DNA of 64,000 nucleotides from NCBI RefSeq assembly GCF_019649055.1, contig NW_026570401.1:1-64000 (forward strand), written 5' to 3'. Position numbers and translations under genes: made by a program. Under the pieces are notes generated by a model, which was given only the letters and a program-made list of their open reading frames with translations, was not told where the DNA came from and ran no database searches. Positions 1-64,000 of this stretch are shown here, piece by piece. The stretch's first letter is position 1. The number at the start of each line of letters is the position of its first letter. This stretch comes from Paramacrobiotus metropolitanus. Lineage: Eukaryota > Tardigrada > Eutardigrada > Parachela > Macrobiotidae.

Positions 1-332
1 CGTACGCCTGACACCGCCTTAGCTATAACGGTCAATACTTAGGAATCCGTGCATAAAAAATAAGCAGCTCTTTGTCAGTGCATAAGGGCTGATGCCAAAT
101 GAAAAATGAAAACTCATAGTTGTCTCAACGTCCAAAGTATTCCCTTCGGCTGTACAGATAACCTTTATCATAAAGAAATCCGAAGTTTAACTGTCTATAA
201 GGTTGAATAAATTTGAAACAGTGCGAGTGCACTTGACAATATGCTAGTTCGTTGACTCAGTCACTTCACAGGCTCGTTTCACTGGATAGTGGTGTGTGCC
301 GAATGCGGGTGGTGTTTGTCGGGTCAGAAGGG

Positions 333-431
333 CAGGGTGTAAAGGGGGCAGTGGCACCTGCCACCGGCAATGGCTTATGCCATTTCGCAACTGGCAAGCG
401 GTAAAATATGGCAATTTTCAGAATGAAGAAA
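333..431 (+). repeat. Short dispersed repeat, copy 1 (CAGGGTGTAAA...GGCAGTGGCACCTGCCA family)
   Basis: This stretch reads CAGGGTGTAAA, then GGCAGTGGCACCTGCCA, then a CAACTGGCAAGCG block and a tail near AGAATGAAGAAAC. The same order of blocks occurs at 39541-39665 on the same strand and at 42811-42930 reversed, so it is a dispersed family about 100-125 bp long. It is rich in short palindromes of the CTGCCA/TGGCAG type. No protein or Pol III promoter box is visible. This copy is the most diverged of the three. It could be a SINE tail or a small non-autonomous DNA element. Confidence 0.6.
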
Positions 432-689
432 CAACTACGTAGAAATAATTTTGGCATCTAAAAAATTAATTTAAAAACAAACAGATTTCGTGCCAGTGAT
501 ACCACTGATATTTGCATACCTCCGCTTAAGATCTGTACCGTTTCTACCATGCAGTATGCGTTCAGCACAAGTAGTCTTAGATTATAGATTACAAGGTAGC
601 CTCGCGCATTCGCGCTCGGCACTTAAGTACTGGATAGTATTGGCTTTATTTTGGAAAGGTCATTATCAATTATTGACGTTATGACGATT

Positions 690-1370
690 TTAATTTTTAC
701 ACTCTGATGACGTGACGTTCTGAATTTCTGACGGTCTTCCGTTTTTATTTTTTACGTTCTGATGTTCGGACTTTTCCGACGTTCTGACGTTCTAACGTTC
801 TTGATTTTTCACGTTCTGACAATCTGATATTCTGTCGTTCTCATGTTCTGACGTTGTGAATCTCTGACCTTCTGACGTTTTTGATTTTTACGCTTTGACG
901 TTCTGATGTTCTGCCGTTTTGACGTTCTAACGTTTTCAGTTTTTCACGTTCTAATACCTTACAATAACCTTACTTTCTGATGTTCTGAACGTTCTAACGT
1001 TTTTGATTTTCCACGTTCTGACGTTCTGATATTCTGTCGTTCTGACATTCTGATGTTCTAACTTTTCGACGTTCTAAGGTTTTCGGTTTCTCACGTTCCG
1101 ATAACCTTGCTTTCTGAATTTCTGACTATCTAACGCTCTTAATTTTTTGCGTTCTGACAATCTGCTGTTCTGACGTTTTTATTTTTCCCGTTCTGACGTT
1201 TTGTGTTTTGACTTTATGAATTTCTGACGTTTGGACGTTCAAACGTTTTTAAGTTTTCGCGTTCTGACTTCTGATATTCTTACGTTCTAATCTTCTGATA
1301 CGTTTTACGTTACTCGCTGACGTTCTAATCCTCTGATACGTTTTACGTTTTGACGTTACAGATACTGTAT
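690..1370. repeat. Degenerate ACGTTCTG tandem array
   Basis: About 680 bp made of imperfect copies of an 8-10 bp unit around GACGTTCTGAC or GATGTTCTGAC, with interruptions of the type GTTTTTGATTTTTCACG. The unit is recognisable throughout but diverged, as in an old minisatellite. No reading frame crosses it. Confidence 0.8.
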
Positions 1371-1524
1371 AAGAGACATTAGGGGCGCTGTACTTTACCT
1401 TTTATGGACGGTTACCAAATTACATAATTTACTATTCAGGCACGTAATTACGTAAATCACGTAATTTACTACTATGACATGCTTCAGTTTTATATCATCT
1501 ACACTAAAAAGCAAGTAGGTATTT

Positions 1525-2640
1525 ATGCATCCGCTATAGTCTCCGTGGTTACAGTCATTATGTTTAGTACTTTTTATTGCTGTGCAGTGAATACTTGTTG
1601 AAGTGCTCTTTACGTTCCTATACTTAAGGCCTGGTGAAACCATCTTCTGACCACTGGTTAATAAAAAAAAACAAAAATTTATTGGCAAATTTACGGAAAA
1701 TTTGGAATTTTTTAAGACCAAGCTGGACTAAAACTGACCACGCGCTGACGAGTCTATAAAAACGGTGCATGAATACGTTTTGGTCGGTAAGATTGTATGA
1801 ATACAAGGTATGCCTCGCGCTCCGCGCTCGGCAAATTAACCATCTTGGACGGAAACTAATATTTGACCATTCCTCGTTTTTTCCTTGATCCTATGACCAC
1901 AGGTTATATTTTTACTTTTTTTTCCATTAAATGAAATGGTTCGTGCAGTCTGATTGCTTTTGCATTAGTGCGTTGAAGGCTGCATCCGTGGTAACAATTC
2001 GTTTTGCTCGTAGGAATGTACAATACATACTGTAGTACCACACTACCACCGTATCTAAAAAACGTCATTATAATGTTACTCCATTTTCTATACTTAAGAA
2101 CCTGTCGAAATGTCTTCTGACCAACGCTTTCTAAACGAAATCAAAATTCAGAAGGCACACCCATGGAAAAATAGGAATTTTTCAAGATTAAGCTTGACTT
2201 ACACTGACCACGCCTCGATTTATCCATAAAAACCCAGGAAAAATACGTTTTGAAGGGTAAGCTTGTATGGTAAGCTTGTATGACTCCAAAAGGTTTAAGA
2301 CTGTAACTTTTATTTAAAGTTTTACTTGATTACCCTAATTGTTAATTTTACCGTAAGTGCTAGCTCCGTGGTAACAGTTACATGTCTTGCACGTAGGAAT
2401 AAAGTACCAGTACTCTGAGAACGTCTCTGCACTTACTCATTTTCTATACTTAAGAACACTTGGAAATGATTTCTGACCAACGCCTTCTTAAAAAAATCGA
2501 AATTCAGAAGGCACACCTATGGAAAATCAGGAATTTTTCGAGACTAAGCTTGACTTAAACTGCCCACGCGTTGATTTATCCATAGAAACCCAGGAAAAAT
2601 ACGCTTTGAACGGTAAGCTTGTATGAATATAGAGATAAAG
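1525..2640 (+). repeat. Three tandem copies of a ~360-470 bp repeat
   Basis: Three successive blocks share the same ordered landmarks: CTCCGTGGTTACAGT or TCCGTGGTAACA, a TACTTAAG start, CTTCTGACCA, GGAATTTTT, AAGCTTGACTTAAACTG, CCACGC, then CCATAAAAACCCAGGAAAAA and GGTAAGCTTGTATG. TACTTAAG begins near 1620, 2090 and 2450. Copies 2 and 3 resemble each other most. A diverged fragment of the same unit (TTAGCTTGACCAAAACTGATCAGC) is seen near 34180. No protein is recognised. Confidence 0.7.
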
Positions 2641-3307
2641 ACACAAAGATATAAAGATACACAAACTGCAGTACGAATACTACGAATTGTGTGAAGTGTT
2701 AACGTGTGACGTGACACATCCAGCCGTTCGTTTCGAGTTTTCTATGAGGTCCCCGCCTCACCGCTAGTCTGCATGTCTATTATTTCATGGTCTATTCTTT
2801 TATTTTCATAGGATATTAATGTTTTCTTAAGTTTGTGTTAGGTTGTTTCTGCTTTTTTATCTCTTTGGATATCTCTTAGCTCTCTCAAATTTTTTCTTCC
2901 TTGCCTTTCTGAGCTTTCTTTGGTTTTCTAACGTTACTTTCCCTTAATTTTTTTCGGTTTTTTTAGGTTTCTTAGGTTTTTTTACGTTTCGCTTTTCCGC
3001 ATTTTTAAGTCTGGGTGTCGTTGAATACAAATATTTCAAACATGCCAGGAGAAGTTTTGTTTATAATTACGATAACTACGATTACGGTTGTTGTTCCCTC
3101 ATATCACACGAAGACGATACACTTGCATCTAGTAATGTGCACGATGCTACGTCGAGCAATTGGAAAATTCCAAAACAATTGGATCGAATGCAGCTAAAAA
3201 ACTTGCAGTCGCTAACCAGGGAGGTTTATCATTCGGCGCATTTTCAACTAGGCGGGAGCAGGAATATGGCAGTTGGCTTTGTCTAATATTCCGATCACTT
3301 TCTGTAC

Positions 3308-4578
3308 ATGGTTTCATATTTCGGTCACCGGTCACTGGTGCGCCGCACACGTGGCGCACTACATGAATATCACTACCTGTGCGAACGACTTGCGCTAATT
3401 CCTAAACACCAAGCACTGTTTTTGTTAAAAAACTGTCCTGGTGTACCAAAAATTGTTCACCTCCTTCGCACTTCCTTGGCGTGGCAGTTTTCGGAAGAAT
3501 TATACGCCCTAGATCAAACTTTTTGCGCTGTTGTGGAGACCATCACTAACGTGAAAATGGATCACCTTACGTGGCTGCAGACATCACTACCTGTTCGATT
3601 GGGTGGTTTAGGAATACGACGCATCGAGAAGCTAGCTCCCTCCGCCTACTTGGCATCGGCTTCTTCTGTGCGCCCGCTTATTTCTAATTTATGCCCGATA
3701 CTGCCACCGACCGATACAACTTCCGCAACACTGGTCTGGAAGTTGCTTATGAATGATGTGCCGGCTGAACCCATTCACAGCATCCAAAAAGCCTGGGATA
3801 CTCCTGCGACCTTGCGACCTCTCTGATCTTTCAGCACTTCGTGTCTCTGCCACAGAAGTCGCACACTTGAAGGTGTCAACATCAGAATCCGGTTACTGGA
3901 TTTACACATTACCCGCTGCTTGCTTAGGTAATCTGCTAGAAATATTGATTTTCAGACAAGCGTCGCTCTACGATTAGGTGGTCCTATCGTAACTCCTCAT
4001 GAATGTAAATGCGGCGAATGGGTGGACGAGTTCGGGAGACATGGAATGCGGTGCAAACGATCAGCCGGACGACTACCTAGACACAATGGCATCAGCAGGG
4101 AGTTTGCTGGCGCGTTAACGACGGGCGGTTTTCTTGCCAGAGTGGAACCGAAAGGATTGGCCATAGTGGGTAAAAAAAGACCGGATATCGTTACACTTAT
4201 CCCATAGGAACGTGGTAAACCACTCGCAATAGACGTAGCCTGTGTTGACACTCTGGCAACTTCTAATGTTGACCGTACATCCGTCAATGTCGGTGCGGCA
4301 GCGGAACTGGTCGAAACAAAAAAGCTCGCAAGACATGCGTGGCTTTAGCCAAGGTACAATTTTGTCGCCGCTGCCTTCGAAACATACGCACCTTTGGGCG
4401 ACGGACTAAGAAGCTAGTGGATAAAATCGGACACCTCGTCGCGGGCACTACCGGCCAACCACGGGCGAAGGAATTTTTCCGGCAGCGGATCTCCATACAA
4501 ATTCAAGGAGGAGACGCTATGTGCGTGGTAGGCACAATACCGGATCATGAGAAATTAGAGGAACGTTTCTTGTTATAG
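3308..4578 (+). pseudogene. 5'-truncated LINE, RT thumb plus restriction-like endonuclease (copy 1)
   Basis: This is the 3' end of a non-LTR retrotransposon pol frame. The first part (3360-3826) has the thumb region after the RT fingers/palm: a LKNCPGVPKIVHLLRTS block and LPVRLGGLGIRRIEKLAPSA. The frame then shifts (near 3826 and 3960), and a Cys-x-Cys...His-x3-Cys knuckle followed by GRLPRH appears around 4000-4085. Next come an RPD motif and a later Asp of a PD-(D/E)XK endonuclease (4180-4240), broken by a TAG at about 4205. The C-terminus ends GTIPDHEKLEERFLL. The knuckle plus RPD...D layout is that of R2/NeSL/Hero-like elements that nick their target with a restriction-like endonuclease. 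The RT catalytic palm is absent. At least two frameshifts and one stop make this copy dead. Related copies lie at 38.8-39.5 and 60.0-61.0 kb. Confidence 0.85.
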
Positions 4579-4650
4579 CCTGTTAAAACTGTCTTTTTTG
4601 TGAAAAAGCTTCTTAATAAATTGTATTGTATGAATAAAGAAAGAATCGCT
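4579..4650 (+). other. LINE 3' untranslated region with AATAAA-type signals
   Basis: After the TAG stop of the LINE frame comes a short AT-rich trailer with CTTAATAAATTG and GAATAAAGAAAGAATC. This looks like a polyadenylation signal region and a short A-rich or GAA-type tail. The matching trailer is recognisable on the minus strand below 60050. Confidence 0.5.
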
Positions 4651-4807
4651 GGAAGTGGGCGTTAGAATACTACCTGTTCAGAGTTTCTGTTATGTGTTTT
4701 GTCTTACATAAAAATTTGTTGATATGTACGGTCCAATTTAATAAGAGAAGTCGTTTTTATAAAAACTAATGGTCTCTGTGAACTTCCTTTTGCCGGGCCA
4801 ACGCGGA

Positions 4808-4883
4808 TCTCCAGGGGCTGTACTGTATTTCATACAATACAGACTATCTTCACTGTATACAATACAGTGAAGCCCCTGGAGTA
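4808..4883. repeat. Palindromic hairpin, CCAGGGGCT...AGCCCCTGG arms
   Basis: A ~75-bp inverted repeat. The outer arms are CTCCAGGGGCT and AGCCCCTGGAG. The inside holds two nested TACTGTAT.../...ATACAGTA stretches. It is compatible with a tiny fold-back element; no protein is coded. Confidence 0.7.
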
Positions 4884-5562
4884 GGGCGATGGCCGGGCAA
4901 TTTAACTGCCTGGTGGCCGAAATATGAAAAAATACACTCAAAGTGACCGGAATATGAGAAAACACGAAGTAAGAAACTTCAAATGGAAGCCGGAATAAGG
5001 AATTTGTCGAAGCACAGTAATGCCCTAAAATGATTTAAGTGCGTGGAAGGGAATGCCCTTGTAGAGCTACATGAATTTAGTACTATGCAACGGGACACCT
5101 CCAGCCATGCCACTTACTGACACCAGACAGCACTGGCAGGGCATTAAATTTTGATCCATGGTCTTATTAGAATTCAGGCTAGGATTCAAGAACTTTGGTT
5201 GAGTCTGGTGCCTGCATTCAAAGCCAGCACAGGTGCTTATCTGCAAAAATTTGGCTTCACATTTGCAAAGAGCGCGCGCTTCTTTGAGTCTAGTTTCGGT
5301 ACAACAGGCCTAGGCAGCTGCATCTGATTCAGCGGCCTGGCCATGGTATTGATGCCTACTTACGCTGCGTTGAAGTGTCAAGTATCACTGTTGCGTCGCT
5401 TCGGCCGATCTACTGGAGTTCCCATAGGCAATGCATAGGGTCGAGTCCTGAGAACTGTGGCTGCAGTTCGGATGATTCTGTGGGAAGAAAACCACTTTCC
5501 TGCGGGGTTCGCCAACAGGTCAGTAGATCTGCCGGCCACAAGCACTGGCTTATCTGCCAAGT

Positions 5563-5919
5563 TTGGGCAGGACTCTACTACGTAGTAATACTACAACCAT
5601 CCTTCTTAGTATGAAATATCAGGTGGTTTATTCTCCAAATTTCACCACGTTGGTTACGGGGTACTGCAAAGTCACTGCAGTCCATAGTCCATACTCCATA
5701 CCCATGCTGGAAGTGCAGGGATGCGCTGTTTATTATTACAGTCTCGTTTTTTCAGTCTCCGAATTACAAGTACAGGAGCATCAGGAGGTACAGGTACCAG
5801 AGCAACAGCAAGAACAGCAGGAACAGGAGAAACCTCAAGTTCGGATGCGCAATCGAAATCTGATGAGGCAGCAACATAATCAACGTGCAGCGTCGCTCAG
5901 TTTGGAACCAGGTAACTAA
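5563..5919 (+). CDS. Small Gln/Glu-rich open frame, unidentified
   Basis: An open frame of 118 codons whose second half is strongly Gln/Glu/Val-rich (repeated EQQ, QEQ and VQVP groups) followed by an Arg/Asn-rich stretch. I recognise no domain. The frame ends EPGN just after an AG-GTAACT sequence that could be a splice donor, so it might be one exon of a gene. It could equally be a chance frame through a CAG-type simple repeat (5770-5840). The first codon used is an alternative start. No neighbour supports a function. Confidence 0.2.
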   Translation: MGRTLLRSNTTTILLSMKYQVVYSPNFTTLVTGYCKVTAVHSPYSIPMLEVQGCAVYYYSLVFSVSELQVQEHQEVQVPEQQQEQQEQEKPQVRMRNRNLMRQQHNQRAASLSLEPGN

Positions 5920-6260
5920 CTTACAGCCAGCCAACCAGGAAACTGTGTCGTAAAATTCGAGCGAATACAGTACTTTCAAGCTTCTTCCAGCGTTCGTGTG
6001 AACTTCCGTCCTTTGTAACCGTAAAAACGTCCGCCTTAATAAATTTTCGTAAATGTAACAACTATCGTTTTCTCTACATTACCGGTGCGGATGGAGGTCA
6101 AATCAAAAGCGTTTTGCAATCGCTTTCTAACAAAACATTGAACAAGTTTAATTTGACTGTTTAGTGTGACCTTACGTATACAAAATGCACTGTATATACT
6201 TCTATAATTTAAACCATTATGAAGCGAGCGAGCATTTTTCATTTACAGTGCAACAATTGG

Positions 6261-6350
6261 AGAACTTGGTCCCTGGGGTCCAGGGACGAAGTCCCTGGAC
6301 GGGATTTAGGGCGGAGCCCCAATAAGCAGGGGGTGCGGGGGGACAAGAAC
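6261..6350. repeat. GC-rich palindromic block CCCTGGGGTCCAGGG...CCCTGGAC
   Basis: Nested inverted repeats: GTCCCTGGGGTCCAGGGAC is itself a palindrome and is followed by GAAGTCCCTGGACGGGA. This composition differs from the AT-rich flank and leads into the tandem array that follows. No coding content. Confidence 0.5.
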
Positions 6351-6439
6351 GTAATCAAAAATTCAAGAGCTAAATTTGGCGGATCTGTTGTAGAAAATGC
6401 GTATAAATCCGTAAAACTGGACCCAGTACACGCAGGGGA

Positions 6440-6905
6440 CCAGTCTGAGTGGGAACCGACACGCAAGGAACCACCGGGACATTTTTCACGTACTCGTCGT
6501 AGTAATGTATGGAGGGTGAGTTTCTTAGGACCCGGTCCGGAAATTTTGCTTGGCCCAGGTGGATCATTTTCGGGAATCTGACCGGCGGGAAACCACCAGG
6601 GCATTTTCTATGAGCGCGCCTTGGTAATGTATGGTTGGTACGGGAATTGGGTCGGGTCCAAAACTTTTTCTCGGTCCAGATTGTGCCTGCTTGAGAATCT
6701 GCATAAGGGGAACCATCCGGGCAATATTTACGAATCCCCCATGAAAAATGTATAGAGGATGCGTTTTTTTAGGAAACGCTCCAGAAATTTTGCTTGGTCA
6801 TGGTTCAGCGTTTTTGGAAACGACAGATGGCGAACCAGTTAGGCATTTTTCACGAAACGGCCTTATAAATGTATGGGGGGTCCCTTTTGCGAGACCCGGT
6901 GCGGA
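6440..6905 (+). repeat. Tandem array, four ~121-bp units
   Basis: Four units start at the shared block GAACCACCGGGACATTTTT or its variants near 6469, 6590, 6711 and 6834. Each continues with AATGTATGG(A/T)GGG, a GACCCGGTCCGGAAATTTTGCTTGG block, and a GGATCATTTTCGGGAATCTG block. Units are roughly 70-80 percent alike by eye. The open frames through it on both strands reflect the repeat and are not taken as genes. Confidence 0.75.
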
Positions 6906-6909
6906 TCTT

Positions 6910-7880
6910 TTGCCGAAAATCCGGTGCGTTACAAGTGCCGCACCGATAAAAATAACCTTTACGGTCACAACAAGAGCTGCTTCAGAACAATTAAATCTGC
7001 ACCACCAAAATGGCAGACTGCAGGACCAATCGCAGAAATCATTCAGGTCAAACAAAGTTTCAGAACCTTGACGGACCATGTCAGCGGATTCACCAGCTTG
7101 AGGCTCGGCAGACCGAGCTGGTAGATCTCCGGCAAACCACTGACACAGTCGTAAAATTTCTCAACGCAGTGGATCCCACAACGAAAAATACCGCCTAAAC
7201 GTGAAGCAAACCCCAGTCAGACAGCAACAATCTGAACTGTGCATGGCCGAGCCGCCGTCTCACCACACTTTTCCAGACCATGCGAATTGTCCGGAAAAAT
7301 TCCTGGAGGCTCCGCGGTCCAGCAATTAATTTCTTGGCTACCTGAAGCAACCGACTGCTGTCAATCCGTATACATTGTAGGCATGGTGAGACGGTGAGAC
7401 TGAGCCCGTCGACAGGCTTCCAGAACAGAGGACGGGAATCCCAGCCATCTCCAACGCAAGCAGCTCAAACTCGTGCTCTCACTGACTGTCAGACCGAATC
7501 CATCGTTTAACAAATCCAACCAGTTCCACCCAGTTCACCCGGCCGGACTCAAAACACCAATGCAAATGACCGTGCGGTGACCCATCGGTCCAAATTTTTT
7601 TTTTGTTGGATCCTTCATTTTTTGAAGGTTTACTCCGCCGCTCCGGATGCAGTAATGTTTCAGCAGTCGTCCTGGCATCCTTAGATATCGTGGTGCAACG
7701 TCTTGCGTTACCACAAGGTCCGGAAAACGAGATAGCATTAACGGCACCAAGTAGTCCAGGCGTTACTGGCACCTGCCATTCTGGTGAAACTTTGCTTGAC
7801 CAGAATATCCGGTCGCACTTCTGACTCCGGATGATACGGTTGCGGTTCTGTCGCCGGGCTGTTTGACAAAAACCCTGCGC
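6910..7880. other. Stretch without a recognisable gene
   Basis: Mixed-composition DNA between the 121-bp array and the first fold-back element. Several short frames exist on both strands, the longest 187 codons (7479-8042, minus), but it runs into the fold-back element and shows no domain. I see no RNA gene or repeat here beyond a few short palindromes. Confidence 0.4.
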
Positions 7881-7884
7881 TAGG

Positions 7885-8607
7885 TTAAGGGAAATGGGCC
7901 GGTACATGGTATCAAATTGGTGTACATTCACGAAATCTTTCACTTTCGCGTACACCCAAACACATTTTTGTTTTATTTTATGACATTCTGTAGCCAGATG
8001 ATTTGTATACACGGGAGTGAAAACCGTTTGTGCGCACAACATCCTGTTTGGGAGTTATGGCTGTTAGTTATTCCAAAACGTTTAAATGTATTTCGGTGTA
8101 CCAAAAGTCTCATTATGGACCGACCTCCTTCAAATTTTGCACGTAAATGCACACGGTCATGAAGATTGTTTTTACACCGATCCAGACTTTCATGATTTTT
8201 TTCAAATTTTGAAATTCATTTTAAAATTCGAAAAACATGTTAGAACAGTCGATCGGTGTAAAAACGATTTTCATGGCCAGGTGCACTTACGTGCAAAATT
8301 TGAAAGGTATTGGTCCATATTGAGACTTTTGGCGTTTGGGAGTGCGCGACAGCGAAAGTTTCCGTCAACGTACACGAATTTAGTGCTATGTACCGGGCCA
8401 AATCCCTTAAACTTTTTGGAATTTTCTAACAGCCATAACTTCCGAACCGGATGTTGCGCGTACAAACGGTGTTCACGCCAGTGTATACAAATCATCCGGC
8501 TACAGAATGGCAGAAAACGAAACAAAAATGTGTTTGGGAGTGCACGAAAGTGAACTTTTCGTGCATGTACACGAATTAAGTATCATGTACCGGCCCACTT
8601 CCCTTAA
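7885..8607. mobile_element. TTAA-flanked fold-back element, copy 1 (723 bp)
   Basis: The element opens TTAAGGGAAATGGGCCGGTA and closes with its reverse complement TACCGGCCCACTTCCCTTAA. The two halves are long inverted repeats meeting at about 8220, where AAATTCATTTT and AAAATTCGAAA face each other. TTAA at both ends fits the target site of piggyBac-like or Kolobok-like DNA transposons; the superfamily cannot be settled without a transposase. The right arm contains an extra element end (GTACCGGGCCAAATCCCTTAA, about 8390-8410) that has no counterpart in the left arm. A sister copy is at 12566-13252. The long open frames in either arm are shadows of the repeat. Confidence 0.85.
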
Positions 8608-8984
8608 GATCCGCCGGCGCGTTCTGGGGCTGCTATTAAAGGCCACGCTCCGTAAGCTTCCGCACTGATCCTATGCACACTGCGGAGGAGTAGCCAACCA
8701 TTCGGACGGGATAAACTTAGTTAAACCGCAGGATGCTGGTGGAATGTCCCTGGGGGTTGATTCTTGGGCCGTTGGCTCTGCAGAATCTCCTCGATTAATG
8801 AGGTTTCATTTCATCGTCGAGCATTTCTTTGCACCCTGACTTTGGTGCTTGTGGTTTTTGTTTTTCAATGTTTGGAATGTTTTTGTACACTTTCGTCAAC
8901 TTTTTCGAAAGTAAGTTTCGGTTCACTTATTTAACCGGGATTCAAAACAGGGGCCCACAGTGATCCGTTGCTGGTGGCACCGCG

Positions 8985-9185
8985 ACAGTTCGCCGCCGAC
9001 AACTCGTCGCAGGAGTTCTGGTCGCAGCCATTTCGCCGCAAGGTCATCTCGCCTCGCGGCGCTTTTTCGCGGGACATTTAACCGGCAGGACTTGAGACAT
9101 CACACCATGAGACATTTCGTCGGCCGGCCGTTTCGACGCCGATACATTTCGCTGCAGGGCTATTTCGACGAAAAGTCCATTTTAG
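8985..9185 (-). repeat. GGCGAAATGTC minisatellite
   Basis: On the minus strand, degenerate copies of GCGGCGAAATGTC recur (GGCGAAATGG, CGACGAAATGTC, GCAGCGAAATGT, GTCGAAACGG, CCGCGAAAAAGCG). Two more copies appear at 9418-9465. The 85-codon open frame over it is a by-product. Confidence 0.65.
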
Positions 9186-9229
9186 CAGACAAATTTTTTA
9201 CCAGGCTTATTTATTGAAACTGGCAGGAA

Positions 9230-9415
9230 TTTTAAGAAAAAATTCAGGAACTCAGAAGAAACTAACTAAGAAACAGTTGACGAAACCCAGAAAGCGCAAA
9301 GGCTAAGAACCATAAGAAAACCCTAAAAAACCTAAGAATAACTTGAGCGTAGCTCAGAGTAACCCAAGACCAAGCTAAAAATAAGCTAAGAATAACCTTA
9401 GACAATCTAAGAAGT
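9230..9415 (+). repeat. CCTAAGAAACC / CTAAGAATAACC-type simple repeat
   Basis: Repeated 10-12-bp motifs of the kind AACCTAAGAATAAC and AAGAAACTAACTAAGAAAC. The same motif family recurs as GGTTTCTTAGG near 2960 and in both orientations at 45330-45400 and 45615-45710. Confidence 0.6.
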
Positions 9416-9619
9416 CGTGCGGCGAAAAGTCGAGCGTCGAATTTAATTGCAGCGAAATGTCACACTCCCAAATGTCCGGGTGCGGTTGCGGGTCCGTTTT
9501 TGACAATGATAATTGTGTACGGCGGTTGTGAACCGTTCAAAGGTATAGCGTGAGGTCAAATCCATCCTTTCAGACGAGGGGGTGGACTGGTATCTGACCG
9601 AATTTTCTGTGGAACCACA

Positions 9620-10096
9620 TTGCGTGTGAACATTCGACGAATGGATAGACAGACTCCTCGGTCAACTTTGCGGAAAGGAAAGATGATAAACGCCTTGGAT
9701 GCAATCGCCTTACGCATTTACCGATTTAAGCAAAACGCGAAAACTTTACCACGACGTCATCGTGTTGCTGCAAAGCAGCGTGATTTGAGTAATGAAAAAA
9801 ATGTGAAACCCTGCGTCACAATGTGTTCCAGTCAGAGCGCCGGTCGGCTTCGAACCCTTACAAGACATAGACACCAGAACAGTTATGAGATCACTTACAC
9901 GCAAGTTGGCTGGATATCAGTTTGGACTGGCGCCCCACTTTCGACTTTGGTGGCGACGGAGGAACCGATCGGCACCGCACATAAGATATATTTCGAGAAA
10001 AATAGTAGGACGTCAAAATACGTGACGGCGGTCCGCCACCAAGTAGGGATGCAAGCTTTAACAGGCGAATTCTCATCAGACCTCGGGCAGGTGTAA
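9620..10096 (+). CDS. Unidentified 158-codon open frame
   Basis: A basic open frame. The first ATG is at about 9641 and the N-terminus is rich in Arg and Lys. I recognise no domain, signal peptide or membrane segment. It lies alone between minisatellites and shows no splice signals that I can defend. It may be a chance frame or a worn piece of a mobile element. Confidence 0.2.
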   Translation: MRVNIRRMDRQTPRSTLRKGKMINALDAIALRIYRFKQNAKTLPRRHRVAAKQRDLSNEKNVKPCVTMCSSQSAGRLRTLTRHRHQNSYEITYTQVGWISVWTGAPLSTLVATEEPIGTAHKIYFEKNSRTSKYVTAVRHQVGMQALTGEFSSDLGQV

Positions 10097-10099
10097 TAA

Positions 10100-11510
10100 A
10101 ATCAAGGCTGGTAGATCGACAGGCACAAAAGCCTGTTCGAAAAGTGGTTCGCGGGAAATGCAATCACGTGAAACAGCTGGGGTGACCACGAGAATTCCAA
10201 CTGCATCTATGGCGACTCTACCCAAACGAGGATATCGCCCAAAACTCGACGCGACGGTACATAGACTGGCAGCTGCGACATCTGACTAGCGGCAACATTG
10301 CATTGGCTACCTCGAACCGCGAGTGCCTAAGCGGCACCGGCGGATACGGTGGCCGGGATAAGCTGGATTGTTTGTCTGGCCCGGAAACTAACGGCTGCAA
10401 CCATAACAGACCACACGGACAGTAAACAAAACTCAGCAATTGCCACCGCTACGGACCTTAACCAAGGCCTGGCCTGGGCGAATTCGTCGTGAAACTTTGC
10501 CGCTGATTAAACGGCCGCGGATTTGGCTGAGGTGTTGCCTGTGCGTTGACAGATGAAAAACTTCGCGATGCTTGTGAATTTAAACTTCTTCAATTATGTG
10601 TATTTATCAATGTTTCTAGAAGGTTGGCGCGTTTGGTCACCGTTCGGTGTTACTTTTGTCCCGTTCTTGGTTGCACTAATTGTCTCACCATACCAGGATG
10701 TGTTTCACGAGCGCAACAGGTGACCTCGTGCGTATCATACGGTCCCCGATATACAAGCCAGTAGCATTCATACAGATAAATACAGCAAACATTACAAAAT
10801 TTACGGGTAACGCTCAAATCCGTACTACGGTGCGCCACGCCATACTGCTTAAGCACGTAACATTCATTTGACTGGCTGGTAGCTTGGTGCACGCCAGATA
10901 TTTTAATGAAATAATTGTAAATTCCTGGCTTAATGTTTGGGGTGGCTGAGAGATTTAGAGATTTGTGATAATTTAGAGATTAGGAATTTATGATGATGAT
11001 TTCTGTGATAACTTTGTGGTCTTCAGATTTGAAGATAAGTGGATGAGCAAAAAAATATGAAGCCTTTTACACGAAGTGAGCGAAATATAAGAAACCTCGA
11101 AATAATTACATATTTTGCTCGATGTGACACCTGGAAATAAGCAACTGCTCTGCTTAAAACGCAGTCTTTTTCTTGTACCAAACAGCGTTCAAACTGTCGT
11201 TGAATTGGCCGCCAGTCCTCAGCTTTTGCAAGACAGAAATCTGTTTAGTGACTCGTCCGCAGAATATAGAACAGCTGTAAATGCGTACGTAGGCTTAACT
11301 GGTTACTCCAGTTGCAGTCTTAGTGACTGTCTTACTCTTAACCAAAGATGTCTTTTACAACAAAAAAATTAACATGCTCGCTCGCTTGCCCTAAAGTCTA
11401 CACTTGCGTGTCATACACAGAAGGCGATAATGATCGACGGCTCACAGTAAACTTTTGTAAATACATGTATATCGGAATGGGTCGTCCGCAAGGCCATCAC
11501 CTTAAATGAA
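10100..11510. other. Stretch without a recognisable gene
   Basis: Only short frames (60-90 codons) with no domain. There is no tRNA-like fold, large repeat or clear regulatory structure. The composition moves from moderate GC to AT-rich towards the inverted-repeat element at 11.5 kb. Confidence 0.4.
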
Positions 11511-11954
11511 TACTTCGAATGCTGCCTTATATGGGCTCCCCTTATATTACTCTCCCTTATCTGGGCTCCCGGCTAGTTAGCAATACCCGTCAAATTAAAT
11601 TTATCAGATTTGTAGCAGAACTCTTTTCTACTTCTTTCAGTCCGATTTACCAGTGAGCACACCAAAGAATTCCGAAATTTCACATCCGAATTATATTTAT
11701 ATATATTATTTATATATATTTTACATTAATTTCAACCGGATTTGCCAATGAACAAACTAAAAAATGCTACAAAAGTACTGGCAAAATAAGTATTTTAAAT
11801 AATCAAAATTTTCAGTCAGTCATAACACTGATAACAGCTGCGAAAGGGTGAGCAATAACGTAACCGCCCATGTAGAGGGTAGCTCATATTGCTCGGGAGC
11901 CCAGATAAGGGAGAGTAATATAAGGGGAGCCCATATAAGGCAGCATTCGAAGTA
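11511..11954. mobile_element. Small DNA element with 61-bp near-perfect terminal inverted repeats
   Basis: The left arm (11511-11571) starts TACTTCGAATGCTGCCTTAT and runs through ATGGGCTCCCCTTATATTAC to CTGGGCTCCCG. The right arm (11894-11954) is its reverse complement, which I read as identical over the arm. The 322-bp interior is AT-rich and noncoding. This is the structure of a non-autonomous DNA transposon. I could not find an unambiguous target duplication. Identical arms suggest recent activity or gene conversion. Confidence 0.7.
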
Positions 11955-12063
11955 CGGGAAGAAGAGTCTCAGTACGTAAACTTTATTTTGCACGATACTT
12001 TTAATGATATCTCCCTGAACTTGCAAAGTCACCAGTTTTCGATACTTCTATAAAACATTACGT

Positions 12064-12516
12064 ATGCATTTCTTTGCAGGAGCCGGCAGTACAGAAGCGG
12101 GTACTGCCGAAACGTATCCGTTTCAGTCAGAAGAACCACTTCCTGACTTTAAGCCTACGCGAACAATGCAAAAAACAATCTCGAACAAGATGGCCATTCC
12201 TGCTTTCTTTGTCATTAAATCACAATGTTCGTGTGAAAAATACGTCCTACAATATGATTTTACGTGTCCAACATCGTATGACTCCTTCGACAAGACGTCA
12301 AAATTTATACCTCCCGCTAACCATTTATGCGAAACGGGGACGCCGATTTTAAAAGCGAAGTGCTTGTTTCCTGGATGTGAATTTAATATTCCAGTGACTC
12401 GAGCGGCTTTCGGAAAGATTGAGAAACATATGGAAGTGCATCCAGAAACGTATCCACCAGAGAATGCCACCTCTACTAAGGATACAATTTCGCTGACGCC
12501 AAACAGCCGTAAGTAG
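12064..12516 (+). CDS. Small BED-like zinc finger open frame
   Basis: The frame has 150 codons. Residues ~98-126 read C-x4-C, about 15 residues, then IEKHMEVH with a following P-E-T-Y. The spacing and the L/I-E-x-H...H ending match the BED-type fingers found at the N-terminus of hAT-family transposases and domesticated relatives. It resembles the finger at 63.7 kb (CLVGNC...LESHLRAHHKDVY). No catalytic domain follows before the fold-back element at 12566, so this is either a first exon, a fragment or a short finger protein. The first ATG (12064) lies just after a TTTGCAG-type sequence, so an upstream exon is also possible. Confidence 0.4.
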   Translation: MHFFAGAGSTEAGTAETYPFQSEEPLPDFKPTRTMQKTISNKMAIPAFFVIKSQCSCEKYVLQYDFTCPTSYDSFDKTSKFIPPANHLCETGTPILKAKCLFPGCEFNIPVTRAAFGKIEKHMEVHPETYPPENATSTKDTISLTPNSRK

Positions 12517-12565
12517 AAACGAAAACTAGGTGCGGGAGGTGCGCTTATTTCGGGGTTTGAGTGCC

Positions 12566-13252
12566 TTAAGGGATTTGGCCTGGTACATAGTACTGTACCA
12601 AATTCGGGTACAACGACGGCAACTTTCGCTGTCGCGCTCTCCCAAACACTTTTTTGCATTGCTTTATGATATTTTGTAGCCAAAGGATTCGTATACGTAA
12701 GCGAAGAAACCGTTTATGCGCGCAACATCCGGTTCGGTAGATATTCATGTAATAGAATTCCAAAAAGTTTAAACGCGCGGAGGTGTACCAAAAATCTCAT
12801 TATGAACCGATGCTCTTCAAATTTTGCACGAAAACACATTACTATAAAGATCGTTTTGGTACCGAACCAGCTCTCTACCATCTTTTCAAATTTTAAAATG
12901 GATTTCAAAATTTTTAAAAACTAACTTAAAATTTGAAAAAATGGTACAGGATTGCTTTGGTACCAAAACGATCTTCAAAGTAATGTGCATTTTCGTGCAA
13001 AATCTGAAGAGCATCGGTTCATAATGAAACTTTTGGTGCACCTCCGCGCATTTAAACTTTTGGAATTCTATTATATTAATATCTCCCGAACCGGATGTTG
13101 CGCGCACAAACGGTTTCTTCGCCTATGTATACGAATCCTTTGGCTCCAAAATATCATAAAGCAATGCAAAAAATGTTTTGGGAGCGCGCGACAGCGAAAG
13201 TTGCCATGGATGTATTCAAATTTGGTGCCATGTACCGGGCCAAATCCCTTAA
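12566..13252. mobile_element. TTAA-flanked fold-back element, copy 2 (687 bp)
   Basis: Opens TTAAGGGATTTGGCCTGGTA and closes TACCGGGCCAAATCCCTTAA. The arms are long inverted repeats with a turn-around near 12905, where TTTCAAAATTTTTAAA and related AT-rich sequence face each other. Both arms contain CCGAACCGGATGTTGCGCGC and GCGCGACAGCGAAAG blocks shared with copy 1. There is no transposase; the element must have depended on an enzyme elsewhere. It lies 50 bp downstream of the BED-like frame. Confidence 0.85.
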
Positions 13253-13858
13253 GTATTCAAACAAGAATACGGCGATTCGCTTATTACGGGAGGTTGATAA
13301 GTAGGGTAACAGCACCTCGCTGCTTTAATGCAAGATAGGTTAAAAATAAAGGTCATGCAACTTAGCGCAAACGACCTGTTCCTGGCACTGCTGTGACAGC
13401 AGGTTAGGCTGCTGTACCATCCGCTTGCTCACCGTCAAGTTCTCCGAACTCAACAGAATCAGTACTGATACCAGACCGGCGAAAGTTTTTAATTTTTTTG
13501 TTCGTAGTATTATGCATTCTCTACAAGTGCTGTGAAACGCAAGCAGAAAAGGTCCCAAGTAATGGAAAAGAACTTCATGTACTTTATACTGTTAAACAGC
13601 CGTACCGTAGGCCGTACGGTATCAGCGCATTAGCAGCACTGTATTTAACCGGAACAAGTATATGTAATGCGGCGGTTTCTTTGCCCTACCTGCAATGTTT
13701 CAAAGCAGCGGCTTGCCGCCATAAACAGTGCAGCATCGACGCCCTCTGGCCTCTGCTCAAGAGTGCAGAAAACTTATTTACAACAGCTTAAAGTGTGGCG
13801 CCTAATTTGTGACACCACCTTACAGCAGGAAGGTCTTCAAAAAGATTTTCAAGCCTTT

Positions 13859-13938
13859 GCGCCGTGGCGCAGCCAAATTGTCTAAGCGGATCTTGCGGCT
13901 TACAGTTGCTAGTCGGGGATCGATTTCCCCATCGGTGC
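13859..13938 (+). ncRNA. tRNA-derived SINE head
   Basis: An 80-nt tRNA-like sequence. The 5' GCGCCG can pair with the 3' CGGTGC (one G-T pair). There is an A-box-like GTGGCGCAGCCAAATTGTCT and a B-box-like GGGATCGATTTCCCC with the T-stem GGGG/CCCC. The length and GTCTAAGCGG stretch suggest a Leu/Ser-type ancestor. The D and anticodon arms are poor, so a functional tRNA is unlikely. The sequence continues downstream with a block containing CCAAAGTAATTCGAACAT (13969). The same block occurs again without a head at 14252, supporting a SINE family with a conserved body. Confidence 0.55.
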
Positions 13939-14330
13939 ATTTTGACGGTATATTTCAGATTATTTCCCCCAAAGTAATTCGAACATGCCTTGGTTGGACG
14001 CCATTGGTCATTAAAGTTATTTTTGTGCATTTTCATTCCCCAGTGACCAGTTGTCACTTTGATTATCTAAAAAATGGTTAACAAAAAGAGCCAATTGATT
14101 GCGGTTAGTCTGGATTAATTTACATGCTACTTTTATCCCTGTTCATTACGTAGCTTTGCAGTCTCTTCCAATCTATTCACGATTTCAGTAGTTCCTTGAA
14201 ATATTTTGCCGTTACAGATATACCGGTGACGGAATACTCTGATATTAATCACCAAAGTAATTCGAACATTCCTTTTAGTTTGTGTATCGAGGAATCTAAA
14301 ATTAGTGCATGCGTGTAACCAAGCAAAACG
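13939..14330 (+). repeat. SINE body and a second headless copy
   Basis: CCAAAGTAATTCGAACAT followed by (G/T)CCTT is present at 13969 and again at 14252. The first follows the tRNA-like head; the second is a body fragment. No coding content. Confidence 0.45.
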
Positions 14331-16507
14331 TCCGGACCATGGTGCTCCGACCCAGGTGTACGTTTTGCAGTTTCTTATTTGGCGCTATTAGTTATTTTCA
14401 TATTAATAAGCAGGTTGGGGTATGACGAAGGCGTACGATTGACGATAGAATTAACGACGGGGGCAATCGCCGCCCAGTGGCTTACTGCCTGGGCATTCAA
14501 TCTTGAGTAGCCCACTCGACTCGCATTTTTGAAAATGGCAGTCGACCGTTGTACTGCTGCCTTTTGTCTTTTTGGCAGTTGTATTCAAAATGATTTTTTT
14601 TCCACAGATGACGCCTTAAATTATTGAATTTAAAAATTATATACAGTTACAAGCGTTAACCTATCTCCTTACGGCTTACCGAATGCCAGTGCACCCTAAC
14701 GTAATAATAAGAACTCTAGCGTGTTACCGATCATGTACATTCAGCAAGCGACGCGCATACAGTCCGAAATGAAATAACCGTGTTTGCGGCTGGGTAAAAA
14801 TTGAACCCATTTGTGCATGTTATTTTATTATTAACAAAATTTATAAATTAATTTTTATGCTGCAGATTGTATTGTTGCTAAATGCTATCGGTACAAAAAT
14901 TTATGGAAAAATGTTTGAACCAAGAAAACTCGTTCCGATTTCTGAAGGAATTAACTGCTAAGTTTATAACGCAATCTTTTTTTCGAATTTACGAAGCCAT
15001 GAACTAATAACCTAAAAATTGTCGTTATTTGGGCTGTTAATCGTAACGACTTTAAAAACGCAACCTGCTTATTAGCCCTATCTAATCTCTATTACCTAAA
15101 TATTTAAATCGCGTGAAGTCCGAAACCGTGTTTGTATAGATTCTGCAACAATTTTCTCGTGCTATAATTCGGAAAGATAACCCTTTCACAGTCGAATTCA
15201 CAAATAAATAAGCGGTAATATTCGAAAATCAGAGTCTGCAATTAATACAATAATGCTTTCGTAATAAGGATCGAATTGCTTTTAAAACGGCCGTATGCCG
15301 AGATTTCCTTACTAAACATAATCATACGTTATGTTTTCATGATCTTATACGTAGGTACGCAAGTATGCTGAAATTGTGAATTAAGCTGCATGATAAGAGC
15401 CCGCCCGCCGGCCGCCGGAACGGGCGTAATATCGTTGGCAAGAGGGGTATCAAACTTTGACAAGGACCATTTTTTTCCGGAAAACACCCGAAAATTGACA
15501 GGGGGGACAGTTTTAATTTTACCAGTCTATATGTAAGAAAACTAACAAGGATGTCAAACACCCCTAAAATCGAAAAATTCTGCCTCGCGCAAAAACTTTT
15601 GGAAAGATGGGGGAGTCAAATTCCAAAATTCCAAAAAATTGCGCGTTGACACCCCCTATATTACGCCATGAATTTAGAGCTTTATGTAATTTTGGGTGTT
15701 TCCTTGTTCTCATTCATTCATTAAATACATTCATATTATCATTGCCATTTACAAATACATGGTGTCCGCTTACTCACTATTTTCGAAACCCCAAATCATC
15801 GCCTTGTATACGATTAACAACATAGTATTAGTTAGCGGATCATGTTCGACAGCTTTCCCCATATCGTCCAATGAACAACCAGTTCACTATCAATAAGCCA
15901 TTGGGCGAAATTCGATTTAAAAAATTAACAAAAAGTGGCAAAAATGGCGGGGTTAGGAGTGTCTGTACAACAACAACAATTATGAATGTTCTTTTATTCT
16001 GGATGTTTGTCGTCGGCGGGCGCATCTGCGCATAAGACAGCACAAGTTCTCTGTATACTTTCATCAGTTCACGACTTAACTGTGTTCAGTTCACGACTTA
16101 CTGTTTTTTCTATAAGCGCCATTCTTACCCGATAAGCTTGACAAGACTGCCAACTTGCGTTCACCTCGATCCCCACCCTCTTTATTTTTGCCACAGCAAA
16201 CAAATACAATTTAAGTTGACAATTTGTCTTAGAGTACCGACTTGGTTGAACAATAATTATTTTAAGATTGTTCCGTAAACAAAACTGAAAAGAAGTATAG
16301 CTCTGTTTGCCGTCAAATTGTGAATGGCTGTAATGCCGAGTTCAGCAAGACGAAATATCTAGTCTGTATGTCGAAAACGCGGTTGCGAAATTAAAATTTT
16401 TCAGTTGGATTAACAGACTTAGACTGCTGTAAAGAAACAGTAGGCGGGAAGGCTGTTCTTCGTTGGAGACTGCGGCAAAACAACTAATGTGAAGAAAAAT
16501 CGGAGTG
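14331..16507. other. AT-rich stretch without a recognisable gene
   Basis: About 2.2 kb with only short frames (up to 75 codons), no domains, and no tRNA-like folds. Two GC-rich islets (around 14450-14530 and 15395-15435) interrupt it. I cannot support any feature. Confidence 0.4.
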
Positions 16508-16635
16508 ACTATTTTGCCGCAGTTTTTGCGGCAAAATAGCCTTTTGCTATTTTGCCGCAGTATCTGCGGCCACTTAGCTTGTTGGCTATTTTGCCGCACA
16601 CTGCGGGTGTTCAGCTTGTCAGCTATTTTGCCGCC
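16508..16635. repeat. Palindromic TGCGGCAAAATAGC array 1
   Basis: At least five half-sites of TGCGGCAAAATAGC or its reverse complement GCTATTTTGCCGCA alternate in orientation, so that neighbouring half-sites can form hairpins with short loops (for example GCCGCAGTTTTTGCGGC). The same motif makes arrays at 30754-30897 and 34577-34730 and was not seen elsewhere. This array borders the octamer-rich Gypsy-type block on its left side. Confidence 0.85.
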
Positions 16636-17540
16636 GTCTGATAGGTGGACTACTCTTTTGGCTATTTGCATGAAAACAAAACCCACATACATTAATAGTT
16701 ACCTAATTTTGAAAAATTTCCAAAATAAACCCGTGGGGAAAAAGGAAAGCAAGGACATCGTAATCGCTATATTGTAACGTTTTCACCAAGTCGCAACCGT
16801 AAATAACTATGAATATAGTAACTACTGTACACAATAACGCGTAACACTGTAAAAGTACAAGGAACTTGTCAAAAAAGACAAAAGGATTCGCACTAAACAC
16901 ACTCAGTGCATGAAGACTTTAACCGAAGGGAAGGAGAAAACGACGCGCACAGAGCCGAAATTCGGGAAGAAGAATAAAAGGTTGCGATTTTCAGGCGGTC
17001 CGTCCTCCCTTATTTGCGAATTCTAGCGGCTAAGGGGGCGGAATAACTTTAAATTGTTCTTTAAATTTAAACTTCAAAGTCTTTACTTTTTTTCCGAGAT
17101 TTTCATAATCTCCTAAATGTCTCCTTTTCACTTTAAAAAGTTTACCTTTTTTCAAAGCTTAAAACAAAAAAACACATTAGGTACGACGCCCAAATCACTC
17201 TCCCAAGCGAATTTAAGGCACTTGACACCGCTTCCTCGGCTATCCCCCCAAAAACTCCTTAAGCCGGCTGGGCGCGTGTAATGGCCCGAAAAATACACTC
17301 GGACTAGTTTGTACACTGGTCTGATATCATACTGCACAAAGTGGAGGAATGATGTGGCCAACTTAGAAACGGCTTTATCTGATTATTGTTGCCTGAGGCA
17401 TTACAATGGAAAATTATTACTTGTAAGTTGCGCGTATCAGGATATAAGGCGTGGCCTGAATTAGGTTCCCGCCGTAGAACAGAATTAACGGGATTCTGGC
17501 TACCAAACAAATCTGGCAATGCTCAACATATGCCTACGCT

Positions 17541-18128
17541 ATGGAAAGCAAGAAACGATGTGATTGCGAGAGACTTATGAACCGACTGAAAATGCTAGAA
17601 AATGCCTCACTGGCAAGTCCCATAGACTGCCGTGCTAAAGTGTGCGCCATGTGCATTACACGTACAACACTCGTACTCGGTAGAGCCGAGAACAATATGG
17701 GATATACCGAACAACCAATCAGAAGCGAGGTGTACGAAAGTACTGCCGGCGCTCATATGCCTCTGGGAGGGATGCCGAGCCCCGTTGAGGCGAAATTCTA
17801 TCCCAATTCCTCTGGAATCCATGACCTCTTGGCTGACCCAAATAAAACATCGAGATTCTCTCTTTTTAACGATCACAATATTCCAATTACATGTGTGAAT
17901 AAAGAGATCTCGAAAAAGAGTAAAACAGTACAAAATATCAAGAGAATTCGTAATCAAAACGACTACGATCCTCCGAATCCTAAAGGTCACTGGGTCCTGT
18001 CAACCGTAATCCGCTTGATCCATTCCGCTCTTTTAAGCAGTCTTTTAATCAAAATGAGATCCGCTTTAAAGAATAAGGTGCGTATCATCGTACGACTTCT
18101 GAATAGTGTTGCTTCATCTTCGGATTAA
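17541..18128 (+). CDS. Unidentified 195-codon open frame
   Basis: An open frame with an ATG start and a mixed, protein-like composition. Its N-terminus has a Cys-rich stretch (C-D-C within the first ten residues, then C-R-A-K-V-C-A-M-C around residues 30-38), and its C-terminal ~50 residues are hydrophobic and basic. I recognise no family. It lies between palindrome array 1 and the Gypsy-type element and contains one AAAGGTCA octamer (about 17974). An overlapping frame (17386-17580) may join it by a frameshift. It could be a worn fragment of a larger element or a single exon. Confidence 0.3.
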   Translation: MESKKRCDCERLMNRLKMLENASLASPIDCRAKVCAMCITRTTLVLGRAENNMGYTEQPIRSEVYESTAGAHMPLGGMPSPVEAKFYPNSSGIHDLLADPNKTSRFSLFNDHNIPITCVNKEISKKSKTVQNIKRIRNQNDYDPPNPKGHWVLSTVIRLIHSALLSSLLIKMRSALKNKVRIIVRLLNSVASSSD

Positions 18129-18178
18129 TTGTGTATCAAGTGCGACTTCTGCCATAATAAGATTCTTCCTCTTTGACA

Positions 18179-18445
18179 TGGAGGGACGTCTTTGAAAACA
18201 AGCATTGATGCTTGCTCCCTGGTAAGTTCATTCTTTTTAAACTTTAATTGATGACTCGTTGGGCAGTGAAGTTCTCAAAGGTCATCCCTTTCTCTTCCGA
18301 TGTGCGACTCATTTGGGCAGTGACGATCCCAAAATGTCATCCTTTTTTCATAGTAAATTCCGTATTAAAAGTCATGGAGGGACTTAGAAGATATTTGGCT
18401 TTCAAGCATTTTGCTTGCCTCCCTTGTAAAGGTCATCATTCTTTT
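18179..18445. repeat. Imperfect direct duplication with octamers
   Basis: Two segments share ATGGAGGGAC, AAGCATTxTGCTTGC, TCCC(T)TGTAA or CTGGTAA, and TCATTCTTTTT, starting near 18179 and 18374. Between them TTGGGCAGTGA...TCATCC occurs twice. AAAGGTCAT is included at about 18281 and 18428, and a diverged AAAATGTCAT at 18350. Confidence 0.5.
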
Positions 18446-18479
18446 TTATCTGTTTTTCGGTCGCACATCCCTTCTTTTC

Positions 18480-18970
18480 TTAAGTGCAGAAGAGGGCCGG
18501 TGTGACGCCGTAGCCTCCCTTCTATTGACTCGCACTTTTCTTATTTTCCTTACCAGGGTTTGAGGGCCGGTTAGTGCCGTAACTCGTCTCTTTTGAAGCC
18601 GACCTTTTCTCCGCCGTAACCCCGCTATCCGAAGTTTTTGTTTCTTACTCTTTCTCTTTTTCGCCGCTTGTGGCTTCTGACATTCCGCAAGAGCGTGCCG
18701 ACTCAGTAGGCCGCAACTACACTCTAAAATGACGTCAAGTTGTAATGAGGAAGGCCAGTTATCGCCGTTACTCTTCCTGCTTCGAGGCCCGGATGGCCTC
18801 CGTAACTCCCCTTATGTTAGATCGCATTGATCACCTGCAATAAATTTTTGCAACCAACAAGACACGAATGATATGACAGTTTAACACGTTATGTCTTTCC
18901 GTCCTGATACTGTACCTTTAACACCATTCTCTGTGCTGCCGACTGATGGCCGTAACTAGCACATCAGCGA
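18480..18970. repeat. Repeated GGCC...GCCGTAACT motif in the element trailer
   Basis: A motif of the type GAGGGCCGGT-(short)-GCCGTAACTC recurs about six times (near 18490, 18565, 18615, 18755, 18785 and 18945) at irregular spacing, in sequence with no open frame. It lies just downstream of the last coding block of the Gypsy-type element and may be part of a 3' untranslated region. Confidence 0.55.
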
Positions 18971-18984
18971 TGCCCTAAAGGTCA

Positions 18985-19986
18985 TCACTGATCATTTGAA
19001 CCATTGTCACGGTTCCGATCGAAACGTCGTCTTTCTTTTTCATTGCGATCAGACGTTCGATCTCGAGGTTCTCTTTCCCTCTCTTGCAGCTCGTCTCCTT
19101 CGCTCCGGCTGCTAGCGACGCTGTGCCGATTTCGGTCACGTCGGCGCTGAATGCGGATCAGATGATCCCGAGCGTGAATTCGTTTCGCTTTTAACTCTTG
19201 ATTGTCCAAATCTGCTCGTGACCTTTTGCACAACTCGACATAATCGGTGTGCAACTGTTGATTCCTTCGTTCTCGTCGGCCCATTCCGTTATTCTGGGGT
19301 TCTCTGGCGAGTTCCGGCCGATGGCTGCTCTTATTGATACTGATTTCCTGGATGAAATCATAGACGAAGTCGGACGGTTGAATAAACCGAGTCCCCATTG
19401 TGGCTCTGATCCGTTCCGCACATCGATGAGCGTGCAGTTCTTCATCGAAATTCATTGCTGTTTGGACGTCCTTCAGCTGCTTTCTGGCCGTTTCCGAAGA
19501 GTTGAAATTCGCAATGGGCGTTCCCAGTTTTATGACCTGCGCGGTCAGTGCCGGCGGCATCTCCGTGCCTCTTTGAGCGCTCTTTCTCAGCTGATGATGC
19601 GTCTCGTAGTGGCCAAGTCTCGTCGCCAGAATCTTCTGGATCATGGCACAATGATCAGGCGGTGAGTCTGGTTTCTCCGACAATCCTAACGCAGCCCTTC
19701 CTGCGAGGAGTCTCAACGCCGCATTCACATGCCTCAGCACGAATTGTGCCACGTGGAGTCTTCTTTCCTTGATATCTCTGTAGCAGAACTGGGTCATTCC
19801 TGTTGGATCTGGCGTGTCCAACTTTGTTTCCAAGAGGCTGAGGTCAATCAGACTGACGAGCCCGCATTCTCTCGTTGGGAAGTAAAGAAGATTCGCTGAC
19901 TCTTGTGTGATGATCCGATCTTCCCATTGACCGTATTGGTACTCTTTCGCGTAGCCGGAATCATTGATGACCTGTCGCAGGTTCAT
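18985..19986 (-). CDS. Last coding frame downstream of integrase, 333 codons, unknown
   Basis: The longest uninterrupted frame of the element. Residues ~1-230 look globular and helical (an ESANLLYFP stretch, then LSLIDLS- and RRLHVAQFVLRHVNAALRLL-type helices). The last ~90 residues are extremely rich in Arg, Glu, Asp and Ser and are probably a disordered basic/acidic tail. No transmembrane helix or signal peptide is seen, so it is not an obvious env. The position 3' of integrase and the helical character parallel the frame at 47625-48488 in the other LTR element, with weak similarity around a S-L-I-D motif. It could be a structural (Gag-like) or accessory protein. The function is unknown. 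Confidence 0.5.
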   Translation of the reverse strand: MNLRQVINDSGYAKEYQYGQWEDRIITQESANLLYFPTRECGLVSLIDLSLLETKLDTPDPTGMTQFCYRDIKERRLHVAQFVLRHVNAALRLLAGRAALGLSEKPDSPPDHCAMIQKILATRLGHYETHHQLRKSAQRGTEMPPALTAQVIKLGTPIANFNSSETARKQLKDVQTAMNFDEELHAHRCAERIRATMGTRFIQPSDFVYDFIQEISINKSSHRPELAREPQNNGMGRRERRNQQLHTDYVELCKRSRADLDNQELKAKRIHARDHLIRIQRRRDRNRHSVASSRSEGDELQEREREPRDRTSDRNEKERRRFDRNRDNGSNDQ

Positions 19987-20160
19987 AAGAAACCAGTATA
20001 CTTTATCGAATTACTCTTTATTCCCCGGTTCAGTGCCCACTGAGCGGCAAATCTCTTTCGTCTATTCGAGGATGTCATTCATTTCGTATATCAGCTCAAT
20101 GGTTTGGAGTGACTGTCTCCTTGGAGCCGTGACCTTTGATTGACCTTTCTGATTTCCCTT

Positions 20161-20499
20161 CTATGATTCTGATTCTGGCGGTGCATTACTCGCCGCTTCT
20201 GCGTTTGTCAGCTGACGGTCAAGATCGAAAATGATGTTTCGTCTTGATGGTCGCATATCCTCGTCTCCATGGACTTCAATAACGTTAGAGGATGATGGGC
20301 TGCATTCCATGACCTCATCCGGTTGCCTTGCCGGTTGTTTCTCGGCGGACTTAAACGTTGAACAGACGCCATGGACCGTCGACTTCAATCTGCGCGGGCT
20401 TTTTGGTGTGCGGTGGCTCTGGTAGCTGGATGACCTTTTACTGCTGCTGTATGATTTGTCTCCAAACTCATAATCGTCCATGTTCAAGTTATCTCGCAC
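20161..20499 (-). pseudogene. Ser-rich coding fragment of the element
   Basis: A 112-codon frame with a Ser/Lys/Arg-rich first half and an acidic second half containing DLDRQLTNAEA. It overlaps the end of the preceding frame (20484-20954) in another phase, which suggests one ancestral protein broken by a frameshift. No domain is recognised. Confidence 0.35.
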
Positions 20500-20954
20500 C
20501 CATTCTTCATCATATGGGCTCTTTGATCAGGTTGATCTACCCGAGCCTTCGCTTCTTCCTTTTCTACTCCGTGAATCTTTTTCGCGACTTTGTATATCCT
20601 TTGCAGCCTGCTCAGCCTCCTGCTGCCTGTTACAAGTTTCATTGATTTTCTTGTGCTCTTCTGCCAATCGCTTTTCTTCCGCCTCTTCTTGGTGACGCTT
20701 TTCCCGGTGATCTCTTTCTGATCGGATACGTTCTTCGTCCCTTCTCTTCTGTTCCAAAGTACGCGTACGTCTTGCGTATCCACTGTATCTGTCGTCGCGA
20801 CATCTGTCCCGTGACCTTTCTCGAGAGCGGTCTGATGACCTTTCATAACCGTGATATCGTTCATCTCTCGGAGGCGATTTCGGGCGTTTGAATTCCTGTT
20901 TAAATTTCTCAAGGCCTCGACCACGTCCGTCTCTCGTTTCCGAAAGTTTCGCAT
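20484..20954 (-). pseudogene. Arg/Lys-rich coding fragment with KGH octamer codons
   Basis: A 156-codon, highly basic frame. Two AAAGGTCA octamers are read as Lys-Gly-His (MKGHQ and EKGHGTD). An overlapping frame (20527-20757) is rich in Glu/Arg/Lys and looks like a charged coiled coil (EKRHQEEAEEKRLAEEHKK), so the true ancestral phase probably switches in this region. It is part of the coding block downstream of integrase. Confidence 0.35.
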
Positions 20955-21047
20955 CCTGTTGATTCTTTCTTCGAGCGCGATTTTGATGACCTGAGACGGT
21001 TTGCCTCCTTTCGTCAGATTGACCTTTTCGTCCAGGAATATTTAGTA

Positions 21048-21404
21048 TTAGTCTTTCGTGACGGCCAGTGGATCTTGCAAAATGATGTCGATTTGCTGTA
21101 TCAGTGACTGTCTGATCACTGCTGCTTCTCCTTCATCTTGTCTCTTCAGTATCGCAGCTGGGACGGGTACATCAAGTCCCGCATGACCTTTAGCTGCACC
21201 GGCTAAACTTTTCTCTGCCGCAGCTTTCTCTCTTTCTTCTAAGCGCTCTTTTTCTGCTTCGCGCCTTTCTTGCACCATTCTCGCTGAATCTTCTTCAAAC
21301 TTCTTTTTGAACGCATCCGCTTCCGCTGTTTTTGGCGGTTCGAGCGCGACATCCCAACCTAGTCTGCGTCCGACCCACATCCGATATTTATCTTCCATGA
21401 TCAT
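21048..21404 (-). pseudogene. Charged coiled-coil fragment of the element
   Basis: A 118-codon frame with MIMEDKYRMWVGRRLGWD at the N-terminus, then about 45 residues of Glu/Arg/Lys/Ala heptad-like sequence that would form a coiled coil, then LDVPVPAAILKRQ. One AAAGGTCA is read as Lys-Gly-His. It belongs to the same downstream block as its neighbours and is separated from them by stops. No family is recognised. Confidence 0.4.
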
Positions 21405-21927
21405 TTTGTCTTCGGCTGAAAGTTTTCTCTATGCTTCCGCTAGAATCAAATGTCGGAACACATCTAAGTTTCCCCTTTTTGCTTCTTGTGGGATGACGAA
21501 CACTTGGTTGGGCATTGCGCACACACATTGCCAACAAGTGTAACGCTTGGTTGACAGGATATTATTCCGTTTACGTCGTCACACTCTTCATTGAAATTCG
21601 TTAACGGGTCACCCGTCACTTTCTTGAGTGGTGATCTTTGCTCCCTTCTCGCATTTTGGCCGGGTTGGCTCCGTTCAGCCATTTTGACCTTTCAACACGC
21701 AATCTCAAACCTTGTAATGCTATGACCTTTACTTTACCCATTCTCAACGCCTATTTTACGCTTATGGTAACTAGGCTATTCAGTGCCGAGCTGAGACTGT
21801 TCGCTGCTCGTTCATGATGACCTCTGGCATCCTTCTTGACTGAACCATTTTCAACAGTATGGGTGACCTTTCCCATCATAGCCCATTTGCTAAGTGCTTT
21901 AGTCCTTTCGCTAATTCAACTCTTCTT

Positions 21928-21965
21928 GCAGAGTGGGGTTCGAAAGTAGACTCGCGCTCTGCGAC
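21928..21965. repeat. Primer-site-like hairpin micro-repeat, copy 5
   Basis: GCAGAGTGGGGTTCGAAAGT followed by AGACTCGCGCTCTGC. The outer GCAGAG/CTCTGC arms pair. Same family as 22963-23011. Confidence 0.6.
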
Positions 21966-22235
21966 TTCTGGCCGTTGCTTCTTCTCGTGTGGTTAACATT
22001 CCTCCCACATATTGCTTCTTGCTGATGAATGACCTTTTTCTGCTTGTCAGCGCCATGAGCTTTCAGTCTTTCTCTGGTTGAGTGGTAAGTCTTTATCCGC
22101 TGAGGTTCTTTAACTGGGCGCTTCTCCTTTTTCTCACTTGAGCTCGGGTGACCTTCCGCCCGGCTCCAATTCCTGCTGAATTCTGTTGACCTTTAGCTAC
22201 CTTATCAGCTGCGTGACCTTTCCGACGCACGTTCT

Positions 22236-22514
22236 CTATTGACTTGGCAAGAGTCTTCCATTCGAGTCGAACGTTTGCTGATAAGATTCCCCGATTGGTA
22301 ATACTGCTGTCAGCTTTACGTTAGCTCCTACTTCTTTGGCACGTTCGGTAAGTATACCAACGGCTAATTTAGCCAGTGCTGAGACATCGTTTCGCTGTTC
22401 TTCTGGGAGCGACTCAATCGAACGTCTCAGGTCGCGCTTTAACTTGTCTGTCAGCCGTGGGAACTCTTCACCGGAAATTCCTTCGCTATTATCTGGGAAG
22501 ATTTCGCCTGTCAC
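22236..22514 (-). pseudogene. Helical coding fragment following integrase
   Basis: A 92-codon frame with a predicted helical centre (LTDKLKRDLRRSIESLPEEQR, then ALAKLAVGILTERAKEVG). No domain is recognised. It is the first coherent frame after the integrase C-terminus and probably starts the extra coding block of the element. Confidence 0.35.
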
Positions 22515-22962
22515 TGATTTACCAGATCTTCTCGGAATTCACCTTTCTGTCCATCTTTGGTTTCGTATTGTAGGATCAGTGTCTTGCAGTAACATTCCCA
22601 AGCCATTTCAGCAACCATGGTGTCCTATTTCACGTCAATGGAACGTTCTACGACAGTGAAAGTGGCTTTCATTAGCAGGTTTATTTCTGATGACCTTTAT
22701 GCCGTCCCAACTTCCAGTCTTAATATCATAAACTCCTATAAGCCTGATTTTCGGTTGTATTTGTTTTCGTCCTTTAGTTTTCCGGTCAAGTAACTCCTTT
22801 TAGGCTTCGTCTTCGTATTGGACTTCTCTTCTCAGAATTTGCTCTGGAGTCGGCTTCGACCTTTCGCTTTTCGATTTCGCTTGCGATCTGTTGACCAAGT
22901 TAGTCGGCCCTTTCTTTGACGGCTGCGATTTACTCTGCTCTGGAAAGGTCATCAGTGACATT

Positions 22963-23011
22963 GGTAGCGGAGCGTGGTGCGAAAGTAACTTTTGAATTAC
23001 GCTCTGCTACC
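22963..23011. repeat. Primer-site-like hairpin micro-repeat, copy 4 (best preserved)
   Basis: GGTAGCGGAGCGTGG, TGCGAAAGTAACTTTTGAA, then TTACGCTCTGCTACC: a 49-bp hairpin whose arms pair over about 13 bases. The start resembles TGGTAGCAGAG, the complement of an initiator methionine tRNA 3' end. On the minus strand it is read in frame as an AERNSKVTFAPRSATN-like peptide. Confidence 0.7.
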
Positions 23012-23186
23012 TCCCGAGCAGACTCGTCAATTTCTTCAACGGCAAGATTTCCCGCTCTTGATTCAGCTTCATTGTCACTGGCGTTTCAAAATCTTTAATC
23101 TCTTTTTTCGGTCTTCCTCTCTTTTCTTTTTCGACTCTTCCGCCTCTTTAGGCTCTTCTGCCTCTTTTGACTCTTCCGCCACTTCT

Positions 23187-23255
23187 GGTACAGAGCGTGG
23201 TTCGAAAGTATTTTGAACGTGCGTCTCTGCTACGAGCGTGGTTCGAAAGTAACTT
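23187..23255. repeat. Primer-site-like hairpin micro-repeat, copies 2 and 3 in tandem
   Basis: One complete hairpin (GGTACAGAGCGTGGTTCGAA ... GCGTCTCTGCTAC) is followed directly by a partial second copy, GAGCGTGGTTCGAAAGTAAC. The family also occurs at 21928, 22963, 24901 and 28661. Confidence 0.65.
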
Positions 23256-23297
23256 GGGAGCCGCGCACTATGCCTGGTTCATCATGACCTTTCTCAG

Positions 23298-24424
23298 TTA
23301 TTTCCAAAGCTGCCCTTTCAGCTTGACCTTGCCGTCCTTATGAACCGGTAGTGGCGGATGCAACGGTTTCAGTCGATGCACTGAAACGACTCGTAAGCCC
23401 GGTTCTTTCACCGCATCTTGCCCGATGATCTCGACTTCGTTCGGTCTCGGAAAGCTGAGAATCTTCCACACTTTATCGTATTTGTTCTTGAAGTCAGTTT
23501 GATTTTCCTTCTTCCCTTGTTTCGTGTCTTTCGGCAGTCTAACTAAGACTCGATCCCCGACTTTAAATTCTGGCTCTGATTTCTTCTTGTTGTAGATTTC
23601 CGCATGCTTTTCATAAGCATCTTTGATGTTGCACTTCCCGACTTTTTCTGAAGAGGTTAAATTTCTTTTCATGGTTTCCACCCATTCATCTTGGGCACCA
23701 TAATCGTCAGGAATGTTCGTCTTCGTCACTACGTCTTCTGGCATGGTCATCTCTCTCCCGTGAAGCATGTAATACGCTGATACCCGCCGTTGCGTGAACT
23801 GCACGGTTCATTGCTGATATGACGTATGGGAGATATTTATTGAATTTCCTTTAATTTCCCGCTTTCAGGTATTGCGACAATCCATCACCGATGGTCTGCG
23901 TCTGTCTTTCAACTTGTCCTTGACCTTCAGGATGGTACGCCGTTCCAAACGTGTGTTTGATTGGTGACCTTTTTCAGAACTTCTGCGTTGAAATGTCTTC
24001 CGCGATCCGTGTGGAGGATATGTGGCGCGCCGTGCACCAAGATCACATGCTTCACGAATATTTTCGCAAATTCTTTCGCGGTAGCTGTTTTCATTGGCTC
24101 CGCTATGACTTACTTCGTCAGCTGGTCGATGAAGACCGCAATGTACTTGTATCCCCGTTTCTTCGTTGGAAGTAGAGGTCCTTTTAGGTCCGCATAGACT
24201 ATGAAGAATGGATGTCTGACTTTGATTTATTGGAGCTTTCCAGGTGGACATTTTCTTGGCGTCTTTATGAATTGGCATCCCTGGCACGCGAGGATGTAGT
24301 TCTTGACGCCCTTGCTCATACGGTCCCGGTAATATCTGTGCCTGATCGCGGCCAGCGTTTTTTTGAAGCCAAGATGACCTGCTGCTTTTTCATCATGCAG
24401 TGCATCAATGATCGCCCTTCTCAT
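23298..24424 (-). pseudogene. Ty3/Gypsy integrase, broken
   Basis: Three domains can be read in order. The zinc-binding HHCC domain (24424-24280) has LHDEKAAGHLG and ACQGCQ. The DDE core (24230-23830) shows AVFIDQLTK (first Asp), HTDRGRHF (second Asp) and HPEGQGQVERQ (Glu). The C-terminal domain (23804-23298) has MLHGREMTMPEDV, YNKKKSEPEFKVGDRVLVRL and a WKILSFPRPNEVEI strand region. The enzyme would insert the element's cDNA. Stops follow LTK and KAGN, one frameshift lies at an AAAGGTCACC in the middle of the core, where about ten residues are also missing, and another lies before MLHG. It is therefore inactive. The integrase at 50.7-52.2 kb is a related but distinct copy. Confidence 0.9.
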
Positions 24425-24520
24425 TTGCAGCGGTACTACGTATGATCTTTCAAGTCTTTCTTTCTGGTCTTTGATGCCATGCAGTATGCTATTCCATAGC
24501 TGATAATGCGTCTTAAACTT

Positions 24521-25267
24521 TTACCTTTTATCTGCATCTTGCAGGTGCCCCAATTCATCAATGATCATCGCCAAGTGCGGATCTTTTAACTGCTTGTTCC
24601 GCAACTGCAAATTCGTATCGTCTTCTTCTTCTTTTTCTTCCTGGAGATTGACGATGCAGACTATTGCAGTACTGAGTTCATTCCAATCTTTGATGACCTT
24701 GCATCTCGGGAGTGGTTTGTGACCTTTCTCGATTTTCTTTGGGAATCTTAGCAATCTGATCGGACACTCTTCTGGTATGTATTCAGAGAGAATTTCTGCT
24801 TCGCGTAGGTCATTCCGGTCTACCCTTTTCTGACCATCTTTCGTGACCTTTCCATCTTTTCGTACTGGAGTTTCTTTTCTCACTCTGTTGACGTTTATCT
24901 TGGTAGCAGAGCGGGGTTCAAAAGTAAGCGTTGAATTACGCGCTGCTTGAGGATCACGCTCTGCTTTTGCTTTCTCTTGCGACATAATCCTTCTCATGTC
25001 GGCTTTCAACCTTTCTTTTCTTTCTTTAGCCAGTTGCACGAAGAATTGCCAAACTTCAATTGGAGGTTCTTCCCTGTTGAGTTCATTCTTGTAAACTTCG
25101 AAATTTGGGATTTCATCGTATTCTTCTTCATTGCAAGTGGGATCTTTAATTGGCGCTCTTGAAAATGCATTGGCGTTGTCGCAGTATTTGCCGGGCTTGT
25201 ATTCAATCTTGAATCGGTGACCTTGGAGTGGCATTGCCCATCTTGTCAATCTGGGATTCATGCACAA
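24521..25267 (-). pseudogene. RNase H tail and RNase H-integrase linker
   Basis: The first ~45 residues (NPRLTRWAMPLQGHRFKIEY, PGKYCDNANAFSR) are the end of the RNase H region of a Ty3/Gypsy pol. The remaining ~200 residues are a charged linker of unknown function. It includes a peptide coded by a hairpin micro-repeat (QAARNSTLTFEPRSATK) and two octamer-coded sites (DGKVTKDG and EKGHKPL). The frame is open throughout despite these insertions. Confidence 0.75.
24901..24949. repeat. Primer-site-like hairpin micro-repeat, copy with TGGTAGCAGAG start
   Basis: Begins TGGTAGCAGAGCGGGGTTCA and ends TTACGCGCTGCTTG. The first 11 bases equal the complement of the 3' end of a typical animal initiator methionine tRNA. 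It sits inside the RNase H-integrase linker frame without breaking it. Confidence 0.65.
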
Positions 25268-25525
25268 CTTGTTCGATTCCGAAGAATAGAAGAACTCAGA
25301 AGTTTCGTCAATGCTTTATGATCCGTTCGCACTGTGAACTCGGAATAGTCGATGTACGACTTGAACTTTCTGACGGCAAAAACTACCGCCAATCATTCCC
25401 GCTCTGTTACCCCGTAGTTCTTTTCCGCTCCATGCAAAACGCGGCTTGCATATGCAATGGGGTGTCCGTCTTGGGACAAGATCGCACCTTGCCCTTCCTT
25501 AGATGCGTCACACTTGATCACTGTC
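25268..25525 (-). pseudogene. Ty3/Gypsy RNase H domain, broken
   Basis: The frame reads [16 protein letters not shown] (first catalytic Asp), then VTERE followed by a TGA where Cys or another residue is expected before LAVVFAVRKF, then TVRTDHKAL with the later Asp. It is joined to the RT by a one-base frameshift near 25530 and to the following frame by another near 25270. The domain would remove RNA from the RNA-DNA hybrid during reverse transcription. Dead in this copy because of the stop and shifts. Confidence 0.85.
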
Positions 25526-26476
25526 GGCTTTGTTGGATCGAACTCCTCAAGACTGGATCCTTGCACAGTGCTTCTTTAAGGTTATTGAATTCTTGATCAT
25601 GGAAATCTGACCAGTCTCTTTTAATATTCTTCTCGTGTTTCAGCAATTCATAGAGAGGCGCCCTCTTTTGCGCGTATCCAAGGATGAACTTTCTGTAGTA
25701 GTTCGCTAATCCAAGGAATGACCTCAACTGCCGTTCAGTTGTCGGTTTCTTTTGGCCGTAAACTGCCATGAGCTTTTCGGGATCCATTTTGATACCATTC
25801 TCGCTGAGGATATGCCCCAGGAATCCCATTTCACTCATGCCAAATTCGCATTTCGTCGGCTTAATTGTGAAGCCTGCGTCAAACAAACTTTGAAGGACAT
25901 TCCTTAAGTTCTGCATGAAGATTTCCCAGGTCTTCCCCGCGAAGATAACATCGTCGATATCGCCGAAAACGCAACCCATTCGCTTAGCGTTCGACAAGAC
26001 TTTATCCATACAAAGTTGAAAGGTCGCAGGTCCATTGCAGTCTCCAAAAGGCATTTTTTTGAAACGGAACATTTCGTCCTGTGTGACAAAAGTCCTCTTA
26101 TCTTTTGAGGCTGGATCCATTAGGATCTGCCAGAAGCCACTTTGCAAGTCCATTTTGCCGTAATATCTGTTTCCTGCACATGCGTCAAGCAGTTCGTCTG
26201 GATTCGGCAAAGGATAGTTATTCTTCTTCGTCAGCTTGATTAGCAGGATGTAGTTGACGCAGAATCTTGTTCCCATGGTTCCATCACCGTTTTTCTTTGC
26301 GGCCAGTGCGACCAGGAAACTCCATTCCGCATCGGACGGCTCAATTCTTTTGTTCTTCAGTTAGGTCTGGTCCTAACTTTATTCTTTCGATAATGTCGTT
26401 CAGTTCTTCTTTCGTCTTTTCGTCAACTTTTGGATCCTCAGGTATGTTATTCACGACGGCAGCCGAGTTGACCTTT
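25518..26476 (-). pseudogene. Ty3/Gypsy reverse transcriptase
   Basis: The frame runs from ELNDIIERIKLGPDLTEEQK (about 26430) through a frameshift to IEPSDAEWSFLVALAAKKNG and RFCVNYILLIKLTKKNNYPL. Motif A is YYGKMDLQSGFWQI, motif B is FKKMPFGDCNGPATFQ, and motif C is FGDIDDVIFAG. Motif C lacks the usual Tyr of Y-x-D-D but keeps both Asp. The connection domain LGLANYYRKFI follows. The order and motifs are those of Ty3/Gypsy RT. The 252-codon main frame is intact, but the N-terminal join and the RNase H join are shifted. The region upstream of the RT (26460-26530) codes RKGQFLGYVEHYE and ENVKVNSAA, both using AAAGGTCA in frame. Confidence 0.92.
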
Positions 26477-26696
26477 ACGTTTTCTAGGTGTTCGTAATGT
26501 TCAACATAACCCAGAAATTGACCTTTCCTGACTGTCTTTCGGTTTTTGCTCCAATTTTCTATGACGATTCCAACCGAGCTCCGATATGGTCCGTTACCCC
26601 CGTTCTCGGTCGTACTTCATTATCTTTCTGAGGAGTCGCTGTATACATCAGCTTTTGTCCCCGGGGTACATGAGCGCCTATCTTGACTTTCACGCG

Positions 26697-27367
26697 TTAC
26701 GCGAGGTTTGGTCTTAGCTTGACTCGTTGGTCGCTATAGACTTTTATGGCTCCTTCTGGGATTCTCGCTCTCTGTACTTTGATTCTTCTAATGATGATCT
26801 CTTTTTCTTGATCTTCGTTCTGTTCATCATCCTCATCAAGATCGAGCAGATCTTCTTGATCTGAAAGGTTACTCACTCCCGAATCTTCAGAAGTAGTCGA
26901 GTTATCACTCGTGCTTGAGAATTCCGAATCGGATTCGCTGTTATTATTAGCTTCAGGCATTTGACCTTTGCTTTTTTCTTCAATTGGCCTCTCATTGACT
27001 CCTTCGTCTTCGCTTTCCGTTGAAAGGTCATCGTCTTCGTCCTTGGGAGCGCGAAGTTTTTTCGCTTTCTGTTTTCCGGGCAGAGGTTTGTCCGTTTCCT
27101 TGGACTTTCGTCCGTTTCGCGCAGCAATCCTCGGATTAGTTCGCGTTGCGCGAATCCTTGCTCATGACCTTTCTTCGTTTTCAGGTTGTGACCTTTCTGC
27201 TTCTCCCACTGCAGCCCTTCCTCACCAGTATCGGGTGACCTTTCGTTGACTTTCGGAGCTGACCTTTCCGGCTCCTTCTCCTCCAGCAACGCGCTCAGCG
27301 ACCTTTCGCCCTTCTCGGCTGGTGGCCGTTCCTCACCAATGCCGAGTGACCTTTGAAGTGATGCCAC
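26697..27367 (-). pseudogene. Acidic and basic frames between protease and RT
   Basis: Two overlapping frames. One (26697-26960) is very acidic (repeated Ser/Asp/Glu) and ends in IIIRRIKVQRARIPEGAIKV; the latter stretch resembles the region just before RT in Gypsy polyproteins. The other (26873-27367) is basic, with octamers read as Glu-Arg-Ser (ERSLS, ERSAPK, ERSPDT) and Lys-Gly-His. No enzyme domain is seen. Probably a linker of the pol polyprotein. Confidence 0.4.
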
Positions 27368-27470
27368 TAACGACGCCGCCTATTTCTCTTTCTGAGACAT
27401 TAGAGCCTTTTTTGCTCTGTTACTGGGATTCCGTTTGCCTTATCCCGAATTGCTTGGTTCAGTTCCTTGA

Positions 27471-28004
27471 TCATTTGGGACATCTCATACGCTGTGTGCG
27501 ATGGTTCTTGTTCGGCGCCTCTGCTGTTTTCTTGAGCAGCGCTTGTGCTAACTTCCTGTTCTTTTTCTTTAATTTCTTCGGCGCTTGTGCCGTTCTCTTT
27601 GTTCGTTTCTTCTTCGGCGCTCGTGCCGTCTTTTCAGCGCTTGTGCTTTTCTCTTCACCGGCGCTTGTGCCGTGACCTTTCGTTTTATTACCACCTCCGA
27701 AGACCCAGTTTGCCAACAGTTCTTCCATGATCCAGTCGTCACTCGGTATGGTCTCGTACATGCACCAAGTCTCTCCGCCTCGTTTGGGATACTCCACGCC
27801 ATCCGAATCTGGTGCAAAGGTCACTTTCTTCCTTCCTGGGTAACCAAATGGCCCCGGTGCTCGTCTTTTTCTTAAGACTTTGAGTTCTGGCACTTCTCCC
27901 ATGAACACCGGGACTTCTTCGAGGATTTTCCCCCATTGTTTGTACCACTGCCTTAAGTTTACCTTCTTGAGATAGGCCTGGAAAAGGTCTAATAGTTCGT
28001 ACAC
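27471..28004 (-). pseudogene. Coding block ending in an AQAPKK-type Lys/Ala/Pro repeat
   Basis: Residues 1-100 are mixed (YLKKVNLRQWYKQWGKILEE, RKRRAPGPFGYPGRKKVTFA, PSDDWIMEELLANWVFGG). Residues 105-177 are repeats of the TAQAPKK/TARAPKKK kind, histone H1-like and probably nucleic-acid binding. The DNA of the repeat (GGCGCTTGTGCC units, 27480-27680) is a minisatellite. The unusual feature is its placement between protease and RT. Confidence 0.45.
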
Positions 28005-28103
28005 CGGTGTGCCGAATCCAATTAGGAAAATGACCGTTCTTCCTTGACCTTTCCATAAATAATTGACTCGAAATTCCCAGAATAAGTCAACCCTAGCATT
28101 TTC

Positions 28104-28454
28104 CTATATTTCATTTCCTTCCATCGCTCGTCGCCTTTCTCTATCGAGCTTCGTTATCGCATTGGTGTACCATGGGTCGCTCTTATATGCTTTTCCGGGA
28201 ATAAAGTTATCAGCTTCTTGCTGCCAGTGGTTGAGCCACTTTCTTCTGGAGATAATGTAGTTTTTTACTACCGATAGCCATTCTCGGTAGCACTGCCATA
28301 GGTAAGTTGCTTTTGGCAGCTCCGGCATAGAAAGCGTTCTCATGATTGATTTGACCTCTTTCCCTTCTTGTCTTTTATGACGTGCAATTGCTGCATTGCA
28401 TTTCGGCCATTCCGAAAGTCGCCTTGCGTCATTTCCTGCATGCACTGAGCGCAC
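28104..28454 (-). pseudogene. Unassigned coding fragment between protease and RT
   Basis: A 116-codon frame with a Trp/Tyr-rich helical centre (ATYLWQCYREWLSVVKNYI, SRRKWLNHWQQEADNFI) and a basic end. An overlapping frame (28340-28690) supplies an acidic upstream part with C-A-Q-C and is likely the same ancestral protein in another phase. No family is recognised. Confidence 0.4.
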
Positions 28455-28647
28455 TTTTCCTGAGGTCCTGCTATCGAAAAGTCATCGCTATCGTGCCAAT
28501 CGTGATGATAAGAGGTTGCTCTCTCTTCCGCCGTCCATTCTCTTGGTTTTGGACGAACGACGACGAGATTGTCCTCTTCATCTTCCGTACCCGTCCATTC
28601 TTGATCGCATTCGATTACGCTATTTCCTGACGATACCTCGATGACTT

Positions 28648-28938
28648 CTATATCTTCTTTGCAGAGCGTGGTTCGGAAATGTGACGACAACTACGCTCTG
28701 CCACATCTTTACGCGAGCGTGTGCCTTGACCTTTCAACTGCTCTCTGGCTCTATCTCGTATTTCGGAGAATAGCGCTCGCTCGTCACTATTCATCAATCC
28801 AGGCTCTTTTCTGGGCCCAACCATTCTCGTGCCCAGTGCCTCTAGTACTGGGATTAGCCTTGACCACTCCATTCCTGGAACGAGTGACAGTTTTTTTGCA
28901 ATAAGCGCTACTGCTTGCATTATCTTTATCTGTTCCAT
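28648..28938 (-). pseudogene. Helical coding fragment with in-frame hairpin micro-repeat
   Basis: A 96-codon frame: IMQAVALIAKKLSLVPGMEW, IPVLEALGTRMVG, then DERALFSEIRDRAREQLKG. It ends with the peptide AERSCRHISEPRSAKK, coded by the hairpin micro-repeat at 28661-28703. No domain is recognised. Confidence 0.4.
28661..28703. repeat. Primer-site-like hairpin micro-repeat, copy 1
   Basis: GCAGAGCGTGGTTCGGAAAT followed by GTGACGACAACTACGCTCTGC. The GCAGAGCGT/ACGCTCTGC arms pair over nine bases. Same family as 22963-23011. Confidence 0.65.
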
Positions 28939-29150
28939 TGTTGGTAACCTTTGTTTCCCATTTGACTTGGGTGACCTTTTGCTTCTTTTACCATTTTCCG
29001 ATCCCTGTGCCTCTGGTACTGGGATAGCCGGTTCCCCCGAATCATTTCTTGGCTGAAGTTCGGTGACCTTTCCTGCGTTAAATTTTGCAGAGGATTTCGG
29101 CTCATCATCTTCAGCTTCAGTTTCTCTTTCCTCCTTGTCGTCCCCGTCTA

Positions 29151-29774
29151 TTAGGACGAATTTCTTTGCGTGGAAGTCGAATCCAGTATGACTTGGACAT
29201 CGTCTGATGCTGGCCTGACGTAGGACGAGTGTTGACTCGTCTTCTTTCTTAAGGTCACTGGTGCTACGCAGTAGTGCGTTATTTCGAACCCTGACGCCCC
29301 ACTGATCCCTTTGATCATCACCTTCTTTCTTGGCGGCAGCCGTACAGTCTGGAGGTCATTCCTCTCGCAGAACTGTTGGCAAATCAGAGACGTCTCAGCA
29401 CCAGTGTCATGCATCGCCATGACCTTTTTATTTCCCACTTTGACTTCGTGTGTGCAAGCTTCGATCCTCTTCGGTAAGTTTCCATCTTCGAGTTTCAAGA
29501 CTCTTACTCGGCACTTGACTGGGATAGGGGGAGCGTGCTTGCTCTCTATCAGGCCTTTCGAGCTCCAACGATCAATCCGTTTCGGTACGTCGGGTCGCAT
29601 GTCTGAGAGCTTTTCGATCCGCTTTGACTTCGGTAAGACATTCGCCTGCTCCTTCGCAGCGGTCTCTTTACCCGTGACCTTTGCCACTTCGCACGTTTGC
29701 CCCTTCTCTTGTGCGTTCTCGTGACCTTTCATCACTTGTGCAATAACTTCGTATTGTGACCTTTCGTTGCGCAC
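29151..29774 (-). pseudogene. Ty3/Gypsy-type aspartic protease domain
   Basis: A 207-codon frame whose second half has VKVGNKKVMAMHDTGAETSLI, with the catalytic Asp-Thr-Gly of retropepsins, followed by the flap-like region KVMIKGISGASG. The N-terminal ~100 residues are basic. Four AAAGGTCA octamers are found here, read in three different ways: ERSQ, MKGHE, KVTGK and KVMA. Retropepsins cut the element's polyprotein. Unusually, about 2.7 kb of unassigned coding sequence separates it from the RT. Confidence 0.8.
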
Positions 29775-30031
29775 GTCTTTGGACGGCTTTTCTCGTAATT
29801 TTCGATTATTTCTTGTGTAATTTGATCTGTAAGAATCATCTCGTCGCCTTCGTCCTTTTTCAACTCCTCTGGTGACCTTTCATAAGCAACCATCTTATAG
29901 TCGTTTTCTTTCATCCACTCTTTAATCTTCGTCGCAATTTCGTTATTTGTGCCAGTTGGGTCAACCTGGGAGGACATTTCATCAGTTCTGGGCAGTGACC
30001 TTTCGTTGTTATTCCGGATTGCTTGCGTCAA
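29732..30031 (-). pseudogene. Upstream coding fragment, possible Gag end
   Basis: A 99-codon acidic frame (MTQAIRNNNERS..., EIATKIKEWMKENDYKMVAY, DEMILTDQITQEIIENYEK) upstream of and overlapping the protease frame. In a Gypsy element this place is the end of Gag, but no CCHC knuckle or capsid motif can be seen. Further octamers occur here (about 29873 and 29998). Identity is inferred from position only. Confidence 0.35.
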
Positions 30032-30753
30032 GTCATATGACTTCTCCTTCTGTGGATTTTGCGCTAAGTCCGGTGACCTTTTCGGTCTAGAACTGAAAAA
30101 TCCTCCATTTGGTGACCTTTATAAAGGTACTTTCTCGCCGTATTGAGGCCGTGATTCACCCTTCTCAATCCGCTCTCAAAACTGACAGTTGTTTTCGTCG
30201 CATTGGTTTTTCTCTTTCCGGTACTCTTGTACTTTCGGTTGTGAAGCTTTCACGAGTTCCTCGAGATGCTTTCTCATCCGCCAGTCCTGTCTCTCTCTTT
30301 CTTCCCAGTAAACTTCTCTGGAATGGTTGATCCAGTCACTGTTCACGAACTTTAAGTATTAAAACTCTTTCAAAACTTTTTAAAATTTTTTTGTTCCGCT
30401 TAAATAATGGTTTTATAAACAATTTATAACGAGTTGCTAGGAGAAATTTAGTATTATTCACTTAACAGCTGTTATATGAATTTTGTCGTATCGAAATGGT
30501 AGCAGGTAGCATCCACTTACTACTTTATACAGCACGCTGCGCTCGAACGAGCACGGCAAGCCGTTTTTGCGCCTCTTATTAATTTTTTTTTACCGTCAAG
30601 AGGGCAAATTTATACGAGTACAACAATCATCCTAAAATACGAAGATACAAATATCCAAAAATAGTAACAGCGTAGATTTTCAGTTAGTTTTACCAAGGAA
30701 TCTTGAACTGTGACAAAATGGGTTACCAAGTGACGAAAAGCTATCGAACCGCA

Positions 30754-30897
30754 ATCTGCGGCAAAATAGCTAACCAGCTACCTTGCCGCTCGAACTGCGG
30801 CAAAATAGCCTATGGCTACTGGGCCGCAGTGTGCGGCAAAATAGCCAACCAGCTATAGTGCCGCATATTGTTCTGACTGCGGCAAAATAGCCTTAGC
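30754..30897. repeat. Palindromic TGCGGCAAAATAGC array 2
   Basis: Four forward half-sites of TGCGGCAAAATAGC, paired with diverged reverse half-sites (CAGCTACCTTGCCGC, GGCTACTGGGCCGCA, CAGCTATAGTGCCGCA). Each pair can form a hairpin with a ~6-base loop such as CAACCA. It ends 12 bp before the NTPase-nuclease frame, and that frame stays open back into the last unit (to 30877). Confidence 0.88.
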
Positions 30898-30909
30898 CAA
30901 GAAAAATTT

Positions 30910-33108
30910 GTGCTGGAGAGGTTTTTTAGATTTACTATCCTTGTAGGGTTCGAAACAGACAGAATAACGGGTGACGCACCTTATGAAATTGACCTGACTG
31001 AATTTGAAATGCTGCCGTCAAACCCTACGAGAACTGTGCCAACTCGCGACAAAATTCATGTCAAAGAGAATATCCGTCTGGAATGCAAGAGCGTTTTCCA
31101 CGACATTAATGAGTATGGCAATTACGGCACGTTCCCAACAGCTTTCGTTCAAAACTTCGAGCTCGGGGAAATCGTCTCTACAGAAGAGAATGAGTTACGC
31201 CATATCTATCTAAAAAGGGCTGAATTAAAGAGGCTACTCTGTGCTATCACGCGAAAAATAAATTATCGGATGCCCGCCGATAAGGAATCGCTACTTATTT
31301 GTGGATCTCCTGGAAGCGGGAAGTCCCTTTCTTGCTATGCGTCTGCATTGCATATTTTTAGATTTAACAATGGAATTACAATCGCTTGGGTTAGTTTACC
31401 GAGGCAGAGGAACAACACCAAAGCGAGTTGTGTCATTTTGTGGCACTCGCAGAATGGTACAGAACCGGTATGGAATGTGAAGACATTTGAATTTGACAAC
31501 AACATCGGCGGATTAAAAAACGCCCTTAAAGACGAAATTTTAATGAGGGCCTGGCAGCCTGTGGTTCTGTTCGTGGATGGCGTCCGCAGCAAGGAAAAAA
31601 TGGGCGTGTCGGTGTTCGCCACATGCGGACAATGGCGAAATTCAGTGGGAGACCATAACTTGCGTCATACCATTTTTGTTTCATCAAATTTTTATTCTCT
31701 GATGGAAAATTCTGATGTGGCGGAGCTGGAACCTTTCTTCTATTTGTCGTGGACCGAAGGAGAACTGGTTGGTGCTCTGGACAATCCGACATTTCTTCGC
31801 CAAGTTTATGGCAATATCTGTTCCGAAGAGTCTGGCTCTTTCCGTACCAAATACTACGACCGGCGCCAAATCCAAAGGTCATTCGATCAGCTGCGGGACG
31901 ATGCTGAGACAACATTGAGGAAGCAATTCCTTAAAACGGGCACTTCTGCGAGAGCAGCATTCCTCGATTACGAGAAAGTGGTGAAGGAGTTGGACTATGC
32001 AGTCGACAAATTACGCAATCACTCAACCCTAATAAGTCCTTACCAGGCTAATGTTCTTGCTGATGAGTGCATACATTTATGCGATCGGTTATTTGCGTGC
32101 CACAGTAAAAACAGAGCACCGCCCCCGCCTGACACTTCCAATCGAAGAAACGTTGACATATTTTATTTATCTCATTATGTCAAGGAGGCAGCGAAACTGG
32201 TCGTCAGCCTTGAGGATCTGAACCGGTTCGGTAGAAGTTACATTGACAACCCATACACCCTTTGCTGGCTATGGGAAGATTTCGTGTATCAGAGTTTGAC
32301 AGTCCAGCCTGCGGAACCATTTGTACTTCATATGTTTAGATCCGATGTGGAAGCCCGTCTACAAGTGCCACAGAAAAGAGAGACGAGACAAAGCGTACAC
32401 CCCCAGACACCCGAACAGAAGGAGCGAGAGAGACAGATCCTGGAAGAGAGAGCGAGAGATGTTTTGCCGTTAGAGTGGCCGAAAACCAACGCATTCTATC
32501 TTATTGAGTATCTGAAGGCTAATCCACAGAAAAACCCGGGAATCATTCGGTATGACATGGTTATAGCCGAACTCCTGCCTGCTTTCGCAATGCGTCGTAT
32601 CTCTGGGGTAACTGCCCATTATTATTTGCAACCGGTGAGAAGAAACCATCCTGGATTTGATTTGGCTTATATCTATGTCAGTGGAGGAGCAGGTAGTTCG
32701 AGCGAGGAGATCACTATTTACTTTGTGGATATGACAGTCAGCGAAAGCAAATCACTTGATAAGAAACTCGAAGAGATCCCCTTGTTCCTCACAGTCGCGA
32801 GCAGTAGAGGCTTGTTCAACCTGGCATCTGTCAAGGAAATTGAATTTATTCTGTTAGCACCCAACGTGCTTGTGAATCGTGTAATTAAGCCAGTGGAAGT
32901 CGGATTATCCGTTTCTAATGATCTGCGCGGAGAGTGCTATCTGGAAAAAGATGTCCCCCTGACTATTCAAGAGATTGAAGAAGCTTTTATTTCCGGAATT
33001 ACCCGAGTGGCTGCACGGTTGGGACTGAGTCAGTGCAAACCACGTTGGAGACTGACTAGACGATATAGCCTCGGCTTCGCGGAGCCAGTGTACACAGAAG
33101 TGTCGTAA
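30910..33108 (+). CDS. Crinkler/RHS-type P-loop NTPase with C-terminal nuclease-like domain
   Basis: An uninterrupted frame of 732 codons. Residues 130-139 form a Walker A loop (ICGSPGSGKS), residues 217-225 a Walker B strand (PVVLFVDGV), residues 253-263 a sensor-like HTIFVSSNFYS, and 277-290 FYLSWTEGELVGAL. After a helical middle and a Lys/Arg/Glu-rich linker (490-516), residues 580-615 read PGFDLAYIYV and ITIYFVDMTVSESK, a plausible PD-(D/E)XK-like core (Asp583, Asp607, Lys614). NTPase followed by a restriction-like fold, with the fD...vTvs..K pattern, is the layout of Crinkler effectors and trypanosome RHS proteins, thought to descend from transposon proteins. The first codon here is GTG and the first ATG is at 31009; a TTTTTTAG acceptor-like site at 30929 suggests an upstream exon could supply the start. 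Palindrome arrays flank it. It is the only long intact gene in the window. Confidence 0.7.
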   Translation: MLERFFRFTILVGFETDRITGDAPYEIDLTEFEMLPSNPTRTVPTRDKIHVKENIRLECKSVFHDINEYGNYGTFPTAFVQNFELGEIVSTEENELRHIYLKRAELKRLLCAITRKINYRMPADKESLLICGSPGSGKSLSCYASALHIFRFNNGITIAWVSLPRQRNNTKASCVILWHSQNGTEPVWNVKTFEFDNNIGGLKNALKDEILMRAWQPVVLFVDGVRSKEKMGVSVFATCGQWRNSVGDHNLRHTIFVSSNFYSLMENSDVAELEPFFYLSWTEGELVGALDNPTFLRQVYGNICSEESGSFRTKYYDRRQIQRSFDQLRDDAETTLRKQFLKTGTSARAAFLDYEKVVKELDYAVDKLRNHSTLISPYQANVLADECIHLCDRLFACHSKNRAPPPPDTSNRRNVDIFYLSHYVKEAAKLVVSLEDLNRFGRSYIDNPYTLCWLWEDFVYQSLTVQPAEPFVLHMFRSDVEARLQVPQKRETRQSVHPQTPEQKERERQILEERARDVLPLEWPKTNAFYLIEYLKANPQKNPGIIRYDMVIAELLPAFAMRRISGVTAHYYLQPVRRNHPGFDLAYIYVSGGAGSSSEEITIYFVDMTVSESKSLDKKLEEIPLFLTVASSRGLFNLASVKEIEFILLAPNVLVNRVIKPVEVGLSVSNDLRGECYLEKDVPLTIQEIEEAFISGITRVAARLGLSQCKPRWRLTRRYSLGFAEPVYTEVS

Positions 33109-34576
33109 CAGTTTCCAAAAGTGTTTTAACAGTTTCGTTCGTTAGCCAGTTCCGCTAAAAGCAGAAACAGAAAACAAGTTTCGCGGAGTGAATTTGCTAC
33201 CGCCCCGAGCCATTTGTTTAAAATGAGTGACGTTATGTAAGGTTTTTAATTACTTCGATTTATCTCGCATCCCGGCCACTTTCAGTTTACAGTTCCACGT
33301 TCCGGCCACCGTTAAGTTGCCCTGCATGAACCCACATGAAAAACAACTTTCAACGTTACACAGGTAATTTGCAGTTTTTGAGGGCCTTTATTCATAAACC
33401 GAATACAACATGAAGCAGCTAATACATTCAACGCAAAACGCAGTTAAAAAATCTATTCCAATTTCCATACTTAACAATTGAACAAATTTTTTAATTGGGT
33501 TTTTTGTTGAATTTGATTTATTGTTTCTGGTTGTATTCGGTTCAAATCAAGTTTCTCAAAAGTTACAAATTAGCTGAGTATTAAGTAGTATTAAAAATAT
33601 TTTTTTTATGTGGGTTCATCCAGGGAACATTATGTTATCGGTGGCCGGAAATAAGGTTTTGATTAACATTAACAGTAAACTTGGTAAGAACACCAAGTAT
33701 TTTCTGTAAGCAAAGCACAAGGTGGACGCGCTAATGCCAGTTCTGACTTCTGATTGTGTGAGTGTGCGACTTGTCGACAAACATGCCTGGTATTCCTCGC
33801 TATACTTGAGTTTTAAAGATAGTGAACTTAGCCTTAAAGCTTGGATTTTTCATTATCGGAGTCGCTTCATGAGATTGCTCGACCATCAAATCCGCCCGCT
33901 GCCACCCAGCTGTCGAGCATTACACTCGTTCATTATCGTAGCTGATGCAGTGCGCACGACATTTTTCGTATACCGGACTTTGCGATGCATTCTCATCTAC
34001 AGTAGCGGCTCCAAAGTTTACTGTGTGACCAGTAGGGAAATTATGGAGCGAGCAACAAGACCGATAAAATTTGCGCGTTTCTTAACATAGAAGACCTTCA
34101 AGGAAGGAAGAAGGAAGAAATAGCAAGAAAGTAGCCAATTAGTTGTCGTATGGACAAACCTAGAGAACAAACATGTAATTTTTAAGGCTTAGCTTGACCA
34201 AAACTGATCAGCAGTTGAGGAATCCACAAAAACGGTGTGTAATTATCGACCGGAGCGTAACGAAGGTCCTCTTAATTCAGCACTAATACAAAAATGTATT
34301 TGTGTCCGTTACGAAAGGTTGTTACGAAAGGTCATTACGACTTTGTTTCAGCCTTGTTAAAATTATTGATTATTTTATTGCTATTTGTTTAGTGCTATTT
34401 TGCTAATGCTATTAATTTCAAGTTATTGTACGCGTACAGTTATGTTAATTGTTAGAATTTGCTGGGCGATTTTCTACCCATGTTTTTCGACAGAATTTCC
34501 GGAGATTTGTTAGAGCGTGATTTTTGTTCGTCGAACAAATTTTTAGCTTCGAACATTTTAGAATTTACAAATTGAA
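33109..34576. other. Noncoding stretch between the NTPase-nuclease gene and array 3
   Basis: Mostly AT-rich. A 122-codon frame at 33722-34090 has no recognisable domain. Near 34180 lies a diverged piece of the 1.5-2.6 kb tandem repeat. At about 34310-34330 there is a short direct repeat GTTACGAAAGGT containing one AAAGGTCA. No clear 3' processing signal for the NTPase gene could be fixed. Confidence 0.4.
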
Positions 34577-34730
34577 GTGGCTATTTTGCCGCACTAGGGT
34601 GGGCGAAATAGCTTGTTGGCTATTTTACCACACACTGCGTTAAAATAGCAGCTCAGCTATTTTGCCGCACTATGGTCGGCAAAATAGTCAGTTGGCTTCG
34701 GCAAAATAGTCAGTTGGCTACTTTGCCACA
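34577..34730. repeat. Palindromic TGCGGCAAAATAGC array 3
   Basis: GGCTATTTTGCCGCACTA starts the array, followed by alternating GCGAAATAGC, GGCTATTTTACCACA, TTAAAATAGCAGCTCAGCTA, TTTTGCCGCA and two copies of TCGGCAAAATAGTCAGTTGG. It is more diverged than array 2. Together with array 2 it encloses the NTPase-nuclease gene in a ~4-kb interval. Confidence 0.85.
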
Positions 34731-34739
34731 CCATTATTG

Positions 34740-37700
34740 TCTCGCCGTGCACTTTTAATGCGCTCTGTGCGGTAAAGTGCCGGAAGTTCTGTAAAACAGC
34801 GCTAATTAAGAGCGTCCAGAGGTTCTCCCAGAGTTTTCCGGTTCTTCTCCGGTAAAGTCCGGTTACCCTCCTGTGAAGTCGGTTTCCCGACCGGTGAAGT
34901 TGGGTTTGTCACCGTTGACTTGCGTTCGAAAGTCGTCCTCTGGGACCGTGTAGCCGCTCTTTGGTTGATGTCCGGCTTAAGTTGGGTACCATGTCACCCT
35001 GTTGGGGCGACACCTAGTCGCCCCCGTTTCGCGAAGCAGCGGCACTAGTTGGCGCCTGGTGAAACATTCCGTTCCTGAAGAAATCAGTTTATTGTGGCAC
35101 CTATTAGGCGCTCAAGACCGGATTGAGGTTTCACTGGGTTCACCGCATTCTCGCCTAAAGGGCAAGCTGACCCCGGGCTCAGCTTTAACTGGCTCGGAGG
35201 AAATTCTGTTCTGGGCGTCCTTATAGCTGTCACATGGATCAGTCGCGTAAGTTAGTTCCTGGTCCTGAGATTTTGTCCGTCGGGTCTGAACCGGTTGCTA
35301 TTCCATTCTATTCCGTAGCTCAGAGAAAATGCTTCCATACCGGACTTCTCTGTGACTTCCATTCTTGTACATAGGAGGCCATGGGTTGTCGGAAAATACT
35401 CTTCGGCTTTTCCTTGACTGAAGCCGATGCCTCTAATATCGGGATGGACTTTATCAACTTTGACGGTTCGGTAACTAATGCATTCTGGGCTTGTATTACC
35501 TTAACGGCGCTCTGCCTTGCACCGGTACAATCTTGGCGGGTTTGACGGTTTTCACCGGTGAATGGTGCGACGGTTTTCACCAGTTCAACCGTATGTGCAC
35601 ACTGCTGGCTGCCTCTGGTATCGGGACAGAGGTCATCAGCGGATTGGGAGAATTTACAGCCCGGTCGGCGGATTTTTCTTTCGGGACTTTGCGTGATGAT
35701 TTACGTTTCGGCGCAACAAATCCGTTATGCTGGTGACCGACAGGGCGGCTTGGGTTATGGCTTGCTCACTGGAATGGGTAGCTGCTCCATTGTCATTGTG
35801 CTTAGGCGTAAGCCTCCTTGCATTCAGCGACTTCATTGCCGTTGGCGAATTCCCTTTTTCGGCCCGTGGGAGGCAATAATGTCCGCGGTTTATACAGACG
35901 TTTCATCCAAGGCTTTACCGAGAGATCCTTCCGCGGTTTTGACCAGCATTCCATCCGCTGTATGCATGGTGAAGGGTGCAGAAGGCATTATTGCGTCCTG
36001 GGAAGTCGCATCGCAATGTCTCGATGAACCACAAAGTCCGGTTGCCCCGGCAATGTCTGTTGCGCTTTTCGGTTTGGTCGGCCCGGCGTCGCAAGTGGCA
36101 CCGGCCGGTCTGAAAACGTTATTGACGGCAAACGACCCGCGAATCACGGCAACGTTGTTGACGCCGATCGCTCTGTGGCGTTATTGACACCAGACACCCC
36201 GGCAGCGTCATTGCTATCTGGTAATGCGACTCCATTTTGGGTGCCGTGTGTTTCAATTAAGATATTCTTATCATTTTGAAACCCACTGAGGCCTGCTTGG
36301 ACTACCTTAGTACTATATCTTAATGCCGGTGTGGTCGCTCGTCCCGTAAACCAGACTTGGCACAGGTGGTCACTGACCATATCCGGAGCGAGACGACGGC
36401 GTTATCGTCATCAGTCGGTCTAACCGTACCTAACGTTCAGGTCGCCCGGCGGCGTTATTGTTTTGAGGTGGCTCGGTTCTGTGCAGTGCGTCCAGCGTTC
36501 TCCTGTCGGAACGCAGTTCCCCAGCGCAACTGTTGGCAGTATAGGACGATCTCGCTATGGTTGGTTTCCGACTTCTACGGTTAGTATGGTCCCGTTCTGG
36601 GCTTTTAGTCCGATAAGAGTTTTTTTGCCGGGCGGAAACTCATTGGCGCAATGTCGGGCACATGTACCAGGTCCCACGGCTGTTTTCTCGGTTTCTTCCT
36701 TTGACACTGTGACGGCTTTCTGGTGCACAGGGTTATCCTTTTCCGGTGCTTTGGTTGGAAGCAGAGGTCAGTGGAGCCAATAGTGCTCACCGGCCAAACA
36801 GGTTCCCCATCGAACAAACCGAGTGTATTTCACCACCGCTGGTTGGTGAAATACACTCGGTGCTCACCGGCCAAACAGGTTCCCCATCGAACAAACCGAG
36901 TGTATTTCACCACCGGGGGGGGATTAAACCGGTCCAGGGTGTGAATGCCGCAGAGCTGCTGCATTTGGCCGGAGATGGTTTAGTGTCGCTCTTGGCCTTG
37001 GTAGTACCCACCACCGTCCGGTAGGATCCCTCCGTTGGCTCCAATTTCGGTGCCGGGTGGTAAGATGGGGCACCTCGTAGTCTATCGCACCTCGTGGGCG
37101 CGGTGGTGCAACCAAGGCTGCGCAGTTTGCCGCCCCTATCGGGGCACCCACGTCATGACTCTGATGCCGGTTCATATCTCCTGACCTCGGTTATTATTGC
37201 TGCCGTTTCGGCTGCTACTTCCCCGTTGTAACTTTCGTTTGGCTAGTGAATCCGTTACCTGGACTACCGGCTGAGGCCAACATTACTGCCGTAGTAAGCA
37301 GCGGGTCTCGGGTCACTACGGGTGGCATCCCTATTGCGGACGCACGGTGCTTAGCCCGATCCCATCCTTGGGCCGCCGGCGCATTCGGCCGATGGCTTCC
37401 CCAGTCGGCACATTGCACTTCGCTTTTCTGGTGGTGAATTGCCGAAAGTGTTTCCGGAAGTCAGCCGTATTTTCCGGCATCCCAATATCCAAGTCCCACT
37501 GTAATGCCTGTTTGGTTACGCAACTCTGTAGGTAATTCTTTGCCAGCTGCTCTAAGAGATTGATACAGCCAGCCGGAACCTGCGGCACAGCCGGGAACGG
37601 CACAGCTGGGAACGGAGAAGGGGTAACGACTCATTCGAGAATTCTGAAGATAAGGTAGTTGCATTCCGCAGCGGGCTGATTAAAATTACACTGAAGCTGC
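34740..37700. other. GC-rich block, possibly decayed coding sequence, unidentified
   Basis: About 3 kb markedly richer in G and C than its surroundings, full of CCGG, GTCGGC and CCGGTGAAGT-like motifs. Frames up to 209 codons occur on both strands (35558-36187 plus; 36144-36380, 36605-36817 and 37331-37603 minus), with none dominating. Some minus-strand stretches look protein-like (KVIQAQNALVTEPSKLIKS at about 35450; NEFPPGKKTLIGLKAQNG at about 36620) but are in broken phases. I recognise no domain. It might be an old element body or a decayed repeat-type protein. Confidence 0.35.
36784..36915. repeat. Two identical 55-bp units around a palindrome
   Basis: The 55-bp unit TGCTCACCGGCC...TTTCACCACCG is present at 36784-36838 and again at 36861-36915 with no difference that I can see. 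The 22 bp between them form, with the end of unit 1, a near-perfect palindrome (CCGAGTGTATTTCACCA / TGGTGAAATACACTCGG). Confidence 0.85.
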
Positions 37701-37736
37701 TTTTACGGGGCGGTTGGTTTTGTTAATGCGTGCTAA

Positions 37737-37785
37737 TAACTGATATTAAAACTGACGTCATCTGATATTAAAACTGACGTCATCT
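37737..37785. repeat. 23-bp tandem duplication containing TGACGTCA
   Basis: CTGATATTAAAACTGACGTC is repeated twice in direct succession. Each unit holds the palindrome TGACGTCA, which matches the classical CRE/ATF site. Whether it is regulatory cannot be judged; no gene starts close by. Confidence 0.6.
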
Positions 37786-38788
37786 GTGAGAGAGACTGAG
37801 TCGAGAATTTTGGTGTTCGACAAGAAATTCTGTTTGAGCAAAGCCAAGATTTCAAGTCCAGCCGTCAGTATGGAAGAGAGTCTATGCACCGTCCAGGGGG
37901 AGTTGGCGGCCCAATTTTTTCCGGGGTGGGGAGTGAGAAACACGTATTTCGGATGTCCGCACGGAGGTTAAAATATTTATAAGAAAAACCTGCGGAGCAT
38001 AAAAATCCCATCATCTTTCATCACAGGTCGATATTTAAAAGCACGGGGAACGCCCTCTCCAGCGCTCCTGGATCCGACGAGCTAATTTTTAATGAACCAC
38101 CCGTGCGGTCGCAAGCGCAGTGCGTTATGTGTGAGTTGGGGATGTTTTGATGGGATTATTACTAGGCGATTGAATACTGTTATTTACAGCGAGATCTCTG
38201 TCAGATTTCAAGCAGATTTTATCAGTGTGTAACTGAACGTGGTTCTTAGGCTACGCCCTTCCGCAGCGCGGAAAGCAAGCGAGACACTGCGCAAAACTTT
38301 CGACGTTAATTAATGGTGAAAAAGTTCACGAAAGGGTACGCTGAGACAAACCGATCGCCATAGTGCATCCCAGCTTTCTAATAACTTTTAGTGTTTTTTT
38401 TAATCTTATCCTTTAGAGTTTAGTTTAGATCAGTGCGATTGCAAAAACTGGAATAAAATGCAGTATTTTCTGAGCTTTATTGTAAGCCTAAGCACCAGCG
38501 GGGAATCCAAAGACACCTGAATCCTCATGCTTTTTAGAGCAAAAATGGCTTCCAGTGTTCGGTTTCCCCCTTACACACCAAAAACAATTGTATAAATCGC
38601 ATGAAGACGTCAGGATTTTATTTCACACCAATGTTTTGTGTACTTCTTTAAGCGCTAGTAAATTATATACTTAATTATGTCGTCGGCGTGTCAGATCAGT
38701 GCAAGTAATCAAGACATAATTCTGGCAGTAGTATTGCACAGGATGTATACTAGTACAAGTACACCTTATTACAAAACCGTCTGCTCAA

Positions 38789-39545
38789 CTATACACAAAC
38801 CAAAAACACATCATCGAGATCAAGCTGCTTCTCAACAGTTCCTAACACACAAGCAGCATTACCACGCTGAATTTCTACGCTAAAACGTTGTAACAGAAAA
38901 TGCTTTGCGCGGATTTCACCGGTCTGCTCTCTGATGCGTCCAGCGACCTCATTGATGAAATCCATGGTAAGAGGGCCGCAGCTTCCCATTGTTTCCAACG
39001 CTACGGGTTGAAAAATGTACCGATCAGCCAAGTCAGCATACTTGCCGCACTTCCGGTGCTCGGCCGCTTCTGCTGCAGCGCCAGCATGATCGGATGTCTG
39101 ACCGATATATGTCTGCGCAAACGTATCGGCTACGGTAACATCCCACAACAACGCTTTGCCATTCTTCCAAGGATAATGCGTTAATCCATCAGGCCGCTTG
39201 CCATTCTTCCGATCCAAACCAGGTGGTTCACGGATAGACGATATCTTTGCTGATCCAATCGCTCTTTATGTGATATCGTTTAAATGCTCGTGGCGAGGTA
39301 TCCGTCCCTTGCTACGCTTACAAGATAGACCGTGGCGGCCGAACTTGTCAACAATATTACCACAAAAACATTTATACTCACTGCAAATAGGAGCACCCAA
39401 CCGTAGCGCAACCGCGATCCTCACAGCCACATCGTCCAACAAATTACCAAGGCTGGCGACGGGCAAAGCGGACAACCAAGCATCCGATTCTTTCATAGAA
39501 ATTGCCAACAAGCGTGCTTTCTCGATATCTATTGATGTGATGCAG
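38789..39545 (-). pseudogene. LINE restriction-like endonuclease end (copy 2)
   Basis: Two frames in succession. The first (39545-39266) reads ALPVASLGNLLDDVAVRIAV, then the C-x-C...H-x3-C knuckle and GRIPRH. The second (39217-38789) reads KRPDGLTHYPWKNG, ALLWDVTVADTFAQTY (PD...D endonuclease core), then AKHFLLQRFSVEIQRGNAA and the end GTVEKQLDLDDVFL. A frameshift between them kills the copy. The 5' junction at ~39545 abuts a short dispersed repeat on the same DNA, so the LINE was truncated on insertion or the repeat inserted at its end. It is more diverged from copies 1 and 3 than they are from each other. Confidence 0.85.
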
Positions 39546-39665
39546 GGTGTACATTGTAAAACCTGGCAGTGGCACCTGCCAATGACACTGCCAGTGGCGT
39601 GGCATGCTATAAAAACTGGAAACTCAGGCAACTGGTAAGCGATAAAAGCTGGCAGATGCCAGAAA
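39541..39665 (+). repeat. Short dispersed repeat, copy 2
   Basis: GCAGGGTGTACATTGTAAAA, CCTGGCAGTGGCACCTGCCA, CACTGCCAGTGGCGTGGCAT, GCGATAAAAGCTGGCAGATG. It is nearly the reverse complement of 42811-42930, so these two copies are close relatives in opposite orientation 3.2 kb apart. Confidence 0.8.
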
Positions 39666-39915
39666 CAATAATCGGTAGAAACATCCAGGTGAGATGCAGC
39701 TCCGTAACTGTTGCTGTTGGTACACTGAACTATATCGCAACTTTCAAGTCGGGGACTAGATGTACGGCGGCCTGCAAGTGCAGTCTGGTAACAAATGTCG
39801 ATCGTACCAGACGTTGTCCAGAAGCCAAGCACGGGGTACCGGTCATGAGCTGCAATGAACGCGCGTCCAGGTGCTAAGATGAGAAGCGGTCAAATTTTAC
39901 TGAAGTTGCTTTACC

Positions 39916-40213
39916 TAGTACGAGGCAAGCGACAACTCTTTCCCATCGCTTTAGTAAATTTTCTCACTTTCCCTGCTGCATCTTACCCGTGTGCAGGCGC
40001 TCACGTGATACTATTATCGTATCCATTGTAATCAGCGCTTACTGAGCCGGCGATAAAATCTCGCCTGCCGTGCTCTTCTCTATATTCTTTATCAGTTTGC
40101 ACAATCAACTATAGCATCTTACCCGTGAGCGCCTGCACACGGGTAAGATGCATCAGGGAAAGTGATAAAATTTACTAAAGCGATGGGAAAGAGTTGTCGC
40201 TTGCCTCGTACTA
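39916..40213. mobile_element. Fold-back element A with GTACGAGGC ends (298 bp)
   Basis: The left arm begins TAGTACGAGGCAAGCGACAA and extends ~90 bp to CAGGCGCTCACG. The right arm is its near-perfect reverse complement ending GTCGCTTGCCTCGTACTA. The loop is ~110 bp. TA at both ends is compatible with a TA target duplication as in Tc1/mariner-type non-autonomous elements. Noncoding. Confidence 0.8.
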
Positions 40214-40284
40214 TTTCTCTGTTGTACGCAAAACAGCACAAAATAATGTCTGGTAAAAATTTGCAACAAACGTTAATCAATAAA

Positions 40285-40959
40285 TAGTACGAGGCGTGTG
40301 TCCCTTGCTTAGATAGAGCACATTTACCTTACCATACTAAGATAACTGTGCCCGTGTTGTGCAGCGCTGTCAACCACCCAGAGATGACAACGTTAAGGCG
40401 AATTTAAACAATCTGTTGAATTAGCCGTTGATAACTTCAATTGCTCACATCTCGTGAATGTGGGAACAAAACTGTTCAAGCAATATCTCAAAAGATGTGG
40501 AAAAAATTCACAAGTTTTTTTATACCAAGTAAGTCAGGATTTAGAGCGACTGAAATAAATTAGAGCCATTTCTGTTTCCCATAGACTTAGCATAGTAATT
40601 AGTAAGTATTACGTTGAAGGGGTCCACGAAGAGATCCTATAGTGTGTCTACGAGAAATTCGAAAAGGCTACAACTTGTTTCAGTTGCTCTAAATCCTAAC
40701 TTACTTGGTATCAAAAATCTTCTGAATTTTTTCTGCATCTTTTGAGATATTGCTTAAACAGTTGTGTTCCCACATTCACAAGATGTGAGCACCTGAAGTT
40801 ATCAACGGCTGAATCAACAGATTTTTCAAATTCGCCCTAGCGTTGCCATCTCTGGGTGGTTGACAGTGCTGCACATTGAGTACACAACACGGGCACAGTT
40901 ATCTAAGTATGGTAAGGTAAATGTGCTCTATCTAAGTAAGGGACACACGCCTCGTACTT
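40285..40959. mobile_element. Fold-back element B with GTACGAGGC ends (675 bp)
   Basis: Begins TAGTACGAGGCGTGTGTCCC and ends with the complement GGGACACACGCCTCGTAC. The arms are ~265 bp and imperfect; shared landmarks are CAACCACCCAGAGATG, GCTCACATCT and TTACTTGGTAT. The unpaired centre is ~140 bp. The first nine bases equal those of element A, 70 bp away, so both probably used the same transposase. No coding frame. Confidence 0.8.
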
Positions 40960-42696
40960 AAGTACGTACATAATTAGTCGCATTTACTGAAACAACCTGA
41001 CAAATAGATAGACGAAATACAAGATGAATACTTCGAAGTATACGAGTAACTGTGGTTGCATAACTGCGGTACATATTCAATTGCATCAACGAAAGAAGCT
41101 AAATATCGGCAATGAAAGCAGGTATGAAATGCAACTGCGCGACAACTGATGGTGAGTCAATCAGCGCTTGCCCTGTCTCAGTTTTTAATTTATAAGTTAG
41201 AAGCCGCTTAATTCGGTTTTGTGCAAAAGAGGAAAATTCATAAAGAGGAAAGAATTCTCTACTCGGATATGTAATATTAAACAACACCCTAAATGTGGTC
41301 TAATGAAATCGTCATCTGCTAGAGGGTACCCTTAAGAGCGCACTGACATCCATGCTATCAATAGTTCGAACTTACACAGACACCCGCCAAGACAGCAACA
41401 TCCCGCCGAATACCTCATAAAATTTTGCTACAATCCAAAGATCAATAAGCAACGGTAGTCAATCTTAGTACGTCTTCACAGTTAGCTCCATTAAAAAGTG
41501 CTAACCAATAACCGGTGACTTTCGCAGGTATCATAATTGCTGTGGCATCTATATCGAAATTAGAACTGCTTGTGCATAATCAAATACTACTCGTAACTTT
41601 CAATTTCAGATCAATTACTAGTAATATCGAGTTTCAACTAACACCTTTTTCGTACAGTGAGTCACATTCGAATCGGATAAGACTCACTGTACGAAATAGG
41701 GCCAAGTTGACTTGACGACACGGTAACCATAACACTAGCGCTACTTCACCGTAACCTTAACACTAACGCCACTCATAATTCGGCTGCATGCGCTCAAATT
41801 TGCAATCAGCATAGTTGCCAGCATTCTAATCCCCGAAAGCTCAGATTTTTTAAACAGGTTTGCATACAATTTTCTGGAAATTTCTGGTAAGAATTTTCTG
41901 GAAATTTAGTCTTGGTGCAGCTCGCTCCGAACCTTGCTAATAAATTGTTGGTCCGGTAAACTTGTCCCGCACTTTCCGCGCTCATGCGTTTCTCAAGCTT
42001 ATCAGTCTGCTTTGCTCGCTGAGGCTTGCTTTAAATACTTTCTACTCCAGCAAATTCTTGCATCGTACTGCTTAACCGCAATTGTATGAGCGTGCCTTCC
42101 ACCCCGTGTGATCGTTATGCAGCTTCCGGTCAGCATCGCTAGCTTTCTGTCGAGTTTTCGCTCGCATATTTATTGACAGATTTCGGTGACTATTGCGGAT
42201 ATATGTTACCAGCCTAGGAAGGCCGTAATATTTACCGGTTCAATGAACTCGTATTTTGTTATCACGGCATACACGTTTACACACACCGACAGATCATGAT
42301 AAGCTAACTGTACATTATTCAACTCACTAGTAAAGCAGCAAAACCGGCTACTGTTAACCGGTAAGTGCTAGCTAGGCTCACGCCTATTCAAATTTTGGGT
42401 ACAGTAACAATTTCTGAAGGTTCACTTAAATTATCAAAAAAGTAGTACGTACTAAGTAAAAATTACGAACTTGTACCATGCCAACTGCCGAGTATGAGAC
42501 AGATCCGCAATGCAGTTCAGGACACAAAGACATTACGAATCTCATGTTTTACTGGAATGATTTGAGTCGTAGGTCACTCCATTAAAGCTTAACATTACCG
42601 TTGTCTTTGTGCCTGGAATTCGGATCATCGCAGCTCACGCCCGACACCCGTCCTCGGCTTTTGAATAACACCTCTTACAGAGTACTTTGACGATAT
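40960..42696. other. Stretch without a recognisable gene
   Basis: Frames up to 66 codons only, no domain. The one structure is a 50-bp hairpin at 41647-41696 (TTTCGTACAGTGAGTC / GACTCACTGTACGAAA). Confidence 0.45.
41647..41696. repeat. Perfect 16-bp-arm hairpin
   Basis: TTTCGTACAGTGAGTC and GACTCACTGTACGAAA separated by 18 bases. Isolated; it could be a terminator-like or element-end palindrome. Confidence 0.6.
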
Positions 42697-42810
42697 TTGT
42701 TATCAGGCAATTTCCAGCCGGAGGCCTTTTACTTTTCTTCCCACTTTCTCGCTGTTAGGTATGCGCAGTTACGACATCCGCACCTGGCTTTATCTACCGC
42801 CATACAGTTT

Positions 42811-42930
42811 CTGGCATCTGCCAGCTTTTATCGCTTGCCAGTTGCCAGAGTCTCCAGTTTTTATCGCATGCCATGCCACTGGCAGTGCCATTGGCAAGTG
42901 CCACTGCCAGGTTTTACACCCTGCCATTGA
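42811..42930 (-). repeat. Short dispersed repeat, copy 3
   Basis: Reverse orientation relative to copies 1 and 2: TTCTGGCATCTGCCAGCTTT, TCGCTTGCCAGTTGCCAGAG, GGCAAGTGCCACTGCCAGGT, TTTACACCCTGCC. It gives an open frame on the plus strand (42697-43075) that has no protein-like features of its own. Confidence 0.8.
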
Positions 42931-43610
42931 TGTGCCGTGTAATGCAGTGTTGACTGATGTTGTGATTCCCCATCTTGGCGTGCGCCTTGTTGCAGTTCAC
43001 TGGTATTTTCTCGTCGAACAGCCCATACTGGGTATTGCACAACCGTGCAATGCCCACGCCCCTGGGAAAAAGTAGGGGACGACGATCAGGAATGCAGGTA
43101 CCAGTGACAGCAAATGACAGTCACTGGCAGCAAAATTTGCTGTTGCAAAAACTGTATTTGTTGTGTAGAGGTCGTCCAACTTAACGCTACTGGCTTTTAT
43201 ACAATGTATTTTATACGTCATAATTATAAGTACTGTGATGTACAAAATACTATATAATTATTTAGACTCCCGGTTATTAAATGTTCACAATAGCTTAAAC
43301 TCTGCGCACCGCTGACGTAGTCAGTGTAGTAAAGTAGTTGCTGTGCTATTATTGCTAGTTTATTTGTTGCTGTTGTTGTTTATAATGTACGACTTGTTAA
43401 TCGAAGTGCTTTGTATGAAACTTATTGCTTGGAGACAGTATTGACCATTGAATTTCGGTTTGGTAAGAAAACGATGCTTCGTTTTCGTTAACTATTTGTA
43501 ATATTAATTATTGTACTGTAAGTATTAGCTGGCTAGTACATAGGTAAGTATCTGTACGACGTACGTACAGACTGTACTGTACGGTACAGTAGGTACAGTA
43601 CTGCTCTGCT

Positions 43611-43749
43611 TATTAGACAATTTGGGCAAAATGCGGCAGTAGCAATACCAATGACTGTAGCAATAGCCGTCCCGTGGTCCGTCTACGAGACGGCTATGGC
43701 TATAGCCATTTGTATTGCTACTGCCGCACTTTGCCCAAATTGTCTAATA
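43611..43749. mobile_element. 139-bp palindromic mini-element
   Basis: The arms ATTAGACAATTTGGGCAAAA, TGCGGCAGTAGCAATAC and the complementary GTATTGCTACTGCCGCA, CTTTGCCCAAATTGTCTAAT pair over ~37 bp, with a partly paired centre (ATAGCCGTC / GACGGCTAT). This is the form of a tiny inverted-repeat element. A GTAC-rich stretch precedes it (43550-43600). Noncoding. Confidence 0.75.
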
Positions 43750-45040
43750 GCATGCCCTCACTTTCTTATTCGTCTGTTTCGGGGTGTTCGGCGATGTTCG
43801 GTAAGGTGACCTTCCATTTAATTAAATTATGACATAATGCGCGCATTTGCTTGGTGTACAGGTCGATTTACCTGGCTAAAAATGCAAATGCTGTGCCAGT
43901 CCTCGTATAATTTTTTTTTTACTGTGTTGAACTCTGTGCGTTCCTTTAAGAATGAGCACTTAGCACTATCGCCCACGAAAAGGCGAAGGTCGATAACTGG
44001 AGAAGACGGGCTAAAGCTTACATCGAGTTCACACCAACGCCGGTGTTGTCGGATGTGAACGAGGTAGCAGACGCAGGATTCGACAATATGGGTGCATGAT
44101 CTTGATCCTCCTTTATTGACCTTCAATGCAGTTGGCAAACTTCGAAAACGAAATTAAATTTAGTAAATTTGCTGACTGAATTTTATCATTTAACTGGCTT
44201 GGGTTCGTCATGTGGGTCACGACGCGGCTGACTTCTCCGAGCACCTGGTAAAATTACGTAGTAAAGCAGCCCGAATAAACTTGAAACTAATTCTAAAAAA
44301 TGATTGAAAGTTAACATGTAAAGATTTATGTAATTAATTAATTGATTTGTAATTAAGTTATAACGTAAATAATTATGCAATATGAAATGTAAAAAAATGA
44401 AAACCAAATAAATTAAATTCGAATAAACTAAAATCAAATAAATAAAAGCACGCAAAATTTTGTGCATGCTCTTGACGCTGTCTGCTTCCCGGTGCGTAAG
44501 GAAAAATTTCTCTGCAAGTCCATCTGCAGTTTCTCATTCTACCAGATCCCGCTGCACACAATCACGGTGCATGTCATCCCAAGGCCAATCTGGACGGGGC
44601 GGTCGGGTACCTGTCCATCCTGGAGCAGAGCATTAACGGCCAGCATATATCGCTGGCTGCGACGGGAAGCTCTGCGAAACGTACAGTGATAATGAGGCGC
44701 ATTATTTTTTCGCGTACGCAACGACACTTCAGTGTTTTTATCCCGTTCGGCTTTTAATTTCTGAGCATAAAAAATACCAACATATAAAAACGGAGAACAC
44801 AAAACGGCTCAACCGAAGGTGAGCCGGGAAAACCTCCTGTCCAGAATTTGGTAAGGGAGGGATGGTGGGAAGCAAAAAATTTTTGGTCAAAAGTACTGCA
44901 ACCAAAGTGTCAAAAGACCGTTTGGCTATGGCAGTTATACTAAAAGAGGAACTGTAGGAAAATTTACTCCAGCAGCGGTATTTATACGGTCTTCCCGTGG
45001 GCCGGGCATAATGCCGATAATACACCGCTGACCAATGGCC
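43750..45040. other. Stretch without a recognisable gene
   Basis: Contains AT-rich low-complexity sequence (44290-44460) that yields a Leu/Ile/Tyr-rich chance frame, and a moderately GC-rich piece (44500-44700) without a domain. No RNA gene seen. Confidence 0.4.
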
Positions 45041-45044
45041 CGCG

Positions 45045-45290
45045 CTGAACCTTGGATTCGGATTCGGAGTTGGATTACTCAAACTTGGATTCGGATTACT
45101 CAAACCTGGAATCGGATTACTCAAACTTGGACTTGGATCCATAACTTGGATACATAAGTTGGATTACGTAAGTCGGATTGCTTAACTTGGCGAAAGGATT
45201 ACGTAAGTCGGATTGCTTAACTTGGATTACTTAAATTGGATTACTTAAGTAACTTGGACAACTTGGACTTCCTAAATGGGACTACTTAAT
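45045..45290 (+). repeat. CTTGGATTCGGATTACTCAA minisatellite, left arm
   Basis: Units of 12-20 bp built from CTTGGATT, CGGATT and ACTCAA or ACGTAAGT. Reverse-oriented counterpart at 46920-47165. Confidence 0.75.
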
Positions 45291-46067
45291 TTAGGACGAT
45301 TTCTCATAATGTTTTCGCGTGATTATTATTCCGTTATTCTCAGGTTATTCTTAGCTTATTCTAAGGTTATTCTTAGGTTTCTTAGGTTTATTAGGTTATG
45401 AGAAACCTTAAAACGTTCGAGCCGCAGAAAATTATCACACTTTAAAACTAATAGCTAAACAGTATGGCGTCATTGGAGGCATTTTGGGTGATGACCTTCA
45501 GGGAGGAAAAGTTCATCCAGAAGAGATAGCATACAATGGTCTCTCCTGATCTATCATTCGCTTGTAGTTTTCATCACATTTGTCGGCTCGAAAGTTGTTC
45601 GGTTTTCTATTACTTGAGAAACCTAAGAAACCTAAAAAACCTAAGCAACTCCAGAAAACTAATATACCTAAGAAACCTTAGAAACCTTAAAAATAACCTG
45701 AGAATAATAGAAGGAAGAATAAGCACGAGAAAACAGTATAAGATAAGAAAATTATGCGGAGATTATGCGTGGTAATGCTATGAGTGTACTGTGCACAGTC
45801 CCTTCCCACGTTAATTGGGGCAAATTCTTCATTTGATCTTATTTGCTGAGCGAAGCTCGCCTTGTACAAGCTTTTCCGGTAATTTCCTACAGGTTCGTAA
45901 AGGTACAGCTAGCGCGAAGTTTGCGCTTATAACGATGGCACGTAGTGAAGTGGCCTTCACTACGTTTATCGAATTGCCTAAATGCGCTCTGCAGTCAGAT
46001 TGTCACTTACTGCACCGACCATTTTCTAGCTACTTTGCGAGGCATTTACTATTATTCTCCTAAATTA

Positions 46068-46726
46068 TGTAAGAGGAGAATCCTCTTTACACACAGCAGC
46101 CGCCCATCCGCCGCCTACCTGGTTGGCTCAAGCTCAAGCACAAATATCTTGATCTTCGCCAACAGCGGCGATGGCACAGTGTGCTACGTGGATCTCACTC
46201 GGTAGCCAGCGGTTCGATTCCGCTCCATCGCCATTTTCGGAATTTCCTCAACAGACAGGATCTTCATCTGACTGCCCTCGCTGAGATCATCAGAGGCCCA
46301 CGACTGCGCCTGGTGCGTACGGTCCACACAGGACGTACTTGCACCCATTGCTTGCCGTTACCGCCTCTCTCGCTTGTACGTACGTGTGCTGCTGCACTGC
46401 ACTCATCCGCTGAAGCGGATATACGCAGCGCATACACTGAGCCACACTTGCTCTCTCGTTCCTCTCTCGCAGTATGACTCAGCGTTCATACGCTCGCGTT
46501 GGATAGAGTCCAGTCTGCGCATCAACACACAGCTGATGGCACACAGCACGTGCTTGCCGCCAGTTGCTTCTTTCACGCCTTGAAGACGCTCAAGAACCTT
46601 CCTAGCACACACTTGCTATTAGCCATCAGTGCTTGGTTCTTGCTTTCCTGCTATCACGCAGCATTGTTCCCCCTTTATTTGTACAATAAAGCATCACTCG
46701 TGATCTCCTCGTGCTTGTCTGTTACA
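46068..46726 (+). mobile_element. Solo LTR, 659 bp, ATTA target duplication
   Basis: Starts TGTAAGAGGAG and ends TGTCTGTTACA, with the short inverted ends TGTAA/TTACA. It is flanked by ATTA on both sides (46064-46067 and 46727-46730), the 4-bp duplication expected of a Ty3/Gypsy-type integration. A CTTTATTTGTACAATAAAG hairpin with the polyadenylation signal AATAAA lies ~40 bp before the end, which sets the plus orientation. No internal sequence remains, so it arose by LTR-LTR recombination. It carries a tRNA-like sequence at 46168-46231. Confidence 0.8.
46168..46231 (+). ncRNA. tRNA-like sequence inside the solo LTR
   Basis: GCGATGG pairs perfectly with CCATCGC over 7 bp. The T-arm AGCGG-TTCGATT-CCGCT is perfect and contains the B-box GGTTCGATTCC. 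TGGCACAGTGTG resembles an A-box. A TTTT follows. At 64 nt it is too short for a normal tRNA, and the D and anticodon arms are not convincing. It might be a tRNA-derived promoter, a SINE head or a captured tRNA fragment. Confidence 0.5.
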
Positions 46727-46919
46727 ATTATTTGGCGTGCAACAAGCCACCAGCCAGCCAAATGCATGTTACGTGTTTAAACAGTGTGGCGGGGCGCGCC
46801 GTAGTGTAATGTTTGGCGTAACACGCAAATTTGTGTAATTCGCTGTATGTACAGATTCGTCAGAAATTACCGGACAAGCTTGTACATATTGAGAAATAAG
46901 CTATATACTGGAAAACGTA

Positions 46920-47165
46920 ATCCAAGCCCCAAGTTAAATAGTCTAATTTAGGAAACCAAGTTGTTCAAATTAAATAATCCAAGTTAAGTAATCCAGATTT
47001 AATCCAACTGCGAATCCAAGTCCAAGTTTGAGTTATCCGACTCCAAGTTTAAGTAATCCAACTCCGAATCCAAGTCCAAGTTTGAGTAATCCAACTCCGA
47101 ATCCAAGTCCAAGTTTGAGTTATCCGACTCCAAGTTTAAGTAATCCAACTCCGAATCCAAGTCCG
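46920..47165 (-). repeat. CTTGGATTCGG minisatellite, right arm
   Basis: Regular units AATCCAAGTCCAAGTTTGAG and TAATCCAACTCCG, reverse of the array at 45045-45290. It yields a Pro/Asn/Ser repeat frame (47028-47210) that is not taken as a gene. Confidence 0.75.
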
Positions 47166-47223
47166 AGCTTCAGCGCGGGCCCTGACCAATGGCTAACACG
47201 CTGCCAATAATAGGGCAGGTTAC

Positions 47224-47603
47224 TGTCAGAGACCGCTCACTCGAGGCGGTAGACACCTTTTGTAGCTTGCTCTGTCGCCCGCACGCAGATGGCCACGCCA
47301 TTCGTGCCGCGTTATTACGCTGCTTACTCAGCGTTTACTTTGTCCACGCTGACCAATCAGCGCATTGCTGCACTCTTGGGGGCGTAGCCCAGCGCCTACG
47401 AGCGATTCCATGCTTTGCGGCATCAGCTGTTGCACAGCTGCAGCACGCTGTTCATTATCACGATACTGACGAGCTCGCTGGCAGCTACTTTCCACAGCTT
47501 AAACCGCATTGGTTTTCTGTGTTTGTTTGTGGTTGCTTTATTGTTACACAATAAAGGCATATTTGCCCTCATTTTCCTTGCTCTGCTTCTGTGTCTTCTG
47601 ACA
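47224..47603 (+). repeat. Left LTR (380 bp)
   Basis: TGTCAGA...TCTGACA inverted ends. The polyadenylation signal lies in the hairpin GCTTTATTGTTACACAATAA about 75 bp before the end. The matching copy at 55165-55541 differs by roughly eight changes and a 2-bp length difference in GTTTGTTTG. Confidence 0.92.
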
Positions 47604-47623
47604 TGGTAGCAGATCGTGGTTTG
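47604..47623 (+). promoter_or_regulatory. Primer-binding site, initiator-Met-tRNA type
   Basis: TGGTAGCAGATCGTGGTTTG directly follows the left LTR. The first ten bases are the complement of the 3' end (with CCA) of a typical animal initiator methionine tRNA. The rest is partly complementary. This fixes the element as plus-oriented, opposite to the frames that lie beside it. Confidence 0.75.
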
Positions 47624-47624
47624 C

Positions 47625-49780
47625 CTACGTATGGTCCGGGCGGCCAGGTTCATTGGCGTTGGCCAATTGGAGTGTCGCGGGAATATCGTCCGCGTAAGTC
47701 GGTCTGACTTGCGTCGCATTGGCTCTCATTATCAGGGCCAACCGTTCCCGTATATCCTGTGGTGCCGCATATATAGGACCAACGTCTTCGTCCGGTGGGA
47801 CAGACAGGCCTGGTACAGGAATAGGATCAGGCATGTCGAACCATTCAATATCGCTGTCGGTCTCCGTGTCCGACGCGCTAGCTGGTCGACTGAGTGCTGG
47901 TCCGGTTGCAAATCTTTCAGCCGAAATCCGCATAATTCTCAGGAAACGCTGTCTCAACTCTTCCGCCGGTTGGCGTGTTGAAGACTGTGTCGGCGTTAAG
48001 AGTCCAACTTGTCCTAGGCGTGTTGGCTGCCCCGGTCGGGGTTTAGGCAACACGCGCCGTAGGGCTTCGTCGATCAGGCTAAGCTGATATTGCCGGTTAC
48101 GGAAATCGCGCAGTGTTGGTGCATCATTGGCCGTATTTAGTGGCTTATCCATAAACCGCAGCATGGCCCGTGGGATCCTGGTTATGTATTCTAGGACGCG
48201 CTGAAATTCTAAGTCCAGCGCCACTTTTCTCCGTATAGTGGCGATGTCCACGCCCTTCAAGCTGCTAATGGTTTTGCGGATTTCCTCTTCTAGGACTTCC
48301 GCGGCGTGAAGTTCACGCTCGAGGGGCGGTATGTCTGGATATACCCTCAAGTCGTACGGAGACGATGCCGGTTCACGCGGTTCAAAACCAGTGGCCATTA
48401 ACATTGCCTCGTCGGTAGACGTAGGTTGGGCCACTGGTGGCGCGGAAGATTCCCCTGTCGTAGTGGTAACTACGGCTGTTGGGTTCAATGGGGGAGGTGG
48501 TGCTGATGGTGCTGGTGGCGGACGTGCGGATGCTGCGGATCCTTCTGTCCTTAGCTGTCTCTCCGTCCGATGCTGTGCCAGCTGATCCCTCAGTCTGCGA
48601 GATGCCGCCAGCCAAGCCTGACCAGTTTGGTCATGCAGTGGGAAAATTTCATGCTGGGCCTAGCGGGTCGCGGTTTCCTCGCTTAGTTCGTGTGCGAGGC
48701 GCCGAAACTCTTCTTGGTCGAAAAGGATGCGTTTGAGCAACTGACGGTAGTGAGGGCTGTGCCTGTCCAATTTTCGAACCATGGCCTCCAGTTCTTGGAT
48801 GGCATTCTCTACTTCCTTCAGATTGTCCTGAAGTTGGTAAAGTGGGGTCCGGCCGTCAGCTAATGGTTCGGTCGGGGATTCAGTCCTTATTTAAGGGGTA
48901 ATTGGATCCCAATGGACGTCCCCTTCCTCCGGCATCGGCGAGGACACAGGTTCTGTCGGTGGGACAGTCTGGTCGCGCCCGGCCAACACTGGGTTCAGTG
49001 CCGGCCCTGCCACTGGTTCCGGTTCGGCTAAGCCAAGCTGGGCCGCCAGTGCTGGTGGAACTTCTCTGGCCGGTTATATACTGTGAACCGTCCGTCCACA
49101 AATACCCGTAATGGGTAACCACGTAACTCGTCGAGCCGTGATGTACGTGGCTGGGGTTCCGGTGGCGCTGGAGTTCGGTACGCTTCCGGGCCCGCCCGTG
49201 GAGGTTCCACTGCTAGATCAGACAGCACCTGGCCCGTAGGGACAAGTTGTGCTGCTGAAGGAGGGCTATACGGCGGTTGGCCGTATCCTCCATAGCCGCC
49301 ATAAGGCGGTGGATATCCATAAGGTCCTGGCGGATACATCCACGGTGGTGGGTATCGCCATTGGTTCGGGTCCGCCTGCGGCTGGTTCAAAGGGCCAGGC
49401 GCAGGATACGGTGGATATTCAAAGTGAGGATTGTAGCATGGCGGCGGGGTGTAATGTGGCCGCAGTCCAGTATGGACCGACGTAGTCGTGACCGTTTCCC
49501 CGACTGCCACTGTTGTGAAAATCGGCTGACTTGCCAAAGTGGTCGGTAGGCCACCATACAGAATTGGGTGAGGTGGGCCGGTATGGCCAAGAGGATGATG
49601 TCGGACCGTTTGGCCCGACGACGAGCTTGGCTCACTGCCAACTGCTGCTGCGTTGACCAAGAGCCCAGTTTCGTCAGAGTATGTCCCTGGCGGCCAATGC
49701 TGTGGCGGAATGGCTCGAGGTGGCAGAGGCTGGGCCCGCGGTAGCGGAGTGTCGGCCCGTGAACTGGGGCCGACTGACAT
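47625..49780 (-). pseudogene. Long frame downstream of integrase: Pro/Tyr-rich, coiled coil, helical domain
   Basis: Three frames join into one protein of ~700 residues. The N-terminal part (49780-49028) is Pro/Tyr/Gly-rich with runs such as YPPPWMYPPGPYGYPPPYGG and ends near RVFVDGRFTVYNRPEKFHQH. After a shift, 48860-48665 codes a coiled coil (YQLQDNLKEVENAIQELEAM, ILFDQEEFRRLAHELSEE) with a TAG near 48662. The last part (48488-47625) holds a helical domain (LEEEIRKTISSLKG, RRKVALDLEFQRVLEYITR, QLSLIDEALRRVLP) and an acidic tail. No membrane segment is present. Pro-rich plus coiled coil plus helical domain could suit a Gag-like structural protein, but it sits 3' of integrase. The frame at 18985-19986 in the other element occupies the same place. 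Confidence 0.6.
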
Positions 49781-50228
49781 AGTAGCCAGCTGCTCGGCGG
49801 TTAAGATAGCCCTAATGTTAGGTACCTATACACTCGGAGGCCGGTTAGACGACCGAGTTGAAGATTTCATAACCATATTCACGACCGGGATTCCGGTCGT
49901 GAATATGGTTGTGTGCGGTTGCTTCGGTCGGAATCATAAGAGCGATGAGTGCGTGGGCGTCCTTCAATCGTTGTGTGGGGCGCTTTCACGAGGCGAATCA
50001 CGCTATGTTAGACTCCTACCTACTGTGTTAATATATTTTACAGGTTAACTACTTCTAAGCTACCATGTCGGGCCAAGTTAAGCTACTTCTATGCTACTGG
50101 CCGATTATAGTTAGAGTTAGTTAATTAAGGTTAGCAGCTCACGGTGACGATCGCGGGTTTTAAATAATTAGTTAGACTAATTCTAAGTCTACCATGTCAG
50201 AAGTTATTAAGCGTCATTCTGCCCAGCC

Positions 50229-50747
50229 TTATTTATCAACCGTCTTGGCCGGTACACCCGGTTGGAGTGTACTGGACATGTCCGATACGCCCAGTGAAAG
50301 CGTATTGGACTTCTGCTTCTTGCTCTTCGAGCTTTTCTCAGATTTATCTCGACCCGTAGTTATGCAGGTGAGTAAGTCTTTATCCGCCTCATCGTCAGCA
50401 ACCATGTCCTCTTCTAGGACCTGCTGAGCCGTAAGGGTTGTCTTAGGCTTTTTAGGCGATTTTGGTCTTTTAGGCTTCTCCCTAGGCGCCGGGGCCACTT
50501 TAGGCTCTACGGTCGCCGCTGGCTTGTCCGTGGCGGGTGTCCCCTTTTCAGGTTCCGCTGGGGCCAATGTTGGGTCAATGACGGTTAATAGCTGGCTTTG
50601 AAGCTTGGTCAACGCTGGTGTCTCGAAATCCGGTTTGGCCTTTCGAGGTCGACCTGGGCCACGCTTCACTGTTGTTGCTGGGTCCGATGTCTTTGGGTCA
50701 AATGGGCCATAGCCTGGGATTCGCAAAGACTTTTGTTGCTTCGCCAC
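50229..50747 (-). pseudogene. AT-hook frame following integrase (left half)
   Basis: A 172-codon frame with KRGPGRPRKAKPD near residue 30, an AT-hook (core Gly-Arg-Pro) that binds the minor groove of AT-rich DNA. A Lys/Pro-rich stretch (PREKPKRPKSPKKPK) and an acidic segment (EEDMVADDEADKD) follow. It overlaps the end of the integrase frame in a different phase, so it is probably the integrase tail after a frameshift; such tails can direct integration to particular chromatin. An inverted second copy lies at 52342-52692. Confidence 0.65.
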
Positions 50748-51340
50748 GAGTTTCTTGATGGGCTCTGCCCGGGCTTTTGCTTTTTGAGCAATGTCTCCAG
50801 TTTACTCTGGACGTGTAGGAGCTCTGCGTCTTGTCCCGGCTCTGCCTTGTTGTTGCACCTTCCCGACTTTGTGGGTTCGGGTTCAGCGTCGCCGCCCTTC
50901 TTTTTACTTGAGCGAGTTATTCTGCGACTTGGGCCATCCGGGTTAAGGTATGGCTTCAAGCGATCGACAAATACGGTGTTTTCCACACCGGTGTCCCGCT
51001 CTCGGATCCAGTAAGTATTCGGCTTGGGAATTCCGATAACAATGTAGACGCCGTCGTACTTGTTTGGGTTGGTCGGGTCGTCTACCATGTTCTTCAGGGT
51101 GACCAAGTCCCGCCTCTTGAACTCGGAATGCGACTTCTTTTTGTTATAGATGGCCGCATCCCTTAGGAACCCTTCTTCGATGCGCGTTTCCGCCATTTCA
51201 TGCGCCCGGTTCAGGCGCTGCTGCATCCTCTGGACGCAACGTTCGTTGGTCATAAAAGTATCTGGGAGGTTGGTCCCAGCGAGGACGTCTTGAGGTATGG
51301 TCATTTCTCGGCCGTATAACATGTGGTATGGCGAGAATCG
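50666..51340 (-). pseudogene. Integrase C-terminal part, left inverted copy
   Basis: Starts abruptly at RFSPYHMLYGREMTIPQDVL and continues through NERCVQRMQQRLNRAHEMAE, IYNKKKSHSEFKRRDLVTLK, GVYIVIGIPKPNTYWIRERD and RLKPYLNPDG. This matches the integrase C-terminal region at 23298-23804 of the other element and the plus-strand copy at 51815-52240. The catalytic core is not present on this side: the sequence turns around at ~51340. About 88-90 percent identity to the right arm by eye means the two arms are sister copies, not a fresh palindrome. Confidence 0.85.
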
Positions 51341-51399
51341 AGCGCCTCCCCCTACTGCTGCCGACCGAAGCTGTCGCACCTTAGTACCGTGTCTTCGCC

Positions 51400-52240
51400 G
51401 ACTTCAAAGAACCATTACCGGTGACCCAAACCAAGAAGTACCGGTACATCGCCGTGGTAGTCGATCAAATGACGAAATTCACTACAGCCGACCAAAAACA
51501 AACTCGGCCAAAGAATTCGAGAATTTTTTTGTCGAAGAAGTTGTACTGAAATATGGAATGCCACACACGATGCACTCCGATCGGGGCACGCATTTTACGG
51601 CAAAGTCTTTCGCCAAAGTGGCAAAAATCTTCGGCATCGAGCAGACCTTTGAATCCGCTTATCATCCAGAGGGCCAAGGCCAAGTCGAACGCCAGATGCA
51701 AACGATCCGGGATGGAATTCGAAACTTCGGCGGCGCCGGCGACGAACATGGTTGGCACCGGGCCCTACCTTGCGTAATTTCCGGCATGAACCGTGCCGTT
51801 CACGCAACCACTGGATTCTCGCCATACCACATGTTATACGGCCGAGAAATGACCATACCTCAAGACGTCCTCGCTGGGACCAACCTCCCAGATACTTTTA
51901 TGACCAACGAACGTTACGTCCAGAGGATGCAGCAGCGCATAAAATCGCAAAAACGCGAATATAAGATTGATTCCTTAGGGACGCGGCCATTTACAAGAAA
52001 AAGAAGTCGCAGGCCGAGTTCAAGAAGCGAGACTTGGTCACCCTGGAGAATATGGTAGACGACAAGACCAACCCAAACAAGTACGACGGCGTCTACATGG
52101 TCATCGGAATACCCAAGCCGAATACTTGCTGGATCCAGAGCGGGACACCGGTGTAAAACACACCGTATGTGTCGATCGCCTGAAGCCATACCTTAACCCG
52201 GATGGCCCAAGTCGCAGAATAACACGCTCAAGCTAAAAGA
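51400..52240 (+). pseudogene. Integrase core and C-terminus, right half
   Basis: Reads DFKEPLPVTQTKKYRYIAVV, VDQMTKF (first Asp), then after a frameshift near 51490 FFVEEVVLKYGMPHTMHSDR (second Asp), HPEGQGQVERQ (Glu), and MLYGREMTIPQDVLAGTNLP. The DDE triad is complete in the sequence. Damage in the C-terminal domain (a scrambled stretch at 51940-51990 and stops near 52155 and 52233) destroys it. The HHCC zinc domain and everything upstream (RT, RNase H) are absent. Confidence 0.85.
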
Positions 52241-52341
52241 ACGGCGGCGACGCTGAGCCTATACCCACAGAGCCGGGAAGGTGCACTAACAAGCCGGGAC
52301 AAGACGCAGCGCTTCCACACGCCCAGAGTAAACTCGAGACA

Positions 52342-52692
52342 TTGCTCAAAAAGCAGAAGTCCGGAAAGGGCCCATCCAAGAAACTCGTCGCGGAGCAACA
52401 AAAGTCTTTGCAAATCCCAGTCTATGGCCCACCTGACCCAATGACATCGGACCCAGCAACAACAGTGAAGCGTGGCCCTGGTCGACCTCGAAAGGCCAAA
52501 CCGGATTTCGAGACACCAGCCTTGACCAAGCTTCAAAGCCAGCCATTAACCGTCATCGACCCAACACTGGCCCCAGCGGAACCTGAAAAGGGGACATCCG
52601 CCACGGACAAGCCGTTATGGCCCTCGTCCCACCGAATCCGCGACATTGGCTTCCACCAAAAAAAAGCGGCCGACGTATCATCAGTGATCTAG
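52342..52692 (+). pseudogene. AT-hook frame following integrase (right half)
   Basis: Plus-strand sister of 50229-50747: AEQQKSLQIPVYGPPDPMTS, KRGPGRPRKAKPD (AT-hook), then LTVIDPTLAPAEPEKGTSAT. It diverges after ATDKP and ends at a TAG, so the Lys/Pro-rich and acidic segments are lost. What follows on the right bears no resemblance to the Pro/Tyr-rich frame of the left half. Confidence 0.7.
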
Positions 52693-52699
52693 GCATAGA

Positions 52700-55164
52700 C
52701 GTTCCATAGGATCTAGGGGGTGATCCCGATACAATTCACCGGGCAAGAAAAGCCTAGTTAACACATAACATGTAAAAATTTTATAGGGACTTAAAATCAT
52801 AGGTCGTAATTATCATAGGGACTTGTCCTAGAATAGGACTTAACCAAATCGACCCCGTAGTACGGGTGTCGACCAGTCTTCTGGGCGCGGTCCAACGGCC
52901 GTCCCGAAAACTTACGGACATTAGTCTCATCAGCAGCAGGGCGTAAACACCCCTGCCGAGAAACTCAACCGACCAGAACTTCCAGACGGTGGAAAGATGA
53001 AACCCGCCAAAAATAGGAGGACATGGAAAAAGATCTCGTCGACCCACTCCGACCGAAGCGGGATCATGGCGACGACCAAACCGGACAAGGCGGGCAGGAA
53101 TAGGCCAACAGCCATTCCTGCATGTCGGCCTAGAAGTGGCCATGGTCGCTAGAAGTGGGACCATAACACTGAAACCGGACTTGAAGACCATAATGGGTAC
53201 AATCCAATGGTTGTTACCCTCGCCCAACAAATATGGCTTACGGCCATGTATCGTCTACCCCACCGGACCTTAATCCCTGGATCTTAACCGGAATCCCCGG
53301 ATTGGCTCTGGTTTCGCGGCGGCTGCAACCGGCCATCCCAGACCAACCGACGGAGTCCACCGGACCGAACTTGGCGCAAGGCCCAGTTCACCGGCATGGA
53401 AGAGATTCAGTGCCCAGAAGGCGGCGACGGCCCGCATAGAAGTTGCGACAAGCCGTGGACCAGTGCTGGTCCGCATAGAAGTTGTGACAAGCCAAGGACA
53501 AGTCCTGGCCCATAGAAGTTGGACCAGGCCCGCTATGTGCCTAACGGACCATAAGCGGCTCACGAGTCTAGTTGCCATACCAGGCAACTGGGACAAGTGG
53601 GTAGTGGGAGCCACATAGAAGTTGTGGTACACCCACTTTGCATGCAACGCCCAACAGCCTCATCACCGACGCCCAGAGGCGAAACTAAAGAATGCACCGC
53701 AAAGAGGCCAAATCAAGATCTACCGCCCAGACGCAAAACTGAAAAGGCACTCCTGCCCAGAGGCGAAACCAAGATTTTTCGAGTCAGCAGACCGGCTCCT
53801 TTGTGGAAAACGCCTACCGGCGCCCACAACTTAATTTTTTGGAGTTTGGCCAGGCCAATCTGATGTTTTCGTCAGAAGCCACTTAATTTGTTATGGCCAC
53901 GGTCTCAGGGAAACCGTTCCGACATGGTAGTTAACTCATGGCCCACGGCCAGTGAGACGGACCAGACTCAACGAGTCTGCAACTTTGGCCCGCCAATACC
54001 TTGGCGCGCCATTATGGCCCGCCAACCACCTTGGACCGTCGACAAAACGAGTAAGTCCATTTTGGCCCGCCAAACGACGTGGATCATCGAAAAATGACTA
54101 AGTCCATAACGAAGAGCAAAAAGCCGGCCACACAGAACTTTTACGTCCTCCACCCGCCAGAGGCAAGCCCCGTCACAATGGAACCCCTTATCCCGCCCAG
54201 GGCATGTCAGAGACCGAGTTTGGACCGCCCCATCAGGTTTTGTCCATCACACCATTTCGGTCATCGGACTTAGAAAAGTTTCCATTATTGCCCTCTTGGA
54301 CTTAAAAGATTTTTGGCCCGAGCTGCATGACCGAACCGGGGTACACTCACTCGAACTTAGAAGTTTTTGGACCGAGGTGCATGACCGGTCCAAGTTAGAG
54401 ACCCAAATCGGCCATCCAAACGAAATTGGTCCAGCATACTATTTCGGTCACAGGAGCACCTCTCCTGTCCAGAGGCATCACTTTTGCCCTCATGGACCGC
54501 CCAATCGGGCTTGGTCAACCATACTTGAACGAGGAAGGGGACAAACTGTCCTTGCGAAAGTACCAGCGCCTTCCATATACTACACCGCTGGATTTATTTC
54601 ACTGGACCCCTGTGGACATCTCTGGGAACCGTCGCCCCGGAACTACAGGACCAGACCAATCCTATCGGATAAAGCGGACCGTTGACTAGGACTCGTGTGG
54701 ACAAAACTTGTCCTGTGGTAACCTAGTCGGAATAACCATTTTTCGTCTAGTTTTTTAACCAAGTCTGGTTTTTCTAGACTTATTAACCAAAGAAATTGAT
54801 GTTTTTATTTAGCCATTAACCAAATTGGCTTTGGGATCTCTAACTATGACCTTTACTTTAATTCTCACTGGAATTGTGATTTTTCTATTTCGATGTTTAA
54901 CAATGAGCCTTATAAACTTTATTCTTTTACTTGTTCGACCAACCAAGCATTCAAAGCACACTGGAACCCCCAGCACCCAGAGTGCACTCCAGATTTCGGC
55001 CGTTCGGTGCACTGCACCGCGGGTCTGGAGGCAGCAGCCCTATCGGGTTGAAAGACAAAGTGGCATCCGGCCCTACCGGGTATCGGATCCTGGCACCCTA
55101 CCGGGTTGGCCAGGGGCAGAGTCGGGAAGGTTGTCGCAGGAGCTCCCACTCCCGCCCAGAGGCA
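52700..55164 (+). other. Noncoding right interior with GCCCAGAGGC and CATAGAAGTTG repeats
   Basis: No gene. CATAGAAGTTG(C/T)GACAAGCC-type units recur at 53435-53520 and 53615. GCCCAGAGGC or GCCAGAGGC with flanking purines recurs at about 53670, 53725, 53757, 54158, 54196, 54470 and 55155. The last copy directly precedes the right LTR, in the polypurine-tract position, though it is a weak tract. GGCATGTCAGAGACCGA, which includes the first 13 bases of the LTR, is also found at 54201-54217. Confidence 0.55.
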
Positions 55165-55541
55165 TGTCAGAGACCGACACTCGAGGCGGTAGACACCTCT
55201 TTTGGCTTGCTCTGTCGCCCGCACGCAGACGGCCACGCCATTCGTGCCGCGTTATTACGCTGCTTACTCAGCGTTTACTTTGTCCACGCTGACCAATCAG
55301 CGCATTGCTGCACTCTTGGGGGCGTAGCCCAGCGCCTACGAGCGATTCCATGCTTTGCGGCATCAGCTGTTGCACAGCTGCAGCACGCTGTTCATTATCA
55401 CGATACTGACGAGCTCGCTGGCAGCTACTTTCCACAGCTTAAACCGCATTGGTTTTCTGTTTGTTTGTGGTTGCTTTATTGTTACACAATAAAGGCATAT
55501 TTGCCCTCATTTTCCTTGCTCTGCTTCTGTGTCTTCCGACA
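55165..55541 (+). repeat. Right LTR (377 bp)
   Basis: Same sequence and orientation as 47224-47603. It ends TCCGACA and is followed by the TTAC target duplication. Confidence 0.92.
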
Positions 55542-55786
55542 TTACGCAGTAACTTTTGGCCGTAATAATGCAGCGGCAGCCATACAGTAAGTTAAGATGT
55601 TGTCGTCTTCGAGCGAAAGCAAAATAAAAACTATAATACTGTGAACACGATAAAGTTATCGGTTTGGTTGTGTCGCTTGTGCCGGTACGGACCCACTCCT
55701 GGCCGTAGGAATCGGCTACGTCGCCGAGCGAGGGGTTGTCCCAGTAACCGCGCCCCTCATCACGTGTAGGAACGTGTACATGCGTA

Positions 55787-56300
55787 CCAAGGTGACTTTC
55801 CCGAACACGCCGAAAGTGACGATCAAGAGCTGGGGCATTTGAAAGTATTGCAGTACTTCGAAAGTAAAGCAATGCATTGAAAGTGCTGTATTAATTTTAA
55901 AGTACTGGTGAACCAAAGTGACCTTCCCGAACATCCCCGAACAGGATGAAACTGACGATTCTGAGCAGGGGCATTTGAAGTATGACAGTACTTCGAAAGT
56001 AAAGCAATACTTTGAAAGTGCCGTATTATTTTCAAATTATTTGTTTATCAAAGTGACCTTCCCGAACATCCCCGAACAGGCCGAATCTTACGATTCTGAG
56101 CTGGGGCATTTGAAAGTATGACAGTACTTCGAAAGTATAGCAATACTTTGAAAGCGCTGTATTACTTTCAAAGTACTGAAACATCTCTGAAACAGACGAT
56201 TAAGAGGTTGGGCATTTTGAAAGTACTGCTGTATTTGAAAGTAAAGCAATACTTTTAAAGAGCTGTATTACTGTCAGAGTGCCTTTCAAATTGCTGGTTT
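55787..56300 (+). repeat. Tandem array, four ~130-bp units
   Basis: Each unit carries AAAGTGACCTTCCCGAACA, CCCCGAACAGG, GACGATTCTGAGCTGGGGCA, TTTGAAAGTA, GACAGTACTTCGAAAGTAAA and GCAATACTTTGAAAGTGC. Starts are near 55787, 55912, 56048 and 56165; the last is truncated. Short frames over it are ignored. Confidence 0.8.
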
Positions 56301-56316
56301 GCCACAGTGCAAGTGT

Positions 56317-56418
56317 TAAAAAACGATGTTCACATTTTCACATTTTCGTATTTTTACATTTTCTCATTTTTGCATGTTCACATTTTCGCAGATTTGCATT
56401 TTCACATTTTCACATTAA
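56317..56418 (+). repeat. CACATTTTCG-type simple repeat
   Basis: Runs of CACATTTTC, GTATTTTTACATTTTC and CATTTTTGCATGTTC with a period of about 8-12 bp. Confidence 0.7.
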
Positions 56419-56419
56419 C

Positions 56420-57180
56420 TCGGCAGCGTCTGCTAGAAGCAAAAAGCACCAGTAAAGTTCGTCAATTTTTACAAATTTAGCACAATTGTTATCAACGCAA
56501 CAAAATATGCATTAGATAAAGCGAAGATGGCTCTTTCCACACAGTATTTTAGTTTTCTATTAAAACACACCAGAAAAAACCATACTGCTTAAAAATTGAT
56601 GCAAAATTATCGAAAAGTTCTACAAAGTGAAACTGGATCGTATGTAAAGCGAAAAAATTGAAATTTGATCAGTCGTAACGTTGTATCAACATGATAGAGT
56701 TCCACCAGTTTAAACAATTATTTGTTTTGTGGGGAACGTTCAGTGAATTTTTAAAAACCATAGGTGAAAATTGCACCAGTTGGGCATTGAAGGAGAACTG
56801 TAACGGCTTCCTGTACAGACAGAATAACCAGCTCCGCTCAATTCGTGTTATCTGGCGGCTGCCCACTGGTCAAAGTTATGCCGATGCCAGCTGACTCCCG
56901 TAAAACTAATTAACGCAATCAAAGCAAACAATCAGTAGGGAGCAATTCTTTGATTTTATTACCCTGTTTTGCTCGCCCGTTATAGGAAAGGGAGCAATGT
57001 ATGATCTAACAATCATAGCAGACTTCAGTAAGATGCGGTGATTTTGTGTAACCAGAAACAGTTTGCTTTCAGTGCCAAATCATTTGACAGTGGTACACGA
57101 TTCAGCACTGTTTTCAGATAGCAGTTCCGTTGTAATCAAGCAAGCGAGCGAAGCGAGCTTGCGTATTTATAGATAAGATT
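56420..57180. other. Stretch without a recognisable gene
   Basis: AT-rich, one 67-codon frame (56691-56894) with no domain. Ends in a short palindrome AAGCAAGCGAGCGAAGCGAGCTTGC. Confidence 0.4.
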
Positions 57181-57183
57181 TGA

Positions 57184-57490
57184 GTTTTCTGTGACACGGA
57201 GACCTCGAACCCGGGTTCCTGGGTTCGCCACTGAGTATTTGCTGCTAACCTACAAAACTCGACAGGCTGAGTCGAATGGCATCGAGGAACCGAGGAACCC
57301 GGGTTCGAGGTCGCTGAGTCCCCGAGGTCGCACCCGGGATTTTGCACTTTTCTGGTGTAGTTTAATGTGGCGAGTCTAACCAAAGTACCCGGGTTCGAGG
57401 TCTCGGGTTCCTCGAGGTCACCACCGGGATTTTGTACTTTTCTGGTGTAGTTTATTGTGGTGAGTCTAACCGAAGTACCCGGGTTGGTTT
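57184..57490. repeat. CCCGGGTTCGAGGTC cluster and 100-bp duplication
   Basis: ACCCGGGTTCGAGGTC, GAACCCGGGTTCCTGGGTTC and GGAACCCGGGTTCGAGGTCG occur close together. CCGGGATTTTG(C/T)ACTTTTCTGGTGTAG...TACCCGGGTT is repeated twice in tandem (57333-57400 and 57423-57490). Confidence 0.65.
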
Positions 57491-57499
57491 GTAAAAAAA

Positions 57500-59780
57500 T
57501 TTGTATGTATGGAAAGGAAAATCTAGGATTTAAAGATGGTGCTTTTACAGAAGGTAATATTTAAAAATGCTGGAATAATTTCACCTGTTTTGTATAAATC
57601 ATGTAGGTTATTTCAAGCAGTATTTAAGCCTTAACACATATTTTAAAAGATTTATCGAATATTTCCAAGAATGGCTAGATGTTGTTATTCTAATTAGTTT
57701 TAACTTTTAAGCACACCTAAATTCTTCAAAAAATTGAAAGTAATTAAATTTTTTAAATCTTTCTAGTTTCTGTATTTATTCGTCATTATTTTAAAATATT
57801 TCTCGAAGTATTTCTAAACATTTTGAAGAGTTTCTTTGAATATATTTCTAAACATTATTAAAAAAATTGTTGAATATTTTTGAAACTGCCAAACTATTTT
57901 AAATATTTCAAAATTTATTACTAAAGTTTTGCAATATTTTTATGTATGATTCTAAATATTTTTGGATATATTTCTAAATATTAAAAAAAATCCAAATATT
58001 TTCAAAATATTAAACATTTAAATACGTTAAATAAATCTAACTAAATATAAATTATCAAAATAAATTGATTGCTTATGTCTTCCTTATTTCTGAATTTTTC
58101 TAAAAATATTTATAAATATTTCCAAAAATATTCATGAATATTTTCAAATCTATTAGAAATGTTTAAAAAAATAAGTCATTAAAATTATTTATGAAATTTT
58201 TGAAATAAATTAAATATTTTTTTAAATTCTTCTTAATAATCTTATATTTCTAAATGTTTCTAAACCATTTTTTGAAATAATTATAACTATTTTTAAATAT
58301 AATAATACTTAAACAAATTTAAAAAACTGAATTAATTTCCTTATGAAATAAGGAAAACAGGTTAAATATTTGTAAGTCTTTTTGATTTTTTCTCAATATT
58401 TCTAGGTACCTCTAAAATTATTTTTAAATATTTCTAAGGAAATTTCCAAGTATATTTCAAAATGTGTTCAAATATTTCTTAATATTTCAAATTTTGCTGA
58501 ACTCTTTTAAAATTTTCTAAAAATTTCCAGGTATATTTCTATGGATTTCTAATATTTTGATTTATATTTTTAGATAATAAAAAAAATATTTTTAGAAATA
58601 TTCTACATATTTGCAAATATCACTAAATTCTAAAATTGATATAATAAATATTACTAAAACGTAATAACTATAATAAATAAGTAATATAACAAATACTACT
58701 AAAATATCTTTTAATTATAAATATTTCTAAATAGTTGTAAATACATGTGCAAATATTTTTTTAAGTATTACTAGTATATTTCCAAGTATTTTTAAGTATT
58801 TCAAAGTATTTCTAGTTTATTTCTGTAAATTTTTAAATATTTCCAAATGCTTCTGAATATCCGTAAATAAATTTTTAAATATTTCTGATTTTTCTAAATT
58901 TTGTTGAATTCTGTGAAATGTTTCTTAATATCTCTAAATTTATTTCTAAAGGTTTCAAATTTTTCATGATATATTTTTAAATCGTTCTAGAAATAATTCT
59001 AAAAAATTTCTACAAATATTTTACATATTTTTAAATAATGCTAAGAATTACTGAATGTTTTCGATTACATTCATAAATATTGCTAGTGTGACAGCAGGCG
59101 AACAGAGGCTCACGATAGTGAGGAAAAGGCTTTATTGTGGATAGCAATAAAGTACAGGAAGAACCAAAACACAAAAGCTCGATGTGGCCAGTGTCATGAA
59201 AGTACAGTGAATGATATGCTAGTGAATGAGAATGAACGGCACATCGAGCCATAACATGGGAAAAAGCCTAATGCGGCACTGGGCAGATCCAATACGAGCG
59301 AACGAACGCAGATAGGCCGAGATGTAAAGCTGGGGCGTGGCTCCGCCTACATCGAGGCCGGTGATTGGCCGAGACGTAAGGCTTGGTGGATAGCTGCCTG
59401 AGTCGAGGCCGATCTAGCGCTCGACAGCGAGTGCGACTCGGTGTGAGTCAGCACACCGGAAGCGGGACTGTCGCTGGCTGCCTACTCGTAGGCTGCCATA
59501 GCGACTGGCCCAACACTAGATAGCTTTAAATACAGCTATAAATATTTCTAAATATTTCTCAGTATTTATTAATATATTTCTAAATATCTTTAAATAATTC
59601 GAAAATTTATTTCAGAATATTTTTAAATATTTTTAAGTGCTTCTGCATATTTTCAAATCAATACTTAAGTATTTCTGAATATTTTTAAATAACGCTAAAT
59701 TCATTTAAATGTTTGTAGATATTTCCAAATTTGTTTCTAAAGATTTCAAAAGTTTGTATTATATTTCTAAATGTTTCTGA
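57500..59780. repeat. AT-rich TAAATATTTCTAAATATTT satellite-like region
   Basis: About 2.3 kb of very AT-rich sequence dominated by variants of AAATATTTCTAAATATTTTT, interrupted by one solo LTR. No gene or RNA is recognised. Confidence 0.8.
59087..59515 (-). mobile_element. Solo LTR, 429 bp, CTAG target duplication
   Basis: On the minus strand it begins TGTTGGGCCAGTCGC and ends GCTGTCACA. CTAG flanks both sides (59083-59086, 59516-59519). A CTTTATTGCTATCCACAATA hairpin containing AATAAA lies ~70 bp from the minus-strand end, which fixes the orientation. Its composition (about half G+C) stands out sharply from the AT-rich satellite it sits in. Confidence 0.85.
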
Positions 59781-60029
59781 AAGTGGGTTATATGCCATTT
59801 AGATCGGATGCAACTCGCCGTACACAGTACAGATACAGTGCTTTCCAGTTGCATATATCGTTACGGAAGTTGAGGCATATCTTACCTTAGCTAACATCTC
59901 AACCGTGACGTGGTGGTTGTAATTGCGTGTTTGATGAAACTCTTAATGAAGTAAAACCTTTAATAAGTATCATGTCATAAGTACAAACGTAGTACTAGAA
60001 ACATTTATAACAGAAACACCTCCTCAATG

Positions 60030-60990
60030 CTATCTTGATCGGGAATTGTACCCATTACACAGATCGCATTCCCCGTTGTATCTGTATAGAGAGTCGCTGT
60101 CTAAAAAACTCTTTCGCACGTTTCTGTCCTGTGGCGGTGGCGATACCGCATCCAACCTTCTCCACAAGCCTTTTTGTTCCATCTCCCCACGGTCCGTAAA
60201 TTTCGAGTGCTGCCGCCATGAAATTGTACCGTGGTTGCAGCCAACTATGTTTCGTCAGTTTCGCTCTTTCCGCGTGTTCAGCTGCGGCCCCGGCGTTTAT
60301 CGAAGTGCGATCGATATATGAGGCAGCGAGCGTGTCCACGCAAGTCACGTCGACAGCCAGAGGCTTTCCGCGTTCCCATGGTACGAGTGTGATCACATCC
60401 GGCCTTTTGCGATCTTTGGCTGAGAGACCTTTCGGCTCCATTCTGGCTGGGAAGCCGGCGGTCTTTAGTCCTCGACTGAACTCCCCGCTGATACCGTCGT
60501 GTCGTGGCAGCCGTCCGGCAGATCGTTTGCAGCGGAGTCCGTGCCGGCCTAATTCGTCAACCAATCCACCGCACACGCATACGTGCGGAGATACGATTGG
60601 AGAACCTAAACGCAACGCTACGCTGATGCGGAGAACATTATTTTCCAGCAGATTACCGAGGCTTGCCGCGGGCAATGCATGGATCCACACGCCAGATTCC
60701 GGGACTGAAATAGCTTTCAGATGAGCGACCTCTTCCTTTGTGGTACGTAATGAGGTCAGCCTGGAAAATGCGTGCAGCGTCGTAGGGACGTCCCAGGCCT
60801 TCTGAACGTGTCGCTGTGCTTCCGCTGGGAGATCGTCTGTGTTAGCGATAACTTTCCAGGCGCGAGTGGCGACGGTCACATCCGTTGGCTTAAGCATCGG
60901 ACACAGCTTGGAGATCAGTGGGTGCAACGAGGAGGCCGATGCCAGGTAGGCAGAGGGAGCTAGCTTCTCGGTGCGTCTGATCCCCAAATT
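60030..60990 (-). pseudogene. 5'-truncated LINE, endonuclease end (copy 3, frame mostly open)
   Basis: A 310-codon open frame from LGIRRTEKLAPSAYLASASS through the C-V-C...H-G-L-R-C knuckle, GRLPRH, KRPDVITLVPWERGKPLAVD (RPD with a later Asp of the restriction-like endonuclease), TCVDTLAASY, and AKEFFRQRLSIQIQRGM. Near the end a shift is needed to reach a GTIPDQDSIEE-like C-terminus and the TAA. The frame starts exactly where homology starts (~60990), so the RT was lost by 5' truncation on insertion. It is the best preserved of the three copies and is closest to copy 1 (3.3-4.6 kb). Confidence 0.88.
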
Positions 60991-62264
60991 CTTAATTATG
61001 ATATTTGCGTCATTCTACAGTCTACATTACGTACAACAATTTTACAAATCTTTTCCCTACTTTCAGCATTTTTCCACATTTGGGGTGGCGTCTATTCTTA
61101 ATCCGTAATATGCTTGCTGGTTTGTTTTATCGAGAAAAATTGAAATTAAAAACTAAGAAAAAATTAAATAATTATGTTTATTAATAGAAGTTAGTTTTCG
61201 AATAAAACGAAGAATTTAATGCTGACGGTATACCTCCAACATATCGGTGCAATAATAGAATTTCGCACAAAGTAACAGGCTTGCAGTCGTTTTTAAATGT
61301 TGTCGTAATATTATTATGTACCACGGGAAATTATTACTCTTTAAAAAATAATTTCGAAACAAGTCATTTCTTGCACTAACACTAAAACCTACACTAAAAT
61401 GTCGGTAGGAATAATCATACAGTGTGACTGGGTTTAAAAATTAATATACTATAGTAGATCCCGCTCAAACTGCGCGGAATAAATCAGTGGTGGATTAAAA
61501 TGCAAAAAATATATAAGCTCATCGTTATCCATGACTTCTAAGATACGTACATTGTCAAATTCAGATATATTCTACGCTTCGTTGGATTCATTCATGCTTA
61601 GAAATTTAAAAATTTAAAATTTTGCATAATTCAAAATAAGGTGCTGCTGCTGTACTCGTAGCCGTAGCTGGGTTCACTGTTTTACCGAAAATTCTATTTT
61701 GATCTTTCTGTGTTAACATTTTCTCGTTCGGTACACTGCAGAGAAAACGGTAATATACTTCAAAACTTGCCGTTTATATAATATGTGCTGTTTTATAGAA
61801 ATTCCTTTGAGTTTTTTTCTTTATCAGTCTGCTATTTAAATTGTAAAATATTGCACGTTGTTATGTACAAAGTATTAGAATTTTGGCTAGCCAGTGCAGC
61901 CACACTTATCAAGTCATTAACATACTTCCAGTCATGGGTTTTTTTAAATTTCAGTTTGTCCGGTAACAATGCGCAGATCGCAGCACTCACGACGCAGTGT
62001 CTGATTGTGTCTCGCTTATTATTTTATGACTCGTATGAGTCCTATCTGTATTCAGTGTATTGCTGCTCCGCAAACTCGCTAGTACCGGAGCTCGGGGTCA
62101 CCTGCGGCTTCGCCTTCTGTTACAATAGCGTCGTTTCACAAATTCACAATAGCGTCGTGAATAATATTTAAATTAACTAATTAATTAATTAATAATAATC
62201 ATTAAATTTCACAGCAGCGTCGTGAATAATTTGCACTTCCGCTACTTTAGCACCACATTCTAAC
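60991..62264. other. AT-rich stretch without a recognisable gene
   Basis: One 128-codon frame (61785-62171, plus) is Ser/Leu/Phe/Cys-rich with no domain and lies in AT-rich sequence; I do not accept it as a gene. A direct repeat GCGTCGTGAATAAT occurs at about 62150 and 62218. Confidence 0.4.
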
Positions 62265-62337
62265 ACAACCCCGTAAAATCCATACTACGGTGCCACCGTA
62301 GTACGGTGACACCGTAGTAATGGATTTCACGCGGTTG
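62265..62337. repeat. 73-bp palindromic repeat around CACCGTAGTACGGTG
   Basis: CAACCCCGTAAAATCCATAC and GTAATGGATTTCACGCGGTTG form the outer arms. The inside alternates CTACGGTG and CACCGTAG. Likely a tiny fold-back element. Confidence 0.65.
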
Positions 62338-62988
62338 TACGGTAAAGCAACGGCCAGTGATAACGGCACGCGCACCCGCCCTTGGAGGTGCTACAATAAA
62401 GGAGCTCGAACAACTGCGGAGGACAGCTACTTAAAAACTGGGTTTGCACTTTGCAGCTGTTCCGTACTCGCGGACTGCTTTGCCTGATCTTTCTGACGTC
62501 TTCAGCTCTAACTGTCTTGCAAACAAAAATTTCTGGTAAAAAATATATAAACCACGGCTATAAGGTGATACATGTCATTACATAAGCACACCCATTCGAA
62601 GAAGAGCTTGAAGAACGGCGTTTCAGCTGTCGACTCAAGACAGTGGTGGGGTGGTCGATTTAGCAGTGGTGGGTTCCTCACTTTTCCCATAGACTTTGTA
62701 TGTTAGCTTTTCTTAAACTTTTCTTTTAAACTTTACATTTTTCTCAAAAACTGATTCTTGTCGCGCCATCTGCAAACCTGGCGCAATCGAATGATATATA
62801 GACACCCAAGTTTCGTTAATAGTTTCGCTCAGAAAAGGGAGCTTTGTATGGAATTCGCTAAGGCTTATTTCATTAATATATAGAGATTAATTTTGCACGT
62901 TGCTTCATGTGCCATTTCTTTTGTTTAGTTTTGAAAGAGGGGCTGTGCGTGTGGTGAGATATAAACTGATATATGCCGCAAAAATGTC

Positions 62989-63059
62989 GCCAGAGGTGGG
63001 AATCGAACCCACGACAGCTGCGTCTATAGCCGAACGTCTTATCACTGCACTACTCGGGC
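62989..63059 (-). tRNA. tRNA-like sequence, probably pseudogene or SINE head
   Basis: 71 nt on the minus strand. The acceptor arms GCCCGAG/CTCTGGC pair except for one C-T mismatch. The T-arm GTGGG-TTCGATT-CCCAC is perfect and carries the B-box GGTTCGATTCC. TAGTGCAGTGATAAGACG fits an A-box. The anticodon stem is only partly paired (CGT..C/GACG), the loop contains CTATA, and the D-stem does not pair, so an active tRNA is doubtful. Confidence 0.45.
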
Positions 63060-63592
63060 TTGCATCCTTAGCATGCAAATATTCTGACGATGAAGCGTAC
63101 TCGCCTTTCAAGTTGTCGAACTAAGCAAAAATTATACTAGGTGTTTGAACTCCTACTGCCTTATACAAAGCTGCAATATGGGAGCCATCCTTCGTGCTGT
63201 CTGTGGATTACCTTTTAAAAAAATGTCTAGATGCCGCTCGCTTGCTTGCCCTTAAGGGCTGCTGAGACATATACTTGTAGTAATTTTGATAAATTTTTCA
63301 CATTCAGCGTGCATGCATTTTGTGAAACATCGGCTAATAAGTTATGCACAGCATTACTGCATAGTGATCGCTGAGAGGCTCACTACTGAGAGCTGAGAAC
63401 TGAGTCAACTGAGGACGCCATGCTGTCACTCGGTCTTTCTGTATCTGTATTCATGACTACGTGTTGCACAGTGCACAAGTATTTTACATGGATTGTAGCT
63501 GGCACAAATCTCGATATATAATTTTCATACAGGTGTCCAGTTTTTGGTCGTGAACTTTGTTTATTTTGTTGCAATTTTTAACACACTTTGAA

Positions 63593-63937
63593 ATGACAAC
63601 AACCAGCAGCAGTGACATTGGAGAATTGTCGCTGTCTGATAGATCCTCTAAGGTTGGTAGGCCTCGTGTCTCTGTTGTTCATCAACACTTCGAGCGTGTG
63701 TTAGGATCGACAGATTCCAAATGTCTTGTCGGGAATTGTGGACAAGTTATCAAAACGGGGTACAAGATTAGCAACCTGGAGTCTCATCTTAGAGCCCATC
63801 ACAAGGATGTATATGATCAGTTTATTGCGGCCAAGGAAGAACAGAAACAGCAGAACATAAAGAGTTCGGAGAAAAAGGTGTCAGATGAACAACCTCCACC
63901 GGGTGGATACTTGCAGTACGACAGTGATGAATACTAG
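63593..63937 (+). CDS. BED-type zinc finger frame, likely 5' part of a hAT-type transposase gene
   Basis: The frame extends back to 63557, but the ATG at 63593 (MTTTSSSDIGELSLSDRSSK) is the more natural start. Residues ~30-77 are a BED finger: VSVVHQHFERVL, K-C-L-V-G-N-C, then ISNLESHLRAHHKDVYDQF, giving C-x4-C...H-x4-H with the usual aromatic and Leu positions. A Lys/Gln-rich segment and an acidic end (YLQYDSDEY) follow. BED fingers bind DNA in hAT transposases and in cellular genes derived from them. The frame stops at 63937; a catalytic domain would need a downstream exon or lies outside the window. Confidence 0.6.
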   Translation: MTTTSSSDIGELSLSDRSSKVGRPRVSVVHQHFERVLGSTDSKCLVGNCGQVIKTGYKISNLESHLRAHHKDVYDQFIAAKEEQKQQNIKSSEKKVSDEQPPPGGYLQYDSDEY

Positions 63938-64000
63938 TACCATAGAATCACCAGAGCGCTTGCAGCGTACCTTACGTGTGGCACGTAGGGTTGTTAACGG

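Follow-up and report, generated by a model that had tools for sequence, protein, structure and literature searches.

Proteins that couple a P-loop NTPase to a restriction-endonuclease-like (REase-like) domain have so far been treated chiefly as effectors of oomycetes, fungi and trypanosomes, where they are known as Crinkler and RHS (CR) proteins. In plants the CR headers are described as DNA-binding (Myb-like HTH) folds, perhaps aimed at invading DNA inside the cell (PMC5289972). A published animal case is Medea1 of Tribolium, a protein described as CR-NTPase8 plus CR-REase7, belonging to an element described as a mobile maternal-effect killer (PMC11342252). Among transposons, the Tm1 Mutator/Foldback elements of root-knot nematodes are described as having composite terminal repeats of many ~14-bp units (PMC3169594), a build that recurs in the tardigrade Paramacrobiotus metropolitanus.

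The window, the 64-kb stretch of P. metropolitanus DNA analysed here, had received a first-pass annotation in which an intact CR-type gene and the hairpin arrays on either side of it were inferred to form a mobile cassette, or the gene to be a recently active effector. Probably the locus instead holds two unrelated things side by side: the hairpin-rich ends of Mutator-like elements (MULEs), and an exon of an NTPase/probable-nuclease gene that lies outside both MULEs and had its intron hit by one of them. The gene is placed outside both because the element at 16501–30898 has its own target duplication, because of the polarity of the arrays, and because the gene is low copy and the arrays high copy.

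A Mutator-like family with hairpin-forming ends

The hairpin arrays are composite terminal repeats of a high-copy MULE family in P. metropolitanus, whose genome contains 607 exact core motifs and 82 exact right termini of this family. The 64-kb window contains 18 sites matching the 14-mer core with at most two mismatches, against 0.51 expected. Folded as single-stranded DNA, both arrays flanking the gene score better than all 200 dinucleotide shuffles (z -7.1 upstream, -5.9 downstream). MULEs are recognised by target-site duplications of 8–11 bp, long inverted terminal repeats and a DDE transposase between the ends. Identical 9-bp flanks are present in eight of the nine paired elements on which duplications were scored, and the ninth matches at 7/9. 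The arrays are ~150–180 bp long and stand at both ends in inverse orientation; the two ends of one element are 70–75% alike, and the outermost ~8 bp differ between them. A transposase domain (PF10551) is found at C1:463249 within the element at C1:448187–469897, and again at C1:899075 within C1:885467–905719. These two copies are 20–22 kb long and nearly identical. An Ulp1-type peptidase is encoded in one autonomous copy of this size. With the termini, the duplications and the transposase domain in evidence, the transposase from such copies elsewhere would presumably bind the repeated 14-mers and insert elements with 9-bp target duplications.

The MULE upstream of the gene (16501–30898, plus strand, 14,398 bp) is delimited by its termini and its target duplication. 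The 9-mer AAGAAAAAT at 16492–16500 is identical to the copy at 30899–30907, and a plus-strand search of the window finds it only at these two positions. The right-end array and terminus (TGCGGCAAAATAGCCTTAGCC), at 30757–30898, constitute the upstream array of the first-pass annotation. A third array at 16508–16635, absent from that annotation, forms the opposite end of the same element, and left-end matches to L018, L019, L034 and others begin at 16498–16501. No PF10551 match falls within the element, which on its sequence is non-autonomous. It carries retrotransposon coding sequence (RVT_1, 74.7 bits, 25521–26276, minus strand), for which no date can be given because no direct repeat pair of at least 90 nt was found inside 16500–30900.

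The downstream array lies ~1.5 kb past the stop codon of the NTPase/probable-nuclease exon and resembles the left end of a further MULE-family element. This left part, comprising the array and inner sequence, covers 34573–36811 (plus strand), with the outer end inferred. Positions 34578–34697 share 95% identity with the end region of L026; 34578–34808, 34995–35492 and 36152–36811 match L016 in order. Neither a target duplication of this element nor its right end was found; the search for the right end covered the window and the 10 kb beyond it and, for exact copies, the remainder of the contig. The element is probably truncated. Both arrays flanking the gene are oriented as element ends facing away from it. 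The arrays first noted as hairpins are real and are transposon terminal repeats, but they belong to two different MULEs and do not bound one unit.

An exon of an NTPase/probable-nuclease gene

The open frame at 30910–33108 (plus strand) contains 732 codons counted from GTG and 743 from stop to stop, far above the longest stop-free run of 245 codons in 200 mono-nucleotide shuffles of 30001–34000. The frame had been taken for a complete, intact gene; judged from sequence, however, its first 16 codons are intron, and what follows is the last exon of a gene, starting at 30959. This start is assigned because the acceptor and codon phase are common to the window copy and the C59 paralogue, LOC129593069 (TTTTGCAG followed by ACGAAG in the window, CGAAACAG followed by ACAGAA in the paralogue, with identical phase). 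The 3' exon, encoding the NTPase and probable nuclease, spans 30959–33108 (plus strand, ~716 codons and a stop). It is preceded at 30908–30958 (plus strand) by a leftover 51-nt 3' end of the intron with a final CAG, which aligns to the acceptor annotated in LOC129593069. The upstream MULE is inside this intron, 60 nt before the exon. In a search for 5' exons of the window copy, P0002 residues 1–575 gave no match below E 1.3 in the window, and assembly-wide they matched only the C59 gene; contig C181 starts at window base 1. The window copy is probably either separated from its 5' exons or dependent on splicing over a 14-kb insertion, and its own activity is doubtful for this reason.

The gene family is small, low copy, dispersed and partly decayed, with several copies broken. 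The best-preserved paralogue, LOC129593069, is multi-exon with zinc-finger (C2H2) 5' exons. Between the window and C59 exons, identity at the three codon positions is 0.50/0.63/0.38, with NG86 dN of 0.65 and dS of 2.55. The Walker A, Walker B and nuclease-site residues are invariant across four divergent paralogues, whose identity goes down to 23–24%. Three protein searches for wider homologues, each scoring just the 7,996–7,998 candidates that shared most words, returned P0002 alone. The family thus appears lineage-restricted at the sensitivity used, which is weak evidence for its absence elsewhere. A limited literature search (crinkler in tardigrades, metazoan NTPases) found no published account of it. 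The 10–20 kb fetched at each of three paralogous loci contain no arrays, save one chance-level site with three mismatches.

The motifs first reported in the frame, Walker A, Walker B and a C-terminal D...DxT...K, are all present. Walker A (GSPGSGKS, residues 132–139 of the 732-residue frame; 31303–31326, plus strand) retains G132, P134, G135, G137 and K138 in all four paralogues. Equally invariant are D223 and G224 of Walker B (LFVDG, residues 220–224; 31567–31581, plus strand) and the G-x-S-x-R residues G344, S346 and R348. A GG-x-PR-like segment after the NTPase is one of the CR-specific NTPase motifs, with which this G-x-S-x-R may be compared. The NTPase part resembles Orc/Cdc6, TnsC and Avs5, and in Pfam only nSTAND3, nSTAND_NTPase5 and AAA-type give any hint. 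Searching the PDB with one sequence gave no match, and a profile search gave Hsp104 at 0.0028, confined to the P-loop region. Matches to PADLOC PDC-S02 (2e-4, residues 408–466) and, in one family member, to the NCBIfam RFC large subunit (4.5e-4) may be due to chance. A viral contig match (one locus, residues 105–150) and prokaryote matches (three Micrarchaeota loci, residues 113–165) were rejected as relatives, as they cover only a P-loop stretch of ~50 residues.

In the C-terminal domain, D584 (32659–32661, plus strand), where strand 2 of the nuclease fold would begin, is proposed as a metal ligand, with D607-x-T609 and K614 (32728–32751, plus strand) as the proposed remainder of the site. 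D584, T609 and K614 are invariant in 4/4 paralogues, and D607 is replaced by Q in the C64 paralogue. Weak models give the order helix-strand-strand-strand-helix-strand, and Foldseek with a weak model of the domain places FokI, MspJI and PaqCI within its first eight rows. A fold search against viral structures returned nothing at E 0.001. On its invariant site residues, and with weak support from the models, the protein probably combines a P-loop NTPase with a nuclease of PD-(D/E)XK type.

Alternative explanations

An autonomous cassette at 30754–34730, with the arrays as its subterminal repeats, was suggested by arrays of one family, both of them transposon ends, lying on both sides within 4 kb. 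Hardly any credence can be left to it. The left array forms an end of 16501–30898, and the perfect duplication of that element already refutes the cassette. In addition, the polarity is inside-out relative to the nine paired elements, no array-flanked copy of the gene turned up elsewhere, no duplication bracketing the gene was found, and the supposed cassette lacks matching ends of its own. The first-pass annotation had itself named genome-wide arrays with no link to the gene as an observation against its reading, and this is what is found: arrays genome-wide, a low-copy gene, and arrays missing from the paralogous loci checked. A gene between two elements of one family could also reflect composite transposition, in which the outer ends of the two MULEs mobilise a block from 16501 to beyond 34730, gene included, and fragments of host genes are known from MULEs (PMC6446971). 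This is very improbable, as the inner end at 30898 with its own duplication is the mark of a simple insertion, and the second element lacks a right end over the stretch searched.

The function of the protein can also be read differently. It may be a STAND/AAA+-like signalling NTPase whose C-terminal domain is a sensor or adaptor rather than a nuclease, as could be taken from the Pfam hints, from a nuclease fold that depends on weak models, and from D/Q-x-T with K five residues later in place of the usual (D/E)xK. That D584, T609 and K614 are invariant though most of the domain has drifted, and that type II restriction enzymes head the Foldseek list, makes this a possible but rather unlikely reading. 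A selfish killer of gametes or embryos on the lines of Medea1, now decaying in the tardigrade genome, would account for the same two-domain order (PMC11342252), the lineage restriction at the sensitivity used and the several broken copies. It is improbable given that the paralogue in best condition has several exons and includes a zinc-finger part.

The tempting mobile-effector cassette is false, and a MULE family and a lineage-restricted animal NTPase–nuclease-like family replace it. In the preferred reading of two unrelated neighbours, one MULE would have inserted into an intron, 60 nt ahead of the last exon, and this exon would encode the catalytic half of a zinc-finger/P-loop NTPase/PD-(D/E)XK-type nuclease protein. 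The C2H2 part at the N-terminus, present in the intact paralogue, may aim the protein at DNA, with the NTPase serving as a switch or assembly engine driven by NTP. The nuclease would then cut DNA, acting either as a defence within the cell against DNA that invades or transposes, or as a selfish toxin. It is conceivable, though speculative, that tardigrades possess small, fast-decaying zinc-finger-headed CR-like NTPase–nucleases serving as intracellular DNA-guided anti-transposon defence or as Medea1-type killers, and that the window member was disabled by a class of mobile DNA that was possibly its target.

Comparison with known systems

The protein does look like the NTPase with a restriction-fold nuclease of the first-pass annotation. 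Its domain order and motifs also agree with Crinkler/RHS, although no Pfam family so named came up among the matches. The curated Crinkler and RHS profiles gave no match to the window protein (to E 5) or to P0002, L031 and L070 (to E 1), in searches where HMMER filters restrict weak matches. The tardigrade protein may work like CR proteins, but membership is unproven because no curated profile matched. As the CR proteins are described, both have a P-loop NTPase, then a helical part, then a REase-like domain, whose fold is weakly supported here, and both have a variable N-terminal header (PMC5289972). The tardigrade family differs in its animal host, its lack of a curated profile match and the C2H2 zinc finger as header of the paralogue. 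With Medea1, as described, the two-domain order would be held in common (PMC11342252). Should the nuclease prove active, such conflict proteins would have a relative that is aimed by zinc fingers and works within an animal's own cells.

For the transposons, P. metropolitanus now offers for testing a young Mutator/Foldback-like family of high copy number, whose autonomous copies are very large. As Tm1 is described, both families carry a different short motif at each outermost end, produce 9-bp duplications and include small MITE-like as well as transposase-bearing forms (PMC3169594). The tardigrade MULEs differ from Tm1 in sequence, in 14-mers that alternate in orientation and so form hairpins, and in autonomous copies of 20–22 kb, one with an Ulp1-type peptidase.

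Hairpin arrays as the ends of Mutator-like elements

Alignment of 17 array regions with one another and with the window shows that the hairpin arrays are the ends of elements. Two end types are found, one starting CGRAGTG(G/A)CTATTTTGCCGCA and the other finishing in TGCGGCAAAATAGCCWTAGCC. Across the searched genome (169.8 Mb, 533 contigs) the repeated 14-mer core motif TGCGGCAAAATAGC occurs exactly 607 times (298 + 309) versus once for the reversed control, and the right terminus has 82 exact copies versus none. The outer 9 bases are identical on both sides in eight of the nine elements with both ends, and agree at 7 of 9 bases in the ninth; the unpaired regions L018, L020, L021, L027, L028, and L034 were excluded. 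The tested elements span 615 bp (L019, 1251-1865) to 21.7 kb. A (PGTAQ)n tandem array in one frame lies within two of the genome's elements (L016:4276-5057 and L026:3461-3952).

A profile search for the Mutator-like element (MULE) transposase, PF10551, gave 39 genome matches, two of which fall within elements bounded by target-site duplications. Both are on contig C1, at 448187-469897 (21,711 bp; regions L022/L046/L047/L023) and 885467-905719 (20,253 bp; L024/L025), each with a perfect 9-bp duplication. By the definition given in PMC6446971, a MULE has long terminal repeats and is flanked by duplications of 8-11 bp. The array-bearing elements are therefore assigned to MULEs, as they combine 9-bp duplications, long inverted ends, and a PF10551 transposase. 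The two C1 copies, unusually large at 20-22 kb, are considered recent because they match each other at 99.8% and 99.4% identity across ~2 kb of the two ends. The first also codes for an Ulp1-type peptidase (PF02902, 29 bits), and a 318-aa open frame (L023:3005-3961, -) adjoins it outside its right end. MULEs are already recorded in tardigrades, with Paramacrobiotus unnamed among them in the portion of PMC11071193 available. Tm1 of root-knot nematodes (PMC3169594) likewise has a composite end of ~14-bp units with dissimilar outermost motifs.

Two elements flanking the gene

The first-pass annotation proposed an intact mobile effector cassette at 30754-34730, enclosed by both arrays. Its upstream array (30757-30891) is instead the right end of a 14,398 bp MULE at 16501-30898, with the right terminus finishing at 30898. 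The partner array (16508-16635) forms the left end, whose terminus begins at 16501. The duplication AAGAAAAAT lies on both sides (16492-16500 and 30899-30907), and this 9-mer has no other + strand occurrence in the window. The PF10551 search found no MULE domain within 16501-30898. A reverse transcriptase is present inside (RVT_1, 74.7 bits, 25521-26276, -), around which no repeat pair of at least 90 nt was found. Directly outside the left end, a core-motif-like site with 2 mismatches (16471-16484) is perhaps the trace of an older element in the same place.

The downstream array opens a second element. Its 34578-34697 segment is 95% identical to L026 near the end of that region, and 34578-36811 matches L016 in three blocks in order. 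As the L016 match begins at the second hairpin, and a search through the window and a further 10 kb beyond it found no duplication and no right end, we infer an outer end at 34573 and an element that is probably truncated or rearranged. The two arrays thus belong to separate elements and the gene lies between both, outside both. Reading the arrays as transposon end repeats was correct, given the termini and 9-bp duplications, but not as one shared unit. This anatomy of the locus is strongly supported.

The gene's 3' flank contains an inverted-repeat pair at 33300-33650 (arms TTCCGGCCACCGTTAA and TGTGGGTTCAT, 79-94% complementary), possibly a small MITE. Elsewhere, a 253-aa frame at 51297-52055 (+) resembles an integrase core (rve) at 29.2 bits, below the cut-off of 32.6.

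Gene structure and family

The 732-codon frame (30910-33108) does not represent a full gene. At the position corresponding to the annotated intron/exon boundary of the C59 paralogue, TTTTGCAG|ACGAAGAA, the window reads CGAAACAG|ACAGAATA in the same codon phase, and this shared acceptor defines a 3' exon at 30959-33108. The MULE is intronic and ends 60 nt upstream of the exon with the duplication counted. The exons of P0002, the paralogue's protein (uncharacterized protein LOC129593069 isoform X2 of Paramacrobiotus metropolitanus), map to C59 at 95-99%. Its residues 1-575 include a C2H2 region (PF12756, scoring 26.2 bits where the cut-off is 26.9); a search with them gave no window hit below E 1.3 and no second copy in the assembly. 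Since contig C181 begins at window base 1, the 5' exons could fall in an assembly gap. Motifs make an NTPase assignment for the protein well supported, and the predicted nuclease is likely.

Searches with three members place the family at 11 sites. Besides the window exon, these include C59:721-723k (5' exons reaching 730k), C59:631k (622-aa frame), and C64:161900-164200 (L070; 598-codon open frame, nuclease motif D...FFQITTAKEK), with broken or short remnants on C110, C86 (two), C503, C79, C31, and C192. Flanks were scanned for arrays at three loci, C59:722k, C59:631k, and C110. Over 10-20 kb around those three there was no core motif at up to 2 mismatches, and a single 3-mismatch site, within an exon. 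The closest exact right terminus on family-bearing contigs, window excepted, is at C59:862926, ~130 kb from the C59 gene. On these loci and termini, MULE ends are unlinked to the family; no copies carrying both arrays appeared at the scanned loci, and the arrays occur genome-wide independently of the gene.

Window and C59 exons share identities of 0.50, 0.63, and 0.38 by codon position (681 codons), with NG86 dN 0.65 and dS 2.55, the latter near saturation (pS 0.725). These values show that the pair evolved under protein-level constraint, which says nothing on present constraint of the window copy.

Comparison with Crinkler-RHS-type proteins

No curated Crinkler or RHS profile matched the members searched, so the suggested membership is not adopted. 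According to PMC5289972, roughly one in four C-termini of Crinkler-RHS-type (CR) proteins carries NTPase and REase domains, and in plants the CR headers may target invading DNA within the cell. The order of parts is alike, and the best tardigrade member has a DNA-binding-type header. The family is taken to work like a CR protein, by analogy with the described domain order rather than with any compared CR sequence. An animal precedent for this architecture is Tribolium Medea1, placed among CR-NTPase8 + CR-REase7 elements in PMC11342252.
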